Shown here in pieces: positions 1-64,000 of a stretch of DNA of 64,000 nucleotides (positions are counted from its first letter, which is position 1; the number at the start of each line of letters is the position of its first letter). Source of the stretch: an uncultured Ellagibacter sp. (lineage in GTDB: Bacteria > Actinomycetota > Coriobacteriia > Coriobacteriales > Eggerthellaceae); assembly GCA_934663775.1 (NCBI GenBank), contig CAKUKU010000002.1, forward strand, positions 62,001-126,000, written 5' to 3'. Position numbers and translations under genes: made by a program. The notes below the pieces were generated by a model. It did not search any database. It was not told the DNA's origin and saw nothing but the letters and a program-made list of their open reading frames with translations.

Positions 1-519
1 GGCGACTTGGCGGAGCGCACGAAGGAAATCAAGTCCGCGACGTTCGTGGGCATGGTGTCCAACGTGGTGACCAAGCTCACCAAGCGCGGCACGAAGATGG
101 CCACGTTCACGATCGAGGACACCACAGGCCACATGGAGTGCATCTGCTTCAAGTACGACGAGAACGCGGAGGCCATCCGGGAGGATGCCATCGTGAAGAT
201 CAAGGGCAAGTTCGAGCACAACGACCGCGGCAACCAGATCATGGCGTTCGAAATCGAGGAAATCGAGCTGAACGAAGAGGACGCTCGCCCCTCGCACCTT
301 GAGCTCAACGTGCCGTCGTGCGATTTCGACCAGCAGAAATCGCTGCGTCTGAACCGCATTCTGCAGTCGTACCCGGGGCGTGACGGGGTGGTGCTTTTAG
401 TCACGCAGTCCGACGGCCGCCGCTTCCGCGCGGAGCTGCCGATCACGGTCGACTCGAGTTCGCCCGTCATGCGAAGCGAGCTGCAGGATTTGTTCGGGCA
501 CGGCGCGCTGATCGCGTAG
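1..519 (+). CDS. dnaE: DNA polymerase III alpha subunit, C-terminal part (partial)
   Basis: This is the 3' end of a gene that begins before the window; the frame is open from base 1. The roughly 172 residues match the C-terminal region of bacterial replicative polymerase DnaE. There is an OB-fold (about residues 10-85, with the strand pattern FVGMVSNV...TIEDTTGHMECICF), then the acidic linker and terminal domain that bind single-stranded DNA and the tau subunit. The polymerase and PHP domains lie outside the window. A GC-rich hairpin with a T-rich tail follows the stop codon, so transcription probably ends here. Confidence is high because the OB-fold wording is typical of DnaE1. A stand-alone OB-fold protein is unlikely, because the frame runs off the edge. 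Confidence 0.9.
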   Translation, partial: GDLAERTKEIKSATFVGMVSNVVTKLTKRGTKMATFTIEDTTGHMECICFKYDENAEAIREDAIVKIKGKFEHNDRGNQIMAFEIEEIELNEEDARPSHLELNVPSCDFDQQKSLRLNRILQSYPGRDGVVLLVTQSDGRRFRAELPITVDSSSPVMRSELQDLFGHGALIA

Positions 520-533
520 GGAGTTTGTTGTCG

Positions 534-570
534 CTGGCCCGGGGATTGACCTCGGGCCAGTTTCCTTCTG
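534..570 (+). terminator. Intrinsic terminator after dnaE
   Basis: An 8-bp perfect stem CTGGCCCG/CGGGCCAG (534-541 with 553-560) is followed by TTTCCTTCT, 14 bases after the dnaE stop. The rest of the gap up to truA (to 762) holds no credible gene. It contains a loose inverted repeat CCTGCGGC (604-611) / GCCGCAGG further on, and repeated GGCTTGC words of unknown meaning. Confidence 0.75.
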
Positions 571-749
571 CGCGACAACTCGCCGCGGGTCATCGCGTCG
601 CGCCCTGCGGCTTGCCACGGATCGCTGCGCCGCGCTCCTTAGCCCGTCCTTGGTGGCTTGCATTGTCTCCTCTTGGCTTGCCGCAGGCTGTTGCGGCCCG
701 ATGTTTAGCCCGCAACCGTCACGCCTGCCGTCCCCGTGCGCAAATGCGC

Positions 750-755
750 TATCAT
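750..755 (+). promoter_or_regulatory. Likely -10 box (TATCAT) of truA
   Basis: TATCAT at 750-755 sits 7 bases before the ATG at 763. The same hexamer occurs in front of asnB, ychF, gatC and the lipoprotein gene at 51247. If it is the -10 box, transcription would begin almost exactly at the 763 ATG, which would make the truA transcript leaderless. No clear -35 box is seen. Confidence 0.45.
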
Positions 756-762
756 GCTCATC

Positions 763-1563
763 ATGGATAATTCTCAAGACATGCTGACGCTCTCACTCGC
801 CGTCGCCTACAACGGCGCGCCCTTCTGCGGGTTCGCCCGCCAACCCGGCCAGCTCACCGTGCAAGGCGAGATTGAGCATGCGCTTTCGCTTCTCTTCCGC
901 CGCGAGGTGGAGACCGTCTGCGCGGGTCGCACGGATGCGGGCGTGCATGCGCGCGGACAGGTGGTGAGCTTCAACGTTTCACCTGATGAAATGCAAGATC
1001 GCACCCGCGCAAGCCTCACTCGCTCGCTGAATGCGCTCACGCATGAGGCGATATCGATCCGATCGGTCGACGAACGCGAGTCCGGCTTCTCCGCGCGCTT
1101 CAACGCGACAGAGCGCGAGTACCGCTACTTCATCTGCACCGAGCCCGCGCCGCCCATCTTCCTGCGCGATTTCTCGTGGCATATCCCAAAGCCGCTCGAT
1201 GTCGAGGCGATGCGCGAAGCGTCCCGTGCGCTCATCGGCGAGCACGACTTCAAAAGCTTCTGCATGGCGGCAAGCGCGGTGGGGAAGTCCACGTGTCGAA
1301 ACGTGCACGAAATCTCGTTCGAGCGCATCGAGGTGATGGGGGAGCGCACAGTCGTGATCACCGTGAAGGGCAATGCGTTTCTGCATTCCATGGTGCGAAC
1401 CATCGTGGGGACGCTCGTCATGGTCGGGCGCGGCCAGCGTAAGCCTGAATGGATCGCCGATGTGCTCCAGGCGCGCGACCGATGCGCTGCAGGGGAGAAT
1501 GCGCCTGCTCAAGGGCTTGTTTTCTGGGAAGTTAGCTATGACGGCGTAAGGGATCACGTGTAG
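763..1563 (+). CDS. truA: tRNA pseudouridine(38-40) synthase TruA
   Basis: Converts uridine 38, 39 or 40 in the tRNA anticodon arm to pseudouridine; cytosolic and active as a dimer. The N-terminal half carries GRTDAGVHA, with the catalytic aspartate. Length (266 residues) is normal for the family. The frame could begin at GTG 736, ATG 754, ATG 763 or ATG 781. Family members usually start just before the first beta strand (here LTLSLAVAYNG), so 763 or 781 fits best. There is no good ribosome binding site. I chose 763 because a TATCAT -10-like box ends at 755. A 61-codon gene follows 2 bases after the stop. Confidence 0.93.
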   Translation: MDNSQDMLTLSLAVAYNGAPFCGFARQPGQLTVQGEIEHALSLLFRREVETVCAGRTDAGVHARGQVVSFNVSPDEMQDRTRASLTRSLNALTHEAISIRSVDERESGFSARFNATEREYRYFICTEPAPPIFLRDFSWHIPKPLDVEAMREASRALIGEHDFKSFCMAASAVGKSTCRNVHEISFERIEVMGERTVVITVKGNAFLHSMVRTIVGTLVMVGRGQRKPEWIADVLQARDRCAAGENAPAQGLVFWEVSYDGVRDHV

Positions 1564-1565
1564 TC

Positions 1566-1751
1566 ATGAAGAAGAGAGATACGTTCGAAGGTGCTTCGCC
1601 GAAAAACCCCGAGCCTTCGCGCGCTTCCGAGGCGGCGCGCGACCTCGCAAGGTTCAGCGAGCTTTACGCGAGTCGTGATGGCAAGCTGCGCTTCTTCGAA
1701 GACCGCGCAACCGGGCACCTTGCCGCCGTCGACGCGTCAAAGCTCGCATAG
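1566..1751 (+). CDS. Small hypothetical protein
   Basis: A 61-residue, charged, soluble protein without recognisable domain. It begins 2 bases after the truA stop and is probably cotranscribed with truA. The only Shine-Dalgarno-like run (AAGGGA) lies about 12 bases upstream inside truA, so expression may depend on translational coupling. Codon use resembles the neighbours. I do not recognise the family; the tight spacing to truA is the main support. Confidence 0.5.
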   Translation: MKKRDTFEGASPKNPEPSRASEAARDLARFSELYASRDGKLRFFEDRATGHLAAVDASKLA

Positions 1752-1894
1752 CGTCGAGTAGTTGAGGGGTGCCCTGTCTTTATCGCAGGTAACTTCCCGA
1801 TAAATTCCTAGTAATTTCGTAAAGTCAATAATAGACGAATGCAACTATTGCGAGTAAACTTTCGGTGTTCGTAATCCACGGTAAGGAGTTCCCT

Positions 1895-2908
1895 GTGTCT
1901 TGTTGCGCCCCCACGTCGAAGGCAGCTTCGAAAAACGAAACAGCAGGCCGCGTTTGCCCTGCTGACTACCACATCTCCCATGATGCATTCGCCGGCAATC
2001 CCGAGTATTCCTGCGACGTTCTCTACGTAGTGGGCGGCCTATACGGAAACCCCTTCGCGCTCGATGCGGTCGAAGGACTGGTTGACGGCGAGAAGACGCG
2101 CGCCGCATCCGAGGGCAAAGCCGTCCCACGCGTTCTCGCGGTGTTCAACGGCGATATGCACTGGTTCGACAAAACGGCAGAGAATTTCGTGTCAATTGAG
2201 AAGGCGGCGGCGAAATACACGCTTCTCATTGGCAACGTCGAGGCCGAGCTTCGCCGGGAAAGCCCTATCGGGGTTGGATGCGGGTGCGCGTATCCTGCAT
2301 GCGTTGACAACGAGACTGTGGCGCGCTCGAACAAGATTCACTCCATGCTTTTCGACGAGCTTTCCGATCGCCCCGAGCTCAAGGAGCTGCTGGAAGGGCG
2401 GCCGAGCACTACGACCGTTGCGGTTGCGGGGCGCAAAGTGGGAATTACCCACGGCGACGAGCATATGGTCGGCGGATGGAATTGCTCGCGCGAGGAATTG
2501 TCGGAACCCGAGCGGCAGCGGAAGCTCGACGCCTTCCTTGCAGAAAACGACCTCGATGCGCTCGCGACGACACACACCTGCTCGGCAGCCGCAATCGCCC
2601 TCGATCATGGGCTAGTCATCAACAATGGTGCCGCAGGTCTTCCCAATTTCGCTGGCCAGCATTTCGGGCTCGTGATCCGCATTGCCGAGACCCCGCACCC
2701 CGACGCGCTTTTCGGCGCACAACGAGATGGCCTGTTCGTCGAGGCCGTTCCCGTTCGCTATGACCAAGATTCCTTCGTGAAGTGGTTCGATGAGTTGTGG
2801 CCTGAAGGCTCGCCGGCAGAGATTTCGTATCGTAGGCGTATCGTCGGCGGACCAACTGATTGCGTTGAGAAAGCGCTCCTCGGGGGCTTTCAGCGCCTCA
2901 AACGATAG
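1895..2908 (+). CDS. Calcineurin-like phosphoesterase homolog with altered metal motifs
   Basis: A 337-residue soluble protein with the order of metallophosphoesterase motifs, but changed residues at several of them. It has VVGGLYGN where GDIHGN is usual, VFNGDMHW for the second metal motif, LIGNVEAEL where GNHE is usual, ITHGDEHM, and TTHTCSAA near the GHTH position. The substrate is unknown. The start at GTG 1895 is set by AAGGAG at 1883-1888, six bases upstream; the GTG at 1865 lacks this. The N-terminus is Cys-rich (MSCCAP). It precedes a solute symporter in the same direction, but that gene has its own promoter. It may be a reduced-activity or binding-only member of the fold; function not assigned. 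Confidence 0.75.
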   Translation: MSCCAPTSKAASKNETAGRVCPADYHISHDAFAGNPEYSCDVLYVVGGLYGNPFALDAVEGLVDGEKTRAASEGKAVPRVLAVFNGDMHWFDKTAENFVSIEKAAAKYTLLIGNVEAELRRESPIGVGCGCAYPACVDNETVARSNKIHSMLFDELSDRPELKELLEGRPSTTTVAVAGRKVGITHGDEHMVGGWNCSREELSEPERQRKLDAFLAENDLDALATTHTCSAAAIALDHGLVINNGAAGLPNFAGQHFGLVIRIAETPHPDALFGAQRDGLFVEAVPVRYDQDSFVKWFDELWPEGSPAEISYRRRIVGGPTDCVEKALLGGFQRLKR

Positions 2909-2971
2909 CATAACGGCAGTTCATGGCTTGAAGTAATGCCTGTGAAACAATTTTTATAAAAAAGTAAAATC

Positions 2972-3005
2972 CTACTATTGTCATAAAGCAAATAGTAGCT
3001 ATAAT
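2972..3005 (+). promoter_or_regulatory. Promoter with overlapping palindromic operator for the symporter gene
   Basis: The -35 box TTGTCA (2978-2983) and -10 box TATAAT (3000-3005) are separated by 16 bases. A perfect 8-bp inverted repeat CTACTATT (2972-2979) / AATAGTAG (2991-2998) overlaps the -35 box and spacer, the position expected of a repressor site. A related sequence (AATAG...CTATT) lies upstream of the phosphoesterase-like gene near 1832-1851, so one regulator may control both. Confidence 0.65.
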
Positions 3006-3035
3006 CTGCTTTCAGAAAACGCTGATGCACAAGCA

Positions 3036-3096
3036 GAGTGTTCCAAGGGGGATTGAGCCAGTCGATGGTTCAGCTCAACTTGAAGCACTCTTTTTT
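3036..3096 (+). terminator. Terminator-like hairpin in the symporter leader
   Basis: A long hairpin starts with GAGTGTTCCAAG (3036-3047) pairing imperfectly with CTTGAAGCACTC (3079-3090). It contains the inner pair TTGAGC (3053-3058) / GCTCAA (3073-3078) and is followed directly by six T residues (3091-3096). It lies between the promoter at about 3000 and the start codon at 3138. That is the layout of an attenuator or riboswitch expression platform. Confidence 0.6.
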
Positions 3097-3137
3097 CTGT
3101 CTGCGTTCGGAAAAGAGAAGAAAGGATATTTGCAAGA

Positions 3138-4700
3138 ATGGATCTATCAACCGGCATCTTCTTCTGGGGATTCCTGATTGTCTACGGCGTGATCATGTTC
3201 GTGCTTTCGCCGAAAACGGTGAGCCTCGGCGGGTTCTTCCGCGGCGAGGACAAGGCGGGCAAGGACGCGAATCCGTGGATGATCACCGCGTCGATCTTCA
3301 TCGCGTGGATTTTCGCGAAGTCGGTCACCAACGCCGCCAATATGGGCCAAAACTTCGGTATCGTCGGCGGTATCGGCTATGCGGTGTATTGGCTGTGCAT
3401 CCCGCTGACGGGCTACGCGCTCTATCGCCTTCGCCGCAAGTTCGCGATGAAGGGCATGGTAAGCTTCCTTACTGAGCACTACGGCGTTGCGGCTGCGTTC
3501 TGCTTCTCGGCAGCCATCCTCATTCGCCTGTTCAACGAGGTTTGGTCGAACACTTCCGTCGTCGGTGCGTACTACGGAACCTCGGGTACGATGCCCTTTA
3601 TCCTGGCCGCTGGGCTTTTCACCATCATCACGGTGGGGTACTGCTGCTGGGGCGGTATGCGCGGCTCCATCATCACGGATGTGCTGCAGGCGATTCTGTT
3701 CGCGGTGCTGCTGCTTGTCGTTCTGTTCTGGATCGTTCCCCAGGACAGCATCGCTGACCTCGCGGGTTCGGGTTCTTGGACGCTCGAAGGCGGCGTGGAC
3801 TTCATTATCGGCGCCGGCTTGCAGTGCCTTTCGTACGGCTTCCATGATGCCGTCCTCACCGACCGCGGCTTTCTTTGCCGCCCGAAGAAGATGCTCAAGT
3901 GCTACACCGCCGCTGGCCTGCTCGGCTTCGTGGCGATTGTGCTCTTCTCCCTCATCGGCGTGCACTCGATGATCAACGGCCTGGCGACCACCGGCGTTGA
4001 TGCCCCTGTCGTCGTGGCGCAGTCGCTCGGCATCGTCGCCCTCTTTATGATGGCGGTCATCATGATTGCCACCGCTGGGTCCACGCTCGACTCCACCTTC
4101 ACGGCCCTCGCGAAGCTGACCGCGCGCGATTTGCCGGGCATTCTCGGGAAGCGCCCGAAGACGAACCCCCGCATCATCGGCATCATCTTCATGATCATCT
4201 TCGCGGTTATCGGCAACCTCCCTATGGTCATGGGCGCTTCGATTATCGCCGCGACCACCATTTCGGGCACGATGATCATGGGCTTGGGCCCGATCTTCCT
4301 CATGCACGGCGTGGGCCCGGTGAAACCGACGAAGGTTGGCTTCATGCTTGCTTTCTGGATCGGCATGATCTTAGGCATCTGGGACACCATTGCGCCAGCG
4401 ACGCTTTCCTTCATGAACATCGGCGCTGGTAAATATGCGAATTTCCTCGGCGTGAACCTGTGGGGCGCAATCCTTTGCTGGGCTGCCTACATCATTCCGG
4501 GCATCATCGCGAGCTCGCGTGAAAAGGCTGCGGGCATCGAGCCGACGTGGAAGGGCCTGTCCGCCGAGGAGCTTGCGCGACTCGATAAGCTCGAGGCGGA
4601 GAACGCGGACTACATTCCCGAGTACGACCCCATCGAGAAGAGCCCTGAGTTCCAGGCGATGCTGAAGCGCGAGATGGAAGTCACCCCCGCTGGCGCATAA
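3138..4700 (+). CDS. Sodium:solute symporter (SSS) family transporter
   Basis: A 520-residue integral membrane protein with about 13 hydrophobic helices, in the order of the SSS family (TC 2.A.21), which couples uptake of small organic solutes to sodium. The loop containing YGFHDAVLTDRGFLCRP and the helix AVIMIATAGSTLDSTFTALAKL correspond to the sodium-site helix 8 with its paired Ser/Thr. The C-terminal tail is cytosolic and charged. AGAAAGGA lies upstream of ATG 3138. Expression is probably controlled both at the promoter palindrome and by the leader hairpin. The substrate cannot be read from sequence; no adjacent enzyme names it. Confidence 0.85.
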   Translation: MDLSTGIFFWGFLIVYGVIMFVLSPKTVSLGGFFRGEDKAGKDANPWMITASIFIAWIFAKSVTNAANMGQNFGIVGGIGYAVYWLCIPLTGYALYRLRRKFAMKGMVSFLTEHYGVAAAFCFSAAILIRLFNEVWSNTSVVGAYYGTSGTMPFILAAGLFTIITVGYCCWGGMRGSIITDVLQAILFAVLLLVVLFWIVPQDSIADLAGSGSWTLEGGVDFIIGAGLQCLSYGFHDAVLTDRGFLCRPKKMLKCYTAAGLLGFVAIVLFSLIGVHSMINGLATTGVDAPVVVAQSLGIVALFMMAVIMIATAGSTLDSTFTALAKLTARDLPGILGKRPKTNPRIIGIIFMIIFAVIGNLPMVMGASIIAATTISGTMIMGLGPIFLMHGVGPVKPTKVGFMLAFWIGMILGIWDTIAPATLSFMNIGAGKYANFLGVNLWGAILCWAAYIIPGIIASSREKAAGIEPTWKGLSAEELARLDKLEAENADYIPEYDPIEKSPEFQAMLKREMEVTPAGA

Positions 4701-4803
4701 CGCCAGGTCATACGTGTGAGTCTTCTCGGCACTCCCCCCCATACGTGCCGATGTAGGCAAGGCCGCCCTTCCCCCCCCTCAATGGGTTGAGCGGCCGATA
4801 AAG

Positions 4804-4840
4804 AAGGGAGAGCCGCAATCTCGTGGCTCTCCCTTTTGAT
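4804..4840. terminator. Bidirectional intrinsic terminator
   Basis: A perfect 11-bp stem AAGGGAGAGCC (4804-4814) / GGCTCTCCCTT (4825-4835) has T-rich sequence on both flanks (TTTTGATTT on the plus strand, TTCTTT on the minus strand). It lies between the converging symporter and asnB genes and can serve both. Confidence 0.9.
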
Positions 4841-4850
4841 TTGCGGGATG

Positions 4851-6854
4851 CTAGCGTGCTTCGGGTTTTTTCGGCACGGTGCGATCGACGAAGTAGATCT
4901 TGTACCACATGAGGAACATGTACACGATCCAGATCTTGCGCGAGCGATCGGCGCCCGCCTTGTGCTCGTCGAGCAGACGCACCAGCTCATCGGTGTTGAA
5001 GAACTCGCGCGCGATGTCGCCCGTGAACCATTCCTTCACCATGGTGTAGTAGCGCTCCTCGCGCAGCCAATTCACGACCGGCACGGGGAAGCCGAGCTTT
5101 TCCTTCTGAGCCCAGTCCTTCGGGATGGCGAACTCCGCGGCGTCGCGCAGGGTGAGCTTCGTTTGCTGCTCGTTGGCTTTAAGCGACGTGGGGATGGTGG
5201 CCGACAGATCGAACACGCGGCGATCGAGGAAGGGCACGCGCGATTCGAGCGAATGCGCCATCGACATTTTGTCGGTCTTGAGCAGGATGTCGCCCACCAG
5301 CCAGAAGTACAGATCGACGTACTGCATGCGCGTCGTCTCGTCGAGGTCGGCGACTTCTGCGTACACGGGCGCCGTGAGCGATTGCGGGGTGGGGGCGTTG
5401 CAGCCGCCCTTGAGTAGGCTTGCGCGCTCCTCCGGTGTAAAGGCGACGCCGTTCGCGTTGGTGTAGTACCAGTCCTCAGGCGTTTCGCTTGCGCGCTCAA
5501 GGTAGTTCGCGCCACGCAGATGAAGCGCGCGCATGGCATGGGATGCGCCCTTGAGCAGGCCCTTCGGCGCCCAGCTTACCTTCGCGTTGGAGAACGGCGT
5601 CTGGTAGATTCGATAGCCTCCGAAGAACTCGTCGGCGCCTTCGCCCGAAAGCACGGCTTTCACCTGGGTCGCGGCGATCTGGTCGACGAAGTACAGCGCC
5701 ACAGCGGAGGGGTCGGCGGAGGGCTCGTCCATGTGCCACTGCACGCGTGGGAGGCTCGCCCAGTATTCCTCCTCGCCGATGTACTTGTCAGTGTTGGCGA
5801 TATGCAGGTCGTCGGCCAGCTCGCGCGCCCAAGAAATCTCGTCGCGCATGGTCTTGCCGCCGGCGCCTTCGGCATTGTTCGCCGCCGCCTGCTTGTAGCA
5901 CTCGAAGCCCACGGTGAACGTCTTGATGTCGGGGTTTTCCTTCGCGAGGCACGCCGCCATGTAACTGGAGTCAATGCCCGACGACAGGAAGCTTCCGACC
6001 TCGACGTCGGCCACGTTGTGATAGCGCACGCTGTCGCGCATGACCTCGTCGATTGCGCGCGCGGTGTCCTCGCGGTTGCGGTTCTCGTCGAAGTGGTACT
6101 CGGGGCGCCAGTAGCGGCGTTCGGTGATGGAGCCGTCGGCGTGCACGGTCATGCAGTGCGCGGGCGCGAGCTTGAAGATGCCCTTGAAGAAGGTCTCCGG
6201 CAGCGCGCTGAACTGGAAGCATAGGTATTGCTCGAGCGCCTCGCGGTTGAGCTCTCGGGTGTAGGCGGGGTGCTCAAGGATGCATTTGATTTCGGACGCG
6301 AAGATGAACCGCCCGCCCTGCTGCGTATAGTAGAACGGTTTGATGCCGAAGAAATCGCGCGCGCAGAAAAGCTCGCGCGTCGCGCGGTTCCAGATGGCGA
6401 ACGCGAACATGCCGCGCAGTCGGTCGAGCACGCCTTCGCCCCATGCGAGATAGCCCGTGAGCAGCACTTCCGTGTCCGATTTCGTCTTGAACTGCCAGCC
6501 TTGCGTCTCGAGTTCGGCGCGAAGGTCCTGGTAGTTGTAGATTTCCCCGTTGAACACGATGGCGAAATCGCCCTTCGCGAGCATGGACTCGGGCGTGCCG
6601 CACGGCGTGCCATCGGGCATAAGCGCGGGGGAGGTGATGGCCGAATCGCGTTCGCCTGTCGCGCGAACCATGGGCTGGTTGCCGTTCGCCAAGTCGATGA
6701 GCGAGAGGCGGCGGTGCCCGAGCGCGATGCCGCTTTTCGCGTCGAGATACTGGCCCTCGCCGTCGGGCCCGCGATGCGCCATGATGTCGCACATGGCCTT
6801 GAGCGCGGGGGCGTCAGCGCTGGTCGCTTGGGTGAATCCGCAGATTCCGCACAT
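4851..6854 (-). CDS. asnB: Asparagine synthetase B, glutamine-hydrolysing
   Basis: Makes asparagine from aspartate, glutamine and ATP (EC 6.3.5.4). The protein begins MCGICGF, with Cys2 the glutaminase nucleophile after Met removal. The class II amidotransferase domain covers roughly residues 1-230, and the synthetase domain follows with the pyrophosphatase loop LSSGIDSS near residue 290. Length (667) is at the long end of the family; part of the excess is an insert around residues 70-95 of the glutaminase domain. AAGGAG lies 7 bases before the ATG on the minus strand. A minus-strand TATCAT box at 6920-6925 is a likely -10 element. It is monocistronic, ending in the shared terminator. Confidence 0.95.
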   Translation of the reverse strand: MCGICGFTQATSADAPALKAMCDIMAHRGPDGEGQYLDAKSGIALGHRRLSLIDLANGNQPMVRATGERDSAITSPALMPDGTPCGTPESMLAKGDFAIVFNGEIYNYQDLRAELETQGWQFKTKSDTEVLLTGYLAWGEGVLDRLRGMFAFAIWNRATRELFCARDFFGIKPFYYTQQGGRFIFASEIKCILEHPAYTRELNREALEQYLCFQFSALPETFFKGIFKLAPAHCMTVHADGSITERRYWRPEYHFDENRNREDTARAIDEVMRDSVRYHNVADVEVGSFLSSGIDSSYMAACLAKENPDIKTFTVGFECYKQAAANNAEGAGGKTMRDEISWARELADDLHIANTDKYIGEEEYWASLPRVQWHMDEPSADPSAVALYFVDQIAATQVKAVLSGEGADEFFGGYRIYQTPFSNAKVSWAPKGLLKGASHAMRALHLRGANYLERASETPEDWYYTNANGVAFTPEERASLLKGGCNAPTPQSLTAPVYAEVADLDETTRMQYVDLYFWLVGDILLKTDKMSMAHSLESRVPFLDRRVFDLSATIPTSLKANEQQTKLTLRDAAEFAIPKDWAQKEKLGFPVPVVNWLREERYYTMVKEWFTGDIAREFFNTDELVRLLDEHKAGADRSRKIWIVYMFLMWYKIYFVDRTVPKKPEAR

Positions 6855-6919
6855 GCAAAAGCTCCTTCATATCGATGTCGTGCGCTTGCGCGCAGCGATT
6901 CTCATGTGGGTAGGGTTCT

Positions 6920-6925
6920 ATGATA
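6920..6925 (-). promoter_or_regulatory. Likely -10 box (TATCAT) of asnB
   Basis: Minus-strand TATCAT, preceded by TTTCGC, about 65 bases upstream of the asnB start. It is the same hexamer seen before truA, ychF, gatC and the gene at 51247. No convincing -35 box. Confidence 0.4.
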
Positions 6926-6988
6926 GCGAAAGCGCATGACGTGCAGCCTTCTTCTGCGAAAACTGCGGAAACGCCGCGCAAATGGGCG

Positions 6989-7357
6989 CTAGCGGACGGG
7001 CGGCTTGGGCGCGGTCGGGGGAGCGGCTTGGGCGCGGGTGTCGGGCGTGGAGACGATTACCACGTCGGGGTTCTCGTACACCACGCGGGCCTCGGTTTCC
7101 GCACGGGCGAAGTCCTCGGCGGTGAGCGCCGATCGTAAGACCACGTCGACCGTACAGCCGAGATCCTCGGCGATGAATCGGCGGAACTGCGCGGCGTCGG
7201 CGCGCGAGAAGGTGCATCCGACGTCGAGCAGAAGGCAGGCGTCCCCGCCCGTGCGTGCCTGGTCGGAGGCGTAAAGCGAGAATACCGCGGCCTTCGCGAT
7301 GGCGTAGCGCGGTGCGACGCGGGAAACAGCGTCGCGGATGGATCCGAAATCGTTCAT
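6989..7357 (-). CDS. Degenerate MNT-type nucleotidyltransferase-like protein
   Basis: A 122-residue protein with the layout of the small MNT-fold nucleotidyltransferases: an N-terminal helix, then FSLYASDQARTGGDACLLLDVG where active members have FGSxARG...SDIDLLV. It continues with FRRFIAEDLGCTVDVVLRSAL, like the strand and helix before VDVV in the family. The catalytic Gly-Ser is Ser-Leu, and the first of the paired acids is followed by Ala-Cys instead of x-Asp, so catalysis is doubtful. AAAGGAG lies 7 bases before ATG 7357. No HEPN partner is adjacent. The C-terminus is proline-rich (APPTAPKPPVR). Confidence 0.6.
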   Translation of the reverse strand: MNDFGSIRDAVSRVAPRYAIAKAAVFSLYASDQARTGGDACLLLDVGCTFSRADAAQFRRFIAEDLGCTVDVVLRSALTAEDFARAETEARVVYENPDVVIVSTPDTRAQAAPPTAPKPPVR

Positions 7358-7385
7358 GAGATGACTCCTTTGCAGCCTGGTGGGC

Positions 7386-7419
7386 TTGGCGATTGCGTAG
7401 GGTTCCAGTATATCGCCAA
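7386..7419 (-). promoter_or_regulatory. Palindrome around the -10 box of the MNT-like gene
   Basis: A perfect inverted repeat TTGGCGAT (7386-7393) / ATCGCCAA (7412-7419) flanks a minus-strand TATACT box (7407-7412) about 50 bases upstream of the gene at 7357. The position suits an autoregulatory operator, but no regulator is identified. Confidence 0.4.
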
Positions 7420-7728
7420 TCGCGAAGAGGGGCGCGTCCGCGGGAGAATTGCGCACGAAGGCGTGCGGGTGCGAGGGCGTTGGCGAAGGCGGACAGGCGT
7501 GAGGGTGTAAGCGATGGCGGACAAGCGCCAGGGCGAAAGTGAAGTTGAGCATCCACGGAAGAAGAATTGTTTTGCCGTGCGCAAGCCCAGCCTGGCGGTA
7601 GCCGATGTGCTGCGGCAGTCTGGGCGGGTCGCAATGCCGCAATACTCCAAGCTGCCAACCGCTTGCTTGAGGAGCGTCGCGCCAGAGGCGTTCTCAAGCT
7701 CAACTAGTACATCGATTCGGGAAGATTC

Positions 7729-7890
7729 TGGCACGAAAACCGAGGTATCCCACGACGAAGGCTCCGTTTCTGCGTTCCCTCGCGGGTTATTTTTTCACCT
7801 CAAGAAGAAACCACAGGTCAGGGAGTCGTCCAATTCGAAGGCGCCCCGCCGCCCCCGTCTTCCCCGTGGGATACCGCGGTTTTCGTGCCA
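7729..7890. repeat. Short element bounded by 25-bp inverted repeats
   Basis: Bases 7729-7753 and 7866-7890 are inverted copies of one another with a single mismatch (TGGCACGAAAACCG.. against ..CGGTTTTCGTGCCA). The 112 bases between them encode nothing recognisable. The size and structure resemble a miniature inverted-repeat element; no target duplication is obvious. An ORF crossing it on the plus strand from 7514 is probably chance. Confidence 0.55.
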
Positions 7891-8035
7891 AGATTTGCCT
7901 CGTATGCTGAACTTTTCTGGTCTTGGCTTTAGAATCGCTATCTTTTCGCGGGCAGGCGCGATAGGCGATTAAACGATTGCAGAAAGCCGACGTTTTCGCG
8001 CTCCGGCCGATGAAAGATGTGGTCGCTTTTTCTCA

Positions 8036-8360
8036 TACGAGATCCGAATCGCTCGATTCTTTCTGCCACTTTTCCCTGCGCACTGCTACCCCTCCAGGGA
8101 GCACAACCCCGAGTTCGTGGCCAACTGAGCGAGTTGTGCGCTGCCATTTCTCAGAATAATCCAACTCGCTTTAATCTGACCTGGGGATTTGCTTTCGAAG
8201 GATGCCCCGAACCAGATCGTGAAGGGGATAATCGGGCGAAAAACGTCGCATAACTCGTCCAGTTGACCACGGACTTGCCTCATTGCTCCAAACGAGGTAG
8301 AAATGAGGTGGCCAAGCGCTTCGGAGCGGCCCTTAGGGAGCCCAATTCGGGATGCCGCCG
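8036..8360. repeat. Large imperfect palindrome with two inverted, diverged copies
   Basis: The sequence left of about 8195 returns as its reverse complement on the right. The core pair GTGGCCAACTGAGCGAGTTG (8117-8136) matches GTGGTCAACTGGACGAGTTA on the minus strand around 8252-8271, and similarity (near 70 percent) extends outwards. Both arms can be read as similar peptides in outward-to-centre direction (RVRGQLSELC on plus, QVRGQLDELC on minus), so this may be an inverted duplication of a coding fragment. No intact gene was found from 7358 to 8737. Confidence 0.5.
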
Positions 8361-8595
8361 CAAACGGGGAGATGCATTCCTCTAGCAATTGAGGCAAATC
8401 ATCCGACTCTGCCCCATAATCACCAGCCCCCATTCCGCTTTCCTTGCCACGCTTGCCCACCACCGCAGTCCGCGCCGCTGAAAGCTTGACACCCCTTGTC
8501 GCAATCTATGGGCAGTCGAGTACTCTACGGTGACGCCCTGAAGAGGCGGAAGGGGCAATCAAACCATTTTCTCGGGCAGCGACTCGATAAATGAA

Positions 8596-8636
8596 AGCCT
8601 CCGAACAGAATGTTCGGAGGCTGTAATTCTTGCTTT
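8596..8636 (+). terminator. Strong hairpin, terminator-like
   Basis: A perfect 11-bp stem AGCCTCCGAAC / GTTCGGAGGCT (8596-8606 with 8612-8622), loop AGAAT, then a T-rich tail. No clear gene ends just before it on either strand. It may insulate the membrane-protein gene at 8738. Confidence 0.6.
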
Positions 8637-8737
8637 ATCGCTGGCGGCTTTGTCCCGCGGGATGCCCCACGGTATCACAAGGTACCGCGCGATATTAAAA
8701 CGCGAGTTCAGAAGCCAGTACCCGTTATGACCCTGCG

Positions 8738-9268
8738 ATGAGGCGCGCGAGCACTCCTGCGGAGAAGCTGCGTCTTGTAAACGCGCTCGTTGCCTCGGCG
8801 ATCGCCGTCTTCTTCTTAGCGCATTCTACGCTGGGGACGGCATCGCTTTTTGTTGAAGGCCTGACCAACAGCCTACCATGGCTCGTGTGGATCATGCTCG
8901 GCGCGGCGGGAGCGCACGTGCTCGCAAGTGTCGGCGCCACCGCCTTGATGCTGACCAATCCCGAGCGACCGCCGAGTTCTCGAAAGAAGCGCCACTTCGT
9001 GCTGAAGTGGGCGACGGGGGCGGTTTTGGCGGCAGCGATCACCGTACATCTCTTCTGCATCCTTTGCCCTGGCAGCCTTCCCGTCTTTCCCCATCAGACG
9101 AGGGTGTCTTTTCTGCTCCTTCTTGCCGCGCTTGCCTGGCATGTCGGCATCGCGACGAAGTCCCTTGCCCGTGACCTGGGAATCGGGAAGAGAACGCGCG
9201 ACATCATGCGAGCCGTCTACGTACTGGTTGTTTTCGCCCTGATAGCGCTCGTATTGGTGGCCTCCTGA
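8738..9268 (+). CDS. Four-helix membrane protein with His in each helix
   Basis: A 176-residue protein with four predicted transmembrane helices (about residues 13-35, 45-73, 90-112 plus the next hydrophobic stretch 124-140, and 157-175). Histidines fall in or at the edge of several helices (LAHSTLG, GAHVLAS, TVHLFC, AWHVGIA). This pattern can bind b-type heme, as in small respiratory membrane anchors. I do not recognise the exact family and the heme idea is inference. No good Shine-Dalgarno precedes ATG 8738. It stands alone, downstream of a strong hairpin. Confidence 0.6.
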   Translation: MRRASTPAEKLRLVNALVASAIAVFFLAHSTLGTASLFVEGLTNSLPWLVWIMLGAAGAHVLASVGATALMLTNPERPPSSRKKRHFVLKWATGAVLAAAITVHLFCILCPGSLPVFPHQTRVSFLLLLAALAWHVGIATKSLARDLGIGKRTRDIMRAVYVLVVFALIALVLVAS

Positions 9269-9334
9269 GTTTGGCCGCCATGTGCTGGGCGGATCGAATA
9301 GACAAGACTGCCTAGGTGCTTCGAAGGGATTCAA

Positions 9335-10571
9335 CTAGGCGATGTTGCGCTCGTCGAAGTCCTCCATCTCGAGCTCCTCGAAGCTGACGTTGAGCTCCTC
9401 TTCGATCTCGCGGAGCATGCGGTCTTCCTCTTTCTTGCGCTGCTGCTCATCAAGCTCGATCCGAGCTTCCTTCGCGCGCTTCGAGCTGGCTTATCGTCTG
9501 GCACACCACCGTGCAGCTGATCTCGCGGCTGCGGATAACCGAGAGCACGTCGTCGATGTGGGGCAGGCGCAGGTTCGCGAAGTCGTCGAGCACGAAGCGC
9601 ACCGGCACTGGGAGCCGATGGTCGGAGAAATCGCGGTCGGCCGAGCGGCACAGGGAGGAAAACGCCTGCTGGATGAAGAGACTCGTGAGCATGTCGAGGC
9701 TTCGATCCATGTCGTCGATGGTGACGAACAGTGCGCGCTTTTCACGCCCGAAGCTGCTGAAGTCGATCTGCCGGGGATTGTTGTACGACCTGATGACGCC
9801 TTCGAAGCCGAACGGCACGAGGTCGGCCGCGAGGATTCCCAAGATGCTCGCATGCATCTTCTCCGCACCGCACGTGGCCTTCGCGCGGTTGTACAGCGCG
9901 GGCGCATAAGCCCCGGGGTCTTCTTTCTGCAGGTCAGTGAATAGCGGGTCGACCGCCCGAGCGACGGCGAGCTCGAACATGCGGATGACCGACGACATGT
10001 TCTGCGCGTCGTCGGGCAGGGCCTCGAGCACGTAGGCGATATAGGCCGTGAGGTAGTTCGCCGCAGCAAGCGGCCAAAAGGAGTCGCTTGCATGCTCGTC
10101 AACAGGGCAGATGGCCGAAGCGATGGAGATGATGTCCTGCTGCATCGGTCGGCCCTCGCACCAGCGAATGTGGTCGAGCGGGTTGTATCCGATGGTGCCG
10201 TCCATGGCGTTGAAGTCGATGCAGTCGACGATGTAGCCGTTTTCCTCAAGGTATGGGCCCACCTCGTGATAGAGGGAGCCTTTGCAATCGAGCACAATGT
10301 AGGACCCTTGGCATTGCAGCAGGTTCGGCTTGACGTGGTTGCGCGTTTTCCCGCCGCCCGACGACCCGAGCACGAGAACGTTGTTGTTCAGCCCGCTTCG
10401 CCACGTGTCGCAGCTGACGGATCGGTTGGCGGAAAGCAAGGTTTCTCCCTGGTAGGCGCTTCGCTGCGGGTTGCAGGCAGGCGCGCTTCCGGGCTTTGCG
10501 GCGGAGAAAGCTTGCGCGAGCTTGTTGTACGCGGAGCCTTTGGCGATGGTGTTGAATTCGGTGGCTTTCAT
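9335..10571 (-). pseudogene. Broken type IV coupling protein (VirD4/TraG)
   Basis: The first 370 codons read as a conjugative coupling ATPase: Walker A GSSGGGKT (residues 69-76), the following VKPNLLQC...YIVLDCKGSLYHEV, and Walker B RFVLDDFANLRLPHID before VVCQTISQLEAR. The frame then stops at 9450 (EGSSDRA). In a shifted frame, a typical acidic, charged C-terminus (ARIELDEQQRKKEED... ending DERNIA) continues to 9335. About 100 or more residues usual between these parts are missing, so an internal deletion plus frameshift destroyed the gene. It has its own ribosome site (GAGGAG). No relaxase, Tra or integrase gene is nearby, so it is an isolated relic of an integrated conjugative element. Confidence 0.8.
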
Positions 10572-10710
10572 AAACTGCTCCTCAGGTTGAGAGTTGACGG
10601 TGGATGGGAAATGGGCGAGTGAAGAATGGGCGGCGAAGGAGGCGAACGGGTGGCGGCAAGCTTAAGCCTGCCCGCGGTCCAAGCAGGCTCGATGCCCTCG
10701 CACGGCGCCG

Positions 10711-11301
10711 CTACAGCGTGCTTATCACGCGATCGGCAAGGTGCGCCGCCACTGCGTCTTCCGCCTCGAAATAGGTGTCTCGGGCGGTGATCTTGAAGAC
10801 CTGTTCGAGGTCCATTCCCGAATGCTGAGCGATGACCTGCGCTGTTATGTCGCGAATGCGCATCAGGTCGTCGGCGCGCGCCTTCACCGAAAGGGCGCTT
10901 CCGCCCACACCGCCCGAAATGAGCGGATCGTGGACCATCACGCGGCTGTGGGGCAGCATGTCGCGCGTGTCGCCGGCGATGAACAGCAGCGCAGCCATGC
11001 TCGCCGCAAGTCCCAGGCATACGGTGCGAATGGGGCAGCTTGTGGCCTGCATCACATCGTAGAGCGCCAGACCCGAGCTCACCTCGCCACCAGGGCTGTT
11101 AATGAAAAGCGTGATGGGTGCCGTAGGGTCGACCTTTTGCAGATAGAGGATCCCGCGGATGATGACCGCCACCGATTCCGAGTCGACGAGTCCGGAAAGC
11201 TCGAGCTCGCGGGCGGCGAGCATCGCGTCGCGGATGTCGAAACGCTGGATGCCGAGATTAGTTTCCTCAATGATTTGGGGAGGGTAGACCGAAGTGCTCA
11301 T
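10711..11301 (-). CDS. clpP: ClpP-type serine protease subunit
   Basis: A 196-residue ClpP homolog, the proteolytic chamber subunit that works with Clp ATPases. The full triad is visible: Ser101 in GLAASMAALL, His124 in VMVHDPL, Asp175 in ITARDTYF. The handle region and the INSPGGEVSSGLALYD segment are conserved. The start ATG 11301 is preceded by AGAAAGG; the in-frame ATG at 11361 lacks this and would add 20 atypical residues. Sequence is more divergent than housekeeping ClpP (GLAASMAA instead of GQAASMGA), and no Clp ATPase or trigger factor is adjacent. It is probably a second ClpP paralog. Confidence 0.85.
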   Translation of the reverse strand: MSTSVYPPQIIEETNLGIQRFDIRDAMLAARELELSGLVDSESVAVIIRGILYLQKVDPTAPITLFINSPGGEVSSGLALYDVMQATSCPIRTVCLGLAASMAALLFIAGDTRDMLPHSRVMVHDPLISGGVGGSALSVKARADDLMRIRDITAQVIAQHSGMDLEQVFKITARDTYFEAEDAVAAHLADRVISTL

Positions 11302-11417
11302 GCCGTGCCTTTCTTCGAATGGCGCCAAGCGCCGGAGGATTGTTAAGGGCAGAGGATGCAAGGCTCGACGCCAAACGCGCGCTCACCATCATGCGGGTTG
11401 CATGACGGGAAAGAATG

Positions 11418-11619
11418 CGCACGAAGGCTCAGCGATGCCGCTCCTGCTCAACGTTTCCTCATCTTCAGTTGTTGCGGTATTGCGAACGGTCATGTAACAC
11501 GCCGCAGCTTGGAAAGCCGCTTAAAGCAAAGGCAGCCGGCGCCGCCCCCATGCCGTGTATGACGGGGAATTCTGTGACACGCTTCGAGAAGCAAAGGCAG
11601 CCGATGCCGCCCCCAAAAC
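11418..11619. repeat. Degenerate tandem repeats, about 65 bp period
   Basis: AAGCAAAGGCAGCCG followed by GCCGCCCCC occurs at 11524 and again at 11589, 65 bases apart. A decayed third copy (GAAGGCTCAGCGATGCCGC) lies near 11423, with the same upstream word ATGACGGG. The intergenic region 11302-11943 holds no supported gene. Confidence 0.5.
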
Positions 11620-11780
11620 TCCCATTAAAAAAGACGGACCAGCCGTCAACGGGTGCATTCGGAGTATAGACGAAGAACCCCCGAATTGGCAAGCATTAAT
11701 TGGAACGCTTGTTCGAATAGTATTCTCATCAGGTGTTTTAGCCATGACGTGCCATCCGCGCGGCATGCGGTAAAGGGAAA

Positions 11781-11868
11781 GACGCCCGCGCGGTGAAGGG
11801 AGACCAGCGCCATAGACGGCTCCGCACAGCGAACGGGCAAGGGGCGGGGCACATGCCGCGCGGGCGTC
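11781..11868 (-). terminator. Long-loop terminator after nifJ
   Basis: A perfect 13-bp inverted repeat GACGCCCGCGCGG (11781-11793) / CCGCGCGGGCGTC (11856-11868). On the minus strand it is followed by TTTCCCTTT and lies about 75 bases past the nifJ stop. The 62-base loop is unusual for a simple terminator. Confidence 0.6.
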
Positions 11869-11943
11869 GCCAGCCACGGCGCGGGGGACTGCGAGCACAT
11901 GCCGCACCCTCGCGCCGTCTGGGCAGTCGCTGGACGCTGGCAG

Positions 11944-14900
11944 TTAATCCTGTGTCATGCGGCGATAGCGGTCGAAACGACGCAGTGCATCCTCTTTGCT
12001 CCGCTCGAAGAGTCGCTCTGCCTCCTCGGGAAAGGTTTTGGTGAGCGAGGCGTAGCGGTTCTCGCCCGCAACGAACTCTAAGTAGTCCATGGTGGGCGCT
12101 TTGGAGTCCAGAGTCATCGGGTGCTCCTTGCTCGGGTCGTAGCGGTACAGCGCCCAGTAGCCGCTTTCCACCGCGCGCTTCATCTCGCCCTGGACGTCGC
12201 GCATCCCGCACTTCAGACCATGCGAGGTGCAGGGCGCGTAAGCGATGATGACGGAGGGGCCGTCGTATTCCTCGGCCTCCTTGAGCGCCTTGACGAGCTG
12301 GTTGTAGTTGGCGCCCATCGCCACCTGGGCGACATAGACGTTGCCGTAGCTCATAAGGATTGCGCCCAGATCTTTCTTGCCGGTCTTCTTGCCGCTCGCC
12401 GCGAACTGCGCGACGGCGCCCGCGGGCGTGGCCTTCGAGCTCTGGCCGCCGGTGTTGGAGTAGACCTCGGTGTCGACCACGAGCACGTTCACGTTGGCGC
12501 CGCTTGCGACCACGTGGTCGAGCCCGCCAAAGCCGATGTCGTATGCCCAACCGTCGCCGCCGAACATCCAAAACGTCTTCTTAGCCAGCTGATCTTTGAA
12601 CTTGAGGACCTCCTCGCACACCTTCTTGGCGCTGTTGGTGAGCGAACCCGTCGAAGCCTCGATTGCCGCCACGAGCGCATCGGAGGCCGCGCGCGAGGTG
12701 TCGAAGTCGTCGAAAGCGGCGAGATAGGACTCACACGCAGCCTTGACCTTTTCCATGGCGGCGGGCTCGGGTGCGTCGCCTTTGCCTTCCTTCGGGTTCT
12801 CCAGGCTGCACGTGGTCACCTGCGAAAGCTTCTCGACGCGCGCCTTCTCGGCCGCGCGCTGCTGGGTCGATCCAAGATAGAGACCTAACGATAGCTCGGC
12901 GTTGTTCTCGAAAAGGCTGTTGGTCCACGCAGGGCCGAAACCGCGCTTGTTTGTGGTATAGGGGATACCGGGGAAGGGCGCGCCCCAGGCCTGCGAACAA
13001 CCTGTGGCGTTTGCCCAGTACACGCGGTCGCCGAACAGCTGGGTGAGGAGCTTGGCGTAGGGCGTCTCGCCGCAGCCCGCACATGCTGCTGAGAACTCGA
13101 GGAGCGGTTGCTTGAATTGCGAGCCCTTGACCGAGTAGGGATCGAACACGCTGCCCTTGTCGGCAAGCTCCAGGCCGTATTCCCACAGCGTGCGGCTCGC
13201 GTCGGTGAGCTTGGCGGGCTCCATGGAAAGCGCGTCTGCCGGGCACACGTCGGCGCAGCTGCCGCAGCTTGTGCAGTCGAACTGGCTCACCTGAAGGGTG
13301 AAGCGCATGCCGTCGGGCAGGTTCTTGCCGCCCTTGAGCGCGACGGTCTCGAACCCGGCGGGGGCGGTGGCGGCCTCCTCCTCGCTCACCAGGTAGGGGC
13401 GGATCGCGGCGTGGGGGCACACGAAGGCACAGCGGTTGCACTGGATGCAGGCGTCAGCCTTCCACGTGGGTGTCGTGACGGCGATGCCACGCTTCTCGAA
13501 AGCGGTGAGGCCCATGTCGATGACGCCGTCCTCGTAGCCCGCAAACGCGCTCACGGGAAGCTCGTCGCCTTTCTGGGCGTTCACGGGACGCAGGATCCCC
13601 GTCACGACGCAAGGCAGGCCCTCGTCGTTTGCGCATGCGTCAAGCTCGGCGTTTTCCCAGCTCGCAGGGACTGCGACCTCCACGCACCTCTGGGCGCCCT
13701 CCTCGATGGCGGCCACGTTGCTCGCCACAACGGCGTCCCCCTTGCGCGCGTAGGTCTTCCGCGCTGCGTCCTTCATGTAGTCGAGTGCCTCCTCGACTGG
13801 CATGAGCCCTGAAATCTTGAAGAACGCCGCTTGGAGCACCGTGTTGATATGGCTGCCAAGGCCCACGCGCTGCGCGATTTCGACCGCGTCGACGGTGAAC
13901 AGGCGGATGCCGTTGTTTGCGATGTAGCGCTTCATTGCTCCGGGCAGGTTGGCGTCGAGCTCCTCAGGCGTCCAGCCCGTGTTCAAAAGGAACGTGCCGC
14001 CCGGCTTCACCTCCTGCACCATGTCGTACTGGCGCACGTAGCTCTGGTTGTGGCAGGCGACGAAATCGGCGCGCTTCACATAATACGTGCTGCGAATAGG
14101 CTTCTTGGAGAGGCGCAAGTGAGACTTGGTCACGCCAAAGGACTTCTTGGAGTCGTATTCGAAATACGCCTGCGCAAACAGGTCGGCGCAGTCGCCCAAG
14201 ATGCGGATGGTGTTGTGGTTGGCGCCCACCGTGCCGTCGCCGCCTAAGCCCCAGAACTTGCAGCTGTAGGTGTCGGCGTCCTTGAAGCCATCGAGCGGAC
14301 GGACGGGAAGCGACAGGTTGGTCACATCGTCGTTGATTCCGATGGTGAAGCCGCGTTTTGGCTGGTCAGCAGCAAGATTCTCAAACACGGCGACAATCTG
14401 GGCGACATCGGTGTCCTTGGAGGAAAGCCCGTAGCGCCCGCCCACAACGAGCACCTTGCCCGCGCGCTCGCTGTTCGCGATAACGCTCGAGACGTCCAGG
14501 AAGAGCGGCTCGCCGGCCGAGCCCATGCACTTGCAACGGTCGAGCACTGCGATGCGCTCCACGCTTTGGGGCAAGGCACCTAAGAAGTGCTTCGCCGAGA
14601 AGGGACGGTAGAGGTGCACCTGCAAGAAGCCGTAGCGCTTGCCGCTGCCCGCAGCCTGGGCCTTCGCGTTCAAATAGTCGCATGCCTCCTGCGCGGTGCC
14701 CGAAACGCTGCCCATCGCGACCACGACGTCGGTCGCGTCGGGCGCGCCGTAGTAGTCGAACACGTGATGCTCGCGGCCCGTCACGCCGGCGACCTGCGCC
14801 ATGATGCCCTCGACCACGTCGGGCAGCTCGTCGTAGGCGGTGTTGTTCGCCTCGCGCACCTGGAAGTACACGTCGCCGTTCTGCACGGTGGCGCGCAGCA

Positions 14901-15537
14901 TGGGATGCTCGGGGTTTAAGGCGCGCGCCCTGAAGCGATCGAGCGCCTCGGTGTCCATGAGCGCGGTGAGCTCCTTGGTATCGGGCATGTCAATGCGCGA
15001 GAGCTCGTGCGAAGTGCGGAAACCGTCGAAGAAGTGCATGAACGGGACGCTGCCCTTCACGGCGGCGAGGTGCGCAACGGCCGCCATGTCGGCAGCTTCC
15101 TGAACGCTTCCCGAACTGAGCTGCGCAAAGCCGGTGTCGCGGCACGCCATGACGTCGGAATGGTCGCCGAAGATGCTCATGGCGTGCGTGCCCACCGTGC
15201 GGCTCGCCACGTGCAAGACGCCTGGAAGGCGCTCGCCGGCGATGCGGTAGAGCACGGGAACCATGAGCATGAGGCCCTGGCTCGAAGTGAAGCTCGTTCC
15301 CAGGCCGCCCGCCTGCAGCACGCCGTGGATAGCCCCGATAGCGCCCGCCTCGGACTGCATTTCGGTCAGCTGCACGCGCTGGCCGAACATGTTCAGGCGA
15401 CCCTGGGCGCTCCAGCGGTCGGTGTGCTCGGCCATGGGCGAGGACGGCGTGATGGGGTAGATCGCCGCCACCTCGGTGAAGTCGTAGGCGACATGGGCCG
15501 CAGCCTCGTTGCCGTCAACCGTTACGTAGTTGCTCAT
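11944..15537 (-). CDS. nifJ: Pyruvate:ferredoxin (flavodoxin) oxidoreductase
   Basis: A 1197-residue one-chain PFOR that oxidises pyruvate and CoA to acetyl-CoA and CO2, reducing ferredoxin or flavodoxin; central to anaerobic energy metabolism. Domains in order: the N-terminal pyruvate/CoA-binding region (YPITPSSPMAEHTD near residue 28); the two-cluster ferredoxin domain with CIQCNRCAFVCP and CTSCGSCADVCP (about residues 690-770); and the thiamine-diphosphate domain with GDGWAYDIGFGG and VVDTEVYSNTGGQ (about 970-1030). Cys in CAGCGETPY supplies part of the third cluster. GGAGAGGGA precedes the ATG. It is the last gene of a minus-strand cluster, 87 bases after the isomerase/acyl-CoA synthetase fusion, and may be cotranscribed. 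Confidence 0.97.
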   Translation of the reverse strand: MSNYVTVDGNEAAAHVAYDFTEVAAIYPITPSSPMAEHTDRWSAQGRLNMFGQRVQLTEMQSEAGAIGAIHGVLQAGGLGTSFTSSQGLMLMVPVLYRIAGERLPGVLHVASRTVGTHAMSIFGDHSDVMACRDTGFAQLSSGSVQEAADMAAVAHLAAVKGSVPFMHFFDGFRTSHELSRIDMPDTKELTALMDTEALDRFRARALNPEHPMLRATVQNGDVYFQVREANNTAYDELPDVVEGIMAQVAGVTGREHHVFDYYGAPDATDVVVAMGSVSGTAQEACDYLNAKAQAAGSGKRYGFLQVHLYRPFSAKHFLGALPQSVERIAVLDRCKCMGSAGEPLFLDVSSVIANSERAGKVLVVGGRYGLSSKDTDVAQIVAVFENLAADQPKRGFTIGINDDVTNLSLPVRPLDGFKDADTYSCKFWGLGGDGTVGANHNTIRILGDCADLFAQAYFEYDSKKSFGVTKSHLRLSKKPIRSTYYVKRADFVACHNQSYVRQYDMVQEVKPGGTFLLNTGWTPEELDANLPGAMKRYIANNGIRLFTVDAVEIAQRVGLGSHINTVLQAAFFKISGLMPVEEALDYMKDAARKTYARKGDAVVASNVAAIEEGAQRCVEVAVPASWENAELDACANDEGLPCVVTGILRPVNAQKGDELPVSAFAGYEDGVIDMGLTAFEKRGIAVTTPTWKADACIQCNRCAFVCPHAAIRPYLVSEEEAATAPAGFETVALKGGKNLPDGMRFTLQVSQFDCTSCGSCADVCPADALSMEPAKLTDASRTLWEYGLELADKGSVFDPYSVKGSQFKQPLLEFSAACAGCGETPYAKLLTQLFGDRVYWANATGCSQAWGAPFPGIPYTTNKRGFGPAWTNSLFENNAELSLGLYLGSTQQRAAEKARVEKLSQVTTCSLENPKEGKGDAPEPAAMEKVKAACESYLAAFDDFDTSRAASDALVAAIEASTGSLTNSAKKVCEEVLKFKDQLAKKTFWMFGGDGWAYDIGFGGLDHVVASGANVNVLVVDTEVYSNTGGQSSKATPAGAVAQFAASGKKTGKKDLGAILMSYGNVYVAQVAMGANYNQLVKALKEAEEYDGPSVIIAYAPCTSHGLKCGMRDVQGEMKRAVESGYWALYRYDPSKEHPMTLDSKAPTMDYLEFVAGENRYASLTKTFPEEAERLFERSKEDALRRFDRYRRMTQD

Positions 15538-15624
15538 CTTTTAGTCCCTCTCCCCGGCAATGGTGCCAAACGCAAGCGGGGGCGCGCATGACGGCCCCCG
15601 CAAAACGGTCGTTCTCGATACAGG

Positions 15625-18117
15625 TTACTTCTTCACGACGTCCTGAAGCCCCAGTTCCTCAACGGCGGCTTCCCTCATCTTGTACTTGAGGATCTTGCCG
15701 GCGGCGTTCATGGGGAAGGAGTCCACGAACTTGATGTAGCGAGGCACCTTGTGCCGCGCGATGTTGCTCATCATGAACTCGCGGATCTCGGCCTCGGTCA
15801 TGGACTCGCCCTCCATGAGGATGATGCAGGCCATGGCCTCCTCGCCGTACTTCTTGTCGGGCACGCCCACGACCTGGCAGTCGCTCACCTTGGGATGAGT
15901 GATGACGAAGTCCTCGATTTCCTTGGGGTAGATGTTCTCGCCGCCGCGGATGATCATGTCCTTCAGGCGGCCGGTTGCCACGAAGCAGCCGCGATCGTCG
16001 CGCATGAGCAGATCGCCGGAATGCAGCCAGCCGTCCTCGTCCACCGTCTTGAAGGTGGCGTCGGGCATCTTGTAGTAGCCCTTCATGATGTTGTAGCCGC
16101 GCGAGCAGAATTCCCCGACCTCGCCGTTGGGCAGCTCCTCGCCGGTCTCCGGGTCGATGATCTTGCACTGGACGTGCGGGAACGCGTAGCCGACGGTCTC
16201 CGTGCGCAGGTCGAGCGGGTCGGTCCAGGCGCTCATCGTGGAACCCGGGGCCGATTCGGTCTGGCCGTAGACCGACACGATGCCGGTCATGTTCATCTCG
16301 TCGGGCTGGGCGGCGCGCTTCATGAGCTCGGGCGGGCAGCCGGCTCCGGCCATGATGCCCGTGCGCATGTGGCTGAAGTCGGTCTTGCGGTAGTCCTCGT
16401 GGTTGAACATCGCGATGAACATCGTGGGGACGCCGTTGAAGGCGGTAATCTTCTCCTGCGTGATGCAGTGCAGCGACGCTTTGGCGCTGAAGTAGGGCAT
16501 CGGGCACAAGGTCGCGCCGTGCGTCATGGACGAGGTCATCGACAGGGTCATGCCGAAGCAGTGGAACATGGGCACGTGGATCATGAAGCGGTCTGCGGTG
16601 GACAGGCCCATGCGGTCGCCGATGCACTTGCCGTCGTTCACGACGTTGCGGTGCGTGAGCATGACGCCCTTGGGGAATCCCGTGGTGCCGGAGGTGTACT
16701 GCATGTTGCAGACGTCGTCGGGGCGAACGTCGGCGGCCATGCGCTGAATCTTCTCCAACGGCACGAGCTCGGCGCGCTCCATGGCCTCATCGAAGGTGAG
16801 GCAGCCGGGCATCTCAAAGCCGACGGTCACGACGTTGCGTAGGAAGGGAAGCTTCTTGCAGTGCAGCTGCTCGCCGGGCTTGGTCTCGGCGATCTCGGGG
16901 CACAGCTCGTTGATGATCTGGCGGTAGTTGGAATCCAGAGCGCTCTCGACCATGACAAGCGTGTGCGTGTCGGACTGGCGCAGCAGGTACTCGGCCTCGT
17001 GGATCTTGTAGGCGGTGTTCACCGTGACGAGCACAGCGCCGATCTTGGTGGCCGCCCAGAAGGTGATGTACCACGCGGGCACATTGGTGGCCCAGATGGC
17101 GACCTTACTGCCGGCCTTCACGCCCATGGAGACGAGCGCGCGAGCGAACGTGTCGACGTCGTCTCGGAACTCCTCGTAGGTGCGCGTGTAATCGAGCGTC
17201 GTGTACTTAAAACAGTACTGGTCGGGGAAGCATTCGACCATCTTGTCGAGCACTTGCGGGAAGGTCAAGTCGATGAGCTCGTCTTTCTTCCACACGTACT
17301 CGCCCGTGCCGTCGTGGTTGAGGTAGAGCGTGCGGCGCTTGCCGCGGGTGTCCTCAAACTGTTCCATGTAGTTCACAAAGTGCGGGAAGATGACCTCCAT
17401 GTCGGTGAGGTCGGGCATCCATGCAGGGTCCCACTCCAGCGACACGTAGCCGTCGTAGTCGATGGAGGACAGGGCGCGCACGACCTCGTCGATGGGCAGG
17501 GTTCCCTCGCCGACCAGGTTGAAGCTGCCGTCGTCGTCGGAATCGCGCATGTGCACGTGCTTGATGTAGGCGCCTAAGTTCTTGACCGTCTGCGCGGGGG
17601 TCTCGCCGCCTGTGCGGTAGACGTTGTGGACATCCCACAAGGTGCCCAAATAGTCGCTCGCGTAGCGGTCCATGATGCCCGCCATGCGCGTGGTGCTGGA
17701 GAAGATGCCGCTCGACTCGATCAGCAAGACGACGTCGCTGGCTTCCGCGTAGGGCACGAGCTCGGCCAGGGCGGCATGGATAGCGTCCTCATCATCGTTT
17801 TGCGCCACGACGACGACCCGCTCGACGCCGGCGGCGGCAGCGAGGTCGATGAGGTCTTTGGCGGCCTGGATTCGCTCTTCGCCCGCCGAGATGTCGACGG
17901 AAGAATCGAGCGCGGGGATGCATAAGCCCTTGTCGCGCAACGTGCGGGCGGTAGCCTGGGTGTTGTAGCGCTCAAGCGGGCCACCCTTGCCGGTGAAGAC
18001 GGCGTTGATGATGGGGTTGTGGATCTCGATGCCGGAGAAATCCATCTCGAGCGCGGTGTTCACCAACTCGTCCCAGGAGTGGTCGGCCCAGCCGCGGGTG
18101 GAAAAGGAAAGCTTCAT
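15625..18117 (-). CDS. Fusion: xylose-isomerase-like TIM barrel plus AMP-forming acyl-CoA synthetase
   Basis: An 830-residue two-domain protein. Residues 1-265 resemble sugar phosphate isomerase/epimerase (IolE/xylose-isomerase-like) proteins with metal ligands in place: Glu134 (LLIESSG), Asp162/His164 (WDVHN), His187/189 (HVHMRDS), Glu228 (SLEWDP). Residues 280-830 are an ANL-family ligase: A3 loop YTSGTTGFPKG (474-484), A5 YGQTE, A7 HSGD, A8 GRLKDMIIRGGENIYPKEIE, and the C-terminal lysine in AAGKILK. The ligase half should activate a carboxylic acid to its CoA thioester; the barrel half should isomerise, epimerise or dehydrate a polar substrate. The start overlaps the upstream stop (TAATG), implying translational coupling. 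Substrates unknown; both halves look catalytically intact. Confidence 0.85.
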   Translation of the reverse strand: MKLSFSTRGWADHSWDELVNTALEMDFSGIEIHNPIINAVFTGKGGPLERYNTQATARTLRDKGLCIPALDSSVDISAGEERIQAAKDLIDLAAAAGVERVVVVAQNDDEDAIHAALAELVPYAEASDVVLLIESSGIFSSTTRMAGIMDRYASDYLGTLWDVHNVYRTGGETPAQTVKNLGAYIKHVHMRDSDDDGSFNLVGEGTLPIDEVVRALSSIDYDGYVSLEWDPAWMPDLTDMEVIFPHFVNYMEQFEDTRGKRRTLYLNHDGTGEYVWKKDELIDLTFPQVLDKMVECFPDQYCFKYTTLDYTRTYEEFRDDVDTFARALVSMGVKAGSKVAIWATNVPAWYITFWAATKIGAVLVTVNTAYKIHEAEYLLRQSDTHTLVMVESALDSNYRQIINELCPEIAETKPGEQLHCKKLPFLRNVVTVGFEMPGCLTFDEAMERAELVPLEKIQRMAADVRPDDVCNMQYTSGTTGFPKGVMLTHRNVVNDGKCIGDRMGLSTADRFMIHVPMFHCFGMTLSMTSSMTHGATLCPMPYFSAKASLHCITQEKITAFNGVPTMFIAMFNHEDYRKTDFSHMRTGIMAGAGCPPELMKRAAQPDEMNMTGIVSVYGQTESAPGSTMSAWTDPLDLRTETVGYAFPHVQCKIIDPETGEELPNGEVGEFCSRGYNIMKGYYKMPDATFKTVDEDGWLHSGDLLMRDDRGCFVATGRLKDMIIRGGENIYPKEIEDFVITHPKVSDCQVVGVPDKKYGEEAMACIILMEGESMTEAEIREFMMSNIARHKVPRYIKFVDSFPMNAAGKILKYKMREAAVEELGLQDVVKK

Positions 18118-19532
18118 TAGTTCTGCTCCTCGTAAGCGATCTTGTTGAGCGCGTTGATGTAAGCGCGGATGCTGGACTCCACGATGTCGGTGGAGATGCC
18201 GCGACCGGAATAGACCCTGCCGTCGGCGATGAGCTTCACGATGGACTCGCCCATAGCCTCGCGGCCCTCGGTGACCGCCTGGATGCGGAAGTCGTCGAGC
18301 TCGTAGTGTGTGCCCACAACCGACTCGATGGACTTGAAGGAGGAGTCGATGGGGCCATCGCCCAAGGAAACCGCCTCGATGACCTCGCCGTTCTTGCGCA
18401 GGGAGATGTGGGAGGTCGCTTTGAAGCTCAGACCGGCGTTGATGACGTAGCCCTCAAGGATATAGGTGGGGGGCACCTGCAGGGCGGCGGATGCCACGAT
18501 GGCGTCAAGCTCGGTCGCGCCCACGCGCTCCTTATTGGCGGCGATCTTCTTGAATGCCTCGAACACCGCGGCGGCGTCCTCGTCGGAGAGGCTGTAGCCC
18601 AACCGCTCGACATACTGCATGACGGTGTCCTGGTCGTCGCCGGCGGTAAGCACGATTCCCTCGACCGCTTCGGAAACGGAGCCGGTGAACTGGGCCGCCT
18701 TGGAGCGGTCCTCGCAGCACAGGCGCGCGATCTGGTTCATGGCGCGCTTGAGCTCGGTCACGCGGACGTGGCACTGGGCGTCCAGAGCGTCGGACTTCGC
18801 CGCGAGGATTCTCGCCACATTGTCGAGCGCGACGACGCCCATGGGGTAGGACGTCGCCTTGACCAGGGAAGCGCCTGCCATGACGCCCGCAACAGCGCAA
18901 GCGTCTGCCATGTTGAGGTTGTTGCAGCACGAAATACCCAGCTCGATTTCAGCAAGTTGGGGAGCGGCCTTTAGGAGGTCGCCGATGAACTGGGCGAACT
19001 CCTCGGGCAGCATGGAGCCCGCGGCGTCGCACACGGTCACCCTCTTGGCGCCGGCGCGGGTGACGGCCTCGATGACCTTCGCCAGATAGGCAACATCGGT
19101 GCGGGTGGCGTCGATGGCCACGAACTCGACGTCGTCGGTGAGAGCGGCGCACTTGGCAACGGCTGCGGCGGCGTCGTCGATGAGCGCGTCGGCCTTCTTG
19201 CACTGGATGTACTCCATGCACGAGGGGCTCACCGCAGCCTCGACCTGCAGGCGGACATGCTGCGCGCCCTTCGCGGCGCTCCAAACCGCCTCGATGCTCT
19301 CATCGTCCATCTTCACCGGCACGGCGAGCGTGCTGTTCTTCACGAGGGAGGCGATCGACTTGATTCGCAGGCCGTCCACCTTTGAGGACTCGATGCCCTC
19401 GACCTCGATGGCGGCGACGCCGATACGGTCGAGTATCTTCACGATTTCAAGCTTTTCCTTGAAGGATAGGGAAAGCGCCTTCGAGGCAGCTGCTTCCCTC
19501 ATCGTGATGTCACTGACGCGTATGTCTCTCAT
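18117..19532 (-). CDS. 2-isopropylmalate/citramalate-synthase-like protein with lost metal ligands
   Basis: 471 residues with the full layout of LeuA/CimA: an HMGL-like barrel (about 1-270), a linker, and the LeuA allosteric domain (about 355-471, with GDGPIDSSFKSI and GISTDIVESSIRAYINALN). The catalytic signatures are changed. DITMREAAA (8-16) stands where DTTLRDGEQ is usual; the metal-binding HxHND is SCCNN (201-205); the GERAGN motif is absent (SYPMGVVALDN). Ordinary Claisen condensation of acetyl-CoA with a 2-oxoacid is therefore doubtful. The protein could be regulatory, use another mechanism, or bind a ligand. AGGAG lies 6 bases before the ATG. It is the first gene of the cluster and overlaps the fusion gene by one base. 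Confidence 0.8.
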   Translation of the reverse strand: MRDIRVSDITMREAAASKALSLSFKEKLEIVKILDRIGVAAIEVEGIESSKVDGLRIKSIASLVKNSTLAVPVKMDDESIEAVWSAAKGAQHVRLQVEAAVSPSCMEYIQCKKADALIDDAAAAVAKCAALTDDVEFVAIDATRTDVAYLAKVIEAVTRAGAKRVTVCDAAGSMLPEEFAQFIGDLLKAAPQLAEIELGISCCNNLNMADACAVAGVMAGASLVKATSYPMGVVALDNVARILAAKSDALDAQCHVRVTELKRAMNQIARLCCEDRSKAAQFTGSVSEAVEGIVLTAGDDQDTVMQYVERLGYSLSDEDAAAVFEAFKKIAANKERVGATELDAIVASAALQVPPTYILEGYVINAGLSFKATSHISLRKNGEVIEAVSLGDGPIDSSFKSIESVVGTHYELDDFRIQAVTEGREAMGESIVKLIADGRVYSGRGISTDIVESSIRAYINALNKIAYEEQN

Positions 19533-19620
19533 GTACGACTCCTGACTTATACCAATCGTTCCCTAGAAGGTGCCTGCGGCAATCCCAACCGATGTGCTTG
19601 CGGGCAGTCAAACACCTACC

Positions 19621-19630
19621 TTAGCGCTAA
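19621..19630. promoter_or_regulatory. Perfect palindrome TTAGCGCTAA upstream of the LeuA-like gene
   Basis: A 10-bp perfect palindrome, followed by GCATTAACGC, in the 273-base divergent region between the LeuA-like gene (minus) and the lipoprotein gene (plus). It may be an operator; no regulator is assigned. Confidence 0.3.
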
Positions 19631-19805
19631 AGTTTGCATTAACGCACCTCATGCGCAAGCAAGCGGTAAAAACTACTGATTTTTGCGGTAAACGCCGATT
19701 CGTCACACGTCGAGACGAATCGCTGCTACGATATCCTTGAGCAGTTCGGGAGGCGCGCGTAAAGGCGGGGAAGTCGAGGGGCATTTCGCAAGACGAGGGG
19801 GCAAG

Positions 19806-20345
19806 ATGAGAAAGCTCATGGCGGCGTTGCTGGTTGCGGGCCTGTTCGGAGCCCTTGCCCTTGCGGGGTGTTTCTCGGGTGGCGAGGCCAAAAACGAAAG
19901 CTGCGAAGTCACGAGAATCGTCCTTGTGCACACTGGCGGGGACGTGAACACGCTCGATGCTTACGTGTTCGAGCCCGAGCCGTCTCTCACGCATGTTTTT
20001 CTTGCGCCGGACACCGATCTCTCCCATGTGGGGGAAGAATTCCCCTGGCCTGAGGAGGCAGAACTCAGCAGGGAGCGACTGTCCATCTCGAAGACCGACT
20101 GGCAAGGCGTCGTCGGCGTCATCGGCGAGGTCGACTTCATGGACCTTCCCGAAGTGATCAAGGTTTCGGATCAGGTGCTCGACGCGCCGTCTTACTACAT
20201 CAACGTCAAGACGACCAAAGGCTCCCACGAGTCGGGAGGATACGCCGCCGGGTTCGGCTCGGACGACCCCAACGAGCGTTTCGACAAGCTGCACGAAGCC
20301 CTGAATGACGTCATCGCGAAAAGTACCCTGGAAGGCGTAGCGTAG
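19806..20345 (+). CDS. Small predicted lipoprotein
   Basis: A 179-residue exported protein with a classic lipoprotein signal: MRK, a hydrophobic core, then the lipobox LALAGC with the acylated Cys at residue 22. The mature part is acidic and soluble, without recognised domain. It should be anchored to the outer face of the cytoplasmic membrane. GAGGGGG precedes ATG 19806; an in-frame ATG at 19737 would bury the signal peptide and is rejected. It stands alone, divergent from the LeuA-like cluster. Function unknown. Confidence 0.75.
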   Translation: MRKLMAALLVAGLFGALALAGCFSGGEAKNESCEVTRIVLVHTGGDVNTLDAYVFEPEPSLTHVFLAPDTDLSHVGEEFPWPEEAELSRERLSISKTDWQGVVGVIGEVDFMDLPEVIKVSDQVLDAPSYYINVKTTKGSHESGGYAAGFGSDDPNERFDKLHEALNDVIAKSTLEGVA

Positions 20346-20413
20346 CGTAGCGAGAAGGAACGATCGTGGCCTTCCTTTGGCGGAAAGAGAGCATCTCGCA
20401 TTGGTTGAGCGCT

Positions 20414-20489
20414 CGCAAGCTTGCGGACGGCATTTCCTCTTTGCGCTGCCTTCGCGGTGAGACGCGCATGCAGGGGTAGAGGGAAATGC
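20414..20489. repeat. Palindromes in intergenic region
   Basis: A perfect 12-bp palindrome CGCAAGCTTGCG (20414-20425) is followed by an inverted repeat GCATTTCCTCT (20430-20440) / AGAGGGAAATGC (20478-20489) with one extra base. It may be a terminator for one of the flanking converging genes or a decayed intergenic element; there is no T-tract. Confidence 0.35.
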
Positions 20490-20541
20490 GCGGCGACCAG
20501 GCGCTGGTGCGCGAGCTTGGCTGTCGATTCGCAAGTTGGCG

Positions 20542-20964
20542 TTATCCCGTGTATGCATTTTCCTTGCTGCAGCTGAAGTCATGGGTCGCAAGATACGCCT
20601 CGTCTTCGGCGCTCTCCGGAACATCGATGCGCTCGATCTTGAACACGACGGGGCGGGTTCCGTCGTTGCAACAAGCGATCATGACGCGCTCGTCGTTAAT
20701 CCAATTCTTCATGATGGCGCCGCCTGCAAGCGCCGTGTAGATGTAGCGGCTGATGGCGTCCCAGGCCTCCGCGCAGGGGAACGGCGGGTTGAGTTCTCGC
20801 CCGAAGTGATAGAAGTCGTCCTTCCCCGGCTCGCGCTCGAACAGGTATTCCTGTCCCACCTCAAAGCAGGGGCAGGGACCGCTTTCGGGGTCTGCGAGAT
20901 ATTCCTTCTGGAGGTCCGGGAACAGTTTCTTGTCGATGACCGTCACTTTGCACTTGTGCTTCAA
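20542..20964 (-). CDS. TIGR04076 family protein
   Basis: A 140-residue protein matching the TIGR04076 family as I remember it: start KCKVTVIDKKLFPDLQKEY, a Cys-rich middle (SGPCPCFEVGQEY), a CAEAWDAISRYIY segment and a final Cys-containing strand (IACCNDG). The family is common in anaerobes; its function is not established. The start is TTG 20964, supported by AGGAAAGG 6 bases upstream; no ATG fits. It lies 135 bases downstream of the macrodomain gene in the same direction and could be part of that operon. Confidence 0.75.
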   Translation of the reverse strand: MKHKCKVTVIDKKLFPDLQKEYLADPESGPCPCFEVGQEYLFEREPGKDDFYHFGRELNPPFPCAEAWDAISRYIYTALAGGAIMKNWINDERVMIACCNDGTRPVVFKIERIDVPESAEDEAYLATHDFSCSKENAYTG

Positions 20965-21099
20965 AGTTGCCCTTTCCTCGTGGCGCCCAGTGGTGTTCTC
21001 TCCTGCGGATTATAATTCAGTTGCAGATTGTCGCGGCGCGTCCGCCCCCGATTGCGCCGCTGATAGGACATTTTCCAAGCGCCATAGGATTCCCTGGCG

Positions 21100-21888
21100 T
21101 CATGCAATCCCGAGGATTTTCCGATAGAGCGCCTCGTCTCGATCGTCGAAGACATTGAAGACGATATCCATGTCCGACTCGCGTTCTTCGAGCCACTCGC
21201 GCACTGTTCGAATGGCGATTCCCGCTGCCTCTTCCTGCGGAAAACCGAAAATGCCGGTTGAGATGCAGCAGAAGGCGATTGATCGCAGGCTGTACTTTGC
21301 GGCGAGGTCCAGGCAGCTTCGGTAACACGATGCGAGCTGCTCGCGATGCGAGTCTGCGGGATATCCATTCGCGATGGGCCCGACGGTGTGGATGACGTGC
21401 CTGGCGGGCAAGTTGAAGGCGGGCGTGATCTTCGCCGCGCCGGTCGGCTCCTCATGGCCCTGCGCGTCCATGAGGCGGGCGCACTCGGCGCGCAGCTGAA
21501 CCCCAGCGAATGTGTGAATGGCGTTGTCGATGCAGTGGTGGCCGGGCACCCAGCAACCGAGGAGCTGGCTGTTCGCGGCGTTCACGATGGCATCGACGGC
21601 AAGTGTGCTGATGTCGCCGCGCCAGAGACGAAGGCGTGGGTTGCTTGGCGATGGTGCGGCATCGTCGAGCGTGCTGATGCCGGCATCTGCGATTATCCTC
21701 TGCAGCAGCTCGTCTTGCATCGAGAGCCATCCGGTAGCGGCGGGAGTCGGCGGTCGCGTGTTCACGAGCGCGCGAAATGCGCCCCACAGCTCATCGGCGT
21801 CTTCTGTTTCCGGCGGATCGAGAGCCCGCTCGCTGCAAAGGTCGGCAACAAGAGCTCTCAGCAGCTTCGTCTTCCTAGCGATGTCCAT
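21100..21888 (-). CDS. Zinc-containing macrodomain, protein ADP-ribosyl hydrolase
   Basis: A 262-residue macrodomain protein of the type paired with SirTM sirtuins. The ADP-ribose-binding core is RLWRGDISTLAVDAIVNAANS (Asp92, Asn103, Asn106). A Zn-binding signature follows: GCWVPGHHCIDNAIH (Cys112, His117 or His118, Cys119), matching the GCxxPxHxCIDNxIH motif of zinc macrodomains. The late glycine-rich loop CISTGIFGFP is present. By family it removes ADP-ribose placed on target proteins by the neighbouring sirtuin. The gene begins inside the last 14 bases of the sirtuin gene, with GGAG 6 bases before its ATG, so the two are translationally linked. Confidence 0.92.
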   Translation of the reverse strand: MDIARKTKLLRALVADLCSERALDPPETEDADELWGAFRALVNTRPPTPAATGWLSMQDELLQRIIADAGISTLDDAAPSPSNPRLRLWRGDISTLAVDAIVNAANSQLLGCWVPGHHCIDNAIHTFAGVQLRAECARLMDAQGHEEPTGAAKITPAFNLPARHVIHTVGPIANGYPADSHREQLASCYRSCLDLAAKYSLRSIAFCCISTGIFGFPQEEAAGIAIRTVREWLEERESDMDIVFNVFDDRDEALYRKILGIA

Positions 21889-22750
21889 CTTGTTCTCCCG
21901 TAAGGTCGCTCAAGACCTGGTCGATGTCTGCATCGACGAGCACCGAGCGCTCGCTGATGTCGGGGTGGGTATACGCCTCGCCGAGGTTGACGCACGCGTA
22001 GGTTGACTCAGGGTTTGCGTACGTGCGGCGCCAGAACGGGTACTTGATTATGACGGGTGTGTTTGCGCCCACACCGAGTTCCAGGTAGAGTACCTTGCCG
22101 TTCTGGTTCGCTTCCAGGAATTCGCGGTAGCGCTCGGCGGCGCTTCGCCAGCCGGCATCCTCGACGAACGTTGCGTCGGCGCGCAGATTCATGGACAGGG
22201 GCTTGCCGCAGCGCGGGCAAAAGGGCACGAGCTCTGTCGGAACGCGCATGTCGTGCTGCTCTTCAACCATACGTTTCACCACATCGTAGTTGTCGTACGT
22301 CTTGTCGTGGCACGGCACGCTGCACTGCCACAGGCCGTAGTCGCCCTGCGTGTAGAACAGGCGCTTCTTGGGAAAGCCCGCCATCTGGAACTGATGGTCC
22401 ACGTTGGTGGTGACGACGAAGAAATCCTTCCCCTCCAGCAGACGCAGCAGTTTGCCGTAGGTGTCTTTCGGGGGATTCACGTAGCGGTTGTACCAAATGT
22501 GGCGGCTCCAGTAGGCCCAGCGCTCCTCTTTTGTGGGGAAGGGGAAAAATCCTGCGGAGTACATGTCGCACAAGCCGTACTTCTCGATGAAATCGCCGAA
22601 GTAACGCTTGAATCGCTCGCCTGAGTACGTCAACCCGGCGGCAGTTGAGATCCCGGCGCCCGCGCCGACCACGATGGCGTCGGCCGTGTCGATTGCGCCT
22701 TTGAGCTTGGCTATCGCTTGCAGGTATCCTTTTGTTTCCATGGCGTCCAT
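21875..22750 (-). CDS. SirTM-class sirtuin, protein ADP-ribosyltransferase
   Basis: A 291-residue sirtuin of the class M type. The NAD pocket shows GAGIS (31-35) and TTNVDHQFQMAGF (114-126). At the catalytic His-Gly position the protein has Gln135-Gly136 (FYTQGDYGLWQC), the hallmark replacement of SirTM enzymes, which ADP-ribosylate rather than deacetylate. Structural zinc ligands are Cys143, Cys147, Cys178 and Cys181 (FCPRCGKPL). Start ATG 22750 is 1 base after the ferredoxin stop; ATG 22741 with GGA upstream is an alternative. The linked GcvH-like and lipoate-ligase genes of some SirTM operons are absent here, so the modified target is unknown. Confidence 0.9.
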   Translation of the reverse strand: MDAMETKGYLQAIAKLKGAIDTADAIVVGAGAGISTAAGLTYSGERFKRYFGDFIEKYGLCDMYSAGFFPFPTKEERWAYWSRHIWYNRYVNPPKDTYGKLLRLLEGKDFFVVTTNVDHQFQMAGFPKKRLFYTQGDYGLWQCSVPCHDKTYDNYDVVKRMVEEQHDMRVPTELVPFCPRCGKPLSMNLRADATFVEDAGWRSAAERYREFLEANQNGKVLYLELGVGANTPVIIKYPFWRRTYANPESTYACVNLGEAYTHPDISERSVLVDADIDQVLSDLTGEQDGHR

Positions 22751-22751
22751 C

Positions 22752-23012
22752 CTATAGTTTCGCAATCGCCTGGACAGGGCAGGCTTCCTGGCATATGCCG
22801 CAGCGCAGGCAGTGGGACTGGTCGATGACGGAGGGGCTGCCGGGCGTGATGCACAGTTCAGGGCATTTCTCGGCGCAGATGCCGCAACCGATGCAGCTAT
22901 CTTCGATAAGGAACGCTCGCGCATTCGCCTCGGCGCCACCCAAGGTAAACGATTTGCGGAAGATCGGTCGCTGCCCCAGATCGAAATACTCGCCTTCAAT
23001 GCAGATGGACAT
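22752..23012 (-). CDS. Short 2[4Fe-4S] ferredoxin-like protein, possibly truncated
   Basis: 86 residues from ATG 23012 (alternatives ATG 23024, 23033). Two clusters are present: CIGCGICAEKCP and CLRCGICQEACP. The stretch before them (EGEYFDLGQRPIFRKSFTLGG) resembles the linker of longer flavin-binding split-barrel proteins that end in a ferredoxin domain. No split-barrel sequence remains upstream, because the frame is closed at about 23080. It is either a solo ferredoxin derived by loss of that domain, or a broken gene still read through into the sirtuin, one base downstream. A TGAGG site 6 bases before ATG 23012 supports translation. Confidence 0.7.
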   Translation of the reverse strand: MSICIEGEYFDLGQRPIFRKSFTLGGAEANARAFLIEDSCIGCGICAEKCPELCITPGSPSVIDQSHCLRCGICQEACPVQAIAKL

Positions 23013-23093
23013 CTTCAACCTCATTCCCTCCATGCGGAAGCCGGGACGGCATATCACCGCCCCGGCACTCTTCGAGTTTCCTGTTCAACCTGG

Positions 23094-23729
23094 CTATTTG
23101 CGCACGACGCTGATTCGCTGCTGGATATGCTCGCCCGACTCGATCTCGTCGACCATGGCGATGGCGTAGTCGGCATAGCTGATGACCGACTCTCCATCGG
23201 CGCTGAGCGTCAGCTCTTCGCCGCCGAGGATGTAACCGCCGGTGCGCTCGCCGTCTGCCTGGAAGTCGCCCGCGGGCGAGATGTAGGTCCACTTGACGTC
23301 ATCGCGCGCACGCAGTTCTTCGAGCGCCTTGGCCATGGCCGCCGCCAGCGGCTTGAAGGCGTCGGGGAAATCCGGCGTGTCGGAGACGGTCACGGTGTGC
23401 TCGGGGTTGACGTAGAGCGAGCCCGCGCCGCCTACGATAAGCAGGCGCGTATCGGTTCCGGAGAGGCAGTCGCAAAGGTGCGCGAGCGTGGTCGAGTGCT
23501 GGTCGAGCGTTTCGGGCGTCCAGGCGCCGAACGCATCAACGACGGCGTCAAAGCCCGAAAGGTCCGCGGCCGTGATGTCCATGATGTCCTTGACGACGGC
23601 CTTCTCGGCGCTTGTCCTGTTCCCGCCACGCACGAAGGCGGTGACATCCACACCGCGCGAAGCGGCCTCCTTCACGATGAGCTGGCCGGCCTTGCCGTTG
23701 GCTGCGACGACTGCAATCTTTTTGGTCAT
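23094..23729 (-). CDS. NAD(P)H-binding oxidoreductase (atypical SDR/NmrA-like)
   Basis: A 211-residue Rossmann-fold protein: IAVVAANGKAGQLIVKEAASRGVDVTAFVR is the dinucleotide-binding motif and start of strand 2. VVDAFGAW and LLIVGGAGSLYV are the later strands, and WTYISPAGDF is typical of the YwnB/atypical SDR group. Such proteins reduce quinones or electrophiles or act as redox sensors. The start is ATG 23729 with GAAAGGA upstream; the longer frame to 23786 lacks a site. It is divergently transcribed from an HxlR-type regulator, an arrangement usually meaning direct control. The sirtuin operon lies downstream in the same direction. Confidence 0.85.
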   Translation of the reverse strand: MTKKIAVVAANGKAGQLIVKEAASRGVDVTAFVRGGNRTSAEKAVVKDIMDITAADLSGFDAVVDAFGAWTPETLDQHSTTLAHLCDCLSGTDTRLLIVGGAGSLYVNPEHTVTVSDTPDFPDAFKPLAAAMAKALEELRARDDVKWTYISPAGDFQADGERTGGYILGGEELTLSADGESVISYADYAIAMVDEIESGEHIQQRISVVRK

Positions 23730-23779
23730 GATAGTTTTCCTTTCATCCGTGCGACTTGGTGTCGCGCTTGATTCCCGAT

Positions 23780-23880
23780 AGCCCATACTGTAAGGTGAAC
23801 GGTGTTAATACGTAAGTAGGCACAATAATGTGCTATAGGCACCAAGTAGAAACTATAGTTAATTACCTGCGAAAATAAAA
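23780..23880. promoter_or_regulatory. Divergent control region between oxidoreductase and HxlR gene
   Basis: An AT-rich intergenic stretch with the perfect palindrome GCAC-AATAAT-GTGC and repeated TTAATACGTAAGTA / TAGTTAATTAC words. This is the expected binding region for the adjacent HxlR regulator acting on both genes. Confidence 0.45.
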
Positions 23881-23896
23881 TGTGAAGGAGGTCCAT

Positions 23897-24241
23897 ATGT
23901 CATCTTTGATGCTTGAAGAATTGCCCGCTTGCCCGGTGGAGACCACGCTTGCGCTCATAGGCAACAAGTGGCAGGTGCTCATCTTGCGAGACCTGAGTCT
24001 GAACGGAACCATGCGGTTCAAGGAGCTGCAGCGTTCTATAGGGAAGATTTCGCAGAAAGTGCTCACGTCGAATCTCCGGGCGATGGAGGATGCCGGCATC
24101 GTGCATCGCGAGGTTTTCGCGGAGGTGCCCCCGCGCGTGGAGTATTCGCTCACCGAGACGGGCGCATCGCTCAAACCCGTGCTCGACGCCATGTGGGCGT
24201 GGGGTGAGCGCTACAAGGAAATGCTTCAAAAGAATCGATGA
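23897..24241 (+). CDS. HxlR-family winged-helix transcriptional regulator
   Basis: A 114-residue DNA-binding protein with the family signature CPVETTLALIGNKWQVLILRDL, followed by MRFKELQRSIGKISQKVLTSNLRAMEDAGIVHREV and the wing VPPRVEYSLTETG. Members act as dimers and often sense oxidants or electrophiles through the N-terminal Cys (here in PACPVE). The start at ATG 23897 is fixed by AAGGAGG 5 bases upstream; the in-frame GTG at 23882 overlaps that site. It is probably autoregulated and controls the divergent NAD(P)H oxidoreductase. Confidence 0.93.
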   Translation: MSSLMLEELPACPVETTLALIGNKWQVLILRDLSLNGTMRFKELQRSIGKISQKVLTSNLRAMEDAGIVHREVFAEVPPRVEYSLTETGASLKPVLDAMWAWGERYKEMLQKNR

Positions 24242-24275
24242 CGAACGGATGGAAAGGTTTGCGAGGGGGTAACCG

Positions 24276-24815
24276 ATGATGTTAGAAACCGAAAGATTGC
24301 TCTTGCGTCCTTGGAGGGAATCCGATGCGGAGGACCTCTATCGCTATGCCAGTGACCCGAAGGTGGGCCCCGTTGCAGGGTGGCCTGTTCATACGAGCGT
24401 CGAGAACAGCCGGGAGATCATCCGCGACGTCTTTTCCGCCGAGGAGACGTACGCAGTGTGCCTAAAAGAGGACAGGCGAGCTATCGGAAGCATCGGCCTC
24501 ATCCCGCCTGAGCAGACCCAGGTCGCCGCGCCGCCTACGGAGATGGAGATCGGCTTTTGGATCGGCGTCCCGTTCTGGGGCCGCGGCTACATCCCGGAGG
24601 CGGTTCGCGAAATTCAACGGCATGCTTTCGAGGACCTCGGCTGCACGGCGCTTTGGTGCGGCTACTACGACGGAAACGAGAAGTCGAAGCGCGTCCAGGA
24701 GAAGTGCGGGTTCACTTTCCATCATACCGAGGAAGGCGTCGATTGCCCTTTAGTCGGCGATGTGCGCACCGAACACTTCACATATCTGGGTCGAGAGGAA
24801 TGGAGTCTCCTATAG
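24276..24815 (+). CDS. GNAT acetyltransferase, RimJ/RimL type
   Basis: A 179-residue GNAT protein: TERLLLRPWRESDAEDLYRYASDP is the family start, MEIGFWIGVPFWGRGYIPEAVREI contains the acetyl-CoA pyrophosphate loop (WGRGY), and ALWCGYYDGNEKSKRVQEKCGF is motif B. It acetylates an amine, possibly a ribosomal protein N-terminus or a small molecule. GAGGGGG precedes the paired ATGATG start. It lies 34 bases after the HxlR gene and may be cotranscribed with it. Confidence 0.9.
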   Translation: MMLETERLLLRPWRESDAEDLYRYASDPKVGPVAGWPVHTSVENSREIIRDVFSAEETYAVCLKEDRRAIGSIGLIPPEQTQVAAPPTEMEIGFWIGVPFWGRGYIPEAVREIQRHAFEDLGCTALWCGYYDGNEKSKRVQEKCGFTFHHTEEGVDCPLVGDVRTEHFTYLGREEWSLL

Positions 24816-24819
24816 GCTC

Positions 24820-25056
24820 CTAACGCTCTTCGGGGGCATCGGGGTGCTCAGGCCACGGCGGCGGGTCCATCACCGTCATATCGAGGCGAAGAGTCTGCGC
24901 AATGAGCGTCGCAAGGAGTTTTCTCGTTGGTTTGACGTTTGCCCCTTGATTCGTCAAAACTGGGAAGCCAATTGCTGCCAAGCGTTGGCCAGGAGGTCTT
25001 CTAATGTCCCTCTTTTGAGACATAGGGTTGCCGAGCTCGTTGGTATTATTTTGCAT
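24820..25056 (-). CDS. Uncertain small ORF, possibly a gene fragment
   Basis: A 78-codon frame on the minus strand with chromosome-like codon choice in its second half (LLATLIAQTLRLDMTVMDPPP) and an acidic proline-rich end. No ribosome binding site is visible before ATG 25056 or the later ATG, and no family is recognised. It fills most of the gap between the acetyltransferase and the DUF4177-like gene. It may be the 3' remnant of a deleted gene. Confidence 0.3.
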   Translation of the reverse strand: MQNNTNELGNPMSQKRDIRRPPGQRLAAIGFPVLTNQGANVKPTRKLLATLIAQTLRLDMTVMDPPPWPEHPDAPEER

Positions 25057-25100
25057 GTAAAGACCAGCCTAGCTGGGGTTGACCAACGAAAGGAGCCGAC

Positions 25101-25373
25101 ATGGGATTCATGGACAACGTCATGGGCAGCTTTAACGACGAGGCTGGGAAAATCAACACGGGAACAGGCCAATATCGCGTTATGCAGGTCGTCCTGAGGG
25201 AGAAGTTCGTCGGCAAGGGATCTAAGAACTTCGCCGAAATCGAGGAGCTTTGCAACCAGCAGTACGCCGAAGGTTACCGCCTCCACACGTTCGCGCAGTC
25301 GACGGCGGGATCCACCGGCATCGGCGGCGGCGATCGAACCGTGTGCAACCTCGTGTTCGAGCGCATGAACTAA
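25101..25373 (+). CDS. Small DUF4177-like protein
   Basis: A 90-residue protein. The second half (VMQVVLREKFVGKGSKNFAEIEELCNQQYAEGYRLHTFAQS...VCNLVFERM) has the alternating strand-helix-strand layout of the DUF4177/DUF4177-like proteins (short sequences ending in a hydrophobic FERM strand). No role is known. AAAGGAG lies 7 bases before ATG 25101. It is monocistronic, followed by a very strong terminator. Confidence 0.65.
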   Translation: MGFMDNVMGSFNDEAGKINTGTGQYRVMQVVLREKFVGKGSKNFAEIEELCNQQYAEGYRLHTFAQSTAGSTGIGGGDRTVCNLVFERMN

Positions 25374-25417
25374 CGCGGGCACGCCGGGAAGCTTCGTGCC
25401 CCGCGCCCTCGCACGCA

Positions 25418-25471
25418 CAAACAAGATGCGCCCCCGAGCGTTCTCGCGCGCTCGGGGGCGCATCTTGTTTG
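25418..25471. terminator. Very strong hairpin terminator
   Basis: A 23-bp perfect stem CAAACAAGATGCGCCCCCG.. (25418-25440) pairs with 25449-25471, 8-base loop. The 3' arm ends in CTTGTTTG. It ends the DUF4177-like gene and separates it from the adenine deaminase leader. Confidence 0.8.
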
Positions 25472-25513
25472 CAGCGCGAACCGCAGCGACGCGTGGACTT
25501 GCAAGCGCAGGCG

Positions 25514-25522
25514 TGATATAGT
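25514..25522 (+). promoter_or_regulatory. Extended -10 promoter of the purine deaminase genes
   Basis: TGA-TATAGT (25514-25522) fits an extended -10 element, followed directly by the hairpin TTCGCCC (25522-25528) / GGGCGAA (25537-25543). Transcription from here would give a leader of about 240 bases before the start codon at 25769. Confidence 0.45.
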
Positions 25523-25694
25523 TCGCCCATGTCGTTGGGCGAAAAGGAGCGTCGAGGCAGTGCATTTCCCCTGCATAGCACCAGGAAAGGCTCACATGCC
25601 GGCCTCCGTGCCCCTCTATTCCCATGGGAAAACGGGGAAATCGCGCCATCTTCGTGCGGGGCTTCGAGCGACACGACATATTTCACTTGGCGAT

Positions 25695-25734
25695 AAGCGC
25701 GCAGGGCGAAAAGCTCTGTGCGCTTTTGCGTTTT
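25695..25734 (+). terminator. Terminator-like hairpin in the adenine deaminase leader
   Basis: AAGCGCGCAGGGC (25695-25707) pairs over all 13 positions, two of them G-U, with GCTCTGTGCGCTT (25713-25725). The loop is GAAAA, followed by TTTTGCGTTTT. It ends 34 bases before the adenine deaminase start and fits a riboswitch or attenuator expression platform. Confidence 0.6.
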
Positions 25735-25768
25735 AGAAGACGAGATCGGTTACGCGAAAGGAAAGCAG

Positions 25769-27538
25769 ATGGACAGGGAACTTCTGAGCGTTGCAGGTGG
25801 AACCAAGCCGGCCGACGTGGTCATCACGGGCGGTCGCATCGTCAACGTCTACACGGGCGAGATCTATGACGGCGGCGTGGCGATTAGCAACCAAACTATC
25901 GCGGCGGTCGGCGACGTCGACTACTGCATCGGCGAGGGCACGCGCACGATCGATGCCGAGGGCGCCTTCATCACCCCGGGCTTCATCGACGGGCATATCC
26001 ATCCGGAAAGCTCCGACCTTGCCATCCGCCCCTTCGCGGAAGCCGTGCTCAAGCATGGCACCACGTCCATCATGACCGACCTTCACGAAGTCGGCGTGGT
26101 GTCTGGTCTTCCCGGCATCGAGGCCGTGCTTGAGGAAAACGAGATCACCGACCTCAATCTGTACTTCGTCGTGCCATCGCACGTGCCCTTCTCGCCTGCG
26201 CTCGAGACGAGCGGAGGCAAGTTCAATCCTGAGATCATCCGCGAAGCGCTGAAGCGCCCCGACGCTGTGGGCATCTCCGAATGCGTCGGACCCTACGTTC
26301 TCGCCGAGCTGCCCGATCTGCTCGAATCGCTCGACGACGTCGCCTCGATGAAGGGCATGACCGCGCAAGGGCATCTCGTCGAGATGAAGGGCAAGGACCT
26401 CAACAAATGCGTCGCCGCCGGCATCTCCACCTGCCACGAGGGGCTTTCCGCCGAGGACATCATGGACCGCGCACGCGCGGGCGTCCATGCCATGCTGCGC
26501 GAGTCTTCCGCCGCTCGCACCCTCTCCGACCAGCTGAAATGCATCGTCGACAAGGACATCGACACCTCCATGATGAGCATCGTCACCGACGACTTGCATT
26601 GCTGCGATTTGGCGTCGACGGGGCATCTTGACCATCACCTGAAGCTCGCCCTCGAAGCTGGCGTGCCGTTCGCGAAGGCCATTCAGATGGTCACCATTAA
26701 CGCCGCGCGCGCCTTCGAGCTCACCGACATCGGAGCGCTCGCACCCGGAAAGCGCGCCGACGTGAACATCGTCTCGGGCGACACCGCCGAGGACTTCCAG
26801 GTCGTAAGCGTCTTCTCGCGCGGCAAGCAAGTCGTCGACCACGGCGAGCTGCTCGTCCACTACGAGAAGGCAACCCACGACCCCTGCCTGCTCAACACCA
26901 CGAAGCTCTTGAACCCCATCACGCCCGACAGCTTCAAGATCGCCGCCCCCGAAGGCGCCAAGCGCGTGAAGGTGACCTGCATGGACACGCTCCCGTGGAT
27001 CCCCGTCACGCAGCCGCGCGAGGTCGAGCTCGAGTGCAAGGACGGCTACGTGGCCTGCGACGTTTCCCAAGACGTCCTCTATATCGCGCAGGTCGAGCGC
27101 TACGGAATCAACGGCAATGTCGGCCGCGCGTTCATGGGCGGCTTCCACATGACGAGCGGCGCCATCGCCTCCTCGGTCGGTCATGACAACCACAACGTGA
27201 TCGTCATGGGCACGAACTTCGAGGACATGGCGGTCGCCGTGAACCACATAATCGAAATCGGCGGCGGGCAGTGCCTAGTCGACGGCGGGGAAGTCATCGA
27301 GTGCGTGGAATACCCCGTCTGCGGCCTGCTCACCGACCTCTCCTGCGAGGAGCTCGCCGCGCGGAAGAGCGCGCTCAACGCCGCCTGCGCCGAGCGCGGC
27401 TGTATCATTTCCATCCCGTTCATGTTCCTCTCCTTCATCTGCCTGGCGGCGCTGCCCGCGTACGCCATCACCGACCACGGCTTCATCAACGTGATGACGC
27501 TGCAGATCGAAGACCCCATCAAGGGCGTCGTGGAATAG
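25769..27538 (+). CDS. ade: Adenine deaminase
   Basis: 589 residues, the normal length for bacterial adenine deaminase (EC 3.5.4.2), which turns adenine into hypoxanthine and ammonia. The amidohydrolase metal motif is GFIDGHIHPESS (His76, His78, Glu80). Further family segments are THGTTSIMTDLHEVG-like HGTTSIMTDLHEVG, GHLVEMKGKDLN, VTDDLHCCDL and the C-terminal hydrophobic stretch ISIPFMFLSFICLAALP. ATG 25769 is preceded by AAAGGAAAG, whereas the longer frame start at 25718 lies in the terminator region. The guanine deaminase gene follows 8 bases later, so both probably form one operon controlled by the leader hairpin. Confidence 0.95.
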   Translation: MDRELLSVAGGTKPADVVITGGRIVNVYTGEIYDGGVAISNQTIAAVGDVDYCIGEGTRTIDAEGAFITPGFIDGHIHPESSDLAIRPFAEAVLKHGTTSIMTDLHEVGVVSGLPGIEAVLEENEITDLNLYFVVPSHVPFSPALETSGGKFNPEIIREALKRPDAVGISECVGPYVLAELPDLLESLDDVASMKGMTAQGHLVEMKGKDLNKCVAAGISTCHEGLSAEDIMDRARAGVHAMLRESSAARTLSDQLKCIVDKDIDTSMMSIVTDDLHCCDLASTGHLDHHLKLALEAGVPFAKAIQMVTINAARAFELTDIGALAPGKRADVNIVSGDTAEDFQVVSVFSRGKQVVDHGELLVHYEKATHDPCLLNTTKLLNPITPDSFKIAAPEGAKRVKVTCMDTLPWIPVTQPREVELECKDGYVACDVSQDVLYIAQVERYGINGNVGRAFMGGFHMTSGAIASSVGHDNHNVIVMGTNFEDMAVAVNHIIEIGGGQCLVDGGEVIECVEYPVCGLLTDLSCEELAARKSALNAACAERGCIISIPFMFLSFICLAALPAYAITDHGFINVMTLQIEDPIKGVVE

Positions 27539-27546
27539 GGCGCGCG

Positions 27547-28932
27547 ATGGAAAAGGCAACGCAACCGAGGGCGTTTTACGGGTCATTTTTCCACGCGCCC
27601 GAATACGGCAGCTTCGAGTACCTGGAGCGCGCCCTCATAGAAGTAGGAGAAGACGGCGCGATCGAACGCGTCATCGCGCATGACGACCCCGACCAAGCCG
27701 CGGCGCTCGCGAAGGCCCGCGAGGCCGGCACGCTCTACGAGCTGGGGGAGGGTAGATTCGGGCTGCCGGGTTTCGTGGACATCCATGTCCACTCGCCTCA
27801 GTGGCCGCAAGCGGCGCTCGCGCTCGACGAGCCGCTCTACCGGTGGCTTGATGAGCGCACCTTCCCCCTGGAATCGAAGTTCGCGGACGTTGACTTTGCG
27901 AAGGAGGTGTACACTGACCTGGTCGACCAGCTTCTTGCGCGAGGTTCGACCACAGCGGTGTACCTCGGCAGCGCGCATCTGGAGGCAACGGTGGCGCTCG
28001 CTGAAATCTGCGCCGAGCGCGGCCAGCGCGCACTCGTGGGCAAGACGGTGATGGACGACCCCCAGGCGAACCCGGATTACTATCGCGATGCATCGCCTGA
28101 GCAGGCGGTGCGCGACACCGAAACCCTCATCCGCGAGGTGGAGGCCATCGGGCGGAAAAGCCGCGCAGGCGCCTGGCCCGTCATCACGCCGCGCTTCATT
28201 CCCAGCTGCACTGACGAAGTGCTTCGTGGCCTGGGCAATCTGGCCGAAAGCACAGGTGCCTACGTGCAGACGCACTGCAACGAAGGCCAGTGGGAACACG
28301 ACGTCGTGCTCGAGCGCTTCGGCAAGACCGACCCGTACGCCCTGCGCGATTTCGGCCTGCTACGCGAGCACTCCATCATGGCGCATTGCCCCTACCTCAC
28401 CGAGGAGGAGGGCGAGATGTTCGCCGAGCTGGGCGTCGCCGTCGCCCATTGCCCGACGGCTAACTCGTACTTCTCGAGCGCCGTGGCCCCCGTCCAGCGC
28501 TTTCGCTCGCAGGGGATCCACGTGGGTCTCGGCACCGACATTTCAGGCGGCTACAGCCCGAGCATGTACGAGAACATCCGCCAGGCGGTGCTCGTGTCGC
28601 GCCTGCTCGAGACTGGCGTGAACGCGCAGCTCCCGCCCGAGGAGCGCGGCGGGCTTGGCGAGGGCACGCGGCTGTCCCTTGTGGAGTCGTTCTGGCTCGC
28701 CACCGCAGGCGGCGCCGAGGCGCTCGGCTTGCCGCTTGCGACCTTCGAACCGGGGCGCGCCTTCGACCTGCAGGTCATCGACGTGAAACGGCCCGATAGC
28801 GACCTTACGGGCTTCGGCGTGTTCGACGAGCCGATCGACCGGCTTGCCCGCATCCTCTACCTGTCCACGCCCGACAACGTACGTCAAGTGTTCTCGCAGG
28901 GCGTCCTCGTGCGCGATAAGGACGCGAGGTAG
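27547..28932 (+). CDS. guaD: Guanine deaminase
   Basis: A 461-residue amidohydrolase matching guanine deaminase (EC 3.5.4.3), which converts guanine to xanthine. Motifs: PGFVDIHVHSPQWPQA (His80, His82), YVQTHCNEGQWEH, HSIMAHCPYLTEEE, VAHCPTANSYFSS and LGTDISGGYSPSM with the catalytic aspartate. ATG 27547 lies 8 bases after the adenine deaminase stop with a weak AGGG site, so translational coupling is likely. Together the two enzymes feed free purine bases into hypoxanthine and xanthine and release ammonia. Confidence 0.95.
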   Translation: MEKATQPRAFYGSFFHAPEYGSFEYLERALIEVGEDGAIERVIAHDDPDQAAALAKAREAGTLYELGEGRFGLPGFVDIHVHSPQWPQAALALDEPLYRWLDERTFPLESKFADVDFAKEVYTDLVDQLLARGSTTAVYLGSAHLEATVALAEICAERGQRALVGKTVMDDPQANPDYYRDASPEQAVRDTETLIREVEAIGRKSRAGAWPVITPRFIPSCTDEVLRGLGNLAESTGAYVQTHCNEGQWEHDVVLERFGKTDPYALRDFGLLREHSIMAHCPYLTEEEGEMFAELGVAVAHCPTANSYFSSAVAPVQRFRSQGIHVGLGTDISGGYSPSMYENIRQAVLVSRLLETGVNAQLPPEERGGLGEGTRLSLVESFWLATAGGAEALGLPLATFEPGRAFDLQVIDVKRPDSDLTGFGVFDEPIDRLARILYLSTPDNVRQVFSQGVLVRDKDAR

Positions 28933-28967
28933 GGCGCACGTCTCGGCCGTTTGCGCACGGCCTGTGG

Positions 28968-28973
28968 TATCAT
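28968..28973 (+). promoter_or_regulatory. Likely extended -10 box (TGG-TATCAT) of ychF
   Basis: TATCAT at 28968-28973 with TGG immediately upstream, 71 bases before the ychF start. The same TATCAT hexamer with upstream TGn occurs before gatC and the lipoprotein gene at 51247. Confidence 0.45.
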
Positions 28974-28995
28974 GAATCGAACTGACTGCACACAC

Positions 28996-29024
28996 GCCGC
29001 CGCGAGTTTCGCGGCGGCGCTTTT
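28996..29024 (+). terminator. Hairpin with T-tract between ychF promoter and start
   Basis: A perfect 10-bp stem GCCGCCGCGA / TCGCGGCGGC (28996-29005 with 29009-29018), then GCTTTTGAG. It may end guaD transcripts. Because the probable ychF promoter lies upstream of it, it may also attenuate ychF. Confidence 0.6.
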
Positions 29025-29043
29025 GAGTGAGAAAGAAGCTTCC

Positions 29044-30108
29044 ATGTCGCTTTCCATCGGAATCGTCGGCTTGCCGAACGTCGGCAAGTCCACGCTGTTC
29101 ACCGCGCTCACGAACAAGGGCGGGCTGGCGGCGAACTATCCCTTCGCCACCATCGAGCCCAACGTGGGCATCGTCCCCGTGCCCGACGCGCGCCTCGACG
29201 CGCTTGCGGCGATCGACCATCCGGCCAAGATCGTTCCCGCAACGGTGGAGTTCGTCGACATCGCGGGCCTGGTGGAGGGCGCGAGCAAGGGCGAGGGCCT
29301 GGGCAACCAGTTCCTCGCGAACATCCGCGAGACCGACGCGATCTGCGAGGTCGTGCGCTTCTTCAGCGACCCCGACGTCGTGCATGTGAACGGCAAGGTC
29401 AACCCGACGTCCGACGTGGAGACGATCAAGACCGAGCTCATCCTGGCCGATATCGGCACGCTCGACAAGGCCATCCCGCGCCTGGAGAAAGAGGCCAAGC
29501 GCGACAAAGCCGGCGTGAAGAAGCTCGAGGTCGCCAAGAAGGTGCTCGAGGGCTTGAACGAAGGCCATCGCGCCCGCACGCTCGGCTTGGACGAGGACGA
29601 GCAGGCGGCGATCTACGACCTGCACCTGCTCACCATGAAGCCGATCCTCTACATCGCGAACGTCGACGAGGACGCGCTCGACGCCGATTTGGCCGAAATC
29701 GACGGATGCGCGCCGGTGCCCATTTCGGCGAAGGTGGAAGCAGACTTGGCCGAGCTCGACCCCGAGGAGGCGAAGGAGTACCTCGAGGCTATGGGGCTTT
29801 CCGAGTCGGGATTGGCACGCCTGGTCCGCGAGGCGTACAAGCTGCTCGGGCTGCAGAGCTACTTCACGAGTGGCGAGACCGAGACGCGCGCATGGACCAT
29901 TCCCATTGGAGCTAAGGCCCCGCAGGCTGCAGGCGTCATCCACTCCGATTTCGAGCGCGGCTTCATCAAGGCTGAAACCGCGAGCTTTACCGACTACGTG
30001 GAGCTCGGCGGAGAGGTAGGCTGCCGCAACGCCGGCAAGCTTCGCCAGGAAGGCAAGGAATACGTGGTGCAAGACGGCGACGTCATGCACTTCAAGTTCA
30101 ACGTATAA
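29044..30108 (+). CDS. ychF: Redox-regulated ATPase YchF (OLA1 family)
   Basis: A 354-residue Obg-related ATPase with G1 GLPNVGKST (9-17), PFATIEPNVG switch I, DIAGLVEGASKGEGLGNQFL switch II, a coiled-coil insert around 130-190 and the C-terminal TGS domain (SYFTSGETETRAWTIPIGAKAPQAAGVIHSDFERGFI). The usual NKxD is replaced by a NVDE-type motif (IANVDED), as in this ATP-preferring family. It associates with ribosomes and is linked to stress and peroxide responses. ATG 29044 follows GAAAGAAG. An intrinsic terminator lies just after the stop. Confidence 0.96.
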   Translation: MSLSIGIVGLPNVGKSTLFTALTNKGGLAANYPFATIEPNVGIVPVPDARLDALAAIDHPAKIVPATVEFVDIAGLVEGASKGEGLGNQFLANIRETDAICEVVRFFSDPDVVHVNGKVNPTSDVETIKTELILADIGTLDKAIPRLEKEAKRDKAGVKKLEVAKKVLEGLNEGHRARTLGLDEDEQAAIYDLHLLTMKPILYIANVDEDALDADLAEIDGCAPVPISAKVEADLAELDPEEAKEYLEAMGLSESGLARLVREAYKLLGLQSYFTSGETETRAWTIPIGAKAPQAAGVIHSDFERGFIKAETASFTDYVELGGEVGCRNAGKLRQEGKEYVVQDGDVMHFKFNV

Positions 30109-30114
30109 CAAGAT

Positions 30115-30138
30115 AGGGACGCGAAAGCGTCCCTTTTT
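30115..30138 (+). terminator. Intrinsic terminator after ychF
   Basis: AGGGACGC-GAAA-GCGTCCCT (30115-30134), a stable tetraloop hairpin followed by TTTT, 7 bases after the ychF stop. Confidence 0.92.
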
Positions 30139-30207
30139 GAAAGCGGGACGGTTGACGGGTAGAATCCGATTGACAGGCGCCACCAGCTACGAACCCCTGT
30201 CGGATCT

Positions 30208-30390
30208 TCTTCTCGAAAATCGGGGTGGCGTGGACAAAAATCGTCGGATTGTGAGCCATTCTGAGGCAGAAGAAGCTATCGGCCGACTCGCCGTGAGCAT
30301 TTTCGCAGGTCAGAAATTGCAGCGTGAAGTTTGCCGCCTACAACTCCTCACATATCGATCAATTTTGTCCACGGCTAGCCAAAATCGAGA
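30208..30390. repeat. Palindromic intergenic element, copy 1
   Basis: Terminal inverted repeats GTGGACAAAAATCG..TTGTGAG (30230-30255) and CTCACAT..ATTTTGTCCAC (30347-30372), with weaker pairing extending outwards over CTTCTCGAAAAT. A second copy lies at 62726-62920 in opposite orientation, sharing ends and parts of the interior (for example GGTCA-AAAT and CTCCTCACAT). It carries no transposase, so it is MITE-like. Read as protein, both copies start VDKN-RIVS and end LLTYR-LSTA, which explains a misleading ORF here. Confidence 0.75.
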
Positions 30391-30422
30391 AAGAACGCCC
30401 AATTCGTATTGGGTGTTCTTTC
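30389..30422. terminator. Hairpin at the edge of the repeat element
   Basis: GAAAGAACGCCCAAT (30389-30403) pairs with ATTGGGTGTTCTTTC (30408-30422), loop TCGT, one G-U pair. A long stable stem without a T-tract of its own. The rest of the gap to telA (30423-30696) shows only small GC-rich inverted repeats such as GGGCACG...CGTGCCC. Confidence 0.5.
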
Positions 30423-30696
30423 CTGCTATGCCATTCGACCGGTCGCAGAACACAAGCGTAAGCAGGCAATACCGGGCATTCGCTCCCGCGGGCATGCCCC
30501 TGTTGGCGTCGGCGGCATAGAGGATTTCGGCAATCGCACCTGCCGCCAACAAGCTTCCTATCGCAGGGGCACGGGCAATGCAAGTCGTTCGTGCCCGCTG
30601 TCAGCAAGCTTCTTGACGAAGAGACGCGGGTACACGTGTCGCCCGCGCCCTCGTGCATCCTTGCGTTACGCACCCGCGCCCCCGCGCATCCCGTCG

Positions 30697-31863
30697 CTAC
30701 ACGCGCGGGATCTCGAGCATCTTCTGCTTGAGCTCGGCTTCCATCTCGCGCATCGCCGCCTCGGCCTCGGCGCGCTTCTGGCGGCCTTCCGCCTGGATTT
30801 GCATAACCTCGTCGAAGGTCTTGATGAGCGTCTCGTTGGTGTTCTTGAGCGTCTCGATGTCGACGATGCCGCGCTCGGACTCGCGGGCAATCTCGACGGT
30901 CGAGGTGTGCAGCATCTCCGCGTTCTTCTTGAGCAGATCGTTCGTCATGTTCGTGACGGCGCTCTGCGCACGGGCTGCCTCGGCCTCGTTCGCAATGCCG
31001 AGCGCAAGCACCATCTGGCTTTTCCACAGCGGAATGGTGTTCACGATGGTGGTCTGGATCTTCTCGACGAGCGTGATCTCGTTGTTCTGCACGAGGCGAA
31101 TCTGCGGCGCCGTCTGCATGGCGATGGTGCGGGTGAGGTCCAAGTCGCCGAGCTTCTTCTCGAAGCGCGTGCACATGGCCTCGAGGTCCTGCGCGGCCTG
31201 GGCGTCCTCGGCGCGGCCGGTGGCGCGGGCATGCTCGACAAGCTCGACGAGCTCGCCTTCGCGAACCTGTGCGAGCTTCTTCTTGCCCGCGAGCAGATAC
31301 ATCGTGAGCTCCTTGAAGTACGTGAGGTTCAGCTCGTACATCTTGTCGAGCGTCGCCGCATCCTTCACGAGCGTCATCTGGTGGTCCTTCAGCTGGTCGA
31401 CGATCTTGTTCACGTTCGCCTCGGCCTTGTCGTAGCGCGTGCGAAGCGACTGCACCTTGTCGACGCCGCGCTTGAAGAAGCCGAACAGCCCCTTCTCCTC
31501 GGTGGCATTGAACCCGCGCAGCTCGTTGACGACGCCGGTGATAAGATCGCCCACCTCGCCCAGATCGTTCGTGCGCACCCGCTCGAGCGCCGACTCGGAG
31601 AAATCGGCCATCTTCTTCTGCGCGCCGGCGCCGTACTGCATGATGGCGGCCGAGTCGCGCACGTTGATCTGCTCGGAGAATGACTCGACCATCTTCTTCT
31701 CGTCATCGGAGAGCATGGAGTCGTCGAGCGCGAGGTCGCCTTCGCTTTTCGCCAGCTCCTCCACCGGCTTGGCGGAAAGAACAGGAGCGGGCGCATCGTC
31801 GAGCTCGGGTGTGAGCGTAAGCGTGAGCTCGGGCGTTGCCTTCGATTCGGTGCTGTTTTCCAT
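30697..31863 (-). CDS. TelA family protein (toxic anion resistance)
   Basis: A 388-residue soluble, mostly helical protein of the TelA/YaaN family. Conserved segments are FFKRGVDKVQSLRTRYDKAEANVNKIVDQLKDHQMTL-type helices, LTYFKELTMYLLAGKKKL, and MQTAPQIRLVQNNEITLVEKIQTTIVNTIPLWKSQM. Members are named for tellurite resistance but are thought to work in cell-envelope stress. The first 50 residues are acidic and variable. It is the second gene of a minus-strand pair with the XpaC-like gene, 61 bases apart, the usual partnership of this family. Confidence 0.93.
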   Translation of the reverse strand: MENSTESKATPELTLTLTPELDDAPAPVLSAKPVEELAKSEGDLALDDSMLSDDEKKMVESFSEQINVRDSAAIMQYGAGAQKKMADFSESALERVRTNDLGEVGDLITGVVNELRGFNATEEKGLFGFFKRGVDKVQSLRTRYDKAEANVNKIVDQLKDHQMTLVKDAATLDKMYELNLTYFKELTMYLLAGKKKLAQVREGELVELVEHARATGRAEDAQAAQDLEAMCTRFEKKLGDLDLTRTIAMQTAPQIRLVQNNEITLVEKIQTTIVNTIPLWKSQMVLALGIANEAEAARAQSAVTNMTNDLLKKNAEMLHTSTVEIARESERGIVDIETLKNTNETLIKTFDEVMQIQAEGRQKRAEAEAAMREMEAELKQKMLEIPRV

Positions 31864-31924
31864 GACGATACCTTTCTTTGGGTCCTAACGGACGCATGCT
31901 CGCCCGTTTTCGGTAGGGGTTTGG

Positions 31925-33076
31925 CTATCGGGCCTTGTCAAACGGGCTTTCGGTGAGGCCCTCCTGCGCGAGCACAGTGCGGAGCACGGTGATGTCGGAC
32001 GACACATCGGTTGCCACGTCGCGGAAAAGCGAGTCGAGCAGCTTCTCGAACGCGACGCTCAAGCTATCGAGCGCTTTCTCGATCTCGCGCTTCGAGTCGA
32101 CGATGTTGCCGCTTTGAATCGGCTGAGAATCAAGCTCGCGATAGGTCTCGAGCAGCTTCACTGTGGTGGGCAGGTAGTAGTCGAGGAGCCTGTCCAGATC
32201 GTCGATGAGCTCGGGGTTCTCGGCCGCAGCGTCGAGAATGGCCGTGACCACGTGCTCGATCCGGTCAAGCGTGCGCGAGGTCTCCTCGTCGGGAATGGCG
32301 TCGTTGCCCTCGCGGATGACCGCGATGAACGCCTTGCCGCGGTCTAAGAGCTGCTGCTGCTCGGCGGTGAGCGGGGCACTTTCCTTCGAGCTGGCGGATT
32401 GCACGAGCGCCTGCTGGCGTTCAGCACGGCGCGCCTCAGCAAGCTCGCGCTCGTGGCTCTCGCTGGCTTCGGGGGTCATGAGGAGCAGACCCGAAGCCTC
32501 GTCGAGCGTTGCCTGCTTGAACATGCCCTTCGCGAGCATCTTCCTCACGTTTCTCTGCACATCCGCAACGCTCTCGGAGCCCCTTTGAGCGAGCTCTTTC
32601 AGGCTGTACGACTCGTGCAGGCCAATGACGTTGCGGTAGCGATCGAAGGAGCCGGCGAAGCGGATCTTTCGAGCGCCTGCGAACACGAGCGCACCGCCGA
32701 GCACGGCACCTGCGGCGATGAACGGCACGGCGGCCGCAAGCTTGATGAGGAGCATGATAAGCCCTATGGCGACAAGCGGAATTCCCACGGCGACGCCTGC
32801 GACCACAAGCGCTATGCCGCCGCCGCGCTGAGTCGTGGCGCTCGCATAGCGCAGGTTCATGAGCTCCTCTTTGCGCTTGCGCTCCTGAATGAGCGCGTAT
32901 TGCTCCTGACCTCGGCGGATGCCATCGGACGCCTGCGCGATCCCGCGGCCGATGCTCTCAGCGGCGGCGCCGGCAACGCGCTCGATAGTCGACTGGAGGT
33001 CGCTGAAATCGCTCGACTTCACGGCGTTTTGCGCAGCGTTTGCAACTTGGTCGGCCATGTTATCTGAAGAAGCCAT
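31925..33076 (-). CDS. XpaC family protein (5-bromo-4-chloroindolyl phosphate hydrolysis protein)
   Basis: 383 residues with a cytosolic N-terminal helix region, two adjacent hydrophobic helices at about 88-130 (GGGIALVVAGVAVGIPLVAIG and the following stretch), then a long helical C-terminal domain (VAFEKLLDSLFRDVATDVSSDITVLRTVL), which is the XpaC signature end. The biochemical role is unknown; the gene almost always accompanies telA. ATG 33076 has AAAGG 7 bases upstream. The longer frame from 33304 is rejected because it crosses the divergent promoter of the amidohydrolase gene. Confidence 0.88.
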   Translation of the reverse strand: MASSDNMADQVANAAQNAVKSSDFSDLQSTIERVAGAAAESIGRGIAQASDGIRRGQEQYALIQERKRKEELMNLRYASATTQRGGGIALVVAGVAVGIPLVAIGLIMLLIKLAAAVPFIAAGAVLGGALVFAGARKIRFAGSFDRYRNVIGLHESYSLKELAQRGSESVADVQRNVRKMLAKGMFKQATLDEASGLLLMTPEASESHERELAEARRAERQQALVQSASSKESAPLTAEQQQLLDRGKAFIAVIREGNDAIPDEETSRTLDRIEHVVTAILDAAAENPELIDDLDRLLDYYLPTTVKLLETYRELDSQPIQSGNIVDSKREIEKALDSLSVAFEKLLDSLFRDVATDVSSDITVLRTVLAQEGLTESPFDKAR

Positions 33077-33302
33077 CGGGCTGCCTTTCCGTGAATCAAT
33101 CTTTCGGCTTGATTGTACCCGAACGCCCGTGCTGAAAGTGGCCAAAGGACGCGCCGTAAAACCTTTTTTACCAAGTCGTAGGAAACGAAGCGACAGGCGC
33201 GAGGAAACGGGAGCGCAATATTCAACAAATGGGGTGTAATTCGAGACGGCACACGATACAATAGGTGAAAGCTCAAGCAGCCGCGCTCTTAAGGAGAATC
33301 CC

Positions 33303-34607
33303 ATGGCCTACGTTTTCACCCACGCAACCGTCCTCGACGGCACTGCCGACATGGAGCCGCGCCCGAACACCACCGTCGTCGTGGACGACGAGGGCCGCAT
33401 CGCAGCGATCGGTGCGGCGGAAGAAATCGTGCCGCCTGCGAGCGCCCAGGAGATCGACCTTAAGGGTGCCTACCTTGCGCCCGGCCTCGTGAACCTGCAC
33501 GTGCACTTTTGCGGCTCGGGCAAGCCGACGAGCGCCGGCGCTGCGGGCGATCTTATCGACAAGGTGGTGGGAAACCCGATCGGCATGTGGTACCTGCGCC
33601 GCATCATCAAAAAGCACGCGCAGCAGCAGCTCGCGAGCGGCGTGACCACGGTGCGCTCGGTGGGCGACCCGGGCTTTGCCGACGTGGACGTGCGCGACGC
33701 GATCAACGCCGGAAAGTACCCCGGGCCGCGCCTGCTCACTTCAGGCGTCGGCGTCACGGTGCCGAACGGTCACGGCGCGGGACTGTTCGCCCATATCGCT
33801 AAGACTCCCGAGCAGGCGCGCGAGATTGTCCGCGACTGCTTCGCGCGCAAGTGCGACCTCGTGAAGCTGTTCATCACAGGCGGCGTCTTCGATGCGGAGA
33901 AGGAAGGTGAGCCGGGCGTTTTGCGTATGTCGCCCGAGATCGCGGCGGCGGCAGTCGACGAGGCGCATAAGCTCGGCATGGCGACAGCGGCCCATATCGA
34001 GAGCGCGGAAGGCGTGCGCGTGGGGCTTGAGGCGGGCGTCGACACCATCGAGCACGGCGCGGACCTCACACCCGAGCTCATCGCGCTGTTCAAGGAAAAC
34101 GGCGTCGGCAGAAAATCGTCGCTTACCTGCACGGTCTCGCCCGCGCTTCCCTTCGTCGAGCTCGATCCCGAAAAGACCCACTCGACCGAAATCCAGAAGG
34201 TCAACGGCAACATCGTCTACAAGGGAATCGTCCATGCGGCGCAGGCAGCACTTGAAGCGGGCATCCCCGTGGGGCTCGGCACCGACTCGGCATGCCCCTA
34301 CGTCACGCACTACGACATGTGGCGCGAGGTCGTGTACTTCGAGCGCATCGTCGGGGCGCCGCGCAAGCTCGCGTTCCACACCGCAACGCTCGGCAATGCG
34401 CGCATCTTGGGGCTCGACGAGGAGACGGGGTCGATCGAGGTGGGCAAGGCCGCCGACCTCATCGTGCTCGACGAGAACCCGCTCGACAACTTGGAGGCGT
34501 TGCGCCAGGTGAAGATGGTCATGGCGCGCGGCAAGCTCATCTCGGGGCTTTCGGTGAAGCACCTGCCCGAACTCGACCGCGAGCTCGACACGTTCCTGCC
34601 TCGCTAA
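33303..34607 (+). CDS. Metal-dependent amidohydrolase (imidazolonepropionase/prolidase-like)
   Basis: A 434-residue amidohydrolase: GLVNLHVHFCG (His66, His68) for the metal pair, CDLVKLFITGGVF with the probable carboxylated lysine, TAAHIESAEGV, DTIEHGADL and GLGTDSACPYV with the catalytic aspartate. It hydrolyses an amide or cyclic amide bond; the closest general grouping is the imidazolonepropionase-like and dipeptidase branch. The substrate is not evident from context. AAGGAG lies 6 bases before ATG 33303. It is monocistronic, ended by a shared terminator. Confidence 0.9.
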   Translation: MAYVFTHATVLDGTADMEPRPNTTVVVDDEGRIAAIGAAEEIVPPASAQEIDLKGAYLAPGLVNLHVHFCGSGKPTSAGAAGDLIDKVVGNPIGMWYLRRIIKKHAQQQLASGVTTVRSVGDPGFADVDVRDAINAGKYPGPRLLTSGVGVTVPNGHGAGLFAHIAKTPEQAREIVRDCFARKCDLVKLFITGGVFDAEKEGEPGVLRMSPEIAAAAVDEAHKLGMATAAHIESAEGVRVGLEAGVDTIEHGADLTPELIALFKENGVGRKSSLTCTVSPALPFVELDPEKTHSTEIQKVNGNIVYKGIVHAAQAALEAGIPVGLGTDSACPYVTHYDMWREVVYFERIVGAPRKLAFHTATLGNARILGLDEETGSIEVGKAADLIVLDENPLDNLEALRQVKMVMARGKLISGLSVKHLPELDRELDTFLPR

Positions 34608-34754
34608 AGCATCGTACTGCGGGTGCGTCCGACAACGGGGCGGGACGCGTGCAGCGGCGCAAGGAGTGCGCCCGGCGGCATGGCGAACGCACTCGGCGGC
34701 GGGGACAGGCCGCCGACCCCACCGCCAAACCCCGCAACACGCGCAAATGCAAAA

Positions 34755-34800
34755 AGGGGAGGCCGGTCACTTAAGCCCAGCCTCCCCTCATCATTTTGCG
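34755..34800. terminator. Bidirectional terminator
   Basis: AGGGGAGGC (34755-34763) / GCCTCCCCT (34780-34788). On the minus strand the stem is followed by TTTTTGC, on the plus strand by CATCATTTT. It lies between the converging amidohydrolase and lipoprotein genes. Confidence 0.8.
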
Positions 34801-34809
34801 TCTCGGGCG

Positions 34810-35565
34810 CTAATCCTCGCTCGAATCCTCGTGGCTGACCTCGAGCGGATCGTCCTCGATGTCCATTCCCTGCGTGTCGTCGGTCGTCGCCTTGGTCTGC
34901 GCGTTTTCCTCGGTTGCGGCTTTCGTGCCATCAGACGAGGTGCCCGCGTCGGCGGACTGCTGCTCCTCGGTCGCCTTCAGGTCCTCCTCGAGTTTTTCCA
35001 GACGGCGCTTCTCTTCCTCCTCCTCGGCCTTGTCGCGCGCGGCGGCGGTGGGGTCCTCCAAGTTGTAGTAATACGTCTGCAGATCGAGCGTGGAAACCAT
35101 GCGGTTCGCGGTTTTACCCTGGTAGGTGACGTATCCGATCTTGCCGCTGAGAAGAAGCGTTGCCGCGCTGAACTCCTCCAAGTCGAGGTGGTGCAGCACG
35201 CTCACGCCGCCGTCTCCGAAAACCACCTTCAGGTCGATGACGTACGTACCATCGTCGCTCGCCTGCCGGGAGATATAGACGATGGCATCCTCGCCGTCTT
35301 TCAAGTGCGCATCCGAGCTCATGAGGTTCGCCGAGAAGGAGTCGTCGCCGGGAAGCTTCACCGCCATGCTCACGACCGACTTCCCCGAGCTGTTCGAGAG
35401 CGAAAGCGCATAGACGTCGCCGCTGTTCTCGCCGATCTCGAGGGTCTGGGGCTGCGTCTGGGCAGATGGTTCCTCACTCGCGCATCCGATGAGAGCGAAC
35501 GAGAGAAGGGCGCAGAGCGCAAGCGCAACGAGTCGGCGCATGGTGGGCAGAGTAGCGTGTTGCAT
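34810..35565 (-). CDS. Predicted lipoprotein with acidic C-terminal tail
   Basis: 251 residues. Signal with lipobox FALIGC (Cys28 if the start is ATG 35565). The alternative ATG 35541 gives a shorter signal but lacks a ribosome site, while 35565 has AAGGA 5 bases upstream. The folded middle part (about 40-165) is unassigned. From about 170 the chain becomes a charged coiled coil (RDKAEEEEEKRRLEKLEED) and then a disordered acidic tail. It lies 38 bases after the DUF4405 gene of the molybdoenzyme operon and may be its last gene. Function unknown. Confidence 0.75.
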   Translation of the reverse strand: MQHATLPTMRRLVALALCALLSFALIGCASEEPSAQTQPQTLEIGENSGDVYALSLSNSSGKSVVSMAVKLPGDDSFSANLMSSDAHLKDGEDAIVYISRQASDDGTYVIDLKVVFGDGGVSVLHHLDLEEFSAATLLLSGKIGYVTYQGKTANRMVSTLDLQTYYYNLEDPTAAARDKAEEEEEKRRLEKLEEDLKATEEQQSADAGTSSDGTKAATEENAQTKATTDDTQGMDIEDDPLEVSHEDSSED

Positions 35566-35603
35566 GGGAATCCTTCGTGCGAACGGGGTTGACGATAATG
35601 AGG

Positions 35604-36473
35604 CTACGAAGCGATGAGCCCCGCGAGATAGGGCTTGTCACATTGCGGGTCGGAAAGCGGGCAGTGCTTGTGGCACAACGGGCAGAGCGCCTCGGCGTCG
35701 CCTTCCGAAGAGCCGGCTTCTCCGTCCCCGGCGTCGGCCTGGACTTTTGAGGGCTGGGCATCAGCGGATGCACTCGACGACGATGCCGAGGCCCGGCCCT
35801 CGGACGCACCCGCAGCCGAGGGCGACCCTCCACTTTGGGACGTGCTCGCACTTGAGGCCTGGCTGCCCGACGCAGGTTGAGACGTCGAGCCCTCCCGCGA
35901 ACCTTCACCGTCCGCGTCCTCGCCCGACCCCGTGAACAGCTCAAGCGAGTTGAACCCGACGACACCAAGCGCCACAACGCCGACGCAGGAGACCGCCTTC
36001 ACTCCCACGCCGATCGCCTTGCGCTTACTCGGGTCGAAGGGGATGCTCAGATGTTTCAAGATGCTCACCCAGTGCATCGCGAGGTGCACGACGGCGAGGA
36101 TGCACAGCATAAACGCGCTCGCCTTGTGGATGGCAAGCCACATGCTGCTCATGACCTTGGGCGCAAGCCCCACCTGATAGAGCAGCCGGCTGATCGGCAC
36201 CGAGCTGACCGCGAGCACCGCGACTGCGACACCAAGCAGCACTGCGACGACGAACAGCGCGAGCTGGCCCCCTTTCACGTGCGCGTTCTCGACAAGGCCT
36301 GCGACCGTCTTCATCCACCAGAACGAGTTCACGACATGCGCGACGACGGCGAGCAGGAACACGACGCCGATGATCTCGTGCGCAATCACGCCGGTGAGCT
36401 GCGCGAGCATCGATGCGATGAGCAATATGGTCAGGGCGCCGTCGAGCGCCATGCGAGCAGATCGGCCCTTCAT
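35604..36473 (-). CDS. DUF4405 membrane protein with CxxCH tail, probable redox partner
   Basis: 289 residues. Four transmembrane helices (about 10-32, 34-52, 70-92, 110-135) carry paired histidines (His32, His46, His116, His130, His134), the pattern of a b-type cytochrome in the DUF4405 family. A long Ser/Ala-rich linker (150-260) leads to a Cys cluster CPLCHKHCPLSDPQC (264-278). It contains one CxxCH, which could bind heme c or a metal. I chose ATG 36473, with GAGG 6 bases upstream; ATG 36503 is an alternative. It sits after the TorD-like gene and is the only candidate membrane anchor of the molybdoenzyme; no NrfD or DmsC gene is present. Confidence 0.75.
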   Translation of the reverse strand: MKGRSARMALDGALTILLIASMLAQLTGVIAHEIIGVVFLLAVVAHVVNSFWWMKTVAGLVENAHVKGGQLALFVVAVLLGVAVAVLAVSSVPISRLLYQVGLAPKVMSSMWLAIHKASAFMLCILAVVHLAMHWVSILKHLSIPFDPSKRKAIGVGVKAVSCVGVVALGVVGFNSLELFTGSGEDADGEGSREGSTSQPASGSQASSASTSQSGGSPSAAGASEGRASASSSSASADAQPSKVQADAGDGEAGSSEGDAEALCPLCHKHCPLSDPQCDKPYLAGLIAS

Positions 36474-36510
36474 TACCTTCCTCGGTTCGTTGTTCGAAAG
36501 CATGTCGACT

Positions 36511-37227
36511 CTACACCGACGCCAACGTGAAATCGACGAGAGCGGGGTAGAAGGCGTATTCGGTGTAGGTATGGACCTTCTCGGAGAATTCAGCGCTCCA
36601 ACTGTCGAGGAACTCCTGCTTGAAATCCTCGTAGGCGAGCGCCATATCCCTGCTGCCCGTTTGCTCGAAGGCGCGCGCGAGAAGCGACATGAACACGAGC
36701 AGGTAGCGAATATGGTCGGGCATGTCGTGCTCGTCGGATTTGATTTCCAGTCCGAACTGGGCATAGAGGTCCTCCACTGCAACGGCGGTCGGCCCAAAGA
36801 TCTGGTCGGCGCCGTCGAGGTAGTACGAGGCATAGGGCGGGGCGTACATCTTGAACGAGCCGATGAACAGGCGCGTGTAGTCGAGTTGCGAAAGGTGAGC
36901 GCCCACAACCGTCTCCGTCGATTTCTCGTAAGCGCGAAACGCGTCCTCGAGGCCGCAGAGGGCATCTTCGTATCTCGTAAGCGCCGCATCCTGCCTCATG
37001 CGCGCAAGCTCTGCGCTTACGGAGTCGCCGTTTTTGGGATACTCCCACAGGCGGGCGAGCCCCTCAAGCAGTGCTGCAGGTGCAACGTGGGGAAGGGGGC
37101 GCGCTGCGTAGGCGTCCTCGTCCTCAGCCTCGGGTGCGCATGCGGGCGCTTGGCACTCCGCGGCCAGGCGCGCGGCTTCCTCGGGCGCCTCGTCTGTGGG
37201 CTCGTCTGCTGCGATGTCGTTGCTCAT
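36511..37227 (-). CDS. TorD/DmsD-type molybdoenzyme chaperone
   Basis: A 238-residue all-helical protein of the TorD family. After a 50-residue acidic, low-complexity N-terminus comes the chaperone fold, with LDYTRLFIGSFKMYAPPYASYYLDG (the usual PY-x-S-x-Y motif) and PDHIRYLLVFMSLLARAF. Such chaperones bind the Tat signal of the catalytic subunit and hold it until the molybdenum cofactor is inserted. AGGAGA lies about 10 bases before the ATG. It is separated from the Fe-S subunit gene by a hairpin that may lower its expression. Confidence 0.88.
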   Translation of the reverse strand: MSNDIAADEPTDEAPEEAARLAAECQAPACAPEAEDEDAYAARPLPHVAPAALLEGLARLWEYPKNGDSVSAELARMRQDAALTRYEDALCGLEDAFRAYEKSTETVVGAHLSQLDYTRLFIGSFKMYAPPYASYYLDGADQIFGPTAVAVEDLYAQFGLEIKSDEHDMPDHIRYLLVFMSLLARAFEQTGSRDMALAYEDFKQEFLDSWSAEFSEKVHTYTEYAFYPALVDFTLASV

Positions 37228-37268
37228 GGGTGTCGTCTCTCCTGTGTCTGCTCGCCGATTTCGCGCAA

Positions 37269-37301
37269 AGGAGGCAAGGGCGAAAAGCGCCCCTGCCTCC
37301 T
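37269..37301 (-). terminator. Hairpin between Fe-S subunit and chaperone genes
   Basis: AGGAGGCAAGGGCG (37269-37282) pairs with CGCCCCTGCCTCCT (37288-37301), one mismatch. On the minus strand the stem is followed by TTTGCG. It probably acts as a partial terminator or RNA-stabilising hairpin inside the operon. Confidence 0.6.
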
Positions 37302-37324
37302 CACGGTACGTGCAATGATACGTC

Positions 37325-38032
37325 TTACCAGGTCTTGTGGAACTCGCGCATGTAGTACACGGCGGGCTCGGTGCCCTCTTCGGGCAAAAGGGTGTCCATC
37401 TTGTAGGACTGCATCAGGTCGTAGAGCGTGGAGTCGTACACGTTCTCCACGTCGCCGAACACGCGAGCACCCGCAGGGCAGGCGTCCACGCAGTAGGGAT
37501 TGTCCCCGTTGTAGACAAGCTGCTTGCACATCTGGCACTTGAGCGGAGCGCCGACTTCCACCATCGGCAGATCGTAGTCGTCCAAGATGGGGTCATGGCA
37601 CGGGTACGCCGCACCGATGGCCTCTTTCAGCTCGGCACCCGAGGCCGTGCACCCCTCGATCGCGGGCTCGACGGCGGCGATGTCGGACGCCGCGGTGTTT
37701 TCCGGCGCCGGCGTGATCTGCCCGTAGGGGCACGCCGTCGCGCACAGGCCGCAGCGGATGCACTTGTCGTAATCGACCACCGTCAGCCCGTACTCGTCCT
37801 TGTGCATGGCGCCCGTCGCGCACGCCTCGACGCACGGCGCGTTCGTGCAATGGTTGCACATCGTGATCTTGTAGGAGTACTTCGTCTTCGGGAACTTGCC
37901 CGTCGTGGAAGCGATGTGATGGGTGAGAAACACCCCGGTCGGCACCTCGTTGTGCATCTTGCACGCGATTTCGCATGCGGCGCAGCCAACGCATTTGTGC
38001 TGGTCGATGATCATGATATAGCGCGTCTTCAT
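37325..38032 (-). CDS. Four-cluster Fe-S electron-transfer subunit of the molybdoenzyme
   Basis: 235 residues of the DmsB/PhsB type. Cys motifs are CVGCAACEIACK, CNHCTNAPCVEAC, CIRCGLCATACPYG and, near the end, CQMCK...CVDACP, enough for four [4Fe-4S] clusters in a wire. There is no signal peptide, so it should be exported by hitchhiking with the Tat-signalled catalytic subunit. Its start overlaps the stop of that gene (TAATG), giving equal synthesis. It has an insertion between clusters (about 115-160) longer than in DmsB. Electron donor or acceptor is probably the DUF4405 protein. Confidence 0.92.
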   Translation of the reverse strand: MKTRYIMIIDQHKCVGCAACEIACKMHNEVPTGVFLTHHIASTTGKFPKTKYSYKITMCNHCTNAPCVEACATGAMHKDEYGLTVVDYDKCIRCGLCATACPYGQITPAPENTAASDIAAVEPAIEGCTASGAELKEAIGAAYPCHDPILDDYDLPMVEVGAPLKCQMCKQLVYNGDNPYCVDACPAGARVFGDVENVYDSTLYDLMQSYKMDTLLPEEGTEPAVYYMREFHKTW

Positions 38033-40623
38033 TACGCTTCCACCTTCTTAATGCTCACGCGGGTCAGACCGCCATGGCGCGCGGTCGATCCGCTCAAGCG
38101 CTCCCAGTCGCAGGGGAGGATGTCGTTGTTGTTGCCGCCGCGGGGCTTGAAGTTCTTGAAGTCGGCGGCCGCAACATGGCCGAAGGCCCAGTGCCCCTGG
38201 CCGTACGCCTTGATGACGACGCCCGGGCGCGTACCCTCCCACGCCTTCGCGTGGACGGTGATGGAGCCCTGCGGGGAGGTCACTTCGACGGTGTCGCCGG
38301 TCTTAAGGCCCAGATCCTCCATGTCGGACGGGTTGATCTTGATGACGTCGTCCCAGGCCACATCACCCGGGTCGGTGTCCTTAAACTCCTGATACCCCAC
38401 GCAGTTCGCGCTTCGCCCTTCCAGGTTCAGGCGCGCTCGGTGCTCTTCGAAGATGTAGGGGTAAGTCTTCTCGTCGCCGTAGCGCACGGGCGTCTCGTAG
38501 TGCGGCACGAACGCCAAGCCGTCGCGCGCCTCGAAACCCATGGACTCGACGACGGAGTTCACGTCGCACTTGTATTGGGTCGCCACCTGCTCGAGCAGGG
38601 TCTTCAAGCTTTCGGAGAAGAACTCGAACTTGCCGGTATCGTGGCCCAAACTGCCCCAATGCTTCTTATAGCCCATCTTCTTAGAGTTGAAGCACCCCTT
38701 CGAGCAGAAGTTGCGCCAGCTGCCGAGGTCGGTGCCCTGCTTGGCGTTTTTGCCGTTCCAGGCGGGCGCCGTCATGATCTTCACCGCAATCTCGGCGAAC
38801 TCGGCCGCGTTGGTGGGGCAGTTGCCCGTCTCGGGATCGCAGAAAGCCTTCGAGTAGTAGTTGTAGATGTTCGAGAAACCGCGCTCCTTGAGCTTCACGG
38901 CGAGCTCCCATGCGATTTCCGTCTCGTCGGCCTTGGTGTCCCACAAGGGCGTGATCACAGGCTGCTGCACCGAAATGTAGGTGTAGAGGCCCTGGCTTGC
39001 CTTCATGAAGCCCCAGCGCTCGAACATGTAATGCTTCGCGGGAAGCAGGATGTCGGCGAACATGGCCGACTCCGACGGCATCGTCGTGATGTTCACGTAG
39101 AACGGCACCTTCGCGTACGCCTTGTCGAAACGCTGCACGCCGGTGGAGCTGAAGCAGTAGTTGCACCAGTAGCTGATGAGCATCTTGATCTCGTAGCTGC
39201 CGTCCTCGTAGTGCCCGTCTTCCTGCAAGATGACGTCGGCAAGCCGGCTCGACGTCTCGTTGGAGTGGATCGCCTTGCCGTTGTAGTTTAGGAAGTCCTT
39301 GCGGATGCGCCCGTCGATCGCCTTCATCTTGGCGGCCTTGCGGGCGTTGCCGTCGCGGAAGTGGTTGTGGTCGGGCAGGCTTGCCGTCGAGGCGGAAGCG
39401 CTTCTGAACACGCCGCCCTTCGTCTCGATGGAGCCCACCAGACCGTTGAGCGCGTTCGCCGCCATGGCGCCGTACACGCCGCGGACCTGCATGTTCGTAC
39501 CCGGCGACTGCCATGAGCAGCTCGCGTCGCCGTACTTGCCGAACTGCGTGGCGACCTCGGTGATGTCCTTCGCCTCGATGCCGCAGATGTCGGCCGCCCA
39601 TTCGGGGGTGGCGTCTTTAAGCGCCAAATTCCACCAACGCACGAGACCGTAGCCCTGGTTGTACTCGAACTTGGACTCGTCGACGGTCTCGCCGGCCTTG
39701 AACAGGTTCGTCTTGTTGTTGTAGTTGTCGGTGAGCTCGTAGTTCCACGGCCCCTGCTTGAAGTCGCCCACGAACTTCTTGTTCCAAAGGCCCTTCGTCA
39801 GGATGACGTGTGCGATCGCGCAGGCCAGCGCGCCGTCGGTGCCGGGGATGATTGGCAGCCACTTGTCGGCCTTCGCGGCGGTCGCCGACAGGCGCGGGTC
39901 GATCACGTAAATCTTCGCGCCGTCCATGACCTTGCCCCACACGCTCGACGCCCAGCCGGACATGCGGTTCGACGAGATGGGGTCGGTCGACCACATGAGG
40001 AAGCACTTCGTGTTGGTAAGGTCGTAGTTGTGGTACGCGAACGCGCCCTCGGTCGCCCAGTTCGCCATCTTCTCGGCTTCGGCGCAGATGTCGCCATGGC
40101 CGAAGTAGTTCGGGGTGCCGAACAGGATGTTGAACTTCTTGTAGAGGACGTCGCCCACGCCAGTGGAGCGGCCCTTCTGGAAGGCGAGCTTCTTCGTCTC
40201 GCCGTTCTTCTTGAGCTCCATGAGCTTGTCGGCGATGGTGTCGAGCGCTTCGTCCCAGCTGATCGGCACAAAACCCGGGTCGACGCCGCGCCCCTTCTCG
40301 GGGTTGGTGCGCTTCATCGGGGTTTTGATGCGGTCGGGGTCGTAGACCTGCTGGATCGCGAGATGCGGTTTCGGACAGATTTTGCCACCCGTCGCTGTGC
40401 AGTTCCAGTTGCCCGTGATGCGAAGGATACGCTTGTTCTGCGTATACACCTTCACAGGGCAGGAGGCAGTGCACCCTTGGCAGGTGGTTGCGGTCCACTT
40501 GCCGGTTTGGTTCGGCTTGTGGGACCCATCGGCTACGGCGGTAAACGGCGTCACCCCCGTCGCTGCCACCGCAGCCAACCCCAAGGCGCTCGCCTTGAGG
40601 AATGAGCGTCTATTAATGTTCAC
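38032..40623 (-). CDS. Tat-exported DMSO-reductase-family molybdopterin oxidoreductase, catalytic subunit
   Basis: 863 residues. Twin-arginine signal NRRSFLKAS (Arg5-Arg6). An Fe-S cluster motif Cys48-x2-Cys51-x3-Cys55-x27-Cys83 follows, then the bis-molybdopterin core (FGTPNYFGHGDIC, with Cys180 the probable molybdenum ligand; STDPISSNRMSG; VIDPRLSATAAKADKWLPIIPGTD). A Cys ligand places it nearer thiosulfate/polysulfide, arsenate and catechol-dehydroxylase-like enzymes than DMSO reductase proper. The substrate cannot be fixed from sequence. GTG start with AGAGAGGG about 9 bases upstream. It is the first gene of an operon with Fe-S subunit, TorD chaperone and DUF4405 protein. Eggerthellaceae use many such enzymes to respire host, dietary and drug molecules. 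Confidence 0.92.
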   Translation of the reverse strand: MNINRRSFLKASALGLAAVAATGVTPFTAVADGSHKPNQTGKWTATTCQGCTASCPVKVYTQNKRILRITGNWNCTATGGKICPKPHLAIQQVYDPDRIKTPMKRTNPEKGRGVDPGFVPISWDEALDTIADKLMELKKNGETKKLAFQKGRSTGVGDVLYKKFNILFGTPNYFGHGDICAEAEKMANWATEGAFAYHNYDLTNTKCFLMWSTDPISSNRMSGWASSVWGKVMDGAKIYVIDPRLSATAAKADKWLPIIPGTDGALACAIAHVILTKGLWNKKFVGDFKQGPWNYELTDNYNNKTNLFKAGETVDESKFEYNQGYGLVRWWNLALKDATPEWAADICGIEAKDITEVATQFGKYGDASCSWQSPGTNMQVRGVYGAMAANALNGLVGSIETKGGVFRSASASTASLPDHNHFRDGNARKAAKMKAIDGRIRKDFLNYNGKAIHSNETSSRLADVILQEDGHYEDGSYEIKMLISYWCNYCFSSTGVQRFDKAYAKVPFYVNITTMPSESAMFADILLPAKHYMFERWGFMKASQGLYTYISVQQPVITPLWDTKADETEIAWELAVKLKERGFSNIYNYYSKAFCDPETGNCPTNAAEFAEIAVKIMTAPAWNGKNAKQGTDLGSWRNFCSKGCFNSKKMGYKKHWGSLGHDTGKFEFFSESLKTLLEQVATQYKCDVNSVVESMGFEARDGLAFVPHYETPVRYGDEKTYPYIFEEHRARLNLEGRSANCVGYQEFKDTDPGDVAWDDVIKINPSDMEDLGLKTGDTVEVTSPQGSITVHAKAWEGTRPGVVIKAYGQGHWAFGHVAAADFKNFKPRGGNNNDILPCDWERLSGSTARHGGLTRVSIKKVEA

Positions 40624-40743
40624 TTCTATTTACCCTCTCTCTAGGGCCTCGATTCCCTGCAAATGATTGCAACAGCATCGTTTCCCCTGCTACTGCTGTC
40701 ATTTGAGGGATTAAGCAGTAGAAAACGAGAGAATGCGTATGGA

Positions 40744-40771
40744 ATTATAGCGGTGTTTCGGTAAAAGTCAC
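40744..40771 (-). promoter_or_regulatory. Promoter of the molybdoenzyme operon
   Basis: Minus-strand GTGACT (-35, 40766-40771) and TATAAT (-10, 40744-40749) are 16 bases apart. A second TGACTTT lies just upstream, giving a direct repeat TGACTTT-ACG-TGACTTT that could bind a regulator. The leader of about 115 bases contains an inverted repeat CTACTGC/GCAGTAG. Confidence 0.6.
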
Positions 40772-40813
40772 GTAAAGTCAAGCAGATATTCGACGAGGTG
40801 CAATATTTCCATT

Positions 40814-40829
40814 ATCGATACTTATCGAT
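40814..40829. promoter_or_regulatory. Palindrome ATCGAT-ACTT-ATCGAT in divergent promoter region
   Basis: A perfect inverted (and direct) repeat located just upstream of the aquaporin -35 box and upstream of the molybdoenzyme promoter. It is well placed to coordinate both divergent transcripts. Confidence 0.45.
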
Positions 40830-40838
40830 TGCTAATAC

Positions 40839-40867
40839 TTGACATCATCCATTACTCTGCTCACAAT
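40839..40867 (+). promoter_or_regulatory. Promoter of the aquaglyceroporin gene
   Basis: A consensus -35 box TTGACA (40839-40844) and -10 box CACAAT (40862-40867), 17 bases apart. A small hairpin CGCTCG-GATT-CGAGCG (40884-40899) lies in the leader. Confidence 0.65.
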
Positions 40868-40940
40868 AGTCGGCGGGGGATTGCGCTCGGATTCGAGCGT
40901 TGCTGTCAGGATTATTCCGTATCGGACGAAAGAGATACTC

Positions 40941-41747
40941 ATGAAATTCGCAAGGCAATTCACCGGTGAGCTCATCGGTACCTTCCTTATGTGCTTCCTC
41001 GGCATCGGCGCCGTCGCCACGGCAACGCTGTTCGGCGCACTCACCGGCCCCGGGCAAGTCGGGCTTGTGTGGGGCATCGCCATCGCGCTCGGCATCTATA
41101 TTACCCGCAACCTTTCCGACGCCCACTTCAATCCGGCCGTCTCGCTTTCCATGATCCTCGCGGGCAAGATGAAGGTGCGCGACCTTCCCGCTTACCTGCT
41201 CGGCCAGTGCGCCGGGGCGTTTCTTGCCGCGGGCGCGCTGTGGCTCATGTTCGGCGATTCGGTGGCCAAAAACCTTTCCAACAACGGTCTCACCATGTCC
41301 ACGAACTCCATCGGCAGCGCGGCCACCATCTGGTGCGAAGTGTTCCCGAACACCGCAAACGGCACCGTGCCCATGATGGTTGGCGCCTTCGCCGAGGGTT
41401 TCGGCGTATTCATCCTCTGTCTTGTGATCTTGAGCCTGACCTCCGATGAGAACAAGGGCAAGCCGAGCGCGCTTATCGCCCCGCTGTTCATCGGCCTCAC
41501 CATCACCGTGCTCATCAACGTCATCGGCCCTCTGACCGACGCCGGCCTGAATCCTGCGCGCGACATCATGCCGCGTCTGTGGGCTGCATGCGTGGGCTGG
41601 GGCTCCATCTGCTTCGGCAACAATGTGATGGACACCATTTGCGTGTACGTCATCGGGCCCCTGGTCGGCGGCGCTGTGGCGGCGCTTGCGTATCGCTACA
41701 TCATGAAGCCGATGCATATCAAGAAGAACGAGGAGCCCGAAGCCTAA
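40941..41747 (+). CDS. Aquaporin/glycerol facilitator (MIP family)
   Basis: 268 residues, six transmembrane helices and two half-helices carrying the NPA signatures: AHFNPAVS and AGLNPARD. The Asp after the second NPA (NPARD) is typical of glycerol-conducting members. It should let glycerol or similar small neutral solutes cross the membrane. ATG 40941 follows GAAAGAGA; the longer frame from 40839 includes the promoter and is rejected. No glycerol kinase is adjacent. It is divergent from the molybdoenzyme operon and ends in a strong terminator. Confidence 0.94.
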   Translation: MKFARQFTGELIGTFLMCFLGIGAVATATLFGALTGPGQVGLVWGIAIALGIYITRNLSDAHFNPAVSLSMILAGKMKVRDLPAYLLGQCAGAFLAAGALWLMFGDSVAKNLSNNGLTMSTNSIGSAATIWCEVFPNTANGTVPMMVGAFAEGFGVFILCLVILSLTSDENKGKPSALIAPLFIGLTITVLINVIGPLTDAGLNPARDIMPRLWAACVGWGSICFGNNVMDTICVYVIGPLVGGAVAALAYRYIMKPMHIKKNEEPEA

Positions 41748-41769
41748 AGCTTGCACGTTCTCTCCCTCC

Positions 41770-41807
41770 AGCTGCGATGGAAACGACCTTTCCATCGCAG
41801 CTTTTTT
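41770..41807 (+). terminator. Intrinsic terminator after the aquaporin gene
   Basis: A perfect 14-bp stem AGCTGCGATGGAAA (41770-41783) / TTTCCATCGCAGCT (41789-41802), followed by TTTTT. Confidence 0.95.
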
Positions 41808-41962
41808 CGTTTCAGCGAGAAGCGGGGCGTTCGAAGCGAGCGGAGCCAACGCCTTTGTCCCCATGCCCTACATGCTGGGCTTCTTCTTAAGCATCCTGTA
41901 TACTATCGGCAAAATGTTCGCCTGCGCCTAACGCTGCGAATTCGCGGTAGGGAGGAAAACTC

Positions 41963-44900
41963 GTGAAGAAGGCCCCCGTCTCTGACATCGCCCTGCGCGT
42001 GTTTTTGTCCCTTGCGCTCGTCGTATCGTTCATCCCCATCGCCCGCGATGCGTCGTATGCCGCGGAGGATTACGCTGCGTCCATCGAGGCCGTGAATGCC
42101 GATGCCTCGACCGGGGGCGACGCCGACCCCTTCGAAGCTGATACCGCTGGTGGTGAAGGCGATTCGGCTGCAGGCGCCTACTCCGCGTTCGAGGGCGATT
42201 CCGATTCTGATTCCGCAGGCGGAAAAACGGACGCCGACAAGGCTCAGCCTGACGATTCCGGTGATGCGGACGCATCCGATGGCTCAACAGCCCTGGGCGT
42301 ACCGGACGGTGCCGCGCAAGCTCGTCCCATATGCGAATACGGCAAGCTTATGCCAGACGGCTCCGTGTACGAATGCGACGAATCGGGCAATCTCAAGGAG
42401 TCAATCGACGAGTTGGATTCCAAATCGCATTCTGTTAACCCATGGGAAGTCAAGAGCCTTATCGTCGATTCTCAAACGACTTCGATTCCCGAGAGGTTGT
42501 GCTACAGCTCTACCTATCTTCAGTCTGTGCGGTTTGAGAGTAAGGCCCTCGAATCTATTGGCGAGTATGCTTTCTTCGATTGCGAGAACTTTTCGTCGAT
42601 AAGCCTATCGGGTATGCATATCGAATCTATCGACAGGGACGCTTTTTCTTATTGCGAGAAGCTGACTAGCCTTACTATCGAAGAAACTGCAACCATTGAG
42701 TCAATCGGTTCCAATTGCTTTTACGGAAGCGGTCTTGTCTCGACGGGCTTGGACCATGTGGAGGGATTGAAGAGTATCCCCGTCGGCGCATATCAGGAGT
42801 GCCACGACCTCGTCGACACCGGTCTTGCCGGAAATCGCTCGGTTGAATCTGTCGGGGACTCCGCTTTCGAGCATTGTTATGGCCTCGTCGACACCGGTTT
42901 TGGGACGAATACGCATGTTACGTCCGTCGGTGAGTATGCTTTCATGAGGTGCGAAAAGCTGAGCCAAACGGGACTTGCGACAAATACCCGAATCGCCTCC
43001 ATTGGCGCCTACGCGTTCTTGGGCTGCAAGAACCTTCGTCTTTCGGGGCTTGAAACCAACACAACCGTTTCGAGTTTGGGGGAGCACTGCTTCGAAGAAG
43101 CTGACATGAGCGGCGGGCTTGTTTTGCCGCGTGACTCTAAGATCACCATGCTTCCGAAATGCGCGTTCGCCAAAACCAAGCTCAGCTTCGTGTACTTCCA
43201 GTGCGACCATGCGGTGCTTGTCGATTCCCAGACGTTCCCGAATGGCTTTATAAAAGTTCTCGTTCCCGCACGTTCGCTCGATTTGTATCAAGATAGCGAA
43301 GTCAAGCGTGATTGGAAAGCATGCAATTACGACTTGCCCTACGATGCTTCAAGCTATCTGTCTATCAGCGTCGTAAGCGATCCAAGCAAGCTTGTGTACC
43401 AAAAAGGGGACGCTGTTTCCCTTAGCGGCATGCAAGTGAAGTTCAACTATGATGGTACGCAGCACACTTTCGACTACGCCGACCTTGCGAGCAATTATGC
43501 GTTCAGCCAATTCTTCTCCTTCAGCCCCGATAACGGGTCGACCTTCCAGGCTTCCGACAACGGCGCTCCCGTGCGCGTAACCTACAACGACGGCGACCAT
43601 CTTCGTAGTGCCTATTCATCAGGCCTTTTGCAAGAAGAGGGGAGCGCGGCGCTTTCCGTGTACGTGGAGAGTCCGACCGCCCAGCTGGGGGAAGCGGCGA
43701 CGGGCGGCGGCCAGTTTGCTTCGGGCGCTACGTGCACGGTGAGCGCCGAAACGACGCTCGACGGCAGGCTTTTCGCTTATTGGGCCGATGAGAAGGGTAA
43801 CGTTCTTTCCGAGAAGGAAACGTACGAGTTTTCCGTCGAGCGCTCCATCGTGCTCACTGCCGTGTTCGCCGACGAGATCGTGGTTTCCCCGAAGGCGCGG
43901 CTCAATCTCGCGAATGGGAGCGAAGTCGAAAACGTGACGTTCTCTATCGTTGCCGACAATTGCAATTACGGAGAGACGTTCGCCACCTATCCCGGCAAGG
44001 TGGTGACGATCACGTGCAACTACGATTCCTCGAAATGGTCAATCGATCATTGGGCCTATTCGGATGGCGCTTACTTGATCGTCGGGAGCGAGAACTCCGC
44101 GACCGTTTCGTATACCGTGGAGGGAAAGGGCGATCCCGTTGCTATCCTCAGGGAAAAGGAGCAGCCTGACCCCGACCCCGGCAAGCCTATCGACCCGGTA
44201 GTTGCGGTGCATGTCGATTACTCGCAGACGATCGACTTAGGCGGGAGAGCGCTTATGGAGGGCGTTGAGGTTCCGAACGTTTCGGGCTCGAGGTTCCTCT
44301 TCGCTGGTCAGCTCGTCGCGCTCGACGCCGAACGGCTCGGCATGCTCGATGACGACATCGAGTTCGTGGGCTGGTATGACAAGGAAACGGGCGTGTGCTT
44401 GAGCGAGCGGCGCGTGTGCCTGTTCAAGCCGGAGATGAATATGAGCGTCGAGGCGCGCTTCGCCTTGAAGGATGTCGCCGTGCACGTAAATCCGGCGAAG
44501 TCGACCGACGCCTCCGAGAGCTATGCCCACGTGACGCCCACCATAACCAACTGCTACCGCAGCCCGGGCGAGACCGTCGCGCTCGACGCCACCGCCGACA
44601 ACGCGCAGTTCCGCGGCTGGTACGAGGGCGAAGGCGACGCCACGACCCTGATTAGCGACAGCTTGACCTGCGATTATACGGTTCCTAACTTCGATGGGCA
44701 AACGCAGGTCGAAATCACCCCCTGGTACTGCGCCACGCAGGCGAGCGTCGTGCTCTCCGTCGACGGCACCACCGAGGACGGAAGCCCGCAGGGTTCCTTC
44801 GTCACCACGGGGCTCTACGGCATAGGATCGCACGTCACCGTCGTCGCGATTCCCGCTCCCTATTACGTGCTCGACTACGTCACCGATGCGGCGGGCAACA

Positions 44901-47900
44901 AGGTTCCCGTTGCGGAGAATGGCTCCTACACGTTTACACTTGAAGGAGACACCCAGCTCACAGCCCACTTCCGCGAGACCTCGGATGGACATGAGGCGTT
45001 TATCGCGCTGCAAGCCGCCCTCATCGCGGCGCTCGGCGTGGCCATCGTGGCCTCGACGGCTGGCGGTTTCGGCGAGTTCGTCAACCCGATCGCCATCCCG
45101 GCTATCGTCGAAGTCGGGGAAGCCGAAACCATCGAGGACCTCGTGAAAGTCGGTGGGAAAGCCCTCAAAGAGATAGAGGAGATATTCGAGCACCACAAGC
45201 ACGACCGTGACCCCGATAAGCCCAAGGGCGACCATACGGCCGAAATCATCGCCACCGCACAGCCTGAGGCGGGCGGCATCGTGAAAGGCGGCGGCGTGCA
45301 CTTCGAGGGCACCGTCGCCGAGCTCGATGCCATCGCTAACCCGGGGTATCGCTTCGTCTGCTGGAAAGAAGACGGCATCGAGCGATCGACTCTGCCGCAT
45401 ATGCAGATGGCCATCACCGATGTTACGCCCGACATCGTGAAGCTGACCGCCGTGTTCGAGAAGGAAGAGACCATCACCACCTCCATCGAGGTCGAGGGCG
45501 CGGCAGCCGACGTCGTGACCGGCTGCAACGCCTCGCCCGACAGGCAAGTTGTCAGGCACGGCGCGGAGGCGACCGTCATCGCAACCGCCGGGGAAGGTTA
45601 CGATTTCGTCGGCTGGTTTGAGGGCGTCGCCGAGGTTTCAAAGAGCCCCACTTACACGTTCGTTGCCGAAACTGACAGGCACCTAACGGCTAAGTTCAAC
45701 CGAAAATGCCAGGTCACCGTGAGGGTTGAGCCTCAAGCCGAGCTCGCGGGGAAGTGCGCCGTCACAGGCGACGGCGTGTGCGTCGTGGGCAAGCCGACCG
45801 TGCTCTCCGCAAGCCTTTCTGCGGATGTGCGTGAGAAGTACACCTTCAAGGGCTGGTATCGCGGCGAGACCGACGTGCTCATGGGCACAGACGAATCGCA
45901 TCTCGAGCTCATCCCCGACGGCGACACCCTTGTGCGGGCCGTCTACGTCGTGAAGAAATGCGAGATCGGCGTCGAAATCGGTGGCTTTCTCCCCGGCATA
46001 AACCCCCATGGCGAAGTCGAGATCAAGGGGTACCCCGGCATGAGCTCGATCGAGGTGCCTTACGGCCGTCACGTCACCATCAAGGCAACGCCTAACGACA
46101 AGTACTGGTTCGCCTACTGGGAAGATTCCTCTGGCAAGCACTATCCCGAAGCTGAGCTGCGCGTATGCGCGACGGAGAACGAGACGTACACCGCCGTGTT
46201 CAAGAAGGGGCCCGACGTCATCATTACCGCCGACGCGTACTGGGGCGGCAAGGTCACCTGCAACGGCGAGGAAGTGAAGCCCGACACCGACAAGTACGCG
46301 CTTGACGAGACGCTGCATCTTGCAGCCGAGCCGAACCCGGGCTTCCTGTTCTGGGGCTGGTACGAAAACGGGATACTCATGAGCACTGAGAGGGAGTGCA
46401 CCCTGGTGGCGCAGGCGTCCGCCATTTCGGGAAAGTGCGCGATCGTCGCCGCGTTCAAGCCCCTCGACGTCGTGTGCCTGCCGGTGGCGAGCCCTTCGGA
46501 GGGCGGCATGGTCACGGCGAGCCGGCTGTTCGCCGACCGTGGATCCGACGTCGCCCTGAAGGCCACGGCAGCGCCGGGGTACGCCTTCGTCGGCTGGTAC
46601 ACCGCATCGGGCAAGCTCGAATCGATGGAGCCCGAGTTCACCTGCAGGGAAGAGCGCAGCCACATCCACGTGGCGCACTTCAAGGAGCAAGCCTTCACGG
46701 TTGCGGCGACGGCAGTCACGGCCGACGAGGAGGGCGCTCTCGTTGAGAACGCGGACGCCGGTTGGGTCGAGGGCGCAGGGGATATCGGCGCGGGGCGCAC
46801 GGCGACGCTTACCGCCCATGCGCGCGAAGGCTACGTGTTCAAGCGCTGGGTTGACGATAAGGGAGCTACGCTGAGCACCGACGCCGAATACCATTTCGTT
46901 CCCTGGGAGAACGCGACGCTTCGCGCGGTCTTCGAGCCAAGACAGTTCACGGTGGCCGCCAACGTCGCCGAGGGTTTCGGCACGGTGGAAGGCGCCGGCA
47001 CCTACGCCGCAGGTCAAACGGCCACGGTCACGGCAACTCCGAATATGGGCGCCTCCTTCATCGGATGGTATTCCGAGGGCATCTGCGTGAGCACGAGCGC
47101 CACCTATAGTTTCACCGTGTGCGGCGATGTTACCTTGACGGCCGTTTTCGGCACGGGCTCCTATGTCGTGAGCGCCATCGCGTCCCCCGCGGACGCGGGC
47201 TACACAAGCGGCTTTGGCGCCTTCGGGAAGGACGACCGCACGACGCTTATCGCCGTCGCCAAGCCAGGTTACACCTTTGATTGTTGGAAGGACGCGCAGG
47301 GCAACGTGATAAGCGCGCTGCCCGAGGTCACGGTTGCCGTTTCGGACAACGCCGCCTATGTGGCCTTCTTCACGCGCGATAGCTATCGGGTGAGCCTGAG
47401 CGCAAGCCCCGAAGGCGCGGGCGTGCTCAAGGGCGAGGGGACGTATTGCTTCGGCGACACGGTCGAGTTGAATGCCCAGCCAACGAGCGGCAAGCGCTTT
47501 ACGGGTTGGTATGTGGTGGCGCCCGAAGATGAGAAACCTGACGAAGGCAGCCAGGCGGCAGGCGCCACCGCGAGCGGCCTTGGCGGCGATGATGCGGCGA
47601 CTCTTCTCAGCAAGGACGCACATTGCTGGCTCACGCTCGACGAGGGTTTGCTTTCCGACATCGACAATGGCGAGCTCTGTCTTCGCGCATGCTTCGCCGA
47701 TCCCTACGAGGTGTCGGTTGCGGCGAAAGCGGTCGTCGCCGGCAAGATGGGCTCGCGCGGATGCAAGGTGCGCGGTACGGGCGCGTATTCTTCGGGCGAT
47801 AAAGTGACGTTGCAGGCTGTCGCTGGCGAGGGATACCGTTTCGTCGGCTGGAGCCTTGATGAGGCTGGCGACGTAATCGCGAACAGCAACCCCATCTGGG

Positions 47901-50900
47901 AATTCGAAGCGAACGCCGACGTAGTGTACTACGCGCAGTTCGCGGCGGATAAGCCCGTCGAGGTATCGGTGACGCAGAGCTCGATATTCAGGGGCCTTGC
48001 GTTTATGACCGGCAGCTTCGGGGTCGGCACCTCGGCGGAGGTCGACGCAGGAGACCCGTTCGTGGCGATGGCCGTTCCCTTCCCGGGGATGCACTTCTCG
48101 CATTGGGTCGACGACGCGGGCGCCATCGTGAGCTACAGCGCCATCCATGTTGGCCTCGCGCGCGAGAACACGCGCCTGACGGCCATTTTCTACGAGACCG
48201 GCTTTGACGCTCAGGTTGCCACCTATCCCGAGGGCGCGGGCTTCAGCATGGTCATCCCGGGAACCGGCACTTCGTACAACTCGGCGTCGGTGATGATCAC
48301 GATTCCCTACCCGGGTTGGAAGTTCAAGTGCTGGATCGACGAGGCAGGGGCGCCCGTCGGGTTCAGCCCCGTCATGGCACGACCCGCATACGCCAACAGG
48401 ACTTTCACGGCGTATTACGTGAAGGAAACGATTGAAGTCGTTGCCATCGACCCGCGTGAGGGCGGTTGCGTTGCGGGGTCGACCAACTACGCCGAAGGCG
48501 GGTATGCCCTTGTGAACGAGGTGGAACCGGGAAGCGCGGTCACGCTTTCAGCCGAGCCTTACGACGGGTATGAATTTGTCGGGTGGTACGACTACGCCGA
48601 TAGGGAATCGGAGGTCGCACAGCCGCTTAGCACCGATGCCACCTGGACGTTCTACCCCGAGGCGGATGCGAAGGTGGTGCCGCGCTTTAGGGAGGTTCCG
48701 AAGTATACGGTGACGGCGGAGGCGGAAGGTGGCACCGTCGACCCTGCGTCAGTTGATGTTATGCCTGGTGGAAGCGCATCGTTTACGGCGACGCCGAGTG
48801 AGAACTGCTATCTTGACCACGTGAGCACTGCGAGCGCGGGGGCGGCCGATGCCGCGGCCAACCTGGATATCTCCGACTACGGCGGTGGGCCCTATCAGCT
48901 CATTTTGAAGAACGTCAACGCATCGCTTGGCCTGGACTTCGCGTTCGTTCAGGCGGATGCGCCTGCGATTAACGCGCAGCCGCAAAACGCTTCCGTGCAC
49001 GAAGGGGAAAGCACAACCCTGTCAATTTCGGCCGACGCGGCGCAAAGCGTGCGCGACCACGAGGCAGCATCGAGCGGAGCTGCAGCAAGCCACGATCTTA
49101 GCTATCAGTGGTTCCGCGTTGAGGGGGCGGAGCAGGCCGAAGCCGTCGAAGGCGCGACGAAAGAAACGCTCACCGTAAGCTATGCTGATGCTGGCACATA
49201 CTATTGCCGAGTCACGCAGTCGTATCTGGGTACCACGACAACGGTTTGCTCTGATCGCGCCACTGTTTCCCAAGCGAAGCCCGAGGCGCTCGTGTTCAAT
49301 TCGGCTGCCCTTCCTGCGGCAACTGCGCATGATGAATACCGTGCGACGATCCCATCCGCAACAGGTGGAACGGCTCCTTACACGTATGCACTTGCCGAGG
49401 GAAGCAAGCTCCCCAAAGGGATTAGCTTTGCCATTGGAGGAACGGGCGATTTGCTCCTTTCGGGCACGGCGAAGGCCGCGGGCGTTTACGGCTTCGACAT
49501 CGTGTGCACTGACAGCTCAAACGCTCGGCAGCAAACCGCAAAGGCTCACTTCACGATTGTCGTGAAACCGAAGAAGGTTGAACTTGCCCTCTCGGGTGAT
49601 TCCTTCGTGTATAGCGGGAAGCCGCAAGGCCCCTCGCTAGCGGGTGTCTCCACCGACCTCGAAAGCTTCGTTTCCTATACATATATGGGGACGGGAGAGA
49701 CGCATTATTCCAGCAGCACGCCGCCCACTGATGCAGGCACCTATCGCGTGAAGGCGACGCTTAACAAAGACGACTACGTCGGCTTTGCGACAGCGATATT
49801 CTCGATCTCGAGAAAATTCGTCGACTTTGAGATTATTGCCGAAAATGCGGAATACGACGGGAAAGCGCATGGGGTGAGCGTGAATGCCCCGGGTCTTTCA
49901 GATTCCGACTACGCGATAACCTATCGCGGTGCGAATGGCACGAAATATGGGCCGAGCAACAGGGCTCCTATCGATGCTGGCAGCTACACGGCGACGGCGT
50001 CCACGACGAACCCGAACCTGAGCGGCTCGAAGTCGGAGAGCTATACGATTTCGCGCGCTTCGCAGAAAATCGAAGGAAAGACGGAATACTCGGCAACCTA
50101 CGGAAGCACGGGAATCGTGTTCGAGAACACTGCAATGACACCCATCACCTTCGAAGTCGTCGCTGACAAAGACGGCGCGCCGAGCCCGATTGCGATTCAG
50201 GGTAGCTATGCCGCTATCACATCGGCGGGCACCGCGCGCGTGATGGCGCATGCCGCAGCGTCCCGCAATTACGAGGCGGCGGAAGATGTCGAGCTTACCG
50301 TTACCGTTTCCCCAGCCCCTTTGCTTGTAGTCGTCCACGACGCCGAGCGTTTTGCGGGGGAGGAGAACCCCGCGTTCACATCCACGCTCGTAAGCCCTGC
50401 ACCGACGACGGACGTATCCGTTGCCTATTCGTGCGAGGCGGATAAGTCATCCCCTGCGGGTACGTATGAGATCGGCGCGAACGTGTCCAACCCGAACTTC
50501 GAAACGACCGTCAACCCTGGTACGCTGACCGTGAAGGAGAGGGACCCAATCGACCCCGTCGGCCCCGACAACCCCGACAACCCCGACAACCCGAGCGATC
50601 CCAGCAAGCCCGATAATCCTCCCACGCCAGACGATCCCGCTGGACCAGTAGATCCCGACAACCCCACGGGGCCGACGGACCCGGATAATCCTTCCGACCC
50701 GTCGGAGCCGGCGGACCCTGACAACCCCGCAGCGCCCGACAACTCGGGTGGCGAGGACAACCCCGATCAGCCGGTTTCCCCCAATACCCCTGGTCGGGAT
50801 TTGCAGCCCGGCTCCTCGCAGAGCCCAGGTTCTTCAAGCGGGCCTATCGGAGCAGGCAGCGACTCAAACGCCGAGGGGACAGCGCCCGCCGATGCGGCAA

Positions 50901-51079
50901 CCTCGCCCGATTCCGCGGATGCGTCCGCGGATGCAGTGCAGCCTGCAATGGCCTTGACGGTTGAAGAGGAAACCTCGCCCAGCCATGCCTCGGTCGTCCT
51001 CGCCCTTGCTCTCGGCGGATGCGCCACAATCGTCGCTGCAGCCCTCGTAATCCGCAGCATCCGCCGCCGCAGAAAGTAG
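41963..51079 (+). CDS. Giant multidomain surface protein (BspA-like LRR, GWY repeats, Ig and MBG domains)
   Basis: 3038 residues, 9.1 kb, no internal stop. Order: signal peptide (1-33); acidic Ser/Asp-rich stretch (34-115); BspA-type leucine-rich repeats (about 156-445, e.g. VESVGDSAFEHCYGLVDTG); about 17 InlB-B/GWY-like repeats of near 75 residues (about 573-2245, with VGWYDKETG, RGWYEGEGD, IGWYSEGIC); an Ig-like domain (2330-2436, YQWFRVEG...GTYYCRVTQ); a putative-Ig domain (2437-2533); MBG-like domains (about 2536-2790); a Pro/Asp/Asn-rich wall-spanning spacer (2860-2943); and a C-terminal helix followed by IRRRRK. No LPxTG motif precedes the helix. An unexpected hydrophobic stretch lies at 1011-1043. 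The GTG start has GGGAGG 7 bases upstream. Probably an adhesin. Confidence 0.93.
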   Translation: MKKAPVSDIALRVFLSLALVVSFIPIARDASYAAEDYAASIEAVNADASTGGDADPFEADTAGGEGDSAAGAYSAFEGDSDSDSAGGKTDADKAQPDDSGDADASDGSTALGVPDGAAQARPICEYGKLMPDGSVYECDESGNLKESIDELDSKSHSVNPWEVKSLIVDSQTTSIPERLCYSSTYLQSVRFESKALESIGEYAFFDCENFSSISLSGMHIESIDRDAFSYCEKLTSLTIEETATIESIGSNCFYGSGLVSTGLDHVEGLKSIPVGAYQECHDLVDTGLAGNRSVESVGDSAFEHCYGLVDTGFGTNTHVTSVGEYAFMRCEKLSQTGLATNTRIASIGAYAFLGCKNLRLSGLETNTTVSSLGEHCFEEADMSGGLVLPRDSKITMLPKCAFAKTKLSFVYFQCDHAVLVDSQTFPNGFIKVLVPARSLDLYQDSEVKRDWKACNYDLPYDASSYLSISVVSDPSKLVYQKGDAVSLSGMQVKFNYDGTQHTFDYADLASNYAFSQFFSFSPDNGSTFQASDNGAPVRVTYNDGDHLRSAYSSGLLQEEGSAALSVYVESPTAQLGEAATGGGQFASGATCTVSAETTLDGRLFAYWADEKGNVLSEKETYEFSVERSIVLTAVFADEIVVSPKARLNLANGSEVENVTFSIVADNCNYGETFATYPGKVVTITCNYDSSKWSIDHWAYSDGAYLIVGSENSATVSYTVEGKGDPVAILREKEQPDPDPGKPIDPVVAVHVDYSQTIDLGGRALMEGVEVPNVSGSRFLFAGQLVALDAERLGMLDDDIEFVGWYDKETGVCLSERRVCLFKPEMNMSVEARFALKDVAVHVNPAKSTDASESYAHVTPTITNCYRSPGETVALDATADNAQFRGWYEGEGDATTLISDSLTCDYTVPNFDGQTQVEITPWYCATQASVVLSVDGTTEDGSPQGSFVTTGLYGIGSHVTVVAIPAPYYVLDYVTDAAGNKVPVAENGSYTFTLEGDTQLTAHFRETSDGHEAFIALQAALIAALGVAIVASTAGGFGEFVNPIAIPAIVEVGEAETIEDLVKVGGKALKEIEEIFEHHKHDRDPDKPKGDHTAEIIATAQPEAGGIVKGGGVHFEGTVAELDAIANPGYRFVCWKEDGIERSTLPHMQMAITDVTPDIVKLTAVFEKEETITTSIEVEGAAADVVTGCNASPDRQVVRHGAEATVIATAGEGYDFVGWFEGVAEVSKSPTYTFVAETDRHLTAKFNRKCQVTVRVEPQAELAGKCAVTGDGVCVVGKPTVLSASLSADVREKYTFKGWYRGETDVLMGTDESHLELIPDGDTLVRAVYVVKKCEIGVEIGGFLPGINPHGEVEIKGYPGMSSIEVPYGRHVTIKATPNDKYWFAYWEDSSGKHYPEAELRVCATENETYTAVFKKGPDVIITADAYWGGKVTCNGEEVKPDTDKYALDETLHLAAEPNPGFLFWGWYENGILMSTERECTLVAQASAISGKCAIVAAFKPLDVVCLPVASPSEGGMVTASRLFADRGSDVALKATAAPGYAFVGWYTASGKLESMEPEFTCREERSHIHVAHFKEQAFTVAATAVTADEEGALVENADAGWVEGAGDIGAGRTATLTAHAREGYVFKRWVDDKGATLSTDAEYHFVPWENATLRAVFEPRQFTVAANVAEGFGTVEGAGTYAAGQTATVTATPNMGASFIGWYSEGICVSTSATYSFTVCGDVTLTAVFGTGSYVVSAIASPADAGYTSGFGAFGKDDRTTLIAVAKPGYTFDCWKDAQGNVISALPEVTVAVSDNAAYVAFFTRDSYRVSLSASPEGAGVLKGEGTYCFGDTVELNAQPTSGKRFTGWYVVAPEDEKPDEGSQAAGATASGLGGDDAATLLSKDAHCWLTLDEGLLSDIDNGELCLRACFADPYEVSVAAKAVVAGKMGSRGCKVRGTGAYSSGDKVTLQAVAGEGYRFVGWSLDEAGDVIANSNPIWEFEANADVVYYAQFAADKPVEVSVTQSSIFRGLAFMTGSFGVGTSAEVDAGDPFVAMAVPFPGMHFSHWVDDAGAIVSYSAIHVGLARENTRLTAIFYETGFDAQVATYPEGAGFSMVIPGTGTSYNSASVMITIPYPGWKFKCWIDEAGAPVGFSPVMARPAYANRTFTAYYVKETIEVVAIDPREGGCVAGSTNYAEGGYALVNEVEPGSAVTLSAEPYDGYEFVGWYDYADRESEVAQPLSTDATWTFYPEADAKVVPRFREVPKYTVTAEAEGGTVDPASVDVMPGGSASFTATPSENCYLDHVSTASAGAADAAANLDISDYGGGPYQLILKNVNASLGLDFAFVQADAPAINAQPQNASVHEGESTTLSISADAAQSVRDHEAASSGAAASHDLSYQWFRVEGAEQAEAVEGATKETLTVSYADAGTYYCRVTQSYLGTTTTVCSDRATVSQAKPEALVFNSAALPAATAHDEYRATIPSATGGTAPYTYALAEGSKLPKGISFAIGGTGDLLLSGTAKAAGVYGFDIVCTDSSNARQQTAKAHFTIVVKPKKVELALSGDSFVYSGKPQGPSLAGVSTDLESFVSYTYMGTGETHYSSSTPPTDAGTYRVKATLNKDDYVGFATAIFSISRKFVDFEIIAENAEYDGKAHGVSVNAPGLSDSDYAITYRGANGTKYGPSNRAPIDAGSYTATASTTNPNLSGSKSESYTISRASQKIEGKTEYSATYGSTGIVFENTAMTPITFEVVADKDGAPSPIAIQGSYAAITSAGTARVMAHAAASRNYEAAEDVELTVTVSPAPLLVVVHDAERFAGEENPAFTSTLVSPAPTTDVSVAYSCEADKSSPAGTYEIGANVSNPNFETTVNPGTLTVKERDPIDPVGPDNPDNPDNPSDPSKPDNPPTPDDPAGPVDPDNPTGPTDPDNPSDPSEPADPDNPAAPDNSGGEDNPDQPVSPNTPGRDLQPGSSQSPGSSSGPIGAGSDSNAEGTAPADAATSPDSADASADAVQPAMALTVEEETSPSHASVVLALALGGCATIVAAALVIRSIRRRRK

Positions 51080-51180
51080 ACGACGCCCATAGACTGACAG
51101 AGGGGCACGCGCGAGACCCCGTTGCCGTGGTGGACGTGACGTCGCGTCAACAAATTGAGCTTGAATGGGGATATTCCTGC

Positions 51181-51186
51181 TATCAT
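51181..51186 (+). promoter_or_regulatory. Extended -10 box (TGC-TATCAT) of the lipoprotein-recQ pair
   Basis: TATCAT preceded by TGC, 60 bases upstream of GTG 51247; the same form as at ychF and gatC. Confidence 0.45.
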
Positions 51187-51246
51187 GCGCACGTGCCCCA
51201 TTCGAGGGGTGCGCTTGTCGGAATGCGTCCACGGAAAGGCGGGGTA

Positions 51247-51831
51247 GTGAAGCGGGTTGTTCTCCTTGCGATTGCGGTGTGCCTCGCATGCTGCGCGCTT
51301 CCGCTCGCCTCGTGCAAGGCGCCAACGCTTTCCGACTGCGACCTGCAGCTTTTCAAGAACGCCGTGGGCACGGGCGATACGCGAAACATCGTGTCCGGCG
51401 TGGTGAGCCTCGGCGGGGTCTACCGCCAGGGAGATGTATCGGGGCGCGTGATCTGCCTCAACATTGGTATGAGCGAGGCGAGCGCTTGCGATTCGATATC
51501 GATCGAGCCTCTAACCGACGGCGTTCGCGTGGGGAAATCGAGCGGCGTTTGGGAAGATGCCGCCAGCTATCAGCTGAGCGAGATTGCGGGCGGGGGATAC
51601 GTCTATTTCGCCGTGCCCGTCGAGCAAGGCGCCGACGAGACGGCCGATGCGGCGGCGTATCGGTCGTTTGGCAATGTGGAGTTTCGCGTCACGTTTTACG
51701 GCGATAGCGATGCGGTGAGCTATCGCTATCGTATCGTGCCGACCGGTGATTACCTGACCTGGGTTGACGACCCGAAAGGCAACACGTACGACGGCGCGCG
51801 CTTTGAAGTGACGCGCAGCGAGGACGCATGA
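51247..51831 (+). CDS. Predicted lipoprotein
   Basis: 194 residues. Signal KRVVLLAIAVCLACCALPLASC with the lipobox LASC and acylated Cys23. The mature domain (about 150 residues) is beta-rich by appearance (alternating hydrophobic strands such as YVYFAVPV and VEFRVTFYGD), unassigned. The GTG start at 51247 is preceded by GGAAAGGCGG; the upstream ATG 51223 would give a longer, less typical signal. Its stop overlaps the recQ start by four bases (ATGA), so the two are coupled despite unrelated roles. Confidence 0.75.
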   Translation: MKRVVLLAIAVCLACCALPLASCKAPTLSDCDLQLFKNAVGTGDTRNIVSGVVSLGGVYRQGDVSGRVICLNIGMSEASACDSISIEPLTDGVRVGKSSGVWEDAASYQLSEIAGGGYVYFAVPVEQGADETADAAAYRSFGNVEFRVTFYGDSDAVSYRYRIVPTGDYLTWVDDPKGNTYDGARFEVTRSEDA

Positions 51832-53759
51832 TGACGACATCGGGCGAACTCGAAAGCGCGCGGGCGGGCGGCGTTCCCGATAAGGCGCTCGCCGCGCTGC
51901 GGAGGCATTTCGGCTACGGTGCGTTTCGCCCTGGTCAGGAAGGCGTCATCGGCGCGCTTCTTTCGGGCCGCGATGCGCTTGCCGTCATGCCAACCGGCGC
52001 CGGGAAGTCGGTATGCTACCAGATTCCCGCTCTCGTCACCTCGGGCGCGACCATCGTCGTGTCGCCACTCGTGTCGCTTATGGGCGATCAGGTGCGCGCG
52101 CTCGTGCAAGCGGGCATTCATGCGGCATATTTGAACTCGACGCTCTCGCCTACGGCGCAGGGTCGCGTGATCGAACGCGCTCAGGCAGGGGAGTTCGACC
52201 TTATCTATATAGCTCCCGAACGATTAACTGACGAGCGATTTCTCTCGTTCGCGCGCGAGGCGCCTATTCCGCTCGTTGCCGTCGACGAGGCGCATTGCGT
52301 ATCGCAATGGGGACAGGATTTCCGCCCGTCGTACCTGATGATCGGCGACTTCATTGACAGCCTGCCCGCCCGCCCCGCCGTCGCCGCGCTCACTGCGACC
52401 GCTACCGAGCGCGTGCGGGACGATATCGTGCGTCTGTTTGGGCTTCGCGACCCTTATCGCATCGTCACCGGGTTCGACCGCCCGAACCTGCTCTTCGCTG
52501 TCGAGCGCCTCGAGCCCAAGCGCAAGATCGCCCGCATCGCGTCCTACGCCCTCGAGCACGAAAGCGATTCGGGAATCGTGTACTGTTCTACGCGCAAGGA
52601 CACGGAAGCGGTCTGCGACGCACTCGTCGCCGCGGGCGTGCGCGCCACGCGCTACCATGCGGGACTTCCCGCAGCCGAGCGTGCCGCCAACCAGCAGGCG
52701 TTCATCTGCGACGACGCGCCCGTCATGGTGGCGACGAACGCGTTCGGCATGGGCATCGACAAGTCGAACGTCCGCTACGTGATCCACCACAACATGCCCG
52801 CCTCGATCGAGGCCTACTATCAGGAGGCAGGCCGCGCGGGGCGCGACGGCCTGCCCTCGGAATGCCTTCTCTTCTGGAGCGAGAAGGACCTTTCCACCTG
52901 CCGTTTCTTCATCGAACAGGAAACGGGCAACGAGGAGCTTTCGCCGGAAGAGGCCGAAACCGTGCGCCAGACGCGCCGGCGCATGCTCGCCGCGATGGAA
53001 GGGTATTGCCTGACCTGCGGCTGCCTGCGCGAATATCTTTTGCATTACTTCGGGGAGAACATGTCGCAGGGCGACGGCCCCGCGAACTGCGGAAACTGCG
53101 GGAATTGCAAAGGCGCCTTCGAGTGCGTCGACGTGACGAGCGAGGCGCGCGCGGTCATGCGCTGCGTGCACGAGCTTCGCGGCGAATGGGGCAAGGGAAT
53201 GGTCGCCGACGTGCTACGCGGGGCGAAAAACGAGAAGATAACGTCTTTCAGGCTTGACGGCACCGCCGTCTACGGCTCGCTTTCGCAGGCATCGGCGACG
53301 CATCTGAAGGACGTGATTGAGCTTTTGGTGGCGGGACGCTATCTCGACATCTCGGAGGGAAGGTTCCCGAAGGTGGGTGCTGGGCCGAACTACCTTGCGG
53401 CCGCAACTCCAGAGTTCGCCCTCTTCATGAAGAGGGCACCGCGAAAGGGCGAGCGGCGGGGCATTGCGAGCGGCGGCGCGCACGCGTTCGGGTCGAGCGG
53501 CACGGGCGCACGCGGCCAGGCGGCAGGTGAGGGGTCGGGCGAGTTGTTCGAACGCCTGCGTGCGCTGCGCAAACGGCTCGCGAGCGAGCAGGAAATCGCC
53601 CCCTACATGGTGTTTTCCGACGCCACGCTGCGCGACATGTGCGATCGCATGCCGCGAACCGACGACGAGTTCCTCGCCGTGAACGGGGTGGGACAGACCA
53701 AGCTCGAGCGCTACGGGGACGCCTTCTTGGACGAAATCTCCGCATTCGAAAACCGATAG
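51828..53759 (+). CDS. recQ: ATP-dependent DNA helicase RecQ
   Basis: 643 residues: helicase core with Walker A MPTGAGKS, DEAH box VDEAHCVSQWGQDFRP, motif III TATATERVRDD and motif VI YYQEAGRAGRDG. A zinc-binding RQC region follows (YCLTCGCLREYLLHYFGE and CGNCGNC supply the cysteines), then a winged helix and a C-terminal HRDC domain (ERLRALRKRLASEQEIAPYMVFSDATLRDMCDRMP). It unwinds DNA 3' to 5' in recombination and fork repair. A low-complexity Gly/Ala/Ser linker (about 545-570) precedes HRDC. The start overlaps the preceding lipoprotein stop. Confidence 0.97.
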   Translation: MMTTSGELESARAGGVPDKALAALRRHFGYGAFRPGQEGVIGALLSGRDALAVMPTGAGKSVCYQIPALVTSGATIVVSPLVSLMGDQVRALVQAGIHAAYLNSTLSPTAQGRVIERAQAGEFDLIYIAPERLTDERFLSFAREAPIPLVAVDEAHCVSQWGQDFRPSYLMIGDFIDSLPARPAVAALTATATERVRDDIVRLFGLRDPYRIVTGFDRPNLLFAVERLEPKRKIARIASYALEHESDSGIVYCSTRKDTEAVCDALVAAGVRATRYHAGLPAAERAANQQAFICDDAPVMVATNAFGMGIDKSNVRYVIHHNMPASIEAYYQEAGRAGRDGLPSECLLFWSEKDLSTCRFFIEQETGNEELSPEEAETVRQTRRRMLAAMEGYCLTCGCLREYLLHYFGENMSQGDGPANCGNCGNCKGAFECVDVTSEARAVMRCVHELRGEWGKGMVADVLRGAKNEKITSFRLDGTAVYGSLSQASATHLKDVIELLVAGRYLDISEGRFPKVGAGPNYLAAATPEFALFMKRAPRKGERRGIASGGAHAFGSSGTGARGQAAGEGSGELFERLRALRKRLASEQEIAPYMVFSDATLRDMCDRMPRTDDEFLAVNGVGQTKLERYGDAFLDEISAFENR

Positions 53760-54077
53760 GGTCCTATACGGCTGACACCGCTTGATTTTCTCCGCATTTC
53801 GCTAGGTGCCTATACGACCGGGGTCGTTCGATTATCGCCATCGTTTGACAGGAACCTTAACGACGCGCCCCGCCCTCCATTCCCATAGTTCGATAGGACC
53901 CTGCATGATAAGCGCCGACGTGTGTCCCTTCTCGCACTCCCAAACGTGAAGGGAATGTGACGAAATTAACCCAGGCATTGACTCTTGGGCGAAGAGGACG
54001 ATTATAGATGCCGCTGACAAGCCGAAAGGGCGCGCCAAGCACGGGCATCGAAGGGTGCCGTCGATAAAGGAGATACG

Positions 54078-54128
54078 TTGACCAGCACAAACATGCATAC
54101 CATTCGAATTATGAGCCTGATTATCTAG
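54078..54128 (+). CDS. Possible 16-residue leader peptide before the MHS transporter
   Basis: A strong ribosome site AAAGGAG (54066-54072) is followed after 5 bases by TTG and a short frame reading TSTNMHTIRIMSLII, then TAG. Downstream lie two hairpins, the second an intrinsic terminator (54192-54226), and then the transporter gene. This order is that of a translation-dependent attenuator. The peptide is rich in Thr, Ile and Met. No proof of translation; the start codon is weak. Confidence 0.35.
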   Translation: MTSTNMHTIRIMSLII

Positions 54129-54150
54129 GGCTCGGGTTGCTTGTTTTTAG

Positions 54151-54175
54151 GCTGCCCGAACCCTAATCGGGCAGC
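54151..54175. promoter_or_regulatory. Leader hairpin upstream of the MHS transporter
   Basis: A perfect stem GCTGCCCGA (54151-54159) / TCGGGCAGC (54167-54175). Part of it (CCCGAACCC) can also pair with the upstream GGGCTCGGGTT, so two alternative folds exist. The remaining 53760-54065 stretch holds a near-repeat CCTATACG (twice) and no supported gene. Confidence 0.4.
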
Positions 54176-54191
54176 TTGCGGTCCATGGAAG

Positions 54192-54230
54192 CCGGAGGCT
54201 GTTTGAGAAAACGCCTCCGGTTTTTTATTT
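54192..54230 (+). terminator. Intrinsic terminator in front of the MHS transporter
   Basis: CCGGAGGC (54192-54199) / GCCTCCGG (54213-54220), followed by TTTTTTATTT. It lies 128 bases before the transporter start. It could end an upstream transcript or attenuate the transporter. Confidence 0.85.
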
Positions 54231-54353
54231 ACTCCGAACCCGTGCGCCACTCGCGCCGTTGCTCTCGTTTCCGCCGTCGTTTTCCCAAGCAGCCGCCTAC
54301 TCCGCGGCAGGCTGCGTATCGAAACCACGCAAGAGAAAGCGAGTGAGGAAACC

Positions 54354-55685
54354 ATGTCAAGCACTGCAACGGCGGGCACGCTGCCTTTAGGGGCGAAGCC
54401 GCTTGCCAAGAAGAAAAACTCTACGGCGGAAATCGTCGCCGCGTCGATGGTGGGCACGGCCATCGAGTTCTACGACAACTACTGCTACTCCATCGCGGCG
54501 GCGAGCTATTTCGGGCTCATCTTCTTCACCGACGTCGCGAAGTCGAACCCCGTTCTCGCAACGCTGCTCGCCTTCGTCACCTTCGCCGTGTCGTTTCTGG
54601 CGCGTCCGTTCGGCTCGCTTTTGTTCGGGCACTTCGGCGATCGTTTGGGTCGCAAGAAAACCCTGGTCGCAGCGCTGATGATGATGGGCATCGCAACGTT
54701 TGTCGTGGGGCTGCTCCCGGGATATGACGTTCTCGGGCCCGCGTCGGTCGTGCTTCTGTGCGTTTGCCGCGCGCTTCAGGGCGTAGGCCTTGCGGGCGAG
54801 TGGTCGGGCGCCGCGCTCGTGGCGACCGAGAATGCGCCCGCAAGCAAGCGCGCGCTCTACGGCAGCTTCCCGAACCTCGGCGCTCCGATCGGGTTTTCCT
54901 GCGCGTACGGCGTGAACCTCGTGCTCGACACCATGCTCACGACCGACCAGATGGTCGCGTTCGGCTGGCGCATCCCGTTTTTGCTTTCCATCCTCCTGGT
55001 CGTTGTCGGGCTCGTCGTTCGCCTGCGCATGACCGAAACCCCCGTGTTCCAGAAGGCCGCCGCTGAGAATCGCGTGTCGAAGGCGCCGCTGCTCGAGCTT
55101 CGCCACCATTGGAAGCGCGTCGTTTTGGGCACCTGTGCGGTAAGCATCACCTACACGCTGTTCTACCTGCTCGGCACCTGGTCACTTTCGTACGGGGTCT
55201 CCACGCTCGGCTTCTCCCAGCCGCAGTATCTCGGCTTCGAGCTTATCGCCGTGTTCTTCTTCGCCGCGTTCATCGTGGTGGGATGCCTTTGCGCCGACCG
55301 CCGCGGCCGCAAGCCGGTGCTCGTGGTCGCAACCGCGGCAACGCTTGTGTTCGGCCTGGTGAGCCCGCTGCTTCTCGGAAGCGGCACCGTTGCGGGAGTC
55401 ATGGCGTTTCTCTGCGTCGGCTTCGTGTGCATGGGCTCGGTGTTCGGCCCGTGCGGGTCGTATCTGCCCGAGCTGTTCCCCGCGAACGTGCGCTACTCGG
55501 GCGCCGGCCTTTCCTACAACCTCGCCGCGATCGTGGGTGGCGCGTTCGCCCCGACCATCGCAAGCGCGCTCGTCATGAACTTCGGCCTGGGCGCCGTGGG
55601 CCTCTACCTCGCCGGCATGGCAGTGGTCTCGCTTGTCGCGCTCGCGTTCTTCAAGGAAAGCCGCGACATGGACTACGAGCGCTAG
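54354..55685 (+). CDS. MFS transporter, metabolite:H+ symporter (MHS) type
   Basis: 443 residues, twelve transmembrane helices. MHS-family marks: VGTAIEFYDNYCYSIAAASYF in helix 1, FGHFGDRLGRKKTL in the helix 2-3 loop, CRALQGVGLAGEWSGAALVATENAP in helix 4, and WRIPFLLSILLVVVGLVVRLRMTETPVF after helix 6. Relatives carry citrate, shikimate, proline/betaine, alpha-ketoglutarate and aromatic acids with protons; the substrate here is open. GTGAGGAAACC precedes the ATG. It is monocistronic, with an upstream terminator and possible leader peptide and its own downstream terminator. Confidence 0.92.
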   Translation: MSSTATAGTLPLGAKPLAKKKNSTAEIVAASMVGTAIEFYDNYCYSIAAASYFGLIFFTDVAKSNPVLATLLAFVTFAVSFLARPFGSLLFGHFGDRLGRKKTLVAALMMMGIATFVVGLLPGYDVLGPASVVLLCVCRALQGVGLAGEWSGAALVATENAPASKRALYGSFPNLGAPIGFSCAYGVNLVLDTMLTTDQMVAFGWRIPFLLSILLVVVGLVVRLRMTETPVFQKAAAENRVSKAPLLELRHHWKRVVLGTCAVSITYTLFYLLGTWSLSYGVSTLGFSQPQYLGFELIAVFFFAAFIVVGCLCADRRGRKPVLVVATAATLVFGLVSPLLLGSGTVAGVMAFLCVGFVCMGSVFGPCGSYLPELFPANVRYSGAGLSYNLAAIVGGAFAPTIASALVMNFGLGAVGLYLAGMAVVSLVALAFFKESRDMDYER

Positions 55686-55737
55686 GGAAACGGACTTTGA
55701 CTGCGCGCTTTTCAGCAACATCGCGCAAGATTTCTGC

Positions 55738-55776
55738 GAAGCGGACGGTTTCCCTCAGGGCCGTCCGCTTCTTTCG
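55738..55776 (+). terminator. Intrinsic terminator after the MHS transporter
   Basis: GAAGCGGACGG (55738-55748) / CCGTCCGCTTC (55761-55771), then TTTCG; 52 bases past the stop. Confidence 0.85.
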
Positions 55777-55827
55777 TGTTCTGGGACTATCGCGGCAACA
55801 AGTTCATGATTAGAGAATGCACTAATG

Positions 55828-55850
55828 TTTAATACATGATAGAATCTATC
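55828..55850. promoter_or_regulatory. Palindrome TGATAGA-A-TCTATCA upstream of ATPase gene
   Basis: A perfect 15-base palindrome in the AT-rich region about 50 bases before the ATPase start. The same TGATAG/CTATCA words recur upstream of the second ATPase gene at 63059. Confidence 0.55.
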
Positions 55851-55898
55851 AAATAAAAATGACAGTATCCAATATTTATTTAATGAATTGATGTTGAT

Positions 55899-57140
55899 AT
55901 GAAGATTATCGAGCGACCTCAGTATATGAAAATGCTTCTCGACGCTGTGGGCACACCGGATATCAAGATAATCACCGGAATCCGCAGGTGCGGAAAATCC
56001 GTGCTTTTGGAATCCCTCGCCGATTGCATGCGTGAGGCGAACCCGAACGCCAACATCATTCGCGTGAATTACAACCTTCTTGAGTTCGAGGAGCTCGCGG
56101 AATACCACGCCCTGCACCGCTATATCGAAGAAAGCTATTGCGAGGGTGTCCCGAACGTCGTCATGATCGACGAAGTGCAGACCTGCATCGGGTTCGAAAA
56201 GGCGATTAACAGCTTGCATGCATCGGGCAAATACGACATCTATCTCACTGGTTCGAACGCCTTTTTGCTCTCGAGCGATTTGGCGACGCTATTCCGCGGC
56301 CGAACATATGAAGTTGAGGTTCTCCCATTCTCCCTGTCGGAGTTTTCAGCCTATTACGAAATATCCGACCCCGATGCGGCGCTCGACCGATATCTGAGAG
56401 AAGGCGGAATGCCAGGATCCTATTTATATCCCAACGAACAAGCACGCTACAGGTACATCGCCAACGTGCTGGACGTTTTGATCCTGCGCGATGTCGAGGA
56501 GAAGCACAGGGTCCGCAATAAAGTGCAACTCGAGCGTGCGTGCGATTTTCTGATGGACAACATTGGCAACATCGCTTCAGTCAATGGGATCGCGGCTGCG
56601 CTGGATGCTGCGGGTACACGCATTTCCGTGGCGACGCTCGCTCAGTATCTTGGCTACCTTTGCCACTCTTTCGCGTTTTACCGAGTGCGCCGCTACGACG
56701 TCGCGGGCAAGAAGTATCTCACCTCGGGCGATAAATACTATCTAGCAGACCATGCGATCAGATACGCCAAGCTGGGTACGAAAAAGCTCGACTTCGGACG
56801 CGTGTACGAGAATATGGTGGCCATGGAGCTTTTAAGGCGCGGCTGGGAAATCTATGTCGGCGTGCTCTACAAAAAGGAGATCGATTTCGTGGCAGTCCGC
56901 CGCGACGAGCGTGTGTATATCCAGGTGAGCGACGATATCTCGCGTCAAGAAACCTTTGAGCGGGAGGTAGCGCCGCTGCTTGCAATTCGTGACGCATACC
57001 CCAAAATGGTCATTGCGCGCACCAAGCATGAGGCCACCGACTACGAAGGGATACAAGTGATCGATATCGCTCGATGGCTTATGGGGAAAGAAGGCTCGGC
57101 TGCGGATCAGGTTGCGGATAAATCACATCCTTGCAACTAG
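55899..57140 (+). CDS. ATPase with AAA_14 and DUF4143 domains
   Basis: 413 residues. The N-terminal P-loop domain has Walker A TGIRRCGKSVLL and Walker B VVMIDEVQT, plus the sensor YLTGSNAFLLSSDLATLFRGR. The FLREGGMPGSYLY-type segment (YLREGGMPGSY) leads into the DUF4143 C-terminal domain with the nuclease-like strand pattern GRVYENMVAMELLRRGWEIYVGVLYKKEIDFVAVRRDERVYIQV (E-x-D and Gln, as in PD-(D/E)xK folds). Such proteins are widespread and mobile in gut bacteria; their function is unclear. The region is more AT-rich than its neighbours, suggesting acquisition. No clear Shine-Dalgarno before ATG 55899. Confidence 0.9.
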   Translation: MKIIERPQYMKMLLDAVGTPDIKIITGIRRCGKSVLLESLADCMREANPNANIIRVNYNLLEFEELAEYHALHRYIEESYCEGVPNVVMIDEVQTCIGFEKAINSLHASGKYDIYLTGSNAFLLSSDLATLFRGRTYEVEVLPFSLSEFSAYYEISDPDAALDRYLREGGMPGSYLYPNEQARYRYIANVLDVLILRDVEEKHRVRNKVQLERACDFLMDNIGNIASVNGIAAALDAAGTRISVATLAQYLGYLCHSFAFYRVRRYDVAGKKYLTSGDKYYLADHAIRYAKLGTKKLDFGRVYENMVAMELLRRGWEIYVGVLYKKEIDFVAVRRDERVYIQVSDDISRQETFEREVAPLLAIRDAYPKMVIARTKHEATDYEGIQVIDIARWLMGKEGSAADQVADKSHPCN

Positions 57141-57167
57141 GAGTTTGAAGCGTCCGGAAAGCGGCGA

Positions 57168-57195
57168 TGCCCGTCGAAGGGGCCTTCGACGGGCA
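57168..57195. terminator. Hairpin after the ATPase gene
   Basis: TGCCCGTCGAAGG (57168-57180) and CCTTCGACGGGCA (57183-57195) form a perfect 13-bp inverted repeat separated by GG. No T-tract follows, so termination is less sure. Confidence 0.55.
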
Positions 57196-57288
57196 AGATT
57201 GCAGCTGACGCGGAAACACCTTCAATCCGAAGCTGTTAAGAACGGGTGACTTCGCGTTCTTGCCAGCCGCAACGAGGCCGTCCTTTGC

Positions 57289-57294
57289 TATCAT
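57289..57294 (+). promoter_or_regulatory. Extended -10 box (TGC-TATCAT) of gatCAB
   Basis: TATCAT preceded by TTTGC, 29 bases upstream of the gatC start. The same extended -10 form as at ychF and the gene at 51247. Confidence 0.5.
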
Positions 57295-57323
57295 TCTGGA
57301 GATATGCACGAAAGGACGCTTTC

Positions 57324-57635
57324 ATGACCCAACATCTTACCGAACGCGACGTGCGCGATATCGCCACCTACGCGCGCATCGGGCTTACCGACGATGAGCT
57401 CGCTCAGATGACGATTGACCTGAACAGCATCATCGACACCTTGAAGCCCATCACCGAATTCGACCTCGACGGCGTTGAGCCCACCTTCCACCCGATCGGA
57501 AGCCTCTCGAACGTCATGCGCGAGGACACCGAGCGCGAAAGCTTCACGCAGGAAGTCGCACTTGAGAACGCACCCAAGCAGCAAGACGGCAGCTTCCTTA
57601 TCCCGTCCATCTTAGGCGAAGGGGGCGATCGCTAA
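57324..57635 (+). CDS. gatC: Asp-tRNA(Asn)/Glu-tRNA(Gln) amidotransferase subunit C
   Basis: 103 residues. The small belt subunit that holds GatA and GatB together. Typical start LTERDVRDIATYARIGLTDDELAQM and FDLDGVEPTFHPIGSLSNVMREDTE. GAAAGGA precedes ATG 57324. Its stop overlaps the gatA start (TAATG). First gene of the gatCAB operon, needed when the genome relies on transamidation to make Gln-tRNA or Asn-tRNA. Confidence 0.96.
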   Translation: MTQHLTERDVRDIATYARIGLTDDELAQMTIDLNSIIDTLKPITEFDLDGVEPTFHPIGSLSNVMREDTERESFTQEVALENAPKQQDGSFLIPSILGEGGDR

Positions 57636-59125
57636 TGGCATTCTCCACCGACATGGGCATCGCCCAGATCCAAGCGGGCCTGCGCGCGGGCGACTTCACG
57701 GCGCACGAGGTCGCCGAGGCGGCGCTTGCGCACGTGAAGGCCGCTGACGAGAAGGTCCACGCGTTCCTCGAGCTCACCGAGGAGGCCGCATTCGCCGCAG
57801 CCGAGCGCATCGACGCCGCGATTGCGGCAGGAACGTTCGACGAGCTCGGGCCCCTCGCCGGCGTCCCGTGCGGCTTCAAGGACAACATGAACCAGGAAGG
57901 CACGCACACCACCTGCGCCTCTCATATGTTGGAGGACTACGTGTCTCCCTACACGGCCACGTGCGTGCAGCGCGCGATCGACGCAGGCTGCATCCCCTTA
58001 GGCAAGCTCAACATGGACGAGTTCGCCTTCGGCAGTTCCACCGAGTCCTCCGCCTTCGGCCCCACGCACAACCCGTGGGATCTGGGGCGTGTGCCGGGCG
58101 GCTCGTCGGGCGGATCCGCTGCAGCAGTCGCCGCAGGGCTAACCTGCGTGGCACTCGGCAGTGACACGGGCGGGTCGATTCGCCAGCCCGCGAGCTTCTG
58201 CGGCATCGTCGGCGTGAAGCCCACCTATGGCATGGTCTCGCGCTACGGCGTGGTAGCCTTCGGCAGCTCGCTCGACCAGGTGGGCCCCTTCGCACGCAGC
58301 GTGGAAGACGCGGCGACGGTCATGGACGCCATCTGCGGCCATGACGAGCTTGACTGCACGTCGCAGCAGGTAAAAGCCGACTTCCGCGCCGCCTGCACAC
58401 AAGATGTCGCCGGCATGCGCGTAGGCATCGTGAAGGAGTTCATGGAAGCGGACGGCCTCACGGCTGAAGTCCGCGAGCGCACGCTGGAGGCTGCTGCCAA
58501 GCTCGAAGCTGCTGGCGCTAAGCTCGTCGAGGTCGAGCTTCCGCACGTCGATGCCGCCATCAGCGCCTACTACGTGCTCGGCCCGTGTGAGGCCTTCTCC
58601 AATCTGGCGCGCTTCGACTCGGTTCGCTACGGCCTGTGCGACGAGGGTCACAAGGACTTGGGCGGGCAGTACGAGACAAGCCGCGCGAAGGGGTTCGGCG
58701 CCGAGGCGAAGCGCCGCATCATGTTAGGAAGCTACTTGCTTTCGTCGGGCGTGTACGAGAAGTACTACTATCCCGCGCAGCAGGTCCGCACGCTGATTAC
58801 GCAGGACTACACGCGCGCCTACGAGAAATGCGACGTCATCTTGGCTCCCGCAAGCCCGCGCACGGCGTTCAAGTTCGGCGAAATCTCCGATCCCGCGACG
58901 ATGTACCTCTCCGACGTGTTCACCATCTCGCTCAACATCGCCGGCAACGGCGGCATGAGCATGCCCTGCGGCCTGGGTCGCGAAACCGGCCTGCCCATCG
59001 GCGTTCAGCTGATGTCGCCCCAGTTCAAGGATGAGAACATGTTCCGCGTCGCGATGGCGCTCGAGAAGGAATACGGCCCCGCCCCCGTGGCGCCCGAATT
59101 CTCGGACGGAAAGGCAGGCGAGTAG
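57635..59125 (+). CDS. gatA: Asp-tRNA(Asn)/Glu-tRNA(Gln) amidotransferase subunit A
   Basis: 496 residues of the amidase-signature family. It hydrolyses glutamine and channels ammonia to GatB. The Ser-cisSer-Lys triad is visible: Lys in GVPCGFKDNMN, and the two serines in GGSSGGSAAAVAAGLTCVALGSDTGGSIRQPA. Length is normal. It begins by one-base overlap with gatC, and gatB starts 1 base after its stop. Confidence 0.97.
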   Translation: MAFSTDMGIAQIQAGLRAGDFTAHEVAEAALAHVKAADEKVHAFLELTEEAAFAAAERIDAAIAAGTFDELGPLAGVPCGFKDNMNQEGTHTTCASHMLEDYVSPYTATCVQRAIDAGCIPLGKLNMDEFAFGSSTESSAFGPTHNPWDLGRVPGGSSGGSAAAVAAGLTCVALGSDTGGSIRQPASFCGIVGVKPTYGMVSRYGVVAFGSSLDQVGPFARSVEDAATVMDAICGHDELDCTSQQVKADFRAACTQDVAGMRVGIVKEFMEADGLTAEVRERTLEAAAKLEAAGAKLVEVELPHVDAAISAYYVLGPCEAFSNLARFDSVRYGLCDEGHKDLGGQYETSRAKGFGAEAKRRIMLGSYLLSSGVYEKYYYPAQQVRTLITQDYTRAYEKCDVILAPASPRTAFKFGEISDPATMYLSDVFTISLNIAGNGGMSMPCGLGRETGLPIGVQLMSPQFKDENMFRVAMALEKEYGPAPVAPEFSDGKAGE

Positions 59126-59126
59126 C

Positions 59127-60704
59127 GTGAAGAAGCTCGAGCAAGTATTGCAAGATTGGGAAGCGGTCATCGGCCTGGAAATCCACACCGAGCTCACCAC
59201 CCTTACCACGAAGATGTTCTGCGGCTGCAAGCTGGAATTCGGCGCCGCGCCCAACACGCACACCTGCCCCGTATGCCTGGGCCTGCCGGGCGCGCTTCCC
59301 GTGCCGAACAAGGCCGCCATCGAGTCGATCGTGCTGGCGGGCCTCGCCACGAACTGCGACATCGAGAAGCACTCCATGTTCTACCGCAAGAACTACATGT
59401 ACCCCGACATGGCGAAGAACTTCCAGACCACGCAGGGCCCTGTGGCATTCTGCATGCGCGGTCATCTCGACCTCGACGTCGACGGCCCGGCGGCGAAGGA
59501 GCGCACCGACATCGCGGGGCTTGGCGCGGGCGACTCCTACGAGAACGTCACCGTGACCGACACCGGCTACACGGCGCACGTGGGCATCACGCGCATCCAC
59601 ATGGAAGAAGACGCAGGCAAGATGGTCCACATCGGCGGCGACGAGGGCCGCATCGCGGGCGCCACGCATTCCCTTGTCGACTACAACCGCGCGGGCACGC
59701 CGCTCATCGAGCTCGTCACCGAGCCCGACCTGCGCACGCCCGAGGAGGCGCGCCTGTTCATGCAGAAGCTGCGCCAGATCTTCCTCGCCATCGGCATCTC
59801 CGACTGCTCGATGGAGGAGGGCTCCATGCGCTGCGACGGAAACGTCAGCCTGCGCCGGCGCGGGTCGACCAAGCTCGGCGTGAAGACCGAGCTCAAGAAC
59901 ATGAACTCCTTCAAGAACCTCCACGACGGCTTGGCTTACGAGATCTGCCGTCAGGCGGAGGTGCTCGAGGAGGGAGGGCAGATCTACCAGGAAACGCGCC
60001 ACTGGGACCCCACGATGAAGCACACCATCGTCATGCGCGTGAAGGAAACCGCCGACGACTACCGCCTGTTCCCCGAGCCCGACCTGGCGCCTTACGACCT
60101 CACCGACGAGTTCATCGAGGGCGTCCGCGCCAAGCTGCCCGAGCTGCCCGACCAGAAGGCCGCGCGTTTCGCCGAGCAGTTCGGCCTGTCGGCATACGAC
60201 GCCCGTCAGCTGGTGGAAGGCGAGCAGACCGCAGGCTTTTTCGAGAAGTGCATGGAAGCCGCCGGCGCAAACGCGAAGAAGCTCGCCAAGCCCGTCGCCA
60301 ACCTGGTCATCAACGACATCGCAGGCTGGCAGAACGCGAACGAGGATGCCAACCTCGCCGACAGCCCGCTTTCCCCTGCGCGCGCCGTCGAGCTTGTCGG
60401 GCTGCTCGCCGAGGACGCCATCTCCTCCAAGCAGGCCAAGGAGGTCTTCGCCGCCGTCATGGACGAGGACAAAGACCCTGCGGCCATCGTGGAGGAGCGC
60501 GGTATGAAGCAGGTGTCCGACACCGGCGCGATCGAGGCCGTCGTCGACGCGGTCATCGCCGCGAACCCCGACGAGGTGGCGCGCTACAAGGACGGAAACA
60601 CCAAGGTCATCGGGTTTTTCGTCGGCCAGTGCATGAAGCAGATGCGCGGCCAGGGCAACCCCAAGGTCATCAACCAGCTTCTCGCGAAGAAGCTCGCCGA
60701 ATAG
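59127..60704 (+). CDS. gatB: Asp-tRNA(Asn)/Glu-tRNA(Gln) amidotransferase subunit B
   Basis: 525 residues. The kinase subunit that phosphorylates and then amidates mischarged Glu-tRNA or Asp-tRNA. N-terminal signature VIGLEIHTELTTLTTKMFCGC (zinc Cys) and CPVCLGLPGALPVPN, the cradle domain with YPDMAKNFQTTQ-like segment and DYNRAGTPLIELVTEPD, and the C-terminal YqeY-like helical tail (about 375-525). GTG start 59127, 1 base after gatA. A 14-bp GC-rich hairpin follows. Confidence 0.97.
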   Translation: MKKLEQVLQDWEAVIGLEIHTELTTLTTKMFCGCKLEFGAAPNTHTCPVCLGLPGALPVPNKAAIESIVLAGLATNCDIEKHSMFYRKNYMYPDMAKNFQTTQGPVAFCMRGHLDLDVDGPAAKERTDIAGLGAGDSYENVTVTDTGYTAHVGITRIHMEEDAGKMVHIGGDEGRIAGATHSLVDYNRAGTPLIELVTEPDLRTPEEARLFMQKLRQIFLAIGISDCSMEEGSMRCDGNVSLRRRGSTKLGVKTELKNMNSFKNLHDGLAYEICRQAEVLEEGGQIYQETRHWDPTMKHTIVMRVKETADDYRLFPEPDLAPYDLTDEFIEGVRAKLPELPDQKAARFAEQFGLSAYDARQLVEGEQTAGFFEKCMEAAGANAKKLAKPVANLVINDIAGWQNANEDANLADSPLSPARAVELVGLLAEDAISSKQAKEVFAAVMDEDKDPAAIVEERGMKQVSDTGAIEAVVDAVIAANPDEVARYKDGNTKVIGFFVGQCMKQMRGQGNPKVINQLLAKKLAE

Positions 60705-60742
60705 GGCCCGGCGCACAGGGCCTTCCAACGTAACACGCCGAT

Positions 60743-60775
60743 CGCCGCGCCCGAGGGCCTTCCTCGGGCGCGGCG
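60743..60775. terminator. GC-rich hairpin between gatB and phosphoglucomutase
   Basis: A perfect 14-bp stem CGCCGCGCCCGAGG (60743-60756) / CCTCGGGCGCGGCG (60762-60775) without T-tract. Partial terminator or mRNA-end stabiliser. Confidence 0.55.
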
Positions 60776-60794
60776 CGTACAAGAAGGAGCAGAA

Positions 60795-62504
60795 GTGAAC
60801 GCGCGCGATATGCAAGCCGAAATGGCGCGATGGATCGAAAACGTGACGGAACCCGACCTCGCAGCCGAGCTCTCTCGCATGAAGGAAGCGGTAGAAACAG
60901 GGGATGAGTCCGCGTTCACCGACGCTTTCTTCCAGGACCTCTCCTTCGGCACGGCGGGCCTTCGCGGTACGCTCGGCGCCGGCACGAACCGCATGAACGT
61001 CTACACCGTGGGGCGAGCCACGCAAGGGTTTGCCGACTACCTGAACGCGCATTTCGAGAACCCGAGCGTCGCCATCGCGCGCGACAGCCGCAACAACGGC
61101 GAGCTCTTCGTGCGCACGGCGGCGGCGATCTTCGCGGCGAACGGCGTGCACGCATACGTGTATCCGCGCATTTCCCCTGTTCCCACGCTTTCATGGGCGG
61201 TGCGCGACCTGGGCTGCTCGGGCGGCGTGTGTGTGACGGCAAGCCATAACCCCGCCGCCTACAACGGATACAAAGCATATGGTCCCGACGGCTGCCAGAT
61301 AACGAGCGAGGCAGCGGCTGCTATCTCGGCTGCAATCGAGGGCACCGACCTTTTCTCGGGGGTGAAGTCAGTCGATTTCGACGCCACGCTTGCGAAAGGC
61401 GACATCACCTGGATCGACGACGCGGTGCTCGAGCGCTACTTCGACGCGGTTCTGTCGAAATCAGTAAGCAACCTAAGCGCCGACGAGGTCGCAAAGGCGC
61501 CCCTGAAGCTCGTCTACACCCCGCTCAACGGCACAGGGCTCGTTCCCGTGACTACCGTGCTTGAGCGCGCGGGCGTCACCGACATCACCGTCGTCCCCGA
61601 GCAGCGCGACCCCGACGGCGATTTCCCCACCTGCACGTATCCCAACCCCGAGATCCGCGAGGCGATGCAAAAGGGCATCGAGCTTTGCGAGCGTGTGCAT
61701 CCCGACCTGCTGCTCGCGACCGACCCCGACGCCGATCGCGTGGGCGTCGCCGTGAAAGATGGCGAGGACTACCTGCTGCTCACGGGCAACGAGATGGGCG
61801 TGCTTCTGCTCGATTACATCTGCCGCATGCGCGCCGATCGCGGCGAAGACCTGGCCGAGAAAGTCGCCGTTACCACGATCGTATCGAGCGCGATGGTCGA
61901 TGCGCTCGCCGCGAAATATGGCTTTGAGCTGCGTCGTTGCCTGACCGGGTTCAAATACATCGGCGACATCATCACCGAGCTTGCGGACGCGGGGCAGGCC
62001 GACCGCTTCATCTTCGGCTTCGAGGAGAGCTACGGGTACCTCTCGGGCGACCACGTGCGCGACAAGGACGCCGTAAACGCAAGCCTGCTCATCTGTCAGA
62101 TGGCGCAGAGCTACAAGCTGCAGGGGAAAAACCTCGCGGACGCAATGCGCGACCTGTACGCCGAGCACGGGTACTGGCTCAACCGCACCGTGTCGGTGTC
62201 GTACCCCGGCGCCGAGGGGGCTGCCGCTATGGCAGCGATCATGGAGCGCTTGCGCGCGGAGGCGCCAAGCGAGGTCGCCGGTCTCACCGTCGAGGGCGTC
62301 ATCGATTACGAGGACGCGGGAACGGGGCTTCCGCCCGCGAATGTCGTCGAGCTTCGCCTGGCAGGCGGCAACAAGGCCATCGTGCGCCCGAGCGGCACCG
62401 AGCCCAAGATCAAGCTCTACGTGTTCGCGAAAGACAACACGAGGGAAGGCGCCGAAGCGCTTCTCGATAGCATCGAGGCTTCAGGCCGAAAGCTGCTTGC
62501 ATAA
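60795..62504 (+). CDS. Phosphoglucomutase/phosphomannomutase family enzyme
   Basis: 569 residues, the length of the PgcA-type alpha-phosphoglucomutases. Motifs: FGTAGLRGTLGAGTNRMN, the phosphoserine loop VTASHNPAAYNGYK, metal loop TDPDADRVGV, sugar loop FGFEESYGYLSGD and phosphate-binding RPSGTEPKIKLYV. Interconverts hexose 1- and 6-phosphates for glycogen or cell-wall sugar synthesis. The GTG start at 60795 has AAGAAGGAG 5 bases upstream. It is probably partly cotranscribed with gatCAB. Confidence 0.94.
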   Translation: MNARDMQAEMARWIENVTEPDLAAELSRMKEAVETGDESAFTDAFFQDLSFGTAGLRGTLGAGTNRMNVYTVGRATQGFADYLNAHFENPSVAIARDSRNNGELFVRTAAAIFAANGVHAYVYPRISPVPTLSWAVRDLGCSGGVCVTASHNPAAYNGYKAYGPDGCQITSEAAAAISAAIEGTDLFSGVKSVDFDATLAKGDITWIDDAVLERYFDAVLSKSVSNLSADEVAKAPLKLVYTPLNGTGLVPVTTVLERAGVTDITVVPEQRDPDGDFPTCTYPNPEIREAMQKGIELCERVHPDLLLATDPDADRVGVAVKDGEDYLLLTGNEMGVLLLDYICRMRADRGEDLAEKVAVTTIVSSAMVDALAAKYGFELRRCLTGFKYIGDIITELADAGQADRFIFGFEESYGYLSGDHVRDKDAVNASLLICQMAQSYKLQGKNLADAMRDLYAEHGYWLNRTVSVSYPGAEGAAAMAAIMERLRAEAPSEVAGLTVEGVIDYEDAGTGLPPANVVELRLAGGNKAIVRPSGTEPKIKLYVFAKDNTREGAEALLDSIEASGRKLLA

Positions 62505-62585
62505 GGCCGCAGCGGGGAAGGCGAGGGCTGTTCTCGTTCGGGGTCCGAGCGTCGCAAGGGCCTCGAATTCGCAGGTGAAAAGGTA

Positions 62586-62681
62586 GGAGGAGGCGGCTTC
62601 CCAACCCCCACGGAAGCGCCATCCACCCCGCCTTCTGGTTCGACATCTCGCTTCCAGGTGCCAACTGAGCCTGCCTCCTCC
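62586..62681. ncRNA. Rod-like structured segment, possible small RNA
   Basis: Closing stem GGAGGAGGC (62586-62594) / GCCTCCTCC (62673-62681). Inside it either GCTTCC (62596-62601) / GGAAGC (62612-62617) or GGAAGC (62612-62617) / GCTTCC near 62650 can pair. The whole 96 bases can fold as a rod on either strand. The conserved SRP RNA tip is not present. Function unknown; it could also be a decayed palindromic element. Confidence 0.3.
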
Positions 62682-62725
62682 GCGTGCATCTCGCCCCGAC
62701 GTCAGCCGAACCCGCCCCTCCGCGG

Positions 62726-62920
62726 CTATCTTTTCGAAAACGAGCCCGCCGTGGACAAAAATCGTCGATATGTGAGGAGTTTTCTTAGCCTAACTTTTCT
62801 TGAACGATTTTGACCAGGGCAAACGTAGGGCAAAGAAAGAAGAAGCCACCTGTCAGCCCGCTTCAGACTCACAATTCGACAATTTTTGTCCACGACAAGG
62901 CGTTTTCGGCGAAGCAGAAG
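62726..62920. repeat. Palindromic intergenic element, copy 2
   Basis: Inverted ends GTGGACAAAAATCGTCG..TGTGAG (62751-62776) and CTCACAATTCGAC..TTTTTGTCCAC (62868-62893), extended by CTTTTCGAAAAC / CGCCGAAAACG. Same element as at 30208-30390 but in reverse orientation. It lies between the phosphoglucomutase and ATPase genes; no coding function. Confidence 0.75.
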
Positions 62921-63002
62921 AAACGAGCCGATTGGACTGTGCCTCTGCACCTCAGCTTCAGTTAGATTCTGCACAAATACGTTGAATTCCCTCTTTTCAT
63001 TT

Positions 63003-63057
63003 TGGATAGATAAAACTATCATTTTTGATAGATTTAACTGGCAAAAATGATAGATAG
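63003..63057. promoter_or_regulatory. Clustered CTATCA/TGATAG sites upstream of second ATPase
   Basis: CTATCA-TTTT-TGATAG is a perfect palindrome around 63017-63032. Further TGATAG and GATAGAT copies lie on each side, the last next to the start codon. They match the palindrome before the ATPase gene at 55899 and probably bind one regulator or the ATPase itself. Confidence 0.55.
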
Positions 63058-63058
63058 G

Positions 63059-64000
63059 ATGAACATGTTCAGAAGAGAGATATCGCGAACGCTTGAAAAA
63101 CGACTCTACGAACCCCGCTCGTTCATCCAGGTCGTTATGGGGCCTCGACAGACCGGCAAAACTACAGCAATCAAGCAGGCCGTCAAAGAAGCTGGGCTAC
63201 CCGTTCGCGTCGCAAGCGCGGACAGTGCAATCGAGCTTGGAGCCGATTGGATCGAGCTGGAATGGCGCCAAGCAAGAAATATGGCAATCTCGGGCGCTAA
63301 AGCGGTGCTCGTCCTTGATGAGATACAGAAAGTTACCCAGTGGTCGCAAACCGTCAAGCGGCTATGGGATGAGGATAGCTGGAACGATGTTCCGCTTTTG
63401 GTAATCCTTTCAGGCTCATCAAGCTTGCTTATCGGCAGTGGTCTTTCCGAATCGCTGGCAGGAAGATATGAGCTTCTGCGTTCAACACATTGGAGCCTGT
63501 CCGAAATGTCCGAAGCGTTCGACTACAACCTTTCCGACTATCTCGAATTCGGTGGATATCCTGGTGCCGCGATCCTTAAGGGCGACGAAGACCGCTGGCG
63601 CGAATACATGCGAGACTCTATCGTCGAGTCGACGATTTCACGAGACGTTTTGCAGATGGAAAACGTAAGAAAGCCTGCGTTGATGCGCGCACTTTTCGAA
63701 CTCGGAGCGCAATACTCTGCGCAAGAGCTGTCGTATCGAAAGATACTCGGCCAGCTCGACGACAAGGGCAACACCGACACCATCAAGCACTACCTCGATC
63801 TCCTATCAGGAGCAGGGATGATAAGCGGCCTACAGAAGTTTGACGACAAGCCTATAAAAGCAAAAGCCTCTTCACCACGGTTGATGGTTCACGACCCCGC
63901 GCTCATGACCTCGATGTGGCACGGAAAAGGGAGCCTTCTCGAAGACCCGGATCTCTACGGACATCTGGTTGAGACAGCGGTTGGCGCATACCTTATCGCG
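63059..64000 (+). CDS. ATPase with AAA_14/DUF4143 layout (partial)
   Basis: An open frame of 314 codons running off the window end. Walker A VVMGPRQTGKTTAI, Walker B AVLVLDEIQKV, sensor LVILSGSSSLLIGSGLSESLAGRYELL, then the segment LEFGGYPGAAILKGDEDRWREYMRDSIVESTISRDVL, leading into the DUF4143-like part (HLVETAVGAYLIA at the edge). Same family as the gene at 55899 but a different subgroup; sequence similarity between the two is low outside the motifs. It starts at ATG 63059 (ATG 63065 possible) with AGATAGG just upstream, within the TGATAG site cluster. AT-rich upstream region. Confidence 0.88.
   Translation, partial: MNMFRREISRTLEKRLYEPRSFIQVVMGPRQTGKTTAIKQAVKEAGLPVRVASADSAIELGADWIELEWRQARNMAISGAKAVLVLDEIQKVTQWSQTVKRLWDEDSWNDVPLLVILSGSSSLLIGSGLSESLAGRYELLRSTHWSLSEMSEAFDYNLSDYLEFGGYPGAAILKGDEDRWREYMRDSIVESTISRDVLQMENVRKPALMRALFELGAQYSAQELSYRKILGQLDDKGNTDTIKHYLDLLSGAGMISGLQKFDDKPIKAKASSPRLMVHDPALMTSMWHGKGSLLEDPDLYGHLVETAVGAYLIA

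Follow-up and report, generated by a model that had tools for sequence, protein, structure and literature searches.

Across bacterial genomes, a gene for a LeuA-like protein stands directly before a gene that fuses an isomerase-like barrel to an AMP-forming acyl-CoA ligase, and a PFOR paralog joins the pair in part of the loci. The favored reading, with a probability of roughly 0.55, is that these genes form a leucine-controlled module for the salvage of branched acids in gut and rumen bacteria. The genes were met in a stretch of 64,000 nucleotides from an uncultured Ellagibacter sp., called the window throughout.

A recurring gene pair with a variable third member

The sequence-only reading had placed a LeuA-like protein, the fusion, and a PFOR in a row on the minus strand, and all three open reading frames are present (Table 1). 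As it had also described, the first two overlap by one base, with base 18117 common to both, and the PFOR gene starts 87 bases past the fusion stop. Pfam assigns HMGL-like and LeuA_dimer domains to the LeuA-like protein; AP_endonuc_2, AMP-binding, and AMP-binding_C to the fusion; and the full PFOR set to the third gene. Upstream of 19532 (19400–20700 scanned), no Rfam match to an RNA leader such as a riboswitch or T-box appears up to E 1, and promoter and terminator scans at the window module yield about the same as shuffles.

Table 1. Features of the module in the window
Feature	Position	Strand	Basis or remark
LeuA-like protein, 471 aa	18117..19532	−	ORF, Pfam, NCBIfam; candidate leucine-sensing pseudoenzyme
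HMGL-like TIM barrel, LeuA-like residues 4–263	18744..19523	−	Without RD...HxH metal site
LeuA_dimer allosteric domain, LeuA-like residues 339–471	18120..18518	−	PF08502, 98.5 bits; kept better than barrel
Fusion, 830 aa: isomerase-like barrel and AMP-forming acyl-CoA ligase	15625..18117	−	Candidate isovalerate (branched acid) CoA ligase
Xylose-isomerase-like TIM barrel, fusion residues ~1–260	17338..18117	−	Window copy: E134, D162, H189, E228 all present
AMP-forming acyl-CoA ligase, fusion residues ~280–825	15643..17280	−	PF00501/PF13193; TSGTTGFPKG, YGQTE, GR.KD, K808 invariant
NifJ-type PFOR paralog, module-linked clade, 1197 aa	11944..15537	−	TIGR02176, 1632 bits; tree and identity
PFOR codons 849–850, Gln-Ala vs Ser-Ile in housekeeping PFORs	12988..12993	−	Pocket change
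TAATG stop/start overlap of LeuA-like gene and fusion gene	18115..18119	−	Sequence

The proposal that the genes form a conserved module, to be checked by their adjacency across genomes, is borne out for the first two. Of 128 fetched loci, 127 have the fusion directly after the LeuA-like gene and the last is cut by a contig end; together they hold 118 distinct LeuA-like sequences (compared over the last 120 aligned residues). Among the 80 loci found with the fusion, 79 have the two genes in this order on the same strand, with 2–169 bases between aligned ends; the exception lies at a contig edge. When loci are fetched via the LeuA-like protein, the fusion adjoins in 48 of 48 (6/6, 20/20, and 22/22), six of the last 22 being places already among the first 80. 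Loci were fetched from 20 of the 64 carriers in a 295-genome set (G019, identical to L065, and G008, identical to L038, were already in the first 80), and another carrier set contributed six of its seven genomes, the seventh being L065. Such adjacency is far beyond chance, and its restriction to one strain is rejected by the recurrence of the pair across all locus sets. A conserved TAATG overlap is also rejected: an aligned-end distance of 2 bases occurs in 19 of 79 loci, only two of which have TAATG.

PFOR is the variable member. Of the 80 loci, 22 have it less than 300 bp downstream of the pair and 25 carry it on the same contig; where at least 3.6 kb of downstream sequence is available, it is directly downstream in 18 of 61. 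In one genome (G485) the LeuA-like protein is 97% alike to that of the window; no linked PFOR is seen on its contig, which ends inside the fusion.

Catalytic sites of the LeuA-like protein and the fusion

The sequence-only reading assigned 2-oxoacid condensation to the LeuA-like protein, and this is not borne out. The protein was aligned in 97 full-length copies, window included, after removal of two whose tblastn stretch contains a stop, hits shorter than 400 aa or less than 33% identical, and the true isopropylmalate synthase of locus L006. Each of the two metal histidines of the HxH motif is kept in 0 of 97 copies, the Asp of the RD motif is kept in two, and the HSSGIHQDG segment (HCS_D2 region) is gapped in all. 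We take these motifs to be metal-ligand or active-site elements of isopropylmalate synthase. At the metal-ligand positions the window protein has Glu13, Ser201, and Cys203, and it lacks PF22617, which is present in the true synthase of L006. The first Asp of DTTLRD is kept in 97 of 97 copies and the Thr in 92. With both metal histidines and HSSGIHQDG lost throughout, activity of the LeuA-like protein as an isopropylmalate synthase is rejected, and with the metal site absent, so are citramalate and homocitrate synthase. The protein falls below the cut-off of all 18 NCBIfam families matched, the best reaching 276.6 bits against 532, and median barrel identity to a true isopropylmalate synthase is 25.7%.

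What the protein does share with LeuA is the LeuA_dimer allosteric domain, for which the window copy far exceeds the Pfam cut-off of 24.9 bits. In 19 distant copies, median identity to the window protein is 57% in this domain and 31% in the barrel. The C-terminal domain is 33–45% identical to frames of ~480–630 aa that also match the barrel, presumed to be true isopropylmalate synthases, vs mostly 23–35% to other synthase-like frames. From these patterns, the LeuA-like protein is probably a dead isopropylmalate synthase that now serves as a leucine sensor.

The ligase half of the fusion appears intact, its motifs TSGTTGFPKG, YGQTE, and GR.KD and its catalytic Lys being invariant in 22 of 22 fusions. 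Its best NCBIfam matches (25 of 112) reach no cut-off; PRK12583, at 662 bits against 832, leaves the substrate unfixed. The isomerase step of the sequence-only reading is doubtful. All four residues that are presumably xylose-isomerase-like metal ligands (E134, D162, H189, and E228) are kept in the window copy and in no fewer than 12 of the 104 fusions, but 72 of them carry Lys at position 134, and at least nine have three of the four ligands changed. This set includes the window and leaves out three fusions whose tblastn stretch is interrupted by a stop, those under 400 aa, and those under 33% identity. With the metal site altered in most of them, the isomerase as a fixed catalytic step is in doubt. 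The predicted structure of the fusion has a mean pLDDT of 71.8 overall and is poor in the ligase part; the fold matches listed for it cover residues 1 to ~260.

Oxidoreductases and leucine genes of the carriers

The window PFOR passes TIGR02176 with 1631.8 bits against a cut-off of 911.35. In a tree rooted at its midpoint and shown without support values, it and 24 other linked PFORs (61–69% identical to it) form a group separate from the 25 non-linked PFORs that carrier genomes also hold (50–55%). Also counted as linked are L016 and L028, with an aminotransferase gene in between, L035 and L084, with PFOR 5.3 kb and ~1 kb away, and row L124, which is the linked PFOR of L051; L097 was dropped for a stop, as were fragments shorter than 900 aa, duplicates, and second records that were nearly identical. 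For the pyruvate-specific PFOR of Desulfovibrio africanus (DaPFOR), five positions are named as methyl-pocket residues (PMC5020499). In DaPFOR numbering, Ile843 is Ala in 25 of 25 linked vs 0 of 25 other PFORs (Ala850 in the window), Leu121 is Met in 22 of 25 vs 0 of 24 (Met120), and Ala219 is Val in 25 of 25 vs 0 of 24, the others having Ala (13) or His (11) (Val218). Asn996 is kept (Asn1028), so the window enzyme departs at three of four compared positions, Met1202 being left out.

The linked PFORs thus resemble NifJ-type PFOR in full-length TIGR02176 and in the carboxylate-binding Thr31 and Arg114, and differ in their separate clade, in these pocket exchanges, and in the second PFOR usually found in the same genome. 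In G446, the nearest genome, a 94% PFOR copy lies beside the pair and a 56% copy elsewhere. That the linked PFOR is just the usual housekeeping enzyme, placed downstream by accident, is unlikely given the separate clade and the second PFOR of G446. The counter-example is G114, where no second NifJ-type PFOR was found, so its linked copy may act as the housekeeping PFOR.

Elsewhere a different oxidoreductase accompanies the pair. Genes for ketoisovalerate oxidoreductase (VOR) occur on 30 of 80 contigs and PFOR on 25, with both on one, making the two almost mutually exclusive as neighbors. Seven loci (L008, L039, L059, L065, L074, L076, and L078) hold one gene run of MbcS-like ligase(s), a small ParA-like protein, VorB, VorA, VorC, a branched-chain aminotransferase, the LeuA-like protein, and the fusion, as identified from one representative of each family. 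Of the 80 loci, 34 have MbcS-like HTH-cupin ligases beside the module; the one scanned reaches 428 bits against a cut-off of 850. VOR, PFOR, and MbcS are all missing from the fetched stretch at 22 of the 80 loci, of which seven extend 9.6 kb or more to either side. At the level of genomes, VOR or a module-linked PFOR is found in 30 of 30 carriers examined (24 picked from the 80 for long flanks and six from the other carrier set): 22 have VorB over the cut-off, and the remaining eight all have the linked PFOR. This gene content supports the earlier proposal of an acyl-CoA ligase coupled to a 2-oxoacid:ferredoxin oxidoreductase.

Carriers also tend to lack genes of the usual branched-chain pathway. 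The comparison covers 295 genomes of a single order, mostly MAGs whose completeness is not stated, and its statistics ignore relatedness among carriers. LeuB is found in 4 of 64 carriers vs 162 of 231 non-carriers (Fisher p 1.9e-21), IlvC in 7 vs 134 (p 4e-12), and VorB in 55 vs 123 (p 1.2e-6). Two of these searches used E 1e-90 and E 1e-110, and each adds one genome below the family cut-off. In 12 VOR-adjacent genomes, neither IlvC nor LeuB is found over the cut-off. The pattern in 12 PFOR-linked genomes fits a gap that is mainly leucine-specific, since nine have IlvC but only four have LeuB. Six of the 30 carriers hold both LeuB and IlvC, so the module is more than a replacement only.

Proposed branched-acid salvage and competing explanations

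In the proposed pathway, the ligase domain of the fusion would activate a short branched acid released by other microbes, most likely isovalerate, and with ATP and CoA form isovaleryl-CoA. The remodeled PFOR paralog in the window, or VOR in other lineages, would reductively carboxylate the acyl-CoA to 4-methyl-2-oxopentanoate, which a branched-chain aminotransferase would turn into leucine. The allosteric domain of the LeuA-like protein would sense leucine, or a close relative, and exert feedback control over the fusion, probably by binding it. We infer the substrate, the direction, leucine as the ligand, and the complex of the two proteins from the patterns above. The oxidoreductase then more likely consumes the acyl-CoA as its substrate than has it feed PFOR-linked oxidation, probably the reverse of the sequence-only reading. 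The role of the isomerase barrel falls outside this explanation, and against it stand the naming of NifJ-type PFORs for pyruvate, the retention of Thr31 and Arg114, the loci with no VOR, PFOR, or MbcS nearby, and the carriers that hold both LeuB and IlvC. A stricter version, held tentatively and at somewhat under even odds, is that a dead isopropylmalate synthase has been kept across gut bacteria labeled as three phyla as a leucine-sensing subunit exerting feedback control on a dedicated isovalerate-CoA ligase fused to an isomerase-like barrel, and that, with a duplicated PFOR remodeled to a 4-methyl-2-oxopentanoate synthase, it makes up an alternative route to leucine that is complete and has allosteric control of its own.

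The pathway could also run the other way, with branched-chain amino acids deaminated, PFOR or VOR oxidizing the 2-oxoacids to acyl-CoA, the ligase working backwards to free the acid and gain ATP, and leucine as activator. VOR and the aminotransferase are reversible, and amino-acid fermenters that cannot make amino acids would equally be without LeuB and IlvC. This direction is nevertheless unlikely, although no single point decides it: the fusion and the scanned MbcS-like neighbor are of the AMP-forming, acid-activating type; no kinase or phosphotransacylase occurs among the recurrent neighbor clusters scanned, a non-exhaustive set; and the better-kept part of the LeuA-like protein is LeuA_dimer, a domain known for biosynthetic feedback.

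Carboxylation may instead serve another acid, such as propionate (giving 2-oxobutyrate, for isoleucine), acetate (giving pyruvate), 2-methylbutyrate, isobutyrate, or an aromatic acid, and the ligand would be another amino acid. Among solved structures the PFOR is nearest to pyruvate enzymes, and the PRK12583 match does not settle the ligase substrate. The C-terminal domain, however, is closest to presumed true isopropylmalate synthases, the housekeeping pocket Ile is replaced in every linked PFOR, and carriers are mostly without LeuB, all of which makes a different acid rather improbable. Least credible, with only a slim chance, is a new chemistry near the earlier proposal, in which the LeuA-like protein would catalyze a condensation and the isomerase barrel an isomerization, followed by CoA activation. 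The four metal ligands of the window barrel and the well-kept DTTLRD residues speak for it, but no copy retains the metal histidines of the HMGL barrel, and most fusions have an altered isomerase site while the ligase motifs are invariant.

Salvage of isovalerate has a precedent. Leucine formation by its carboxylation in the rumen is documented in the accessible part of PMC7356843, citing Allison 1962 and 1966. This route of rumen anaerobes to leucine, valine, and isoleucine (Allison and colleagues, 1962–1971) needs an acyl-CoA ligase, a 2-oxoacid:ferredoxin oxidoreductase, and an aminotransferase, and genes of these types surround the module; as given in that part of the source, the route comes with no gene named, no LeuA-like sensor, and no fused ligase. 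According to the accessible text of PMC10026030, MbcS (methylbutyryl-CoA synthetase) of Staphylococcus aureus, an AMP-forming ligase for short branched acids, accepts 2-methylbutyrate and isobutyrate but hardly isovalerate, which leaves isovalerate for another ligase. MbcS-like ligases are neighbors of the module; the fusion itself differs from MbcS, being nearest another ANL subfamily and bearing the isomerase barrel. No description of the LeuA-like/fusion/PFOR set was found in the literature searched, which covers few subscription journals, in agreement with the earlier remark that no described pathway has this combination.

If the salvage reading is true, isovalerate carboxylation, known since rumen studies in the 1960s, would gain candidate genes, an enzyme pair, and a control mechanism. 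A possible leucine source for the many LeuB-less bacteria of gut and rumen would be accounted for, as would the need of some of them for branched volatile acids. The findings bear on annotation too. In Slackia heliotrinireducens, a 63% relative of the LeuA-like protein is named 2-isopropylmalate synthase; proteins so named in such genomes may be non-catalytic, and metabolic models that trust the name would wrongly predict the normal pathway.

The conserved pair and its variable neighbors

The three minus-strand genes described in the sequence-only reading are present as ORFs at their positions, along with the TAATG overlap of the first two and the 87-base gap before the third; the overlap is not a general trait of the pair. 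The closest genome found, G446, has the same gene order on a single contig (LeuA-like 97%, PFOR 94%) and comes from the family of G006 (genome of locus L026, Adlercreutzia sp. ZJ304), presumably Eggerthellaceae, where the LeuA-like gene occurs in 22 of 119 genomes.

With the fusion as query, at least 590 stretches of genome contigs were found to encode a relative, possibly including relatives of the ligase alone. The best 80, at 70–78% identity, were retained; the records behind them, many of ruminant origin, carry labels such as Coriobacteria, Clostridia, and Bacteroidales. The LeuA-like gene lies directly upstream in 79 of these loci, and the remaining locus is cut by the contig start. With the LeuA-like protein as query, the fusion is next in 6/6, 20/20 (LeuA-like identity 35–54%), and 22/22 loci (six already among the earlier ones). 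In both query directions together, the fusion follows the LeuA-like gene in 127 of 128 loci, which hold 118 distinct LeuA-like sequences, and because of this adjacency the pair is the core of the module. The suggested three-gene adjacency extends beyond this strain, with PFOR as its variable part: it is directly downstream in 22 of the 80 loci and somewhere on the contig in 25.

Genes of ketoisovalerate oxidoreductase (VOR) are on 30 of the 80 contigs, together with PFOR on one only (locus L016), and 22 loci are without VOR, PFOR, or a ligase like methylbutyryl-CoA synthetase (MbcS) on the fetched stretch. Among the 30 examined genomes with the LeuA-like gene (carriers), VorB is over cut-off in 22, and all other eight have a PFOR of the module-linked clade (linked PFOR). 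The VOR-type neighbors are co-directional and lead into the pair in L008, L039, L059, L065, L074, L076, and L078; elsewhere they are divergent or downstream of it. Relatives of the MbcS-like ligase are present twice on 27 of the 80 contigs; the scanned protein is a regulator-like part fused to a ligase. Between this ligase and VorB, many loci encode a small ParA-like protein, for which Pfam gives only weak ParA/CbiA matches, none over cut-off, and whose few named relatives are annotated as hypothetical. In the family of G006, PFORs 72–94% identical to that of the window occur in 6 of the 22 carriers, beside the pair in G446, G437, G467, and G460 and on a separate contig in G500 and G517. No PFOR of the window type was found in G485 (LeuA-like 97%), whose contig stops inside the fusion.

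Features of the module, of VOR-type loci, and of the surrounding window
Feature	Position	Strand	Description
LeuA-like gene	window 18117–19532	−	Pfam HMGL-like, LeuA_dimer
Fusion gene	window 15625–18117	−	Pfam AP_endonuc_2, AMP-binding, AMP-binding_C
Third gene	window 11944–15537	−	Pfam complete PFOR
VorB	VOR-type loci		representative 551 bits, cut-off 399
VorA, VorC	VOR-type loci		one representative each scanned
Branched-chain aminotransferase	VOR-type loci		representative 500 bits, cut-off 307
HTH-cupin ligases, one or two	VOR-type loci		nearest MbcS; representative 428 bits, below cut-off 850
MbcS-like CoA ligase	L060:5569–7860 and equivalents		N-terminal HTH and cupin
ParA-like protein	L013:1811–2512 and equivalents		234 aa
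Region of Macro-domain protein and upstream ORF	window 21100–22999	−	PF01661, 138 bits
Region of TraG/VirD4-like coupling-protein ORF and ClpP-like gene	window 9450–11361	−	coupling protein 373 aa; PF02534 match reaches position 352 of 468
Giant ORF	window 41963–51079	+	3038 aa

A candidate route to leucine

Isovalerate carboxylation is an old, documented route, and PMC7356843 describes rumen bacteria obtaining leucine through it. Targeted literature searches found no description of the gene set itself (dead synthase as proposed sensor, barrel-ligase fusion, remodelled PFOR). According to PMC10026030, the substrates of S. aureus MbcS are 2-methylbutyrate and isobutyrate, with hardly any activation of isovalerate. 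Given this preference and the rumen route, the MbcS-like ligases of VOR-type loci could supply valine and isoleucine, with leucine possibly served by the fusion and the leucine-type sensor coupled to it; in window-type loci the dedicated PFOR would carry out the carboxylation. We give the whole leucine-salvage model, whose every enzymatic step we infer, a probability of roughly 55%.

Across 295 genomes from the order of G019 (genome of L065), LeuB is found in 4/64 carriers versus 162/231 non-carriers, IlvC in 7/64 versus 134/231, and VorB in 55/64 versus 123/231, mostly in metagenome-assembled genomes of unstated completeness and in counts that ignore shared ancestry. In a smaller sample, the family of G019, LeuB is over cut-off in 0/7 carriers versus 73/112 others; it is so in six of the 30 individually studied carriers. 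None of the 12 VOR-adjacent genomes has LeuB or IlvC. Nine of the 12 PFOR-linked genomes have IlvC and only four LeuB (in a fifth, G021, the match of 265 bits is below cut-off), which suggests that these carriers often make valine and isoleucine by the usual route and lack mainly the leucine branch. Amino-acid-fermenting auxotrophs would be expected to have the same LeuB/IlvC pattern. That the module runs in the reverse, catabolic direction is considered unlikely, and that its substrate is another acid, slightly less likely still. The limited spread of the TAATG overlap and the cases of G114 and G485 shift these estimates too little to alter them.

The linked PFOR and the fusion protein

Eleven of the 12 genomes with a linked PFOR have a second PFOR elsewhere, in pieces in three (G004, G014, G017); G114 is the sole exception. 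In the Eggerthellaceae sample a second copy is also present in G446, G437, G500, and G460, and in pieces in G467 and G517. VOR-adjacent genomes have one NifJ-type PFOR apiece, some in pieces. In a tree, the window PFOR and 24 linked PFORs separate from 25 further PFORs found in carriers, and three alignment columns split the groups 25 to 25. As the structure paper PMC5020499 describes, the pocket round the pyruvate methyl group comprises Leu121, Ala219, Ile843, Asn996, and Met1202, and in a related enzyme specificity is influenced by the counterpart of Ile843. In one splitting column, which corresponds to Ile843 of D. africanus PFOR (numbering checked against 7plm), the linked group has Ala instead of Ile. 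The linked clade also has Met at Leu121 (22/25) and Val at Ala219 (25/25; Ala 13 and His 11 in the other group), and keeps Asn996, Thr31, and Arg114. Owing to the substitutions at Ile843, Leu121, and Ala219, an altered acyl pocket is likely.

The fusion barrel resembles Art22, AsbF, UlaE, and IolI in fold matches, and all four metal ligands are present in the window protein. Lys occupies metal position 134 in 72 of 104 fusions, and at least nine of the 104 have three of the four ligands altered. Because these ligands vary while the ligase motifs are invariant in an alignment of 22 fusions (22/22), barrel catalysis is unlikely as the common trait of the family, which would instead be the predicted ligase.

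Other genes of the window

The Macro-domain gene overlaps the last part of the ORF that lies upstream of it, which we take to be sirtuin-like by sequence and which has no Pfam match over threshold; a macrodomain–sirtuin pair is possible. The TraG/VirD4-like ORF adjoins the module, with a ClpP-like protease gene (PF00574) upstream of it, and may be left over from an integrated conjugative element or mark the edge of one. The giant ORF contains BspA-type leucine-rich repeats and MBG domains along with 11 divergent InlB B-repeat stretches; its product is probably a very large surface protein.
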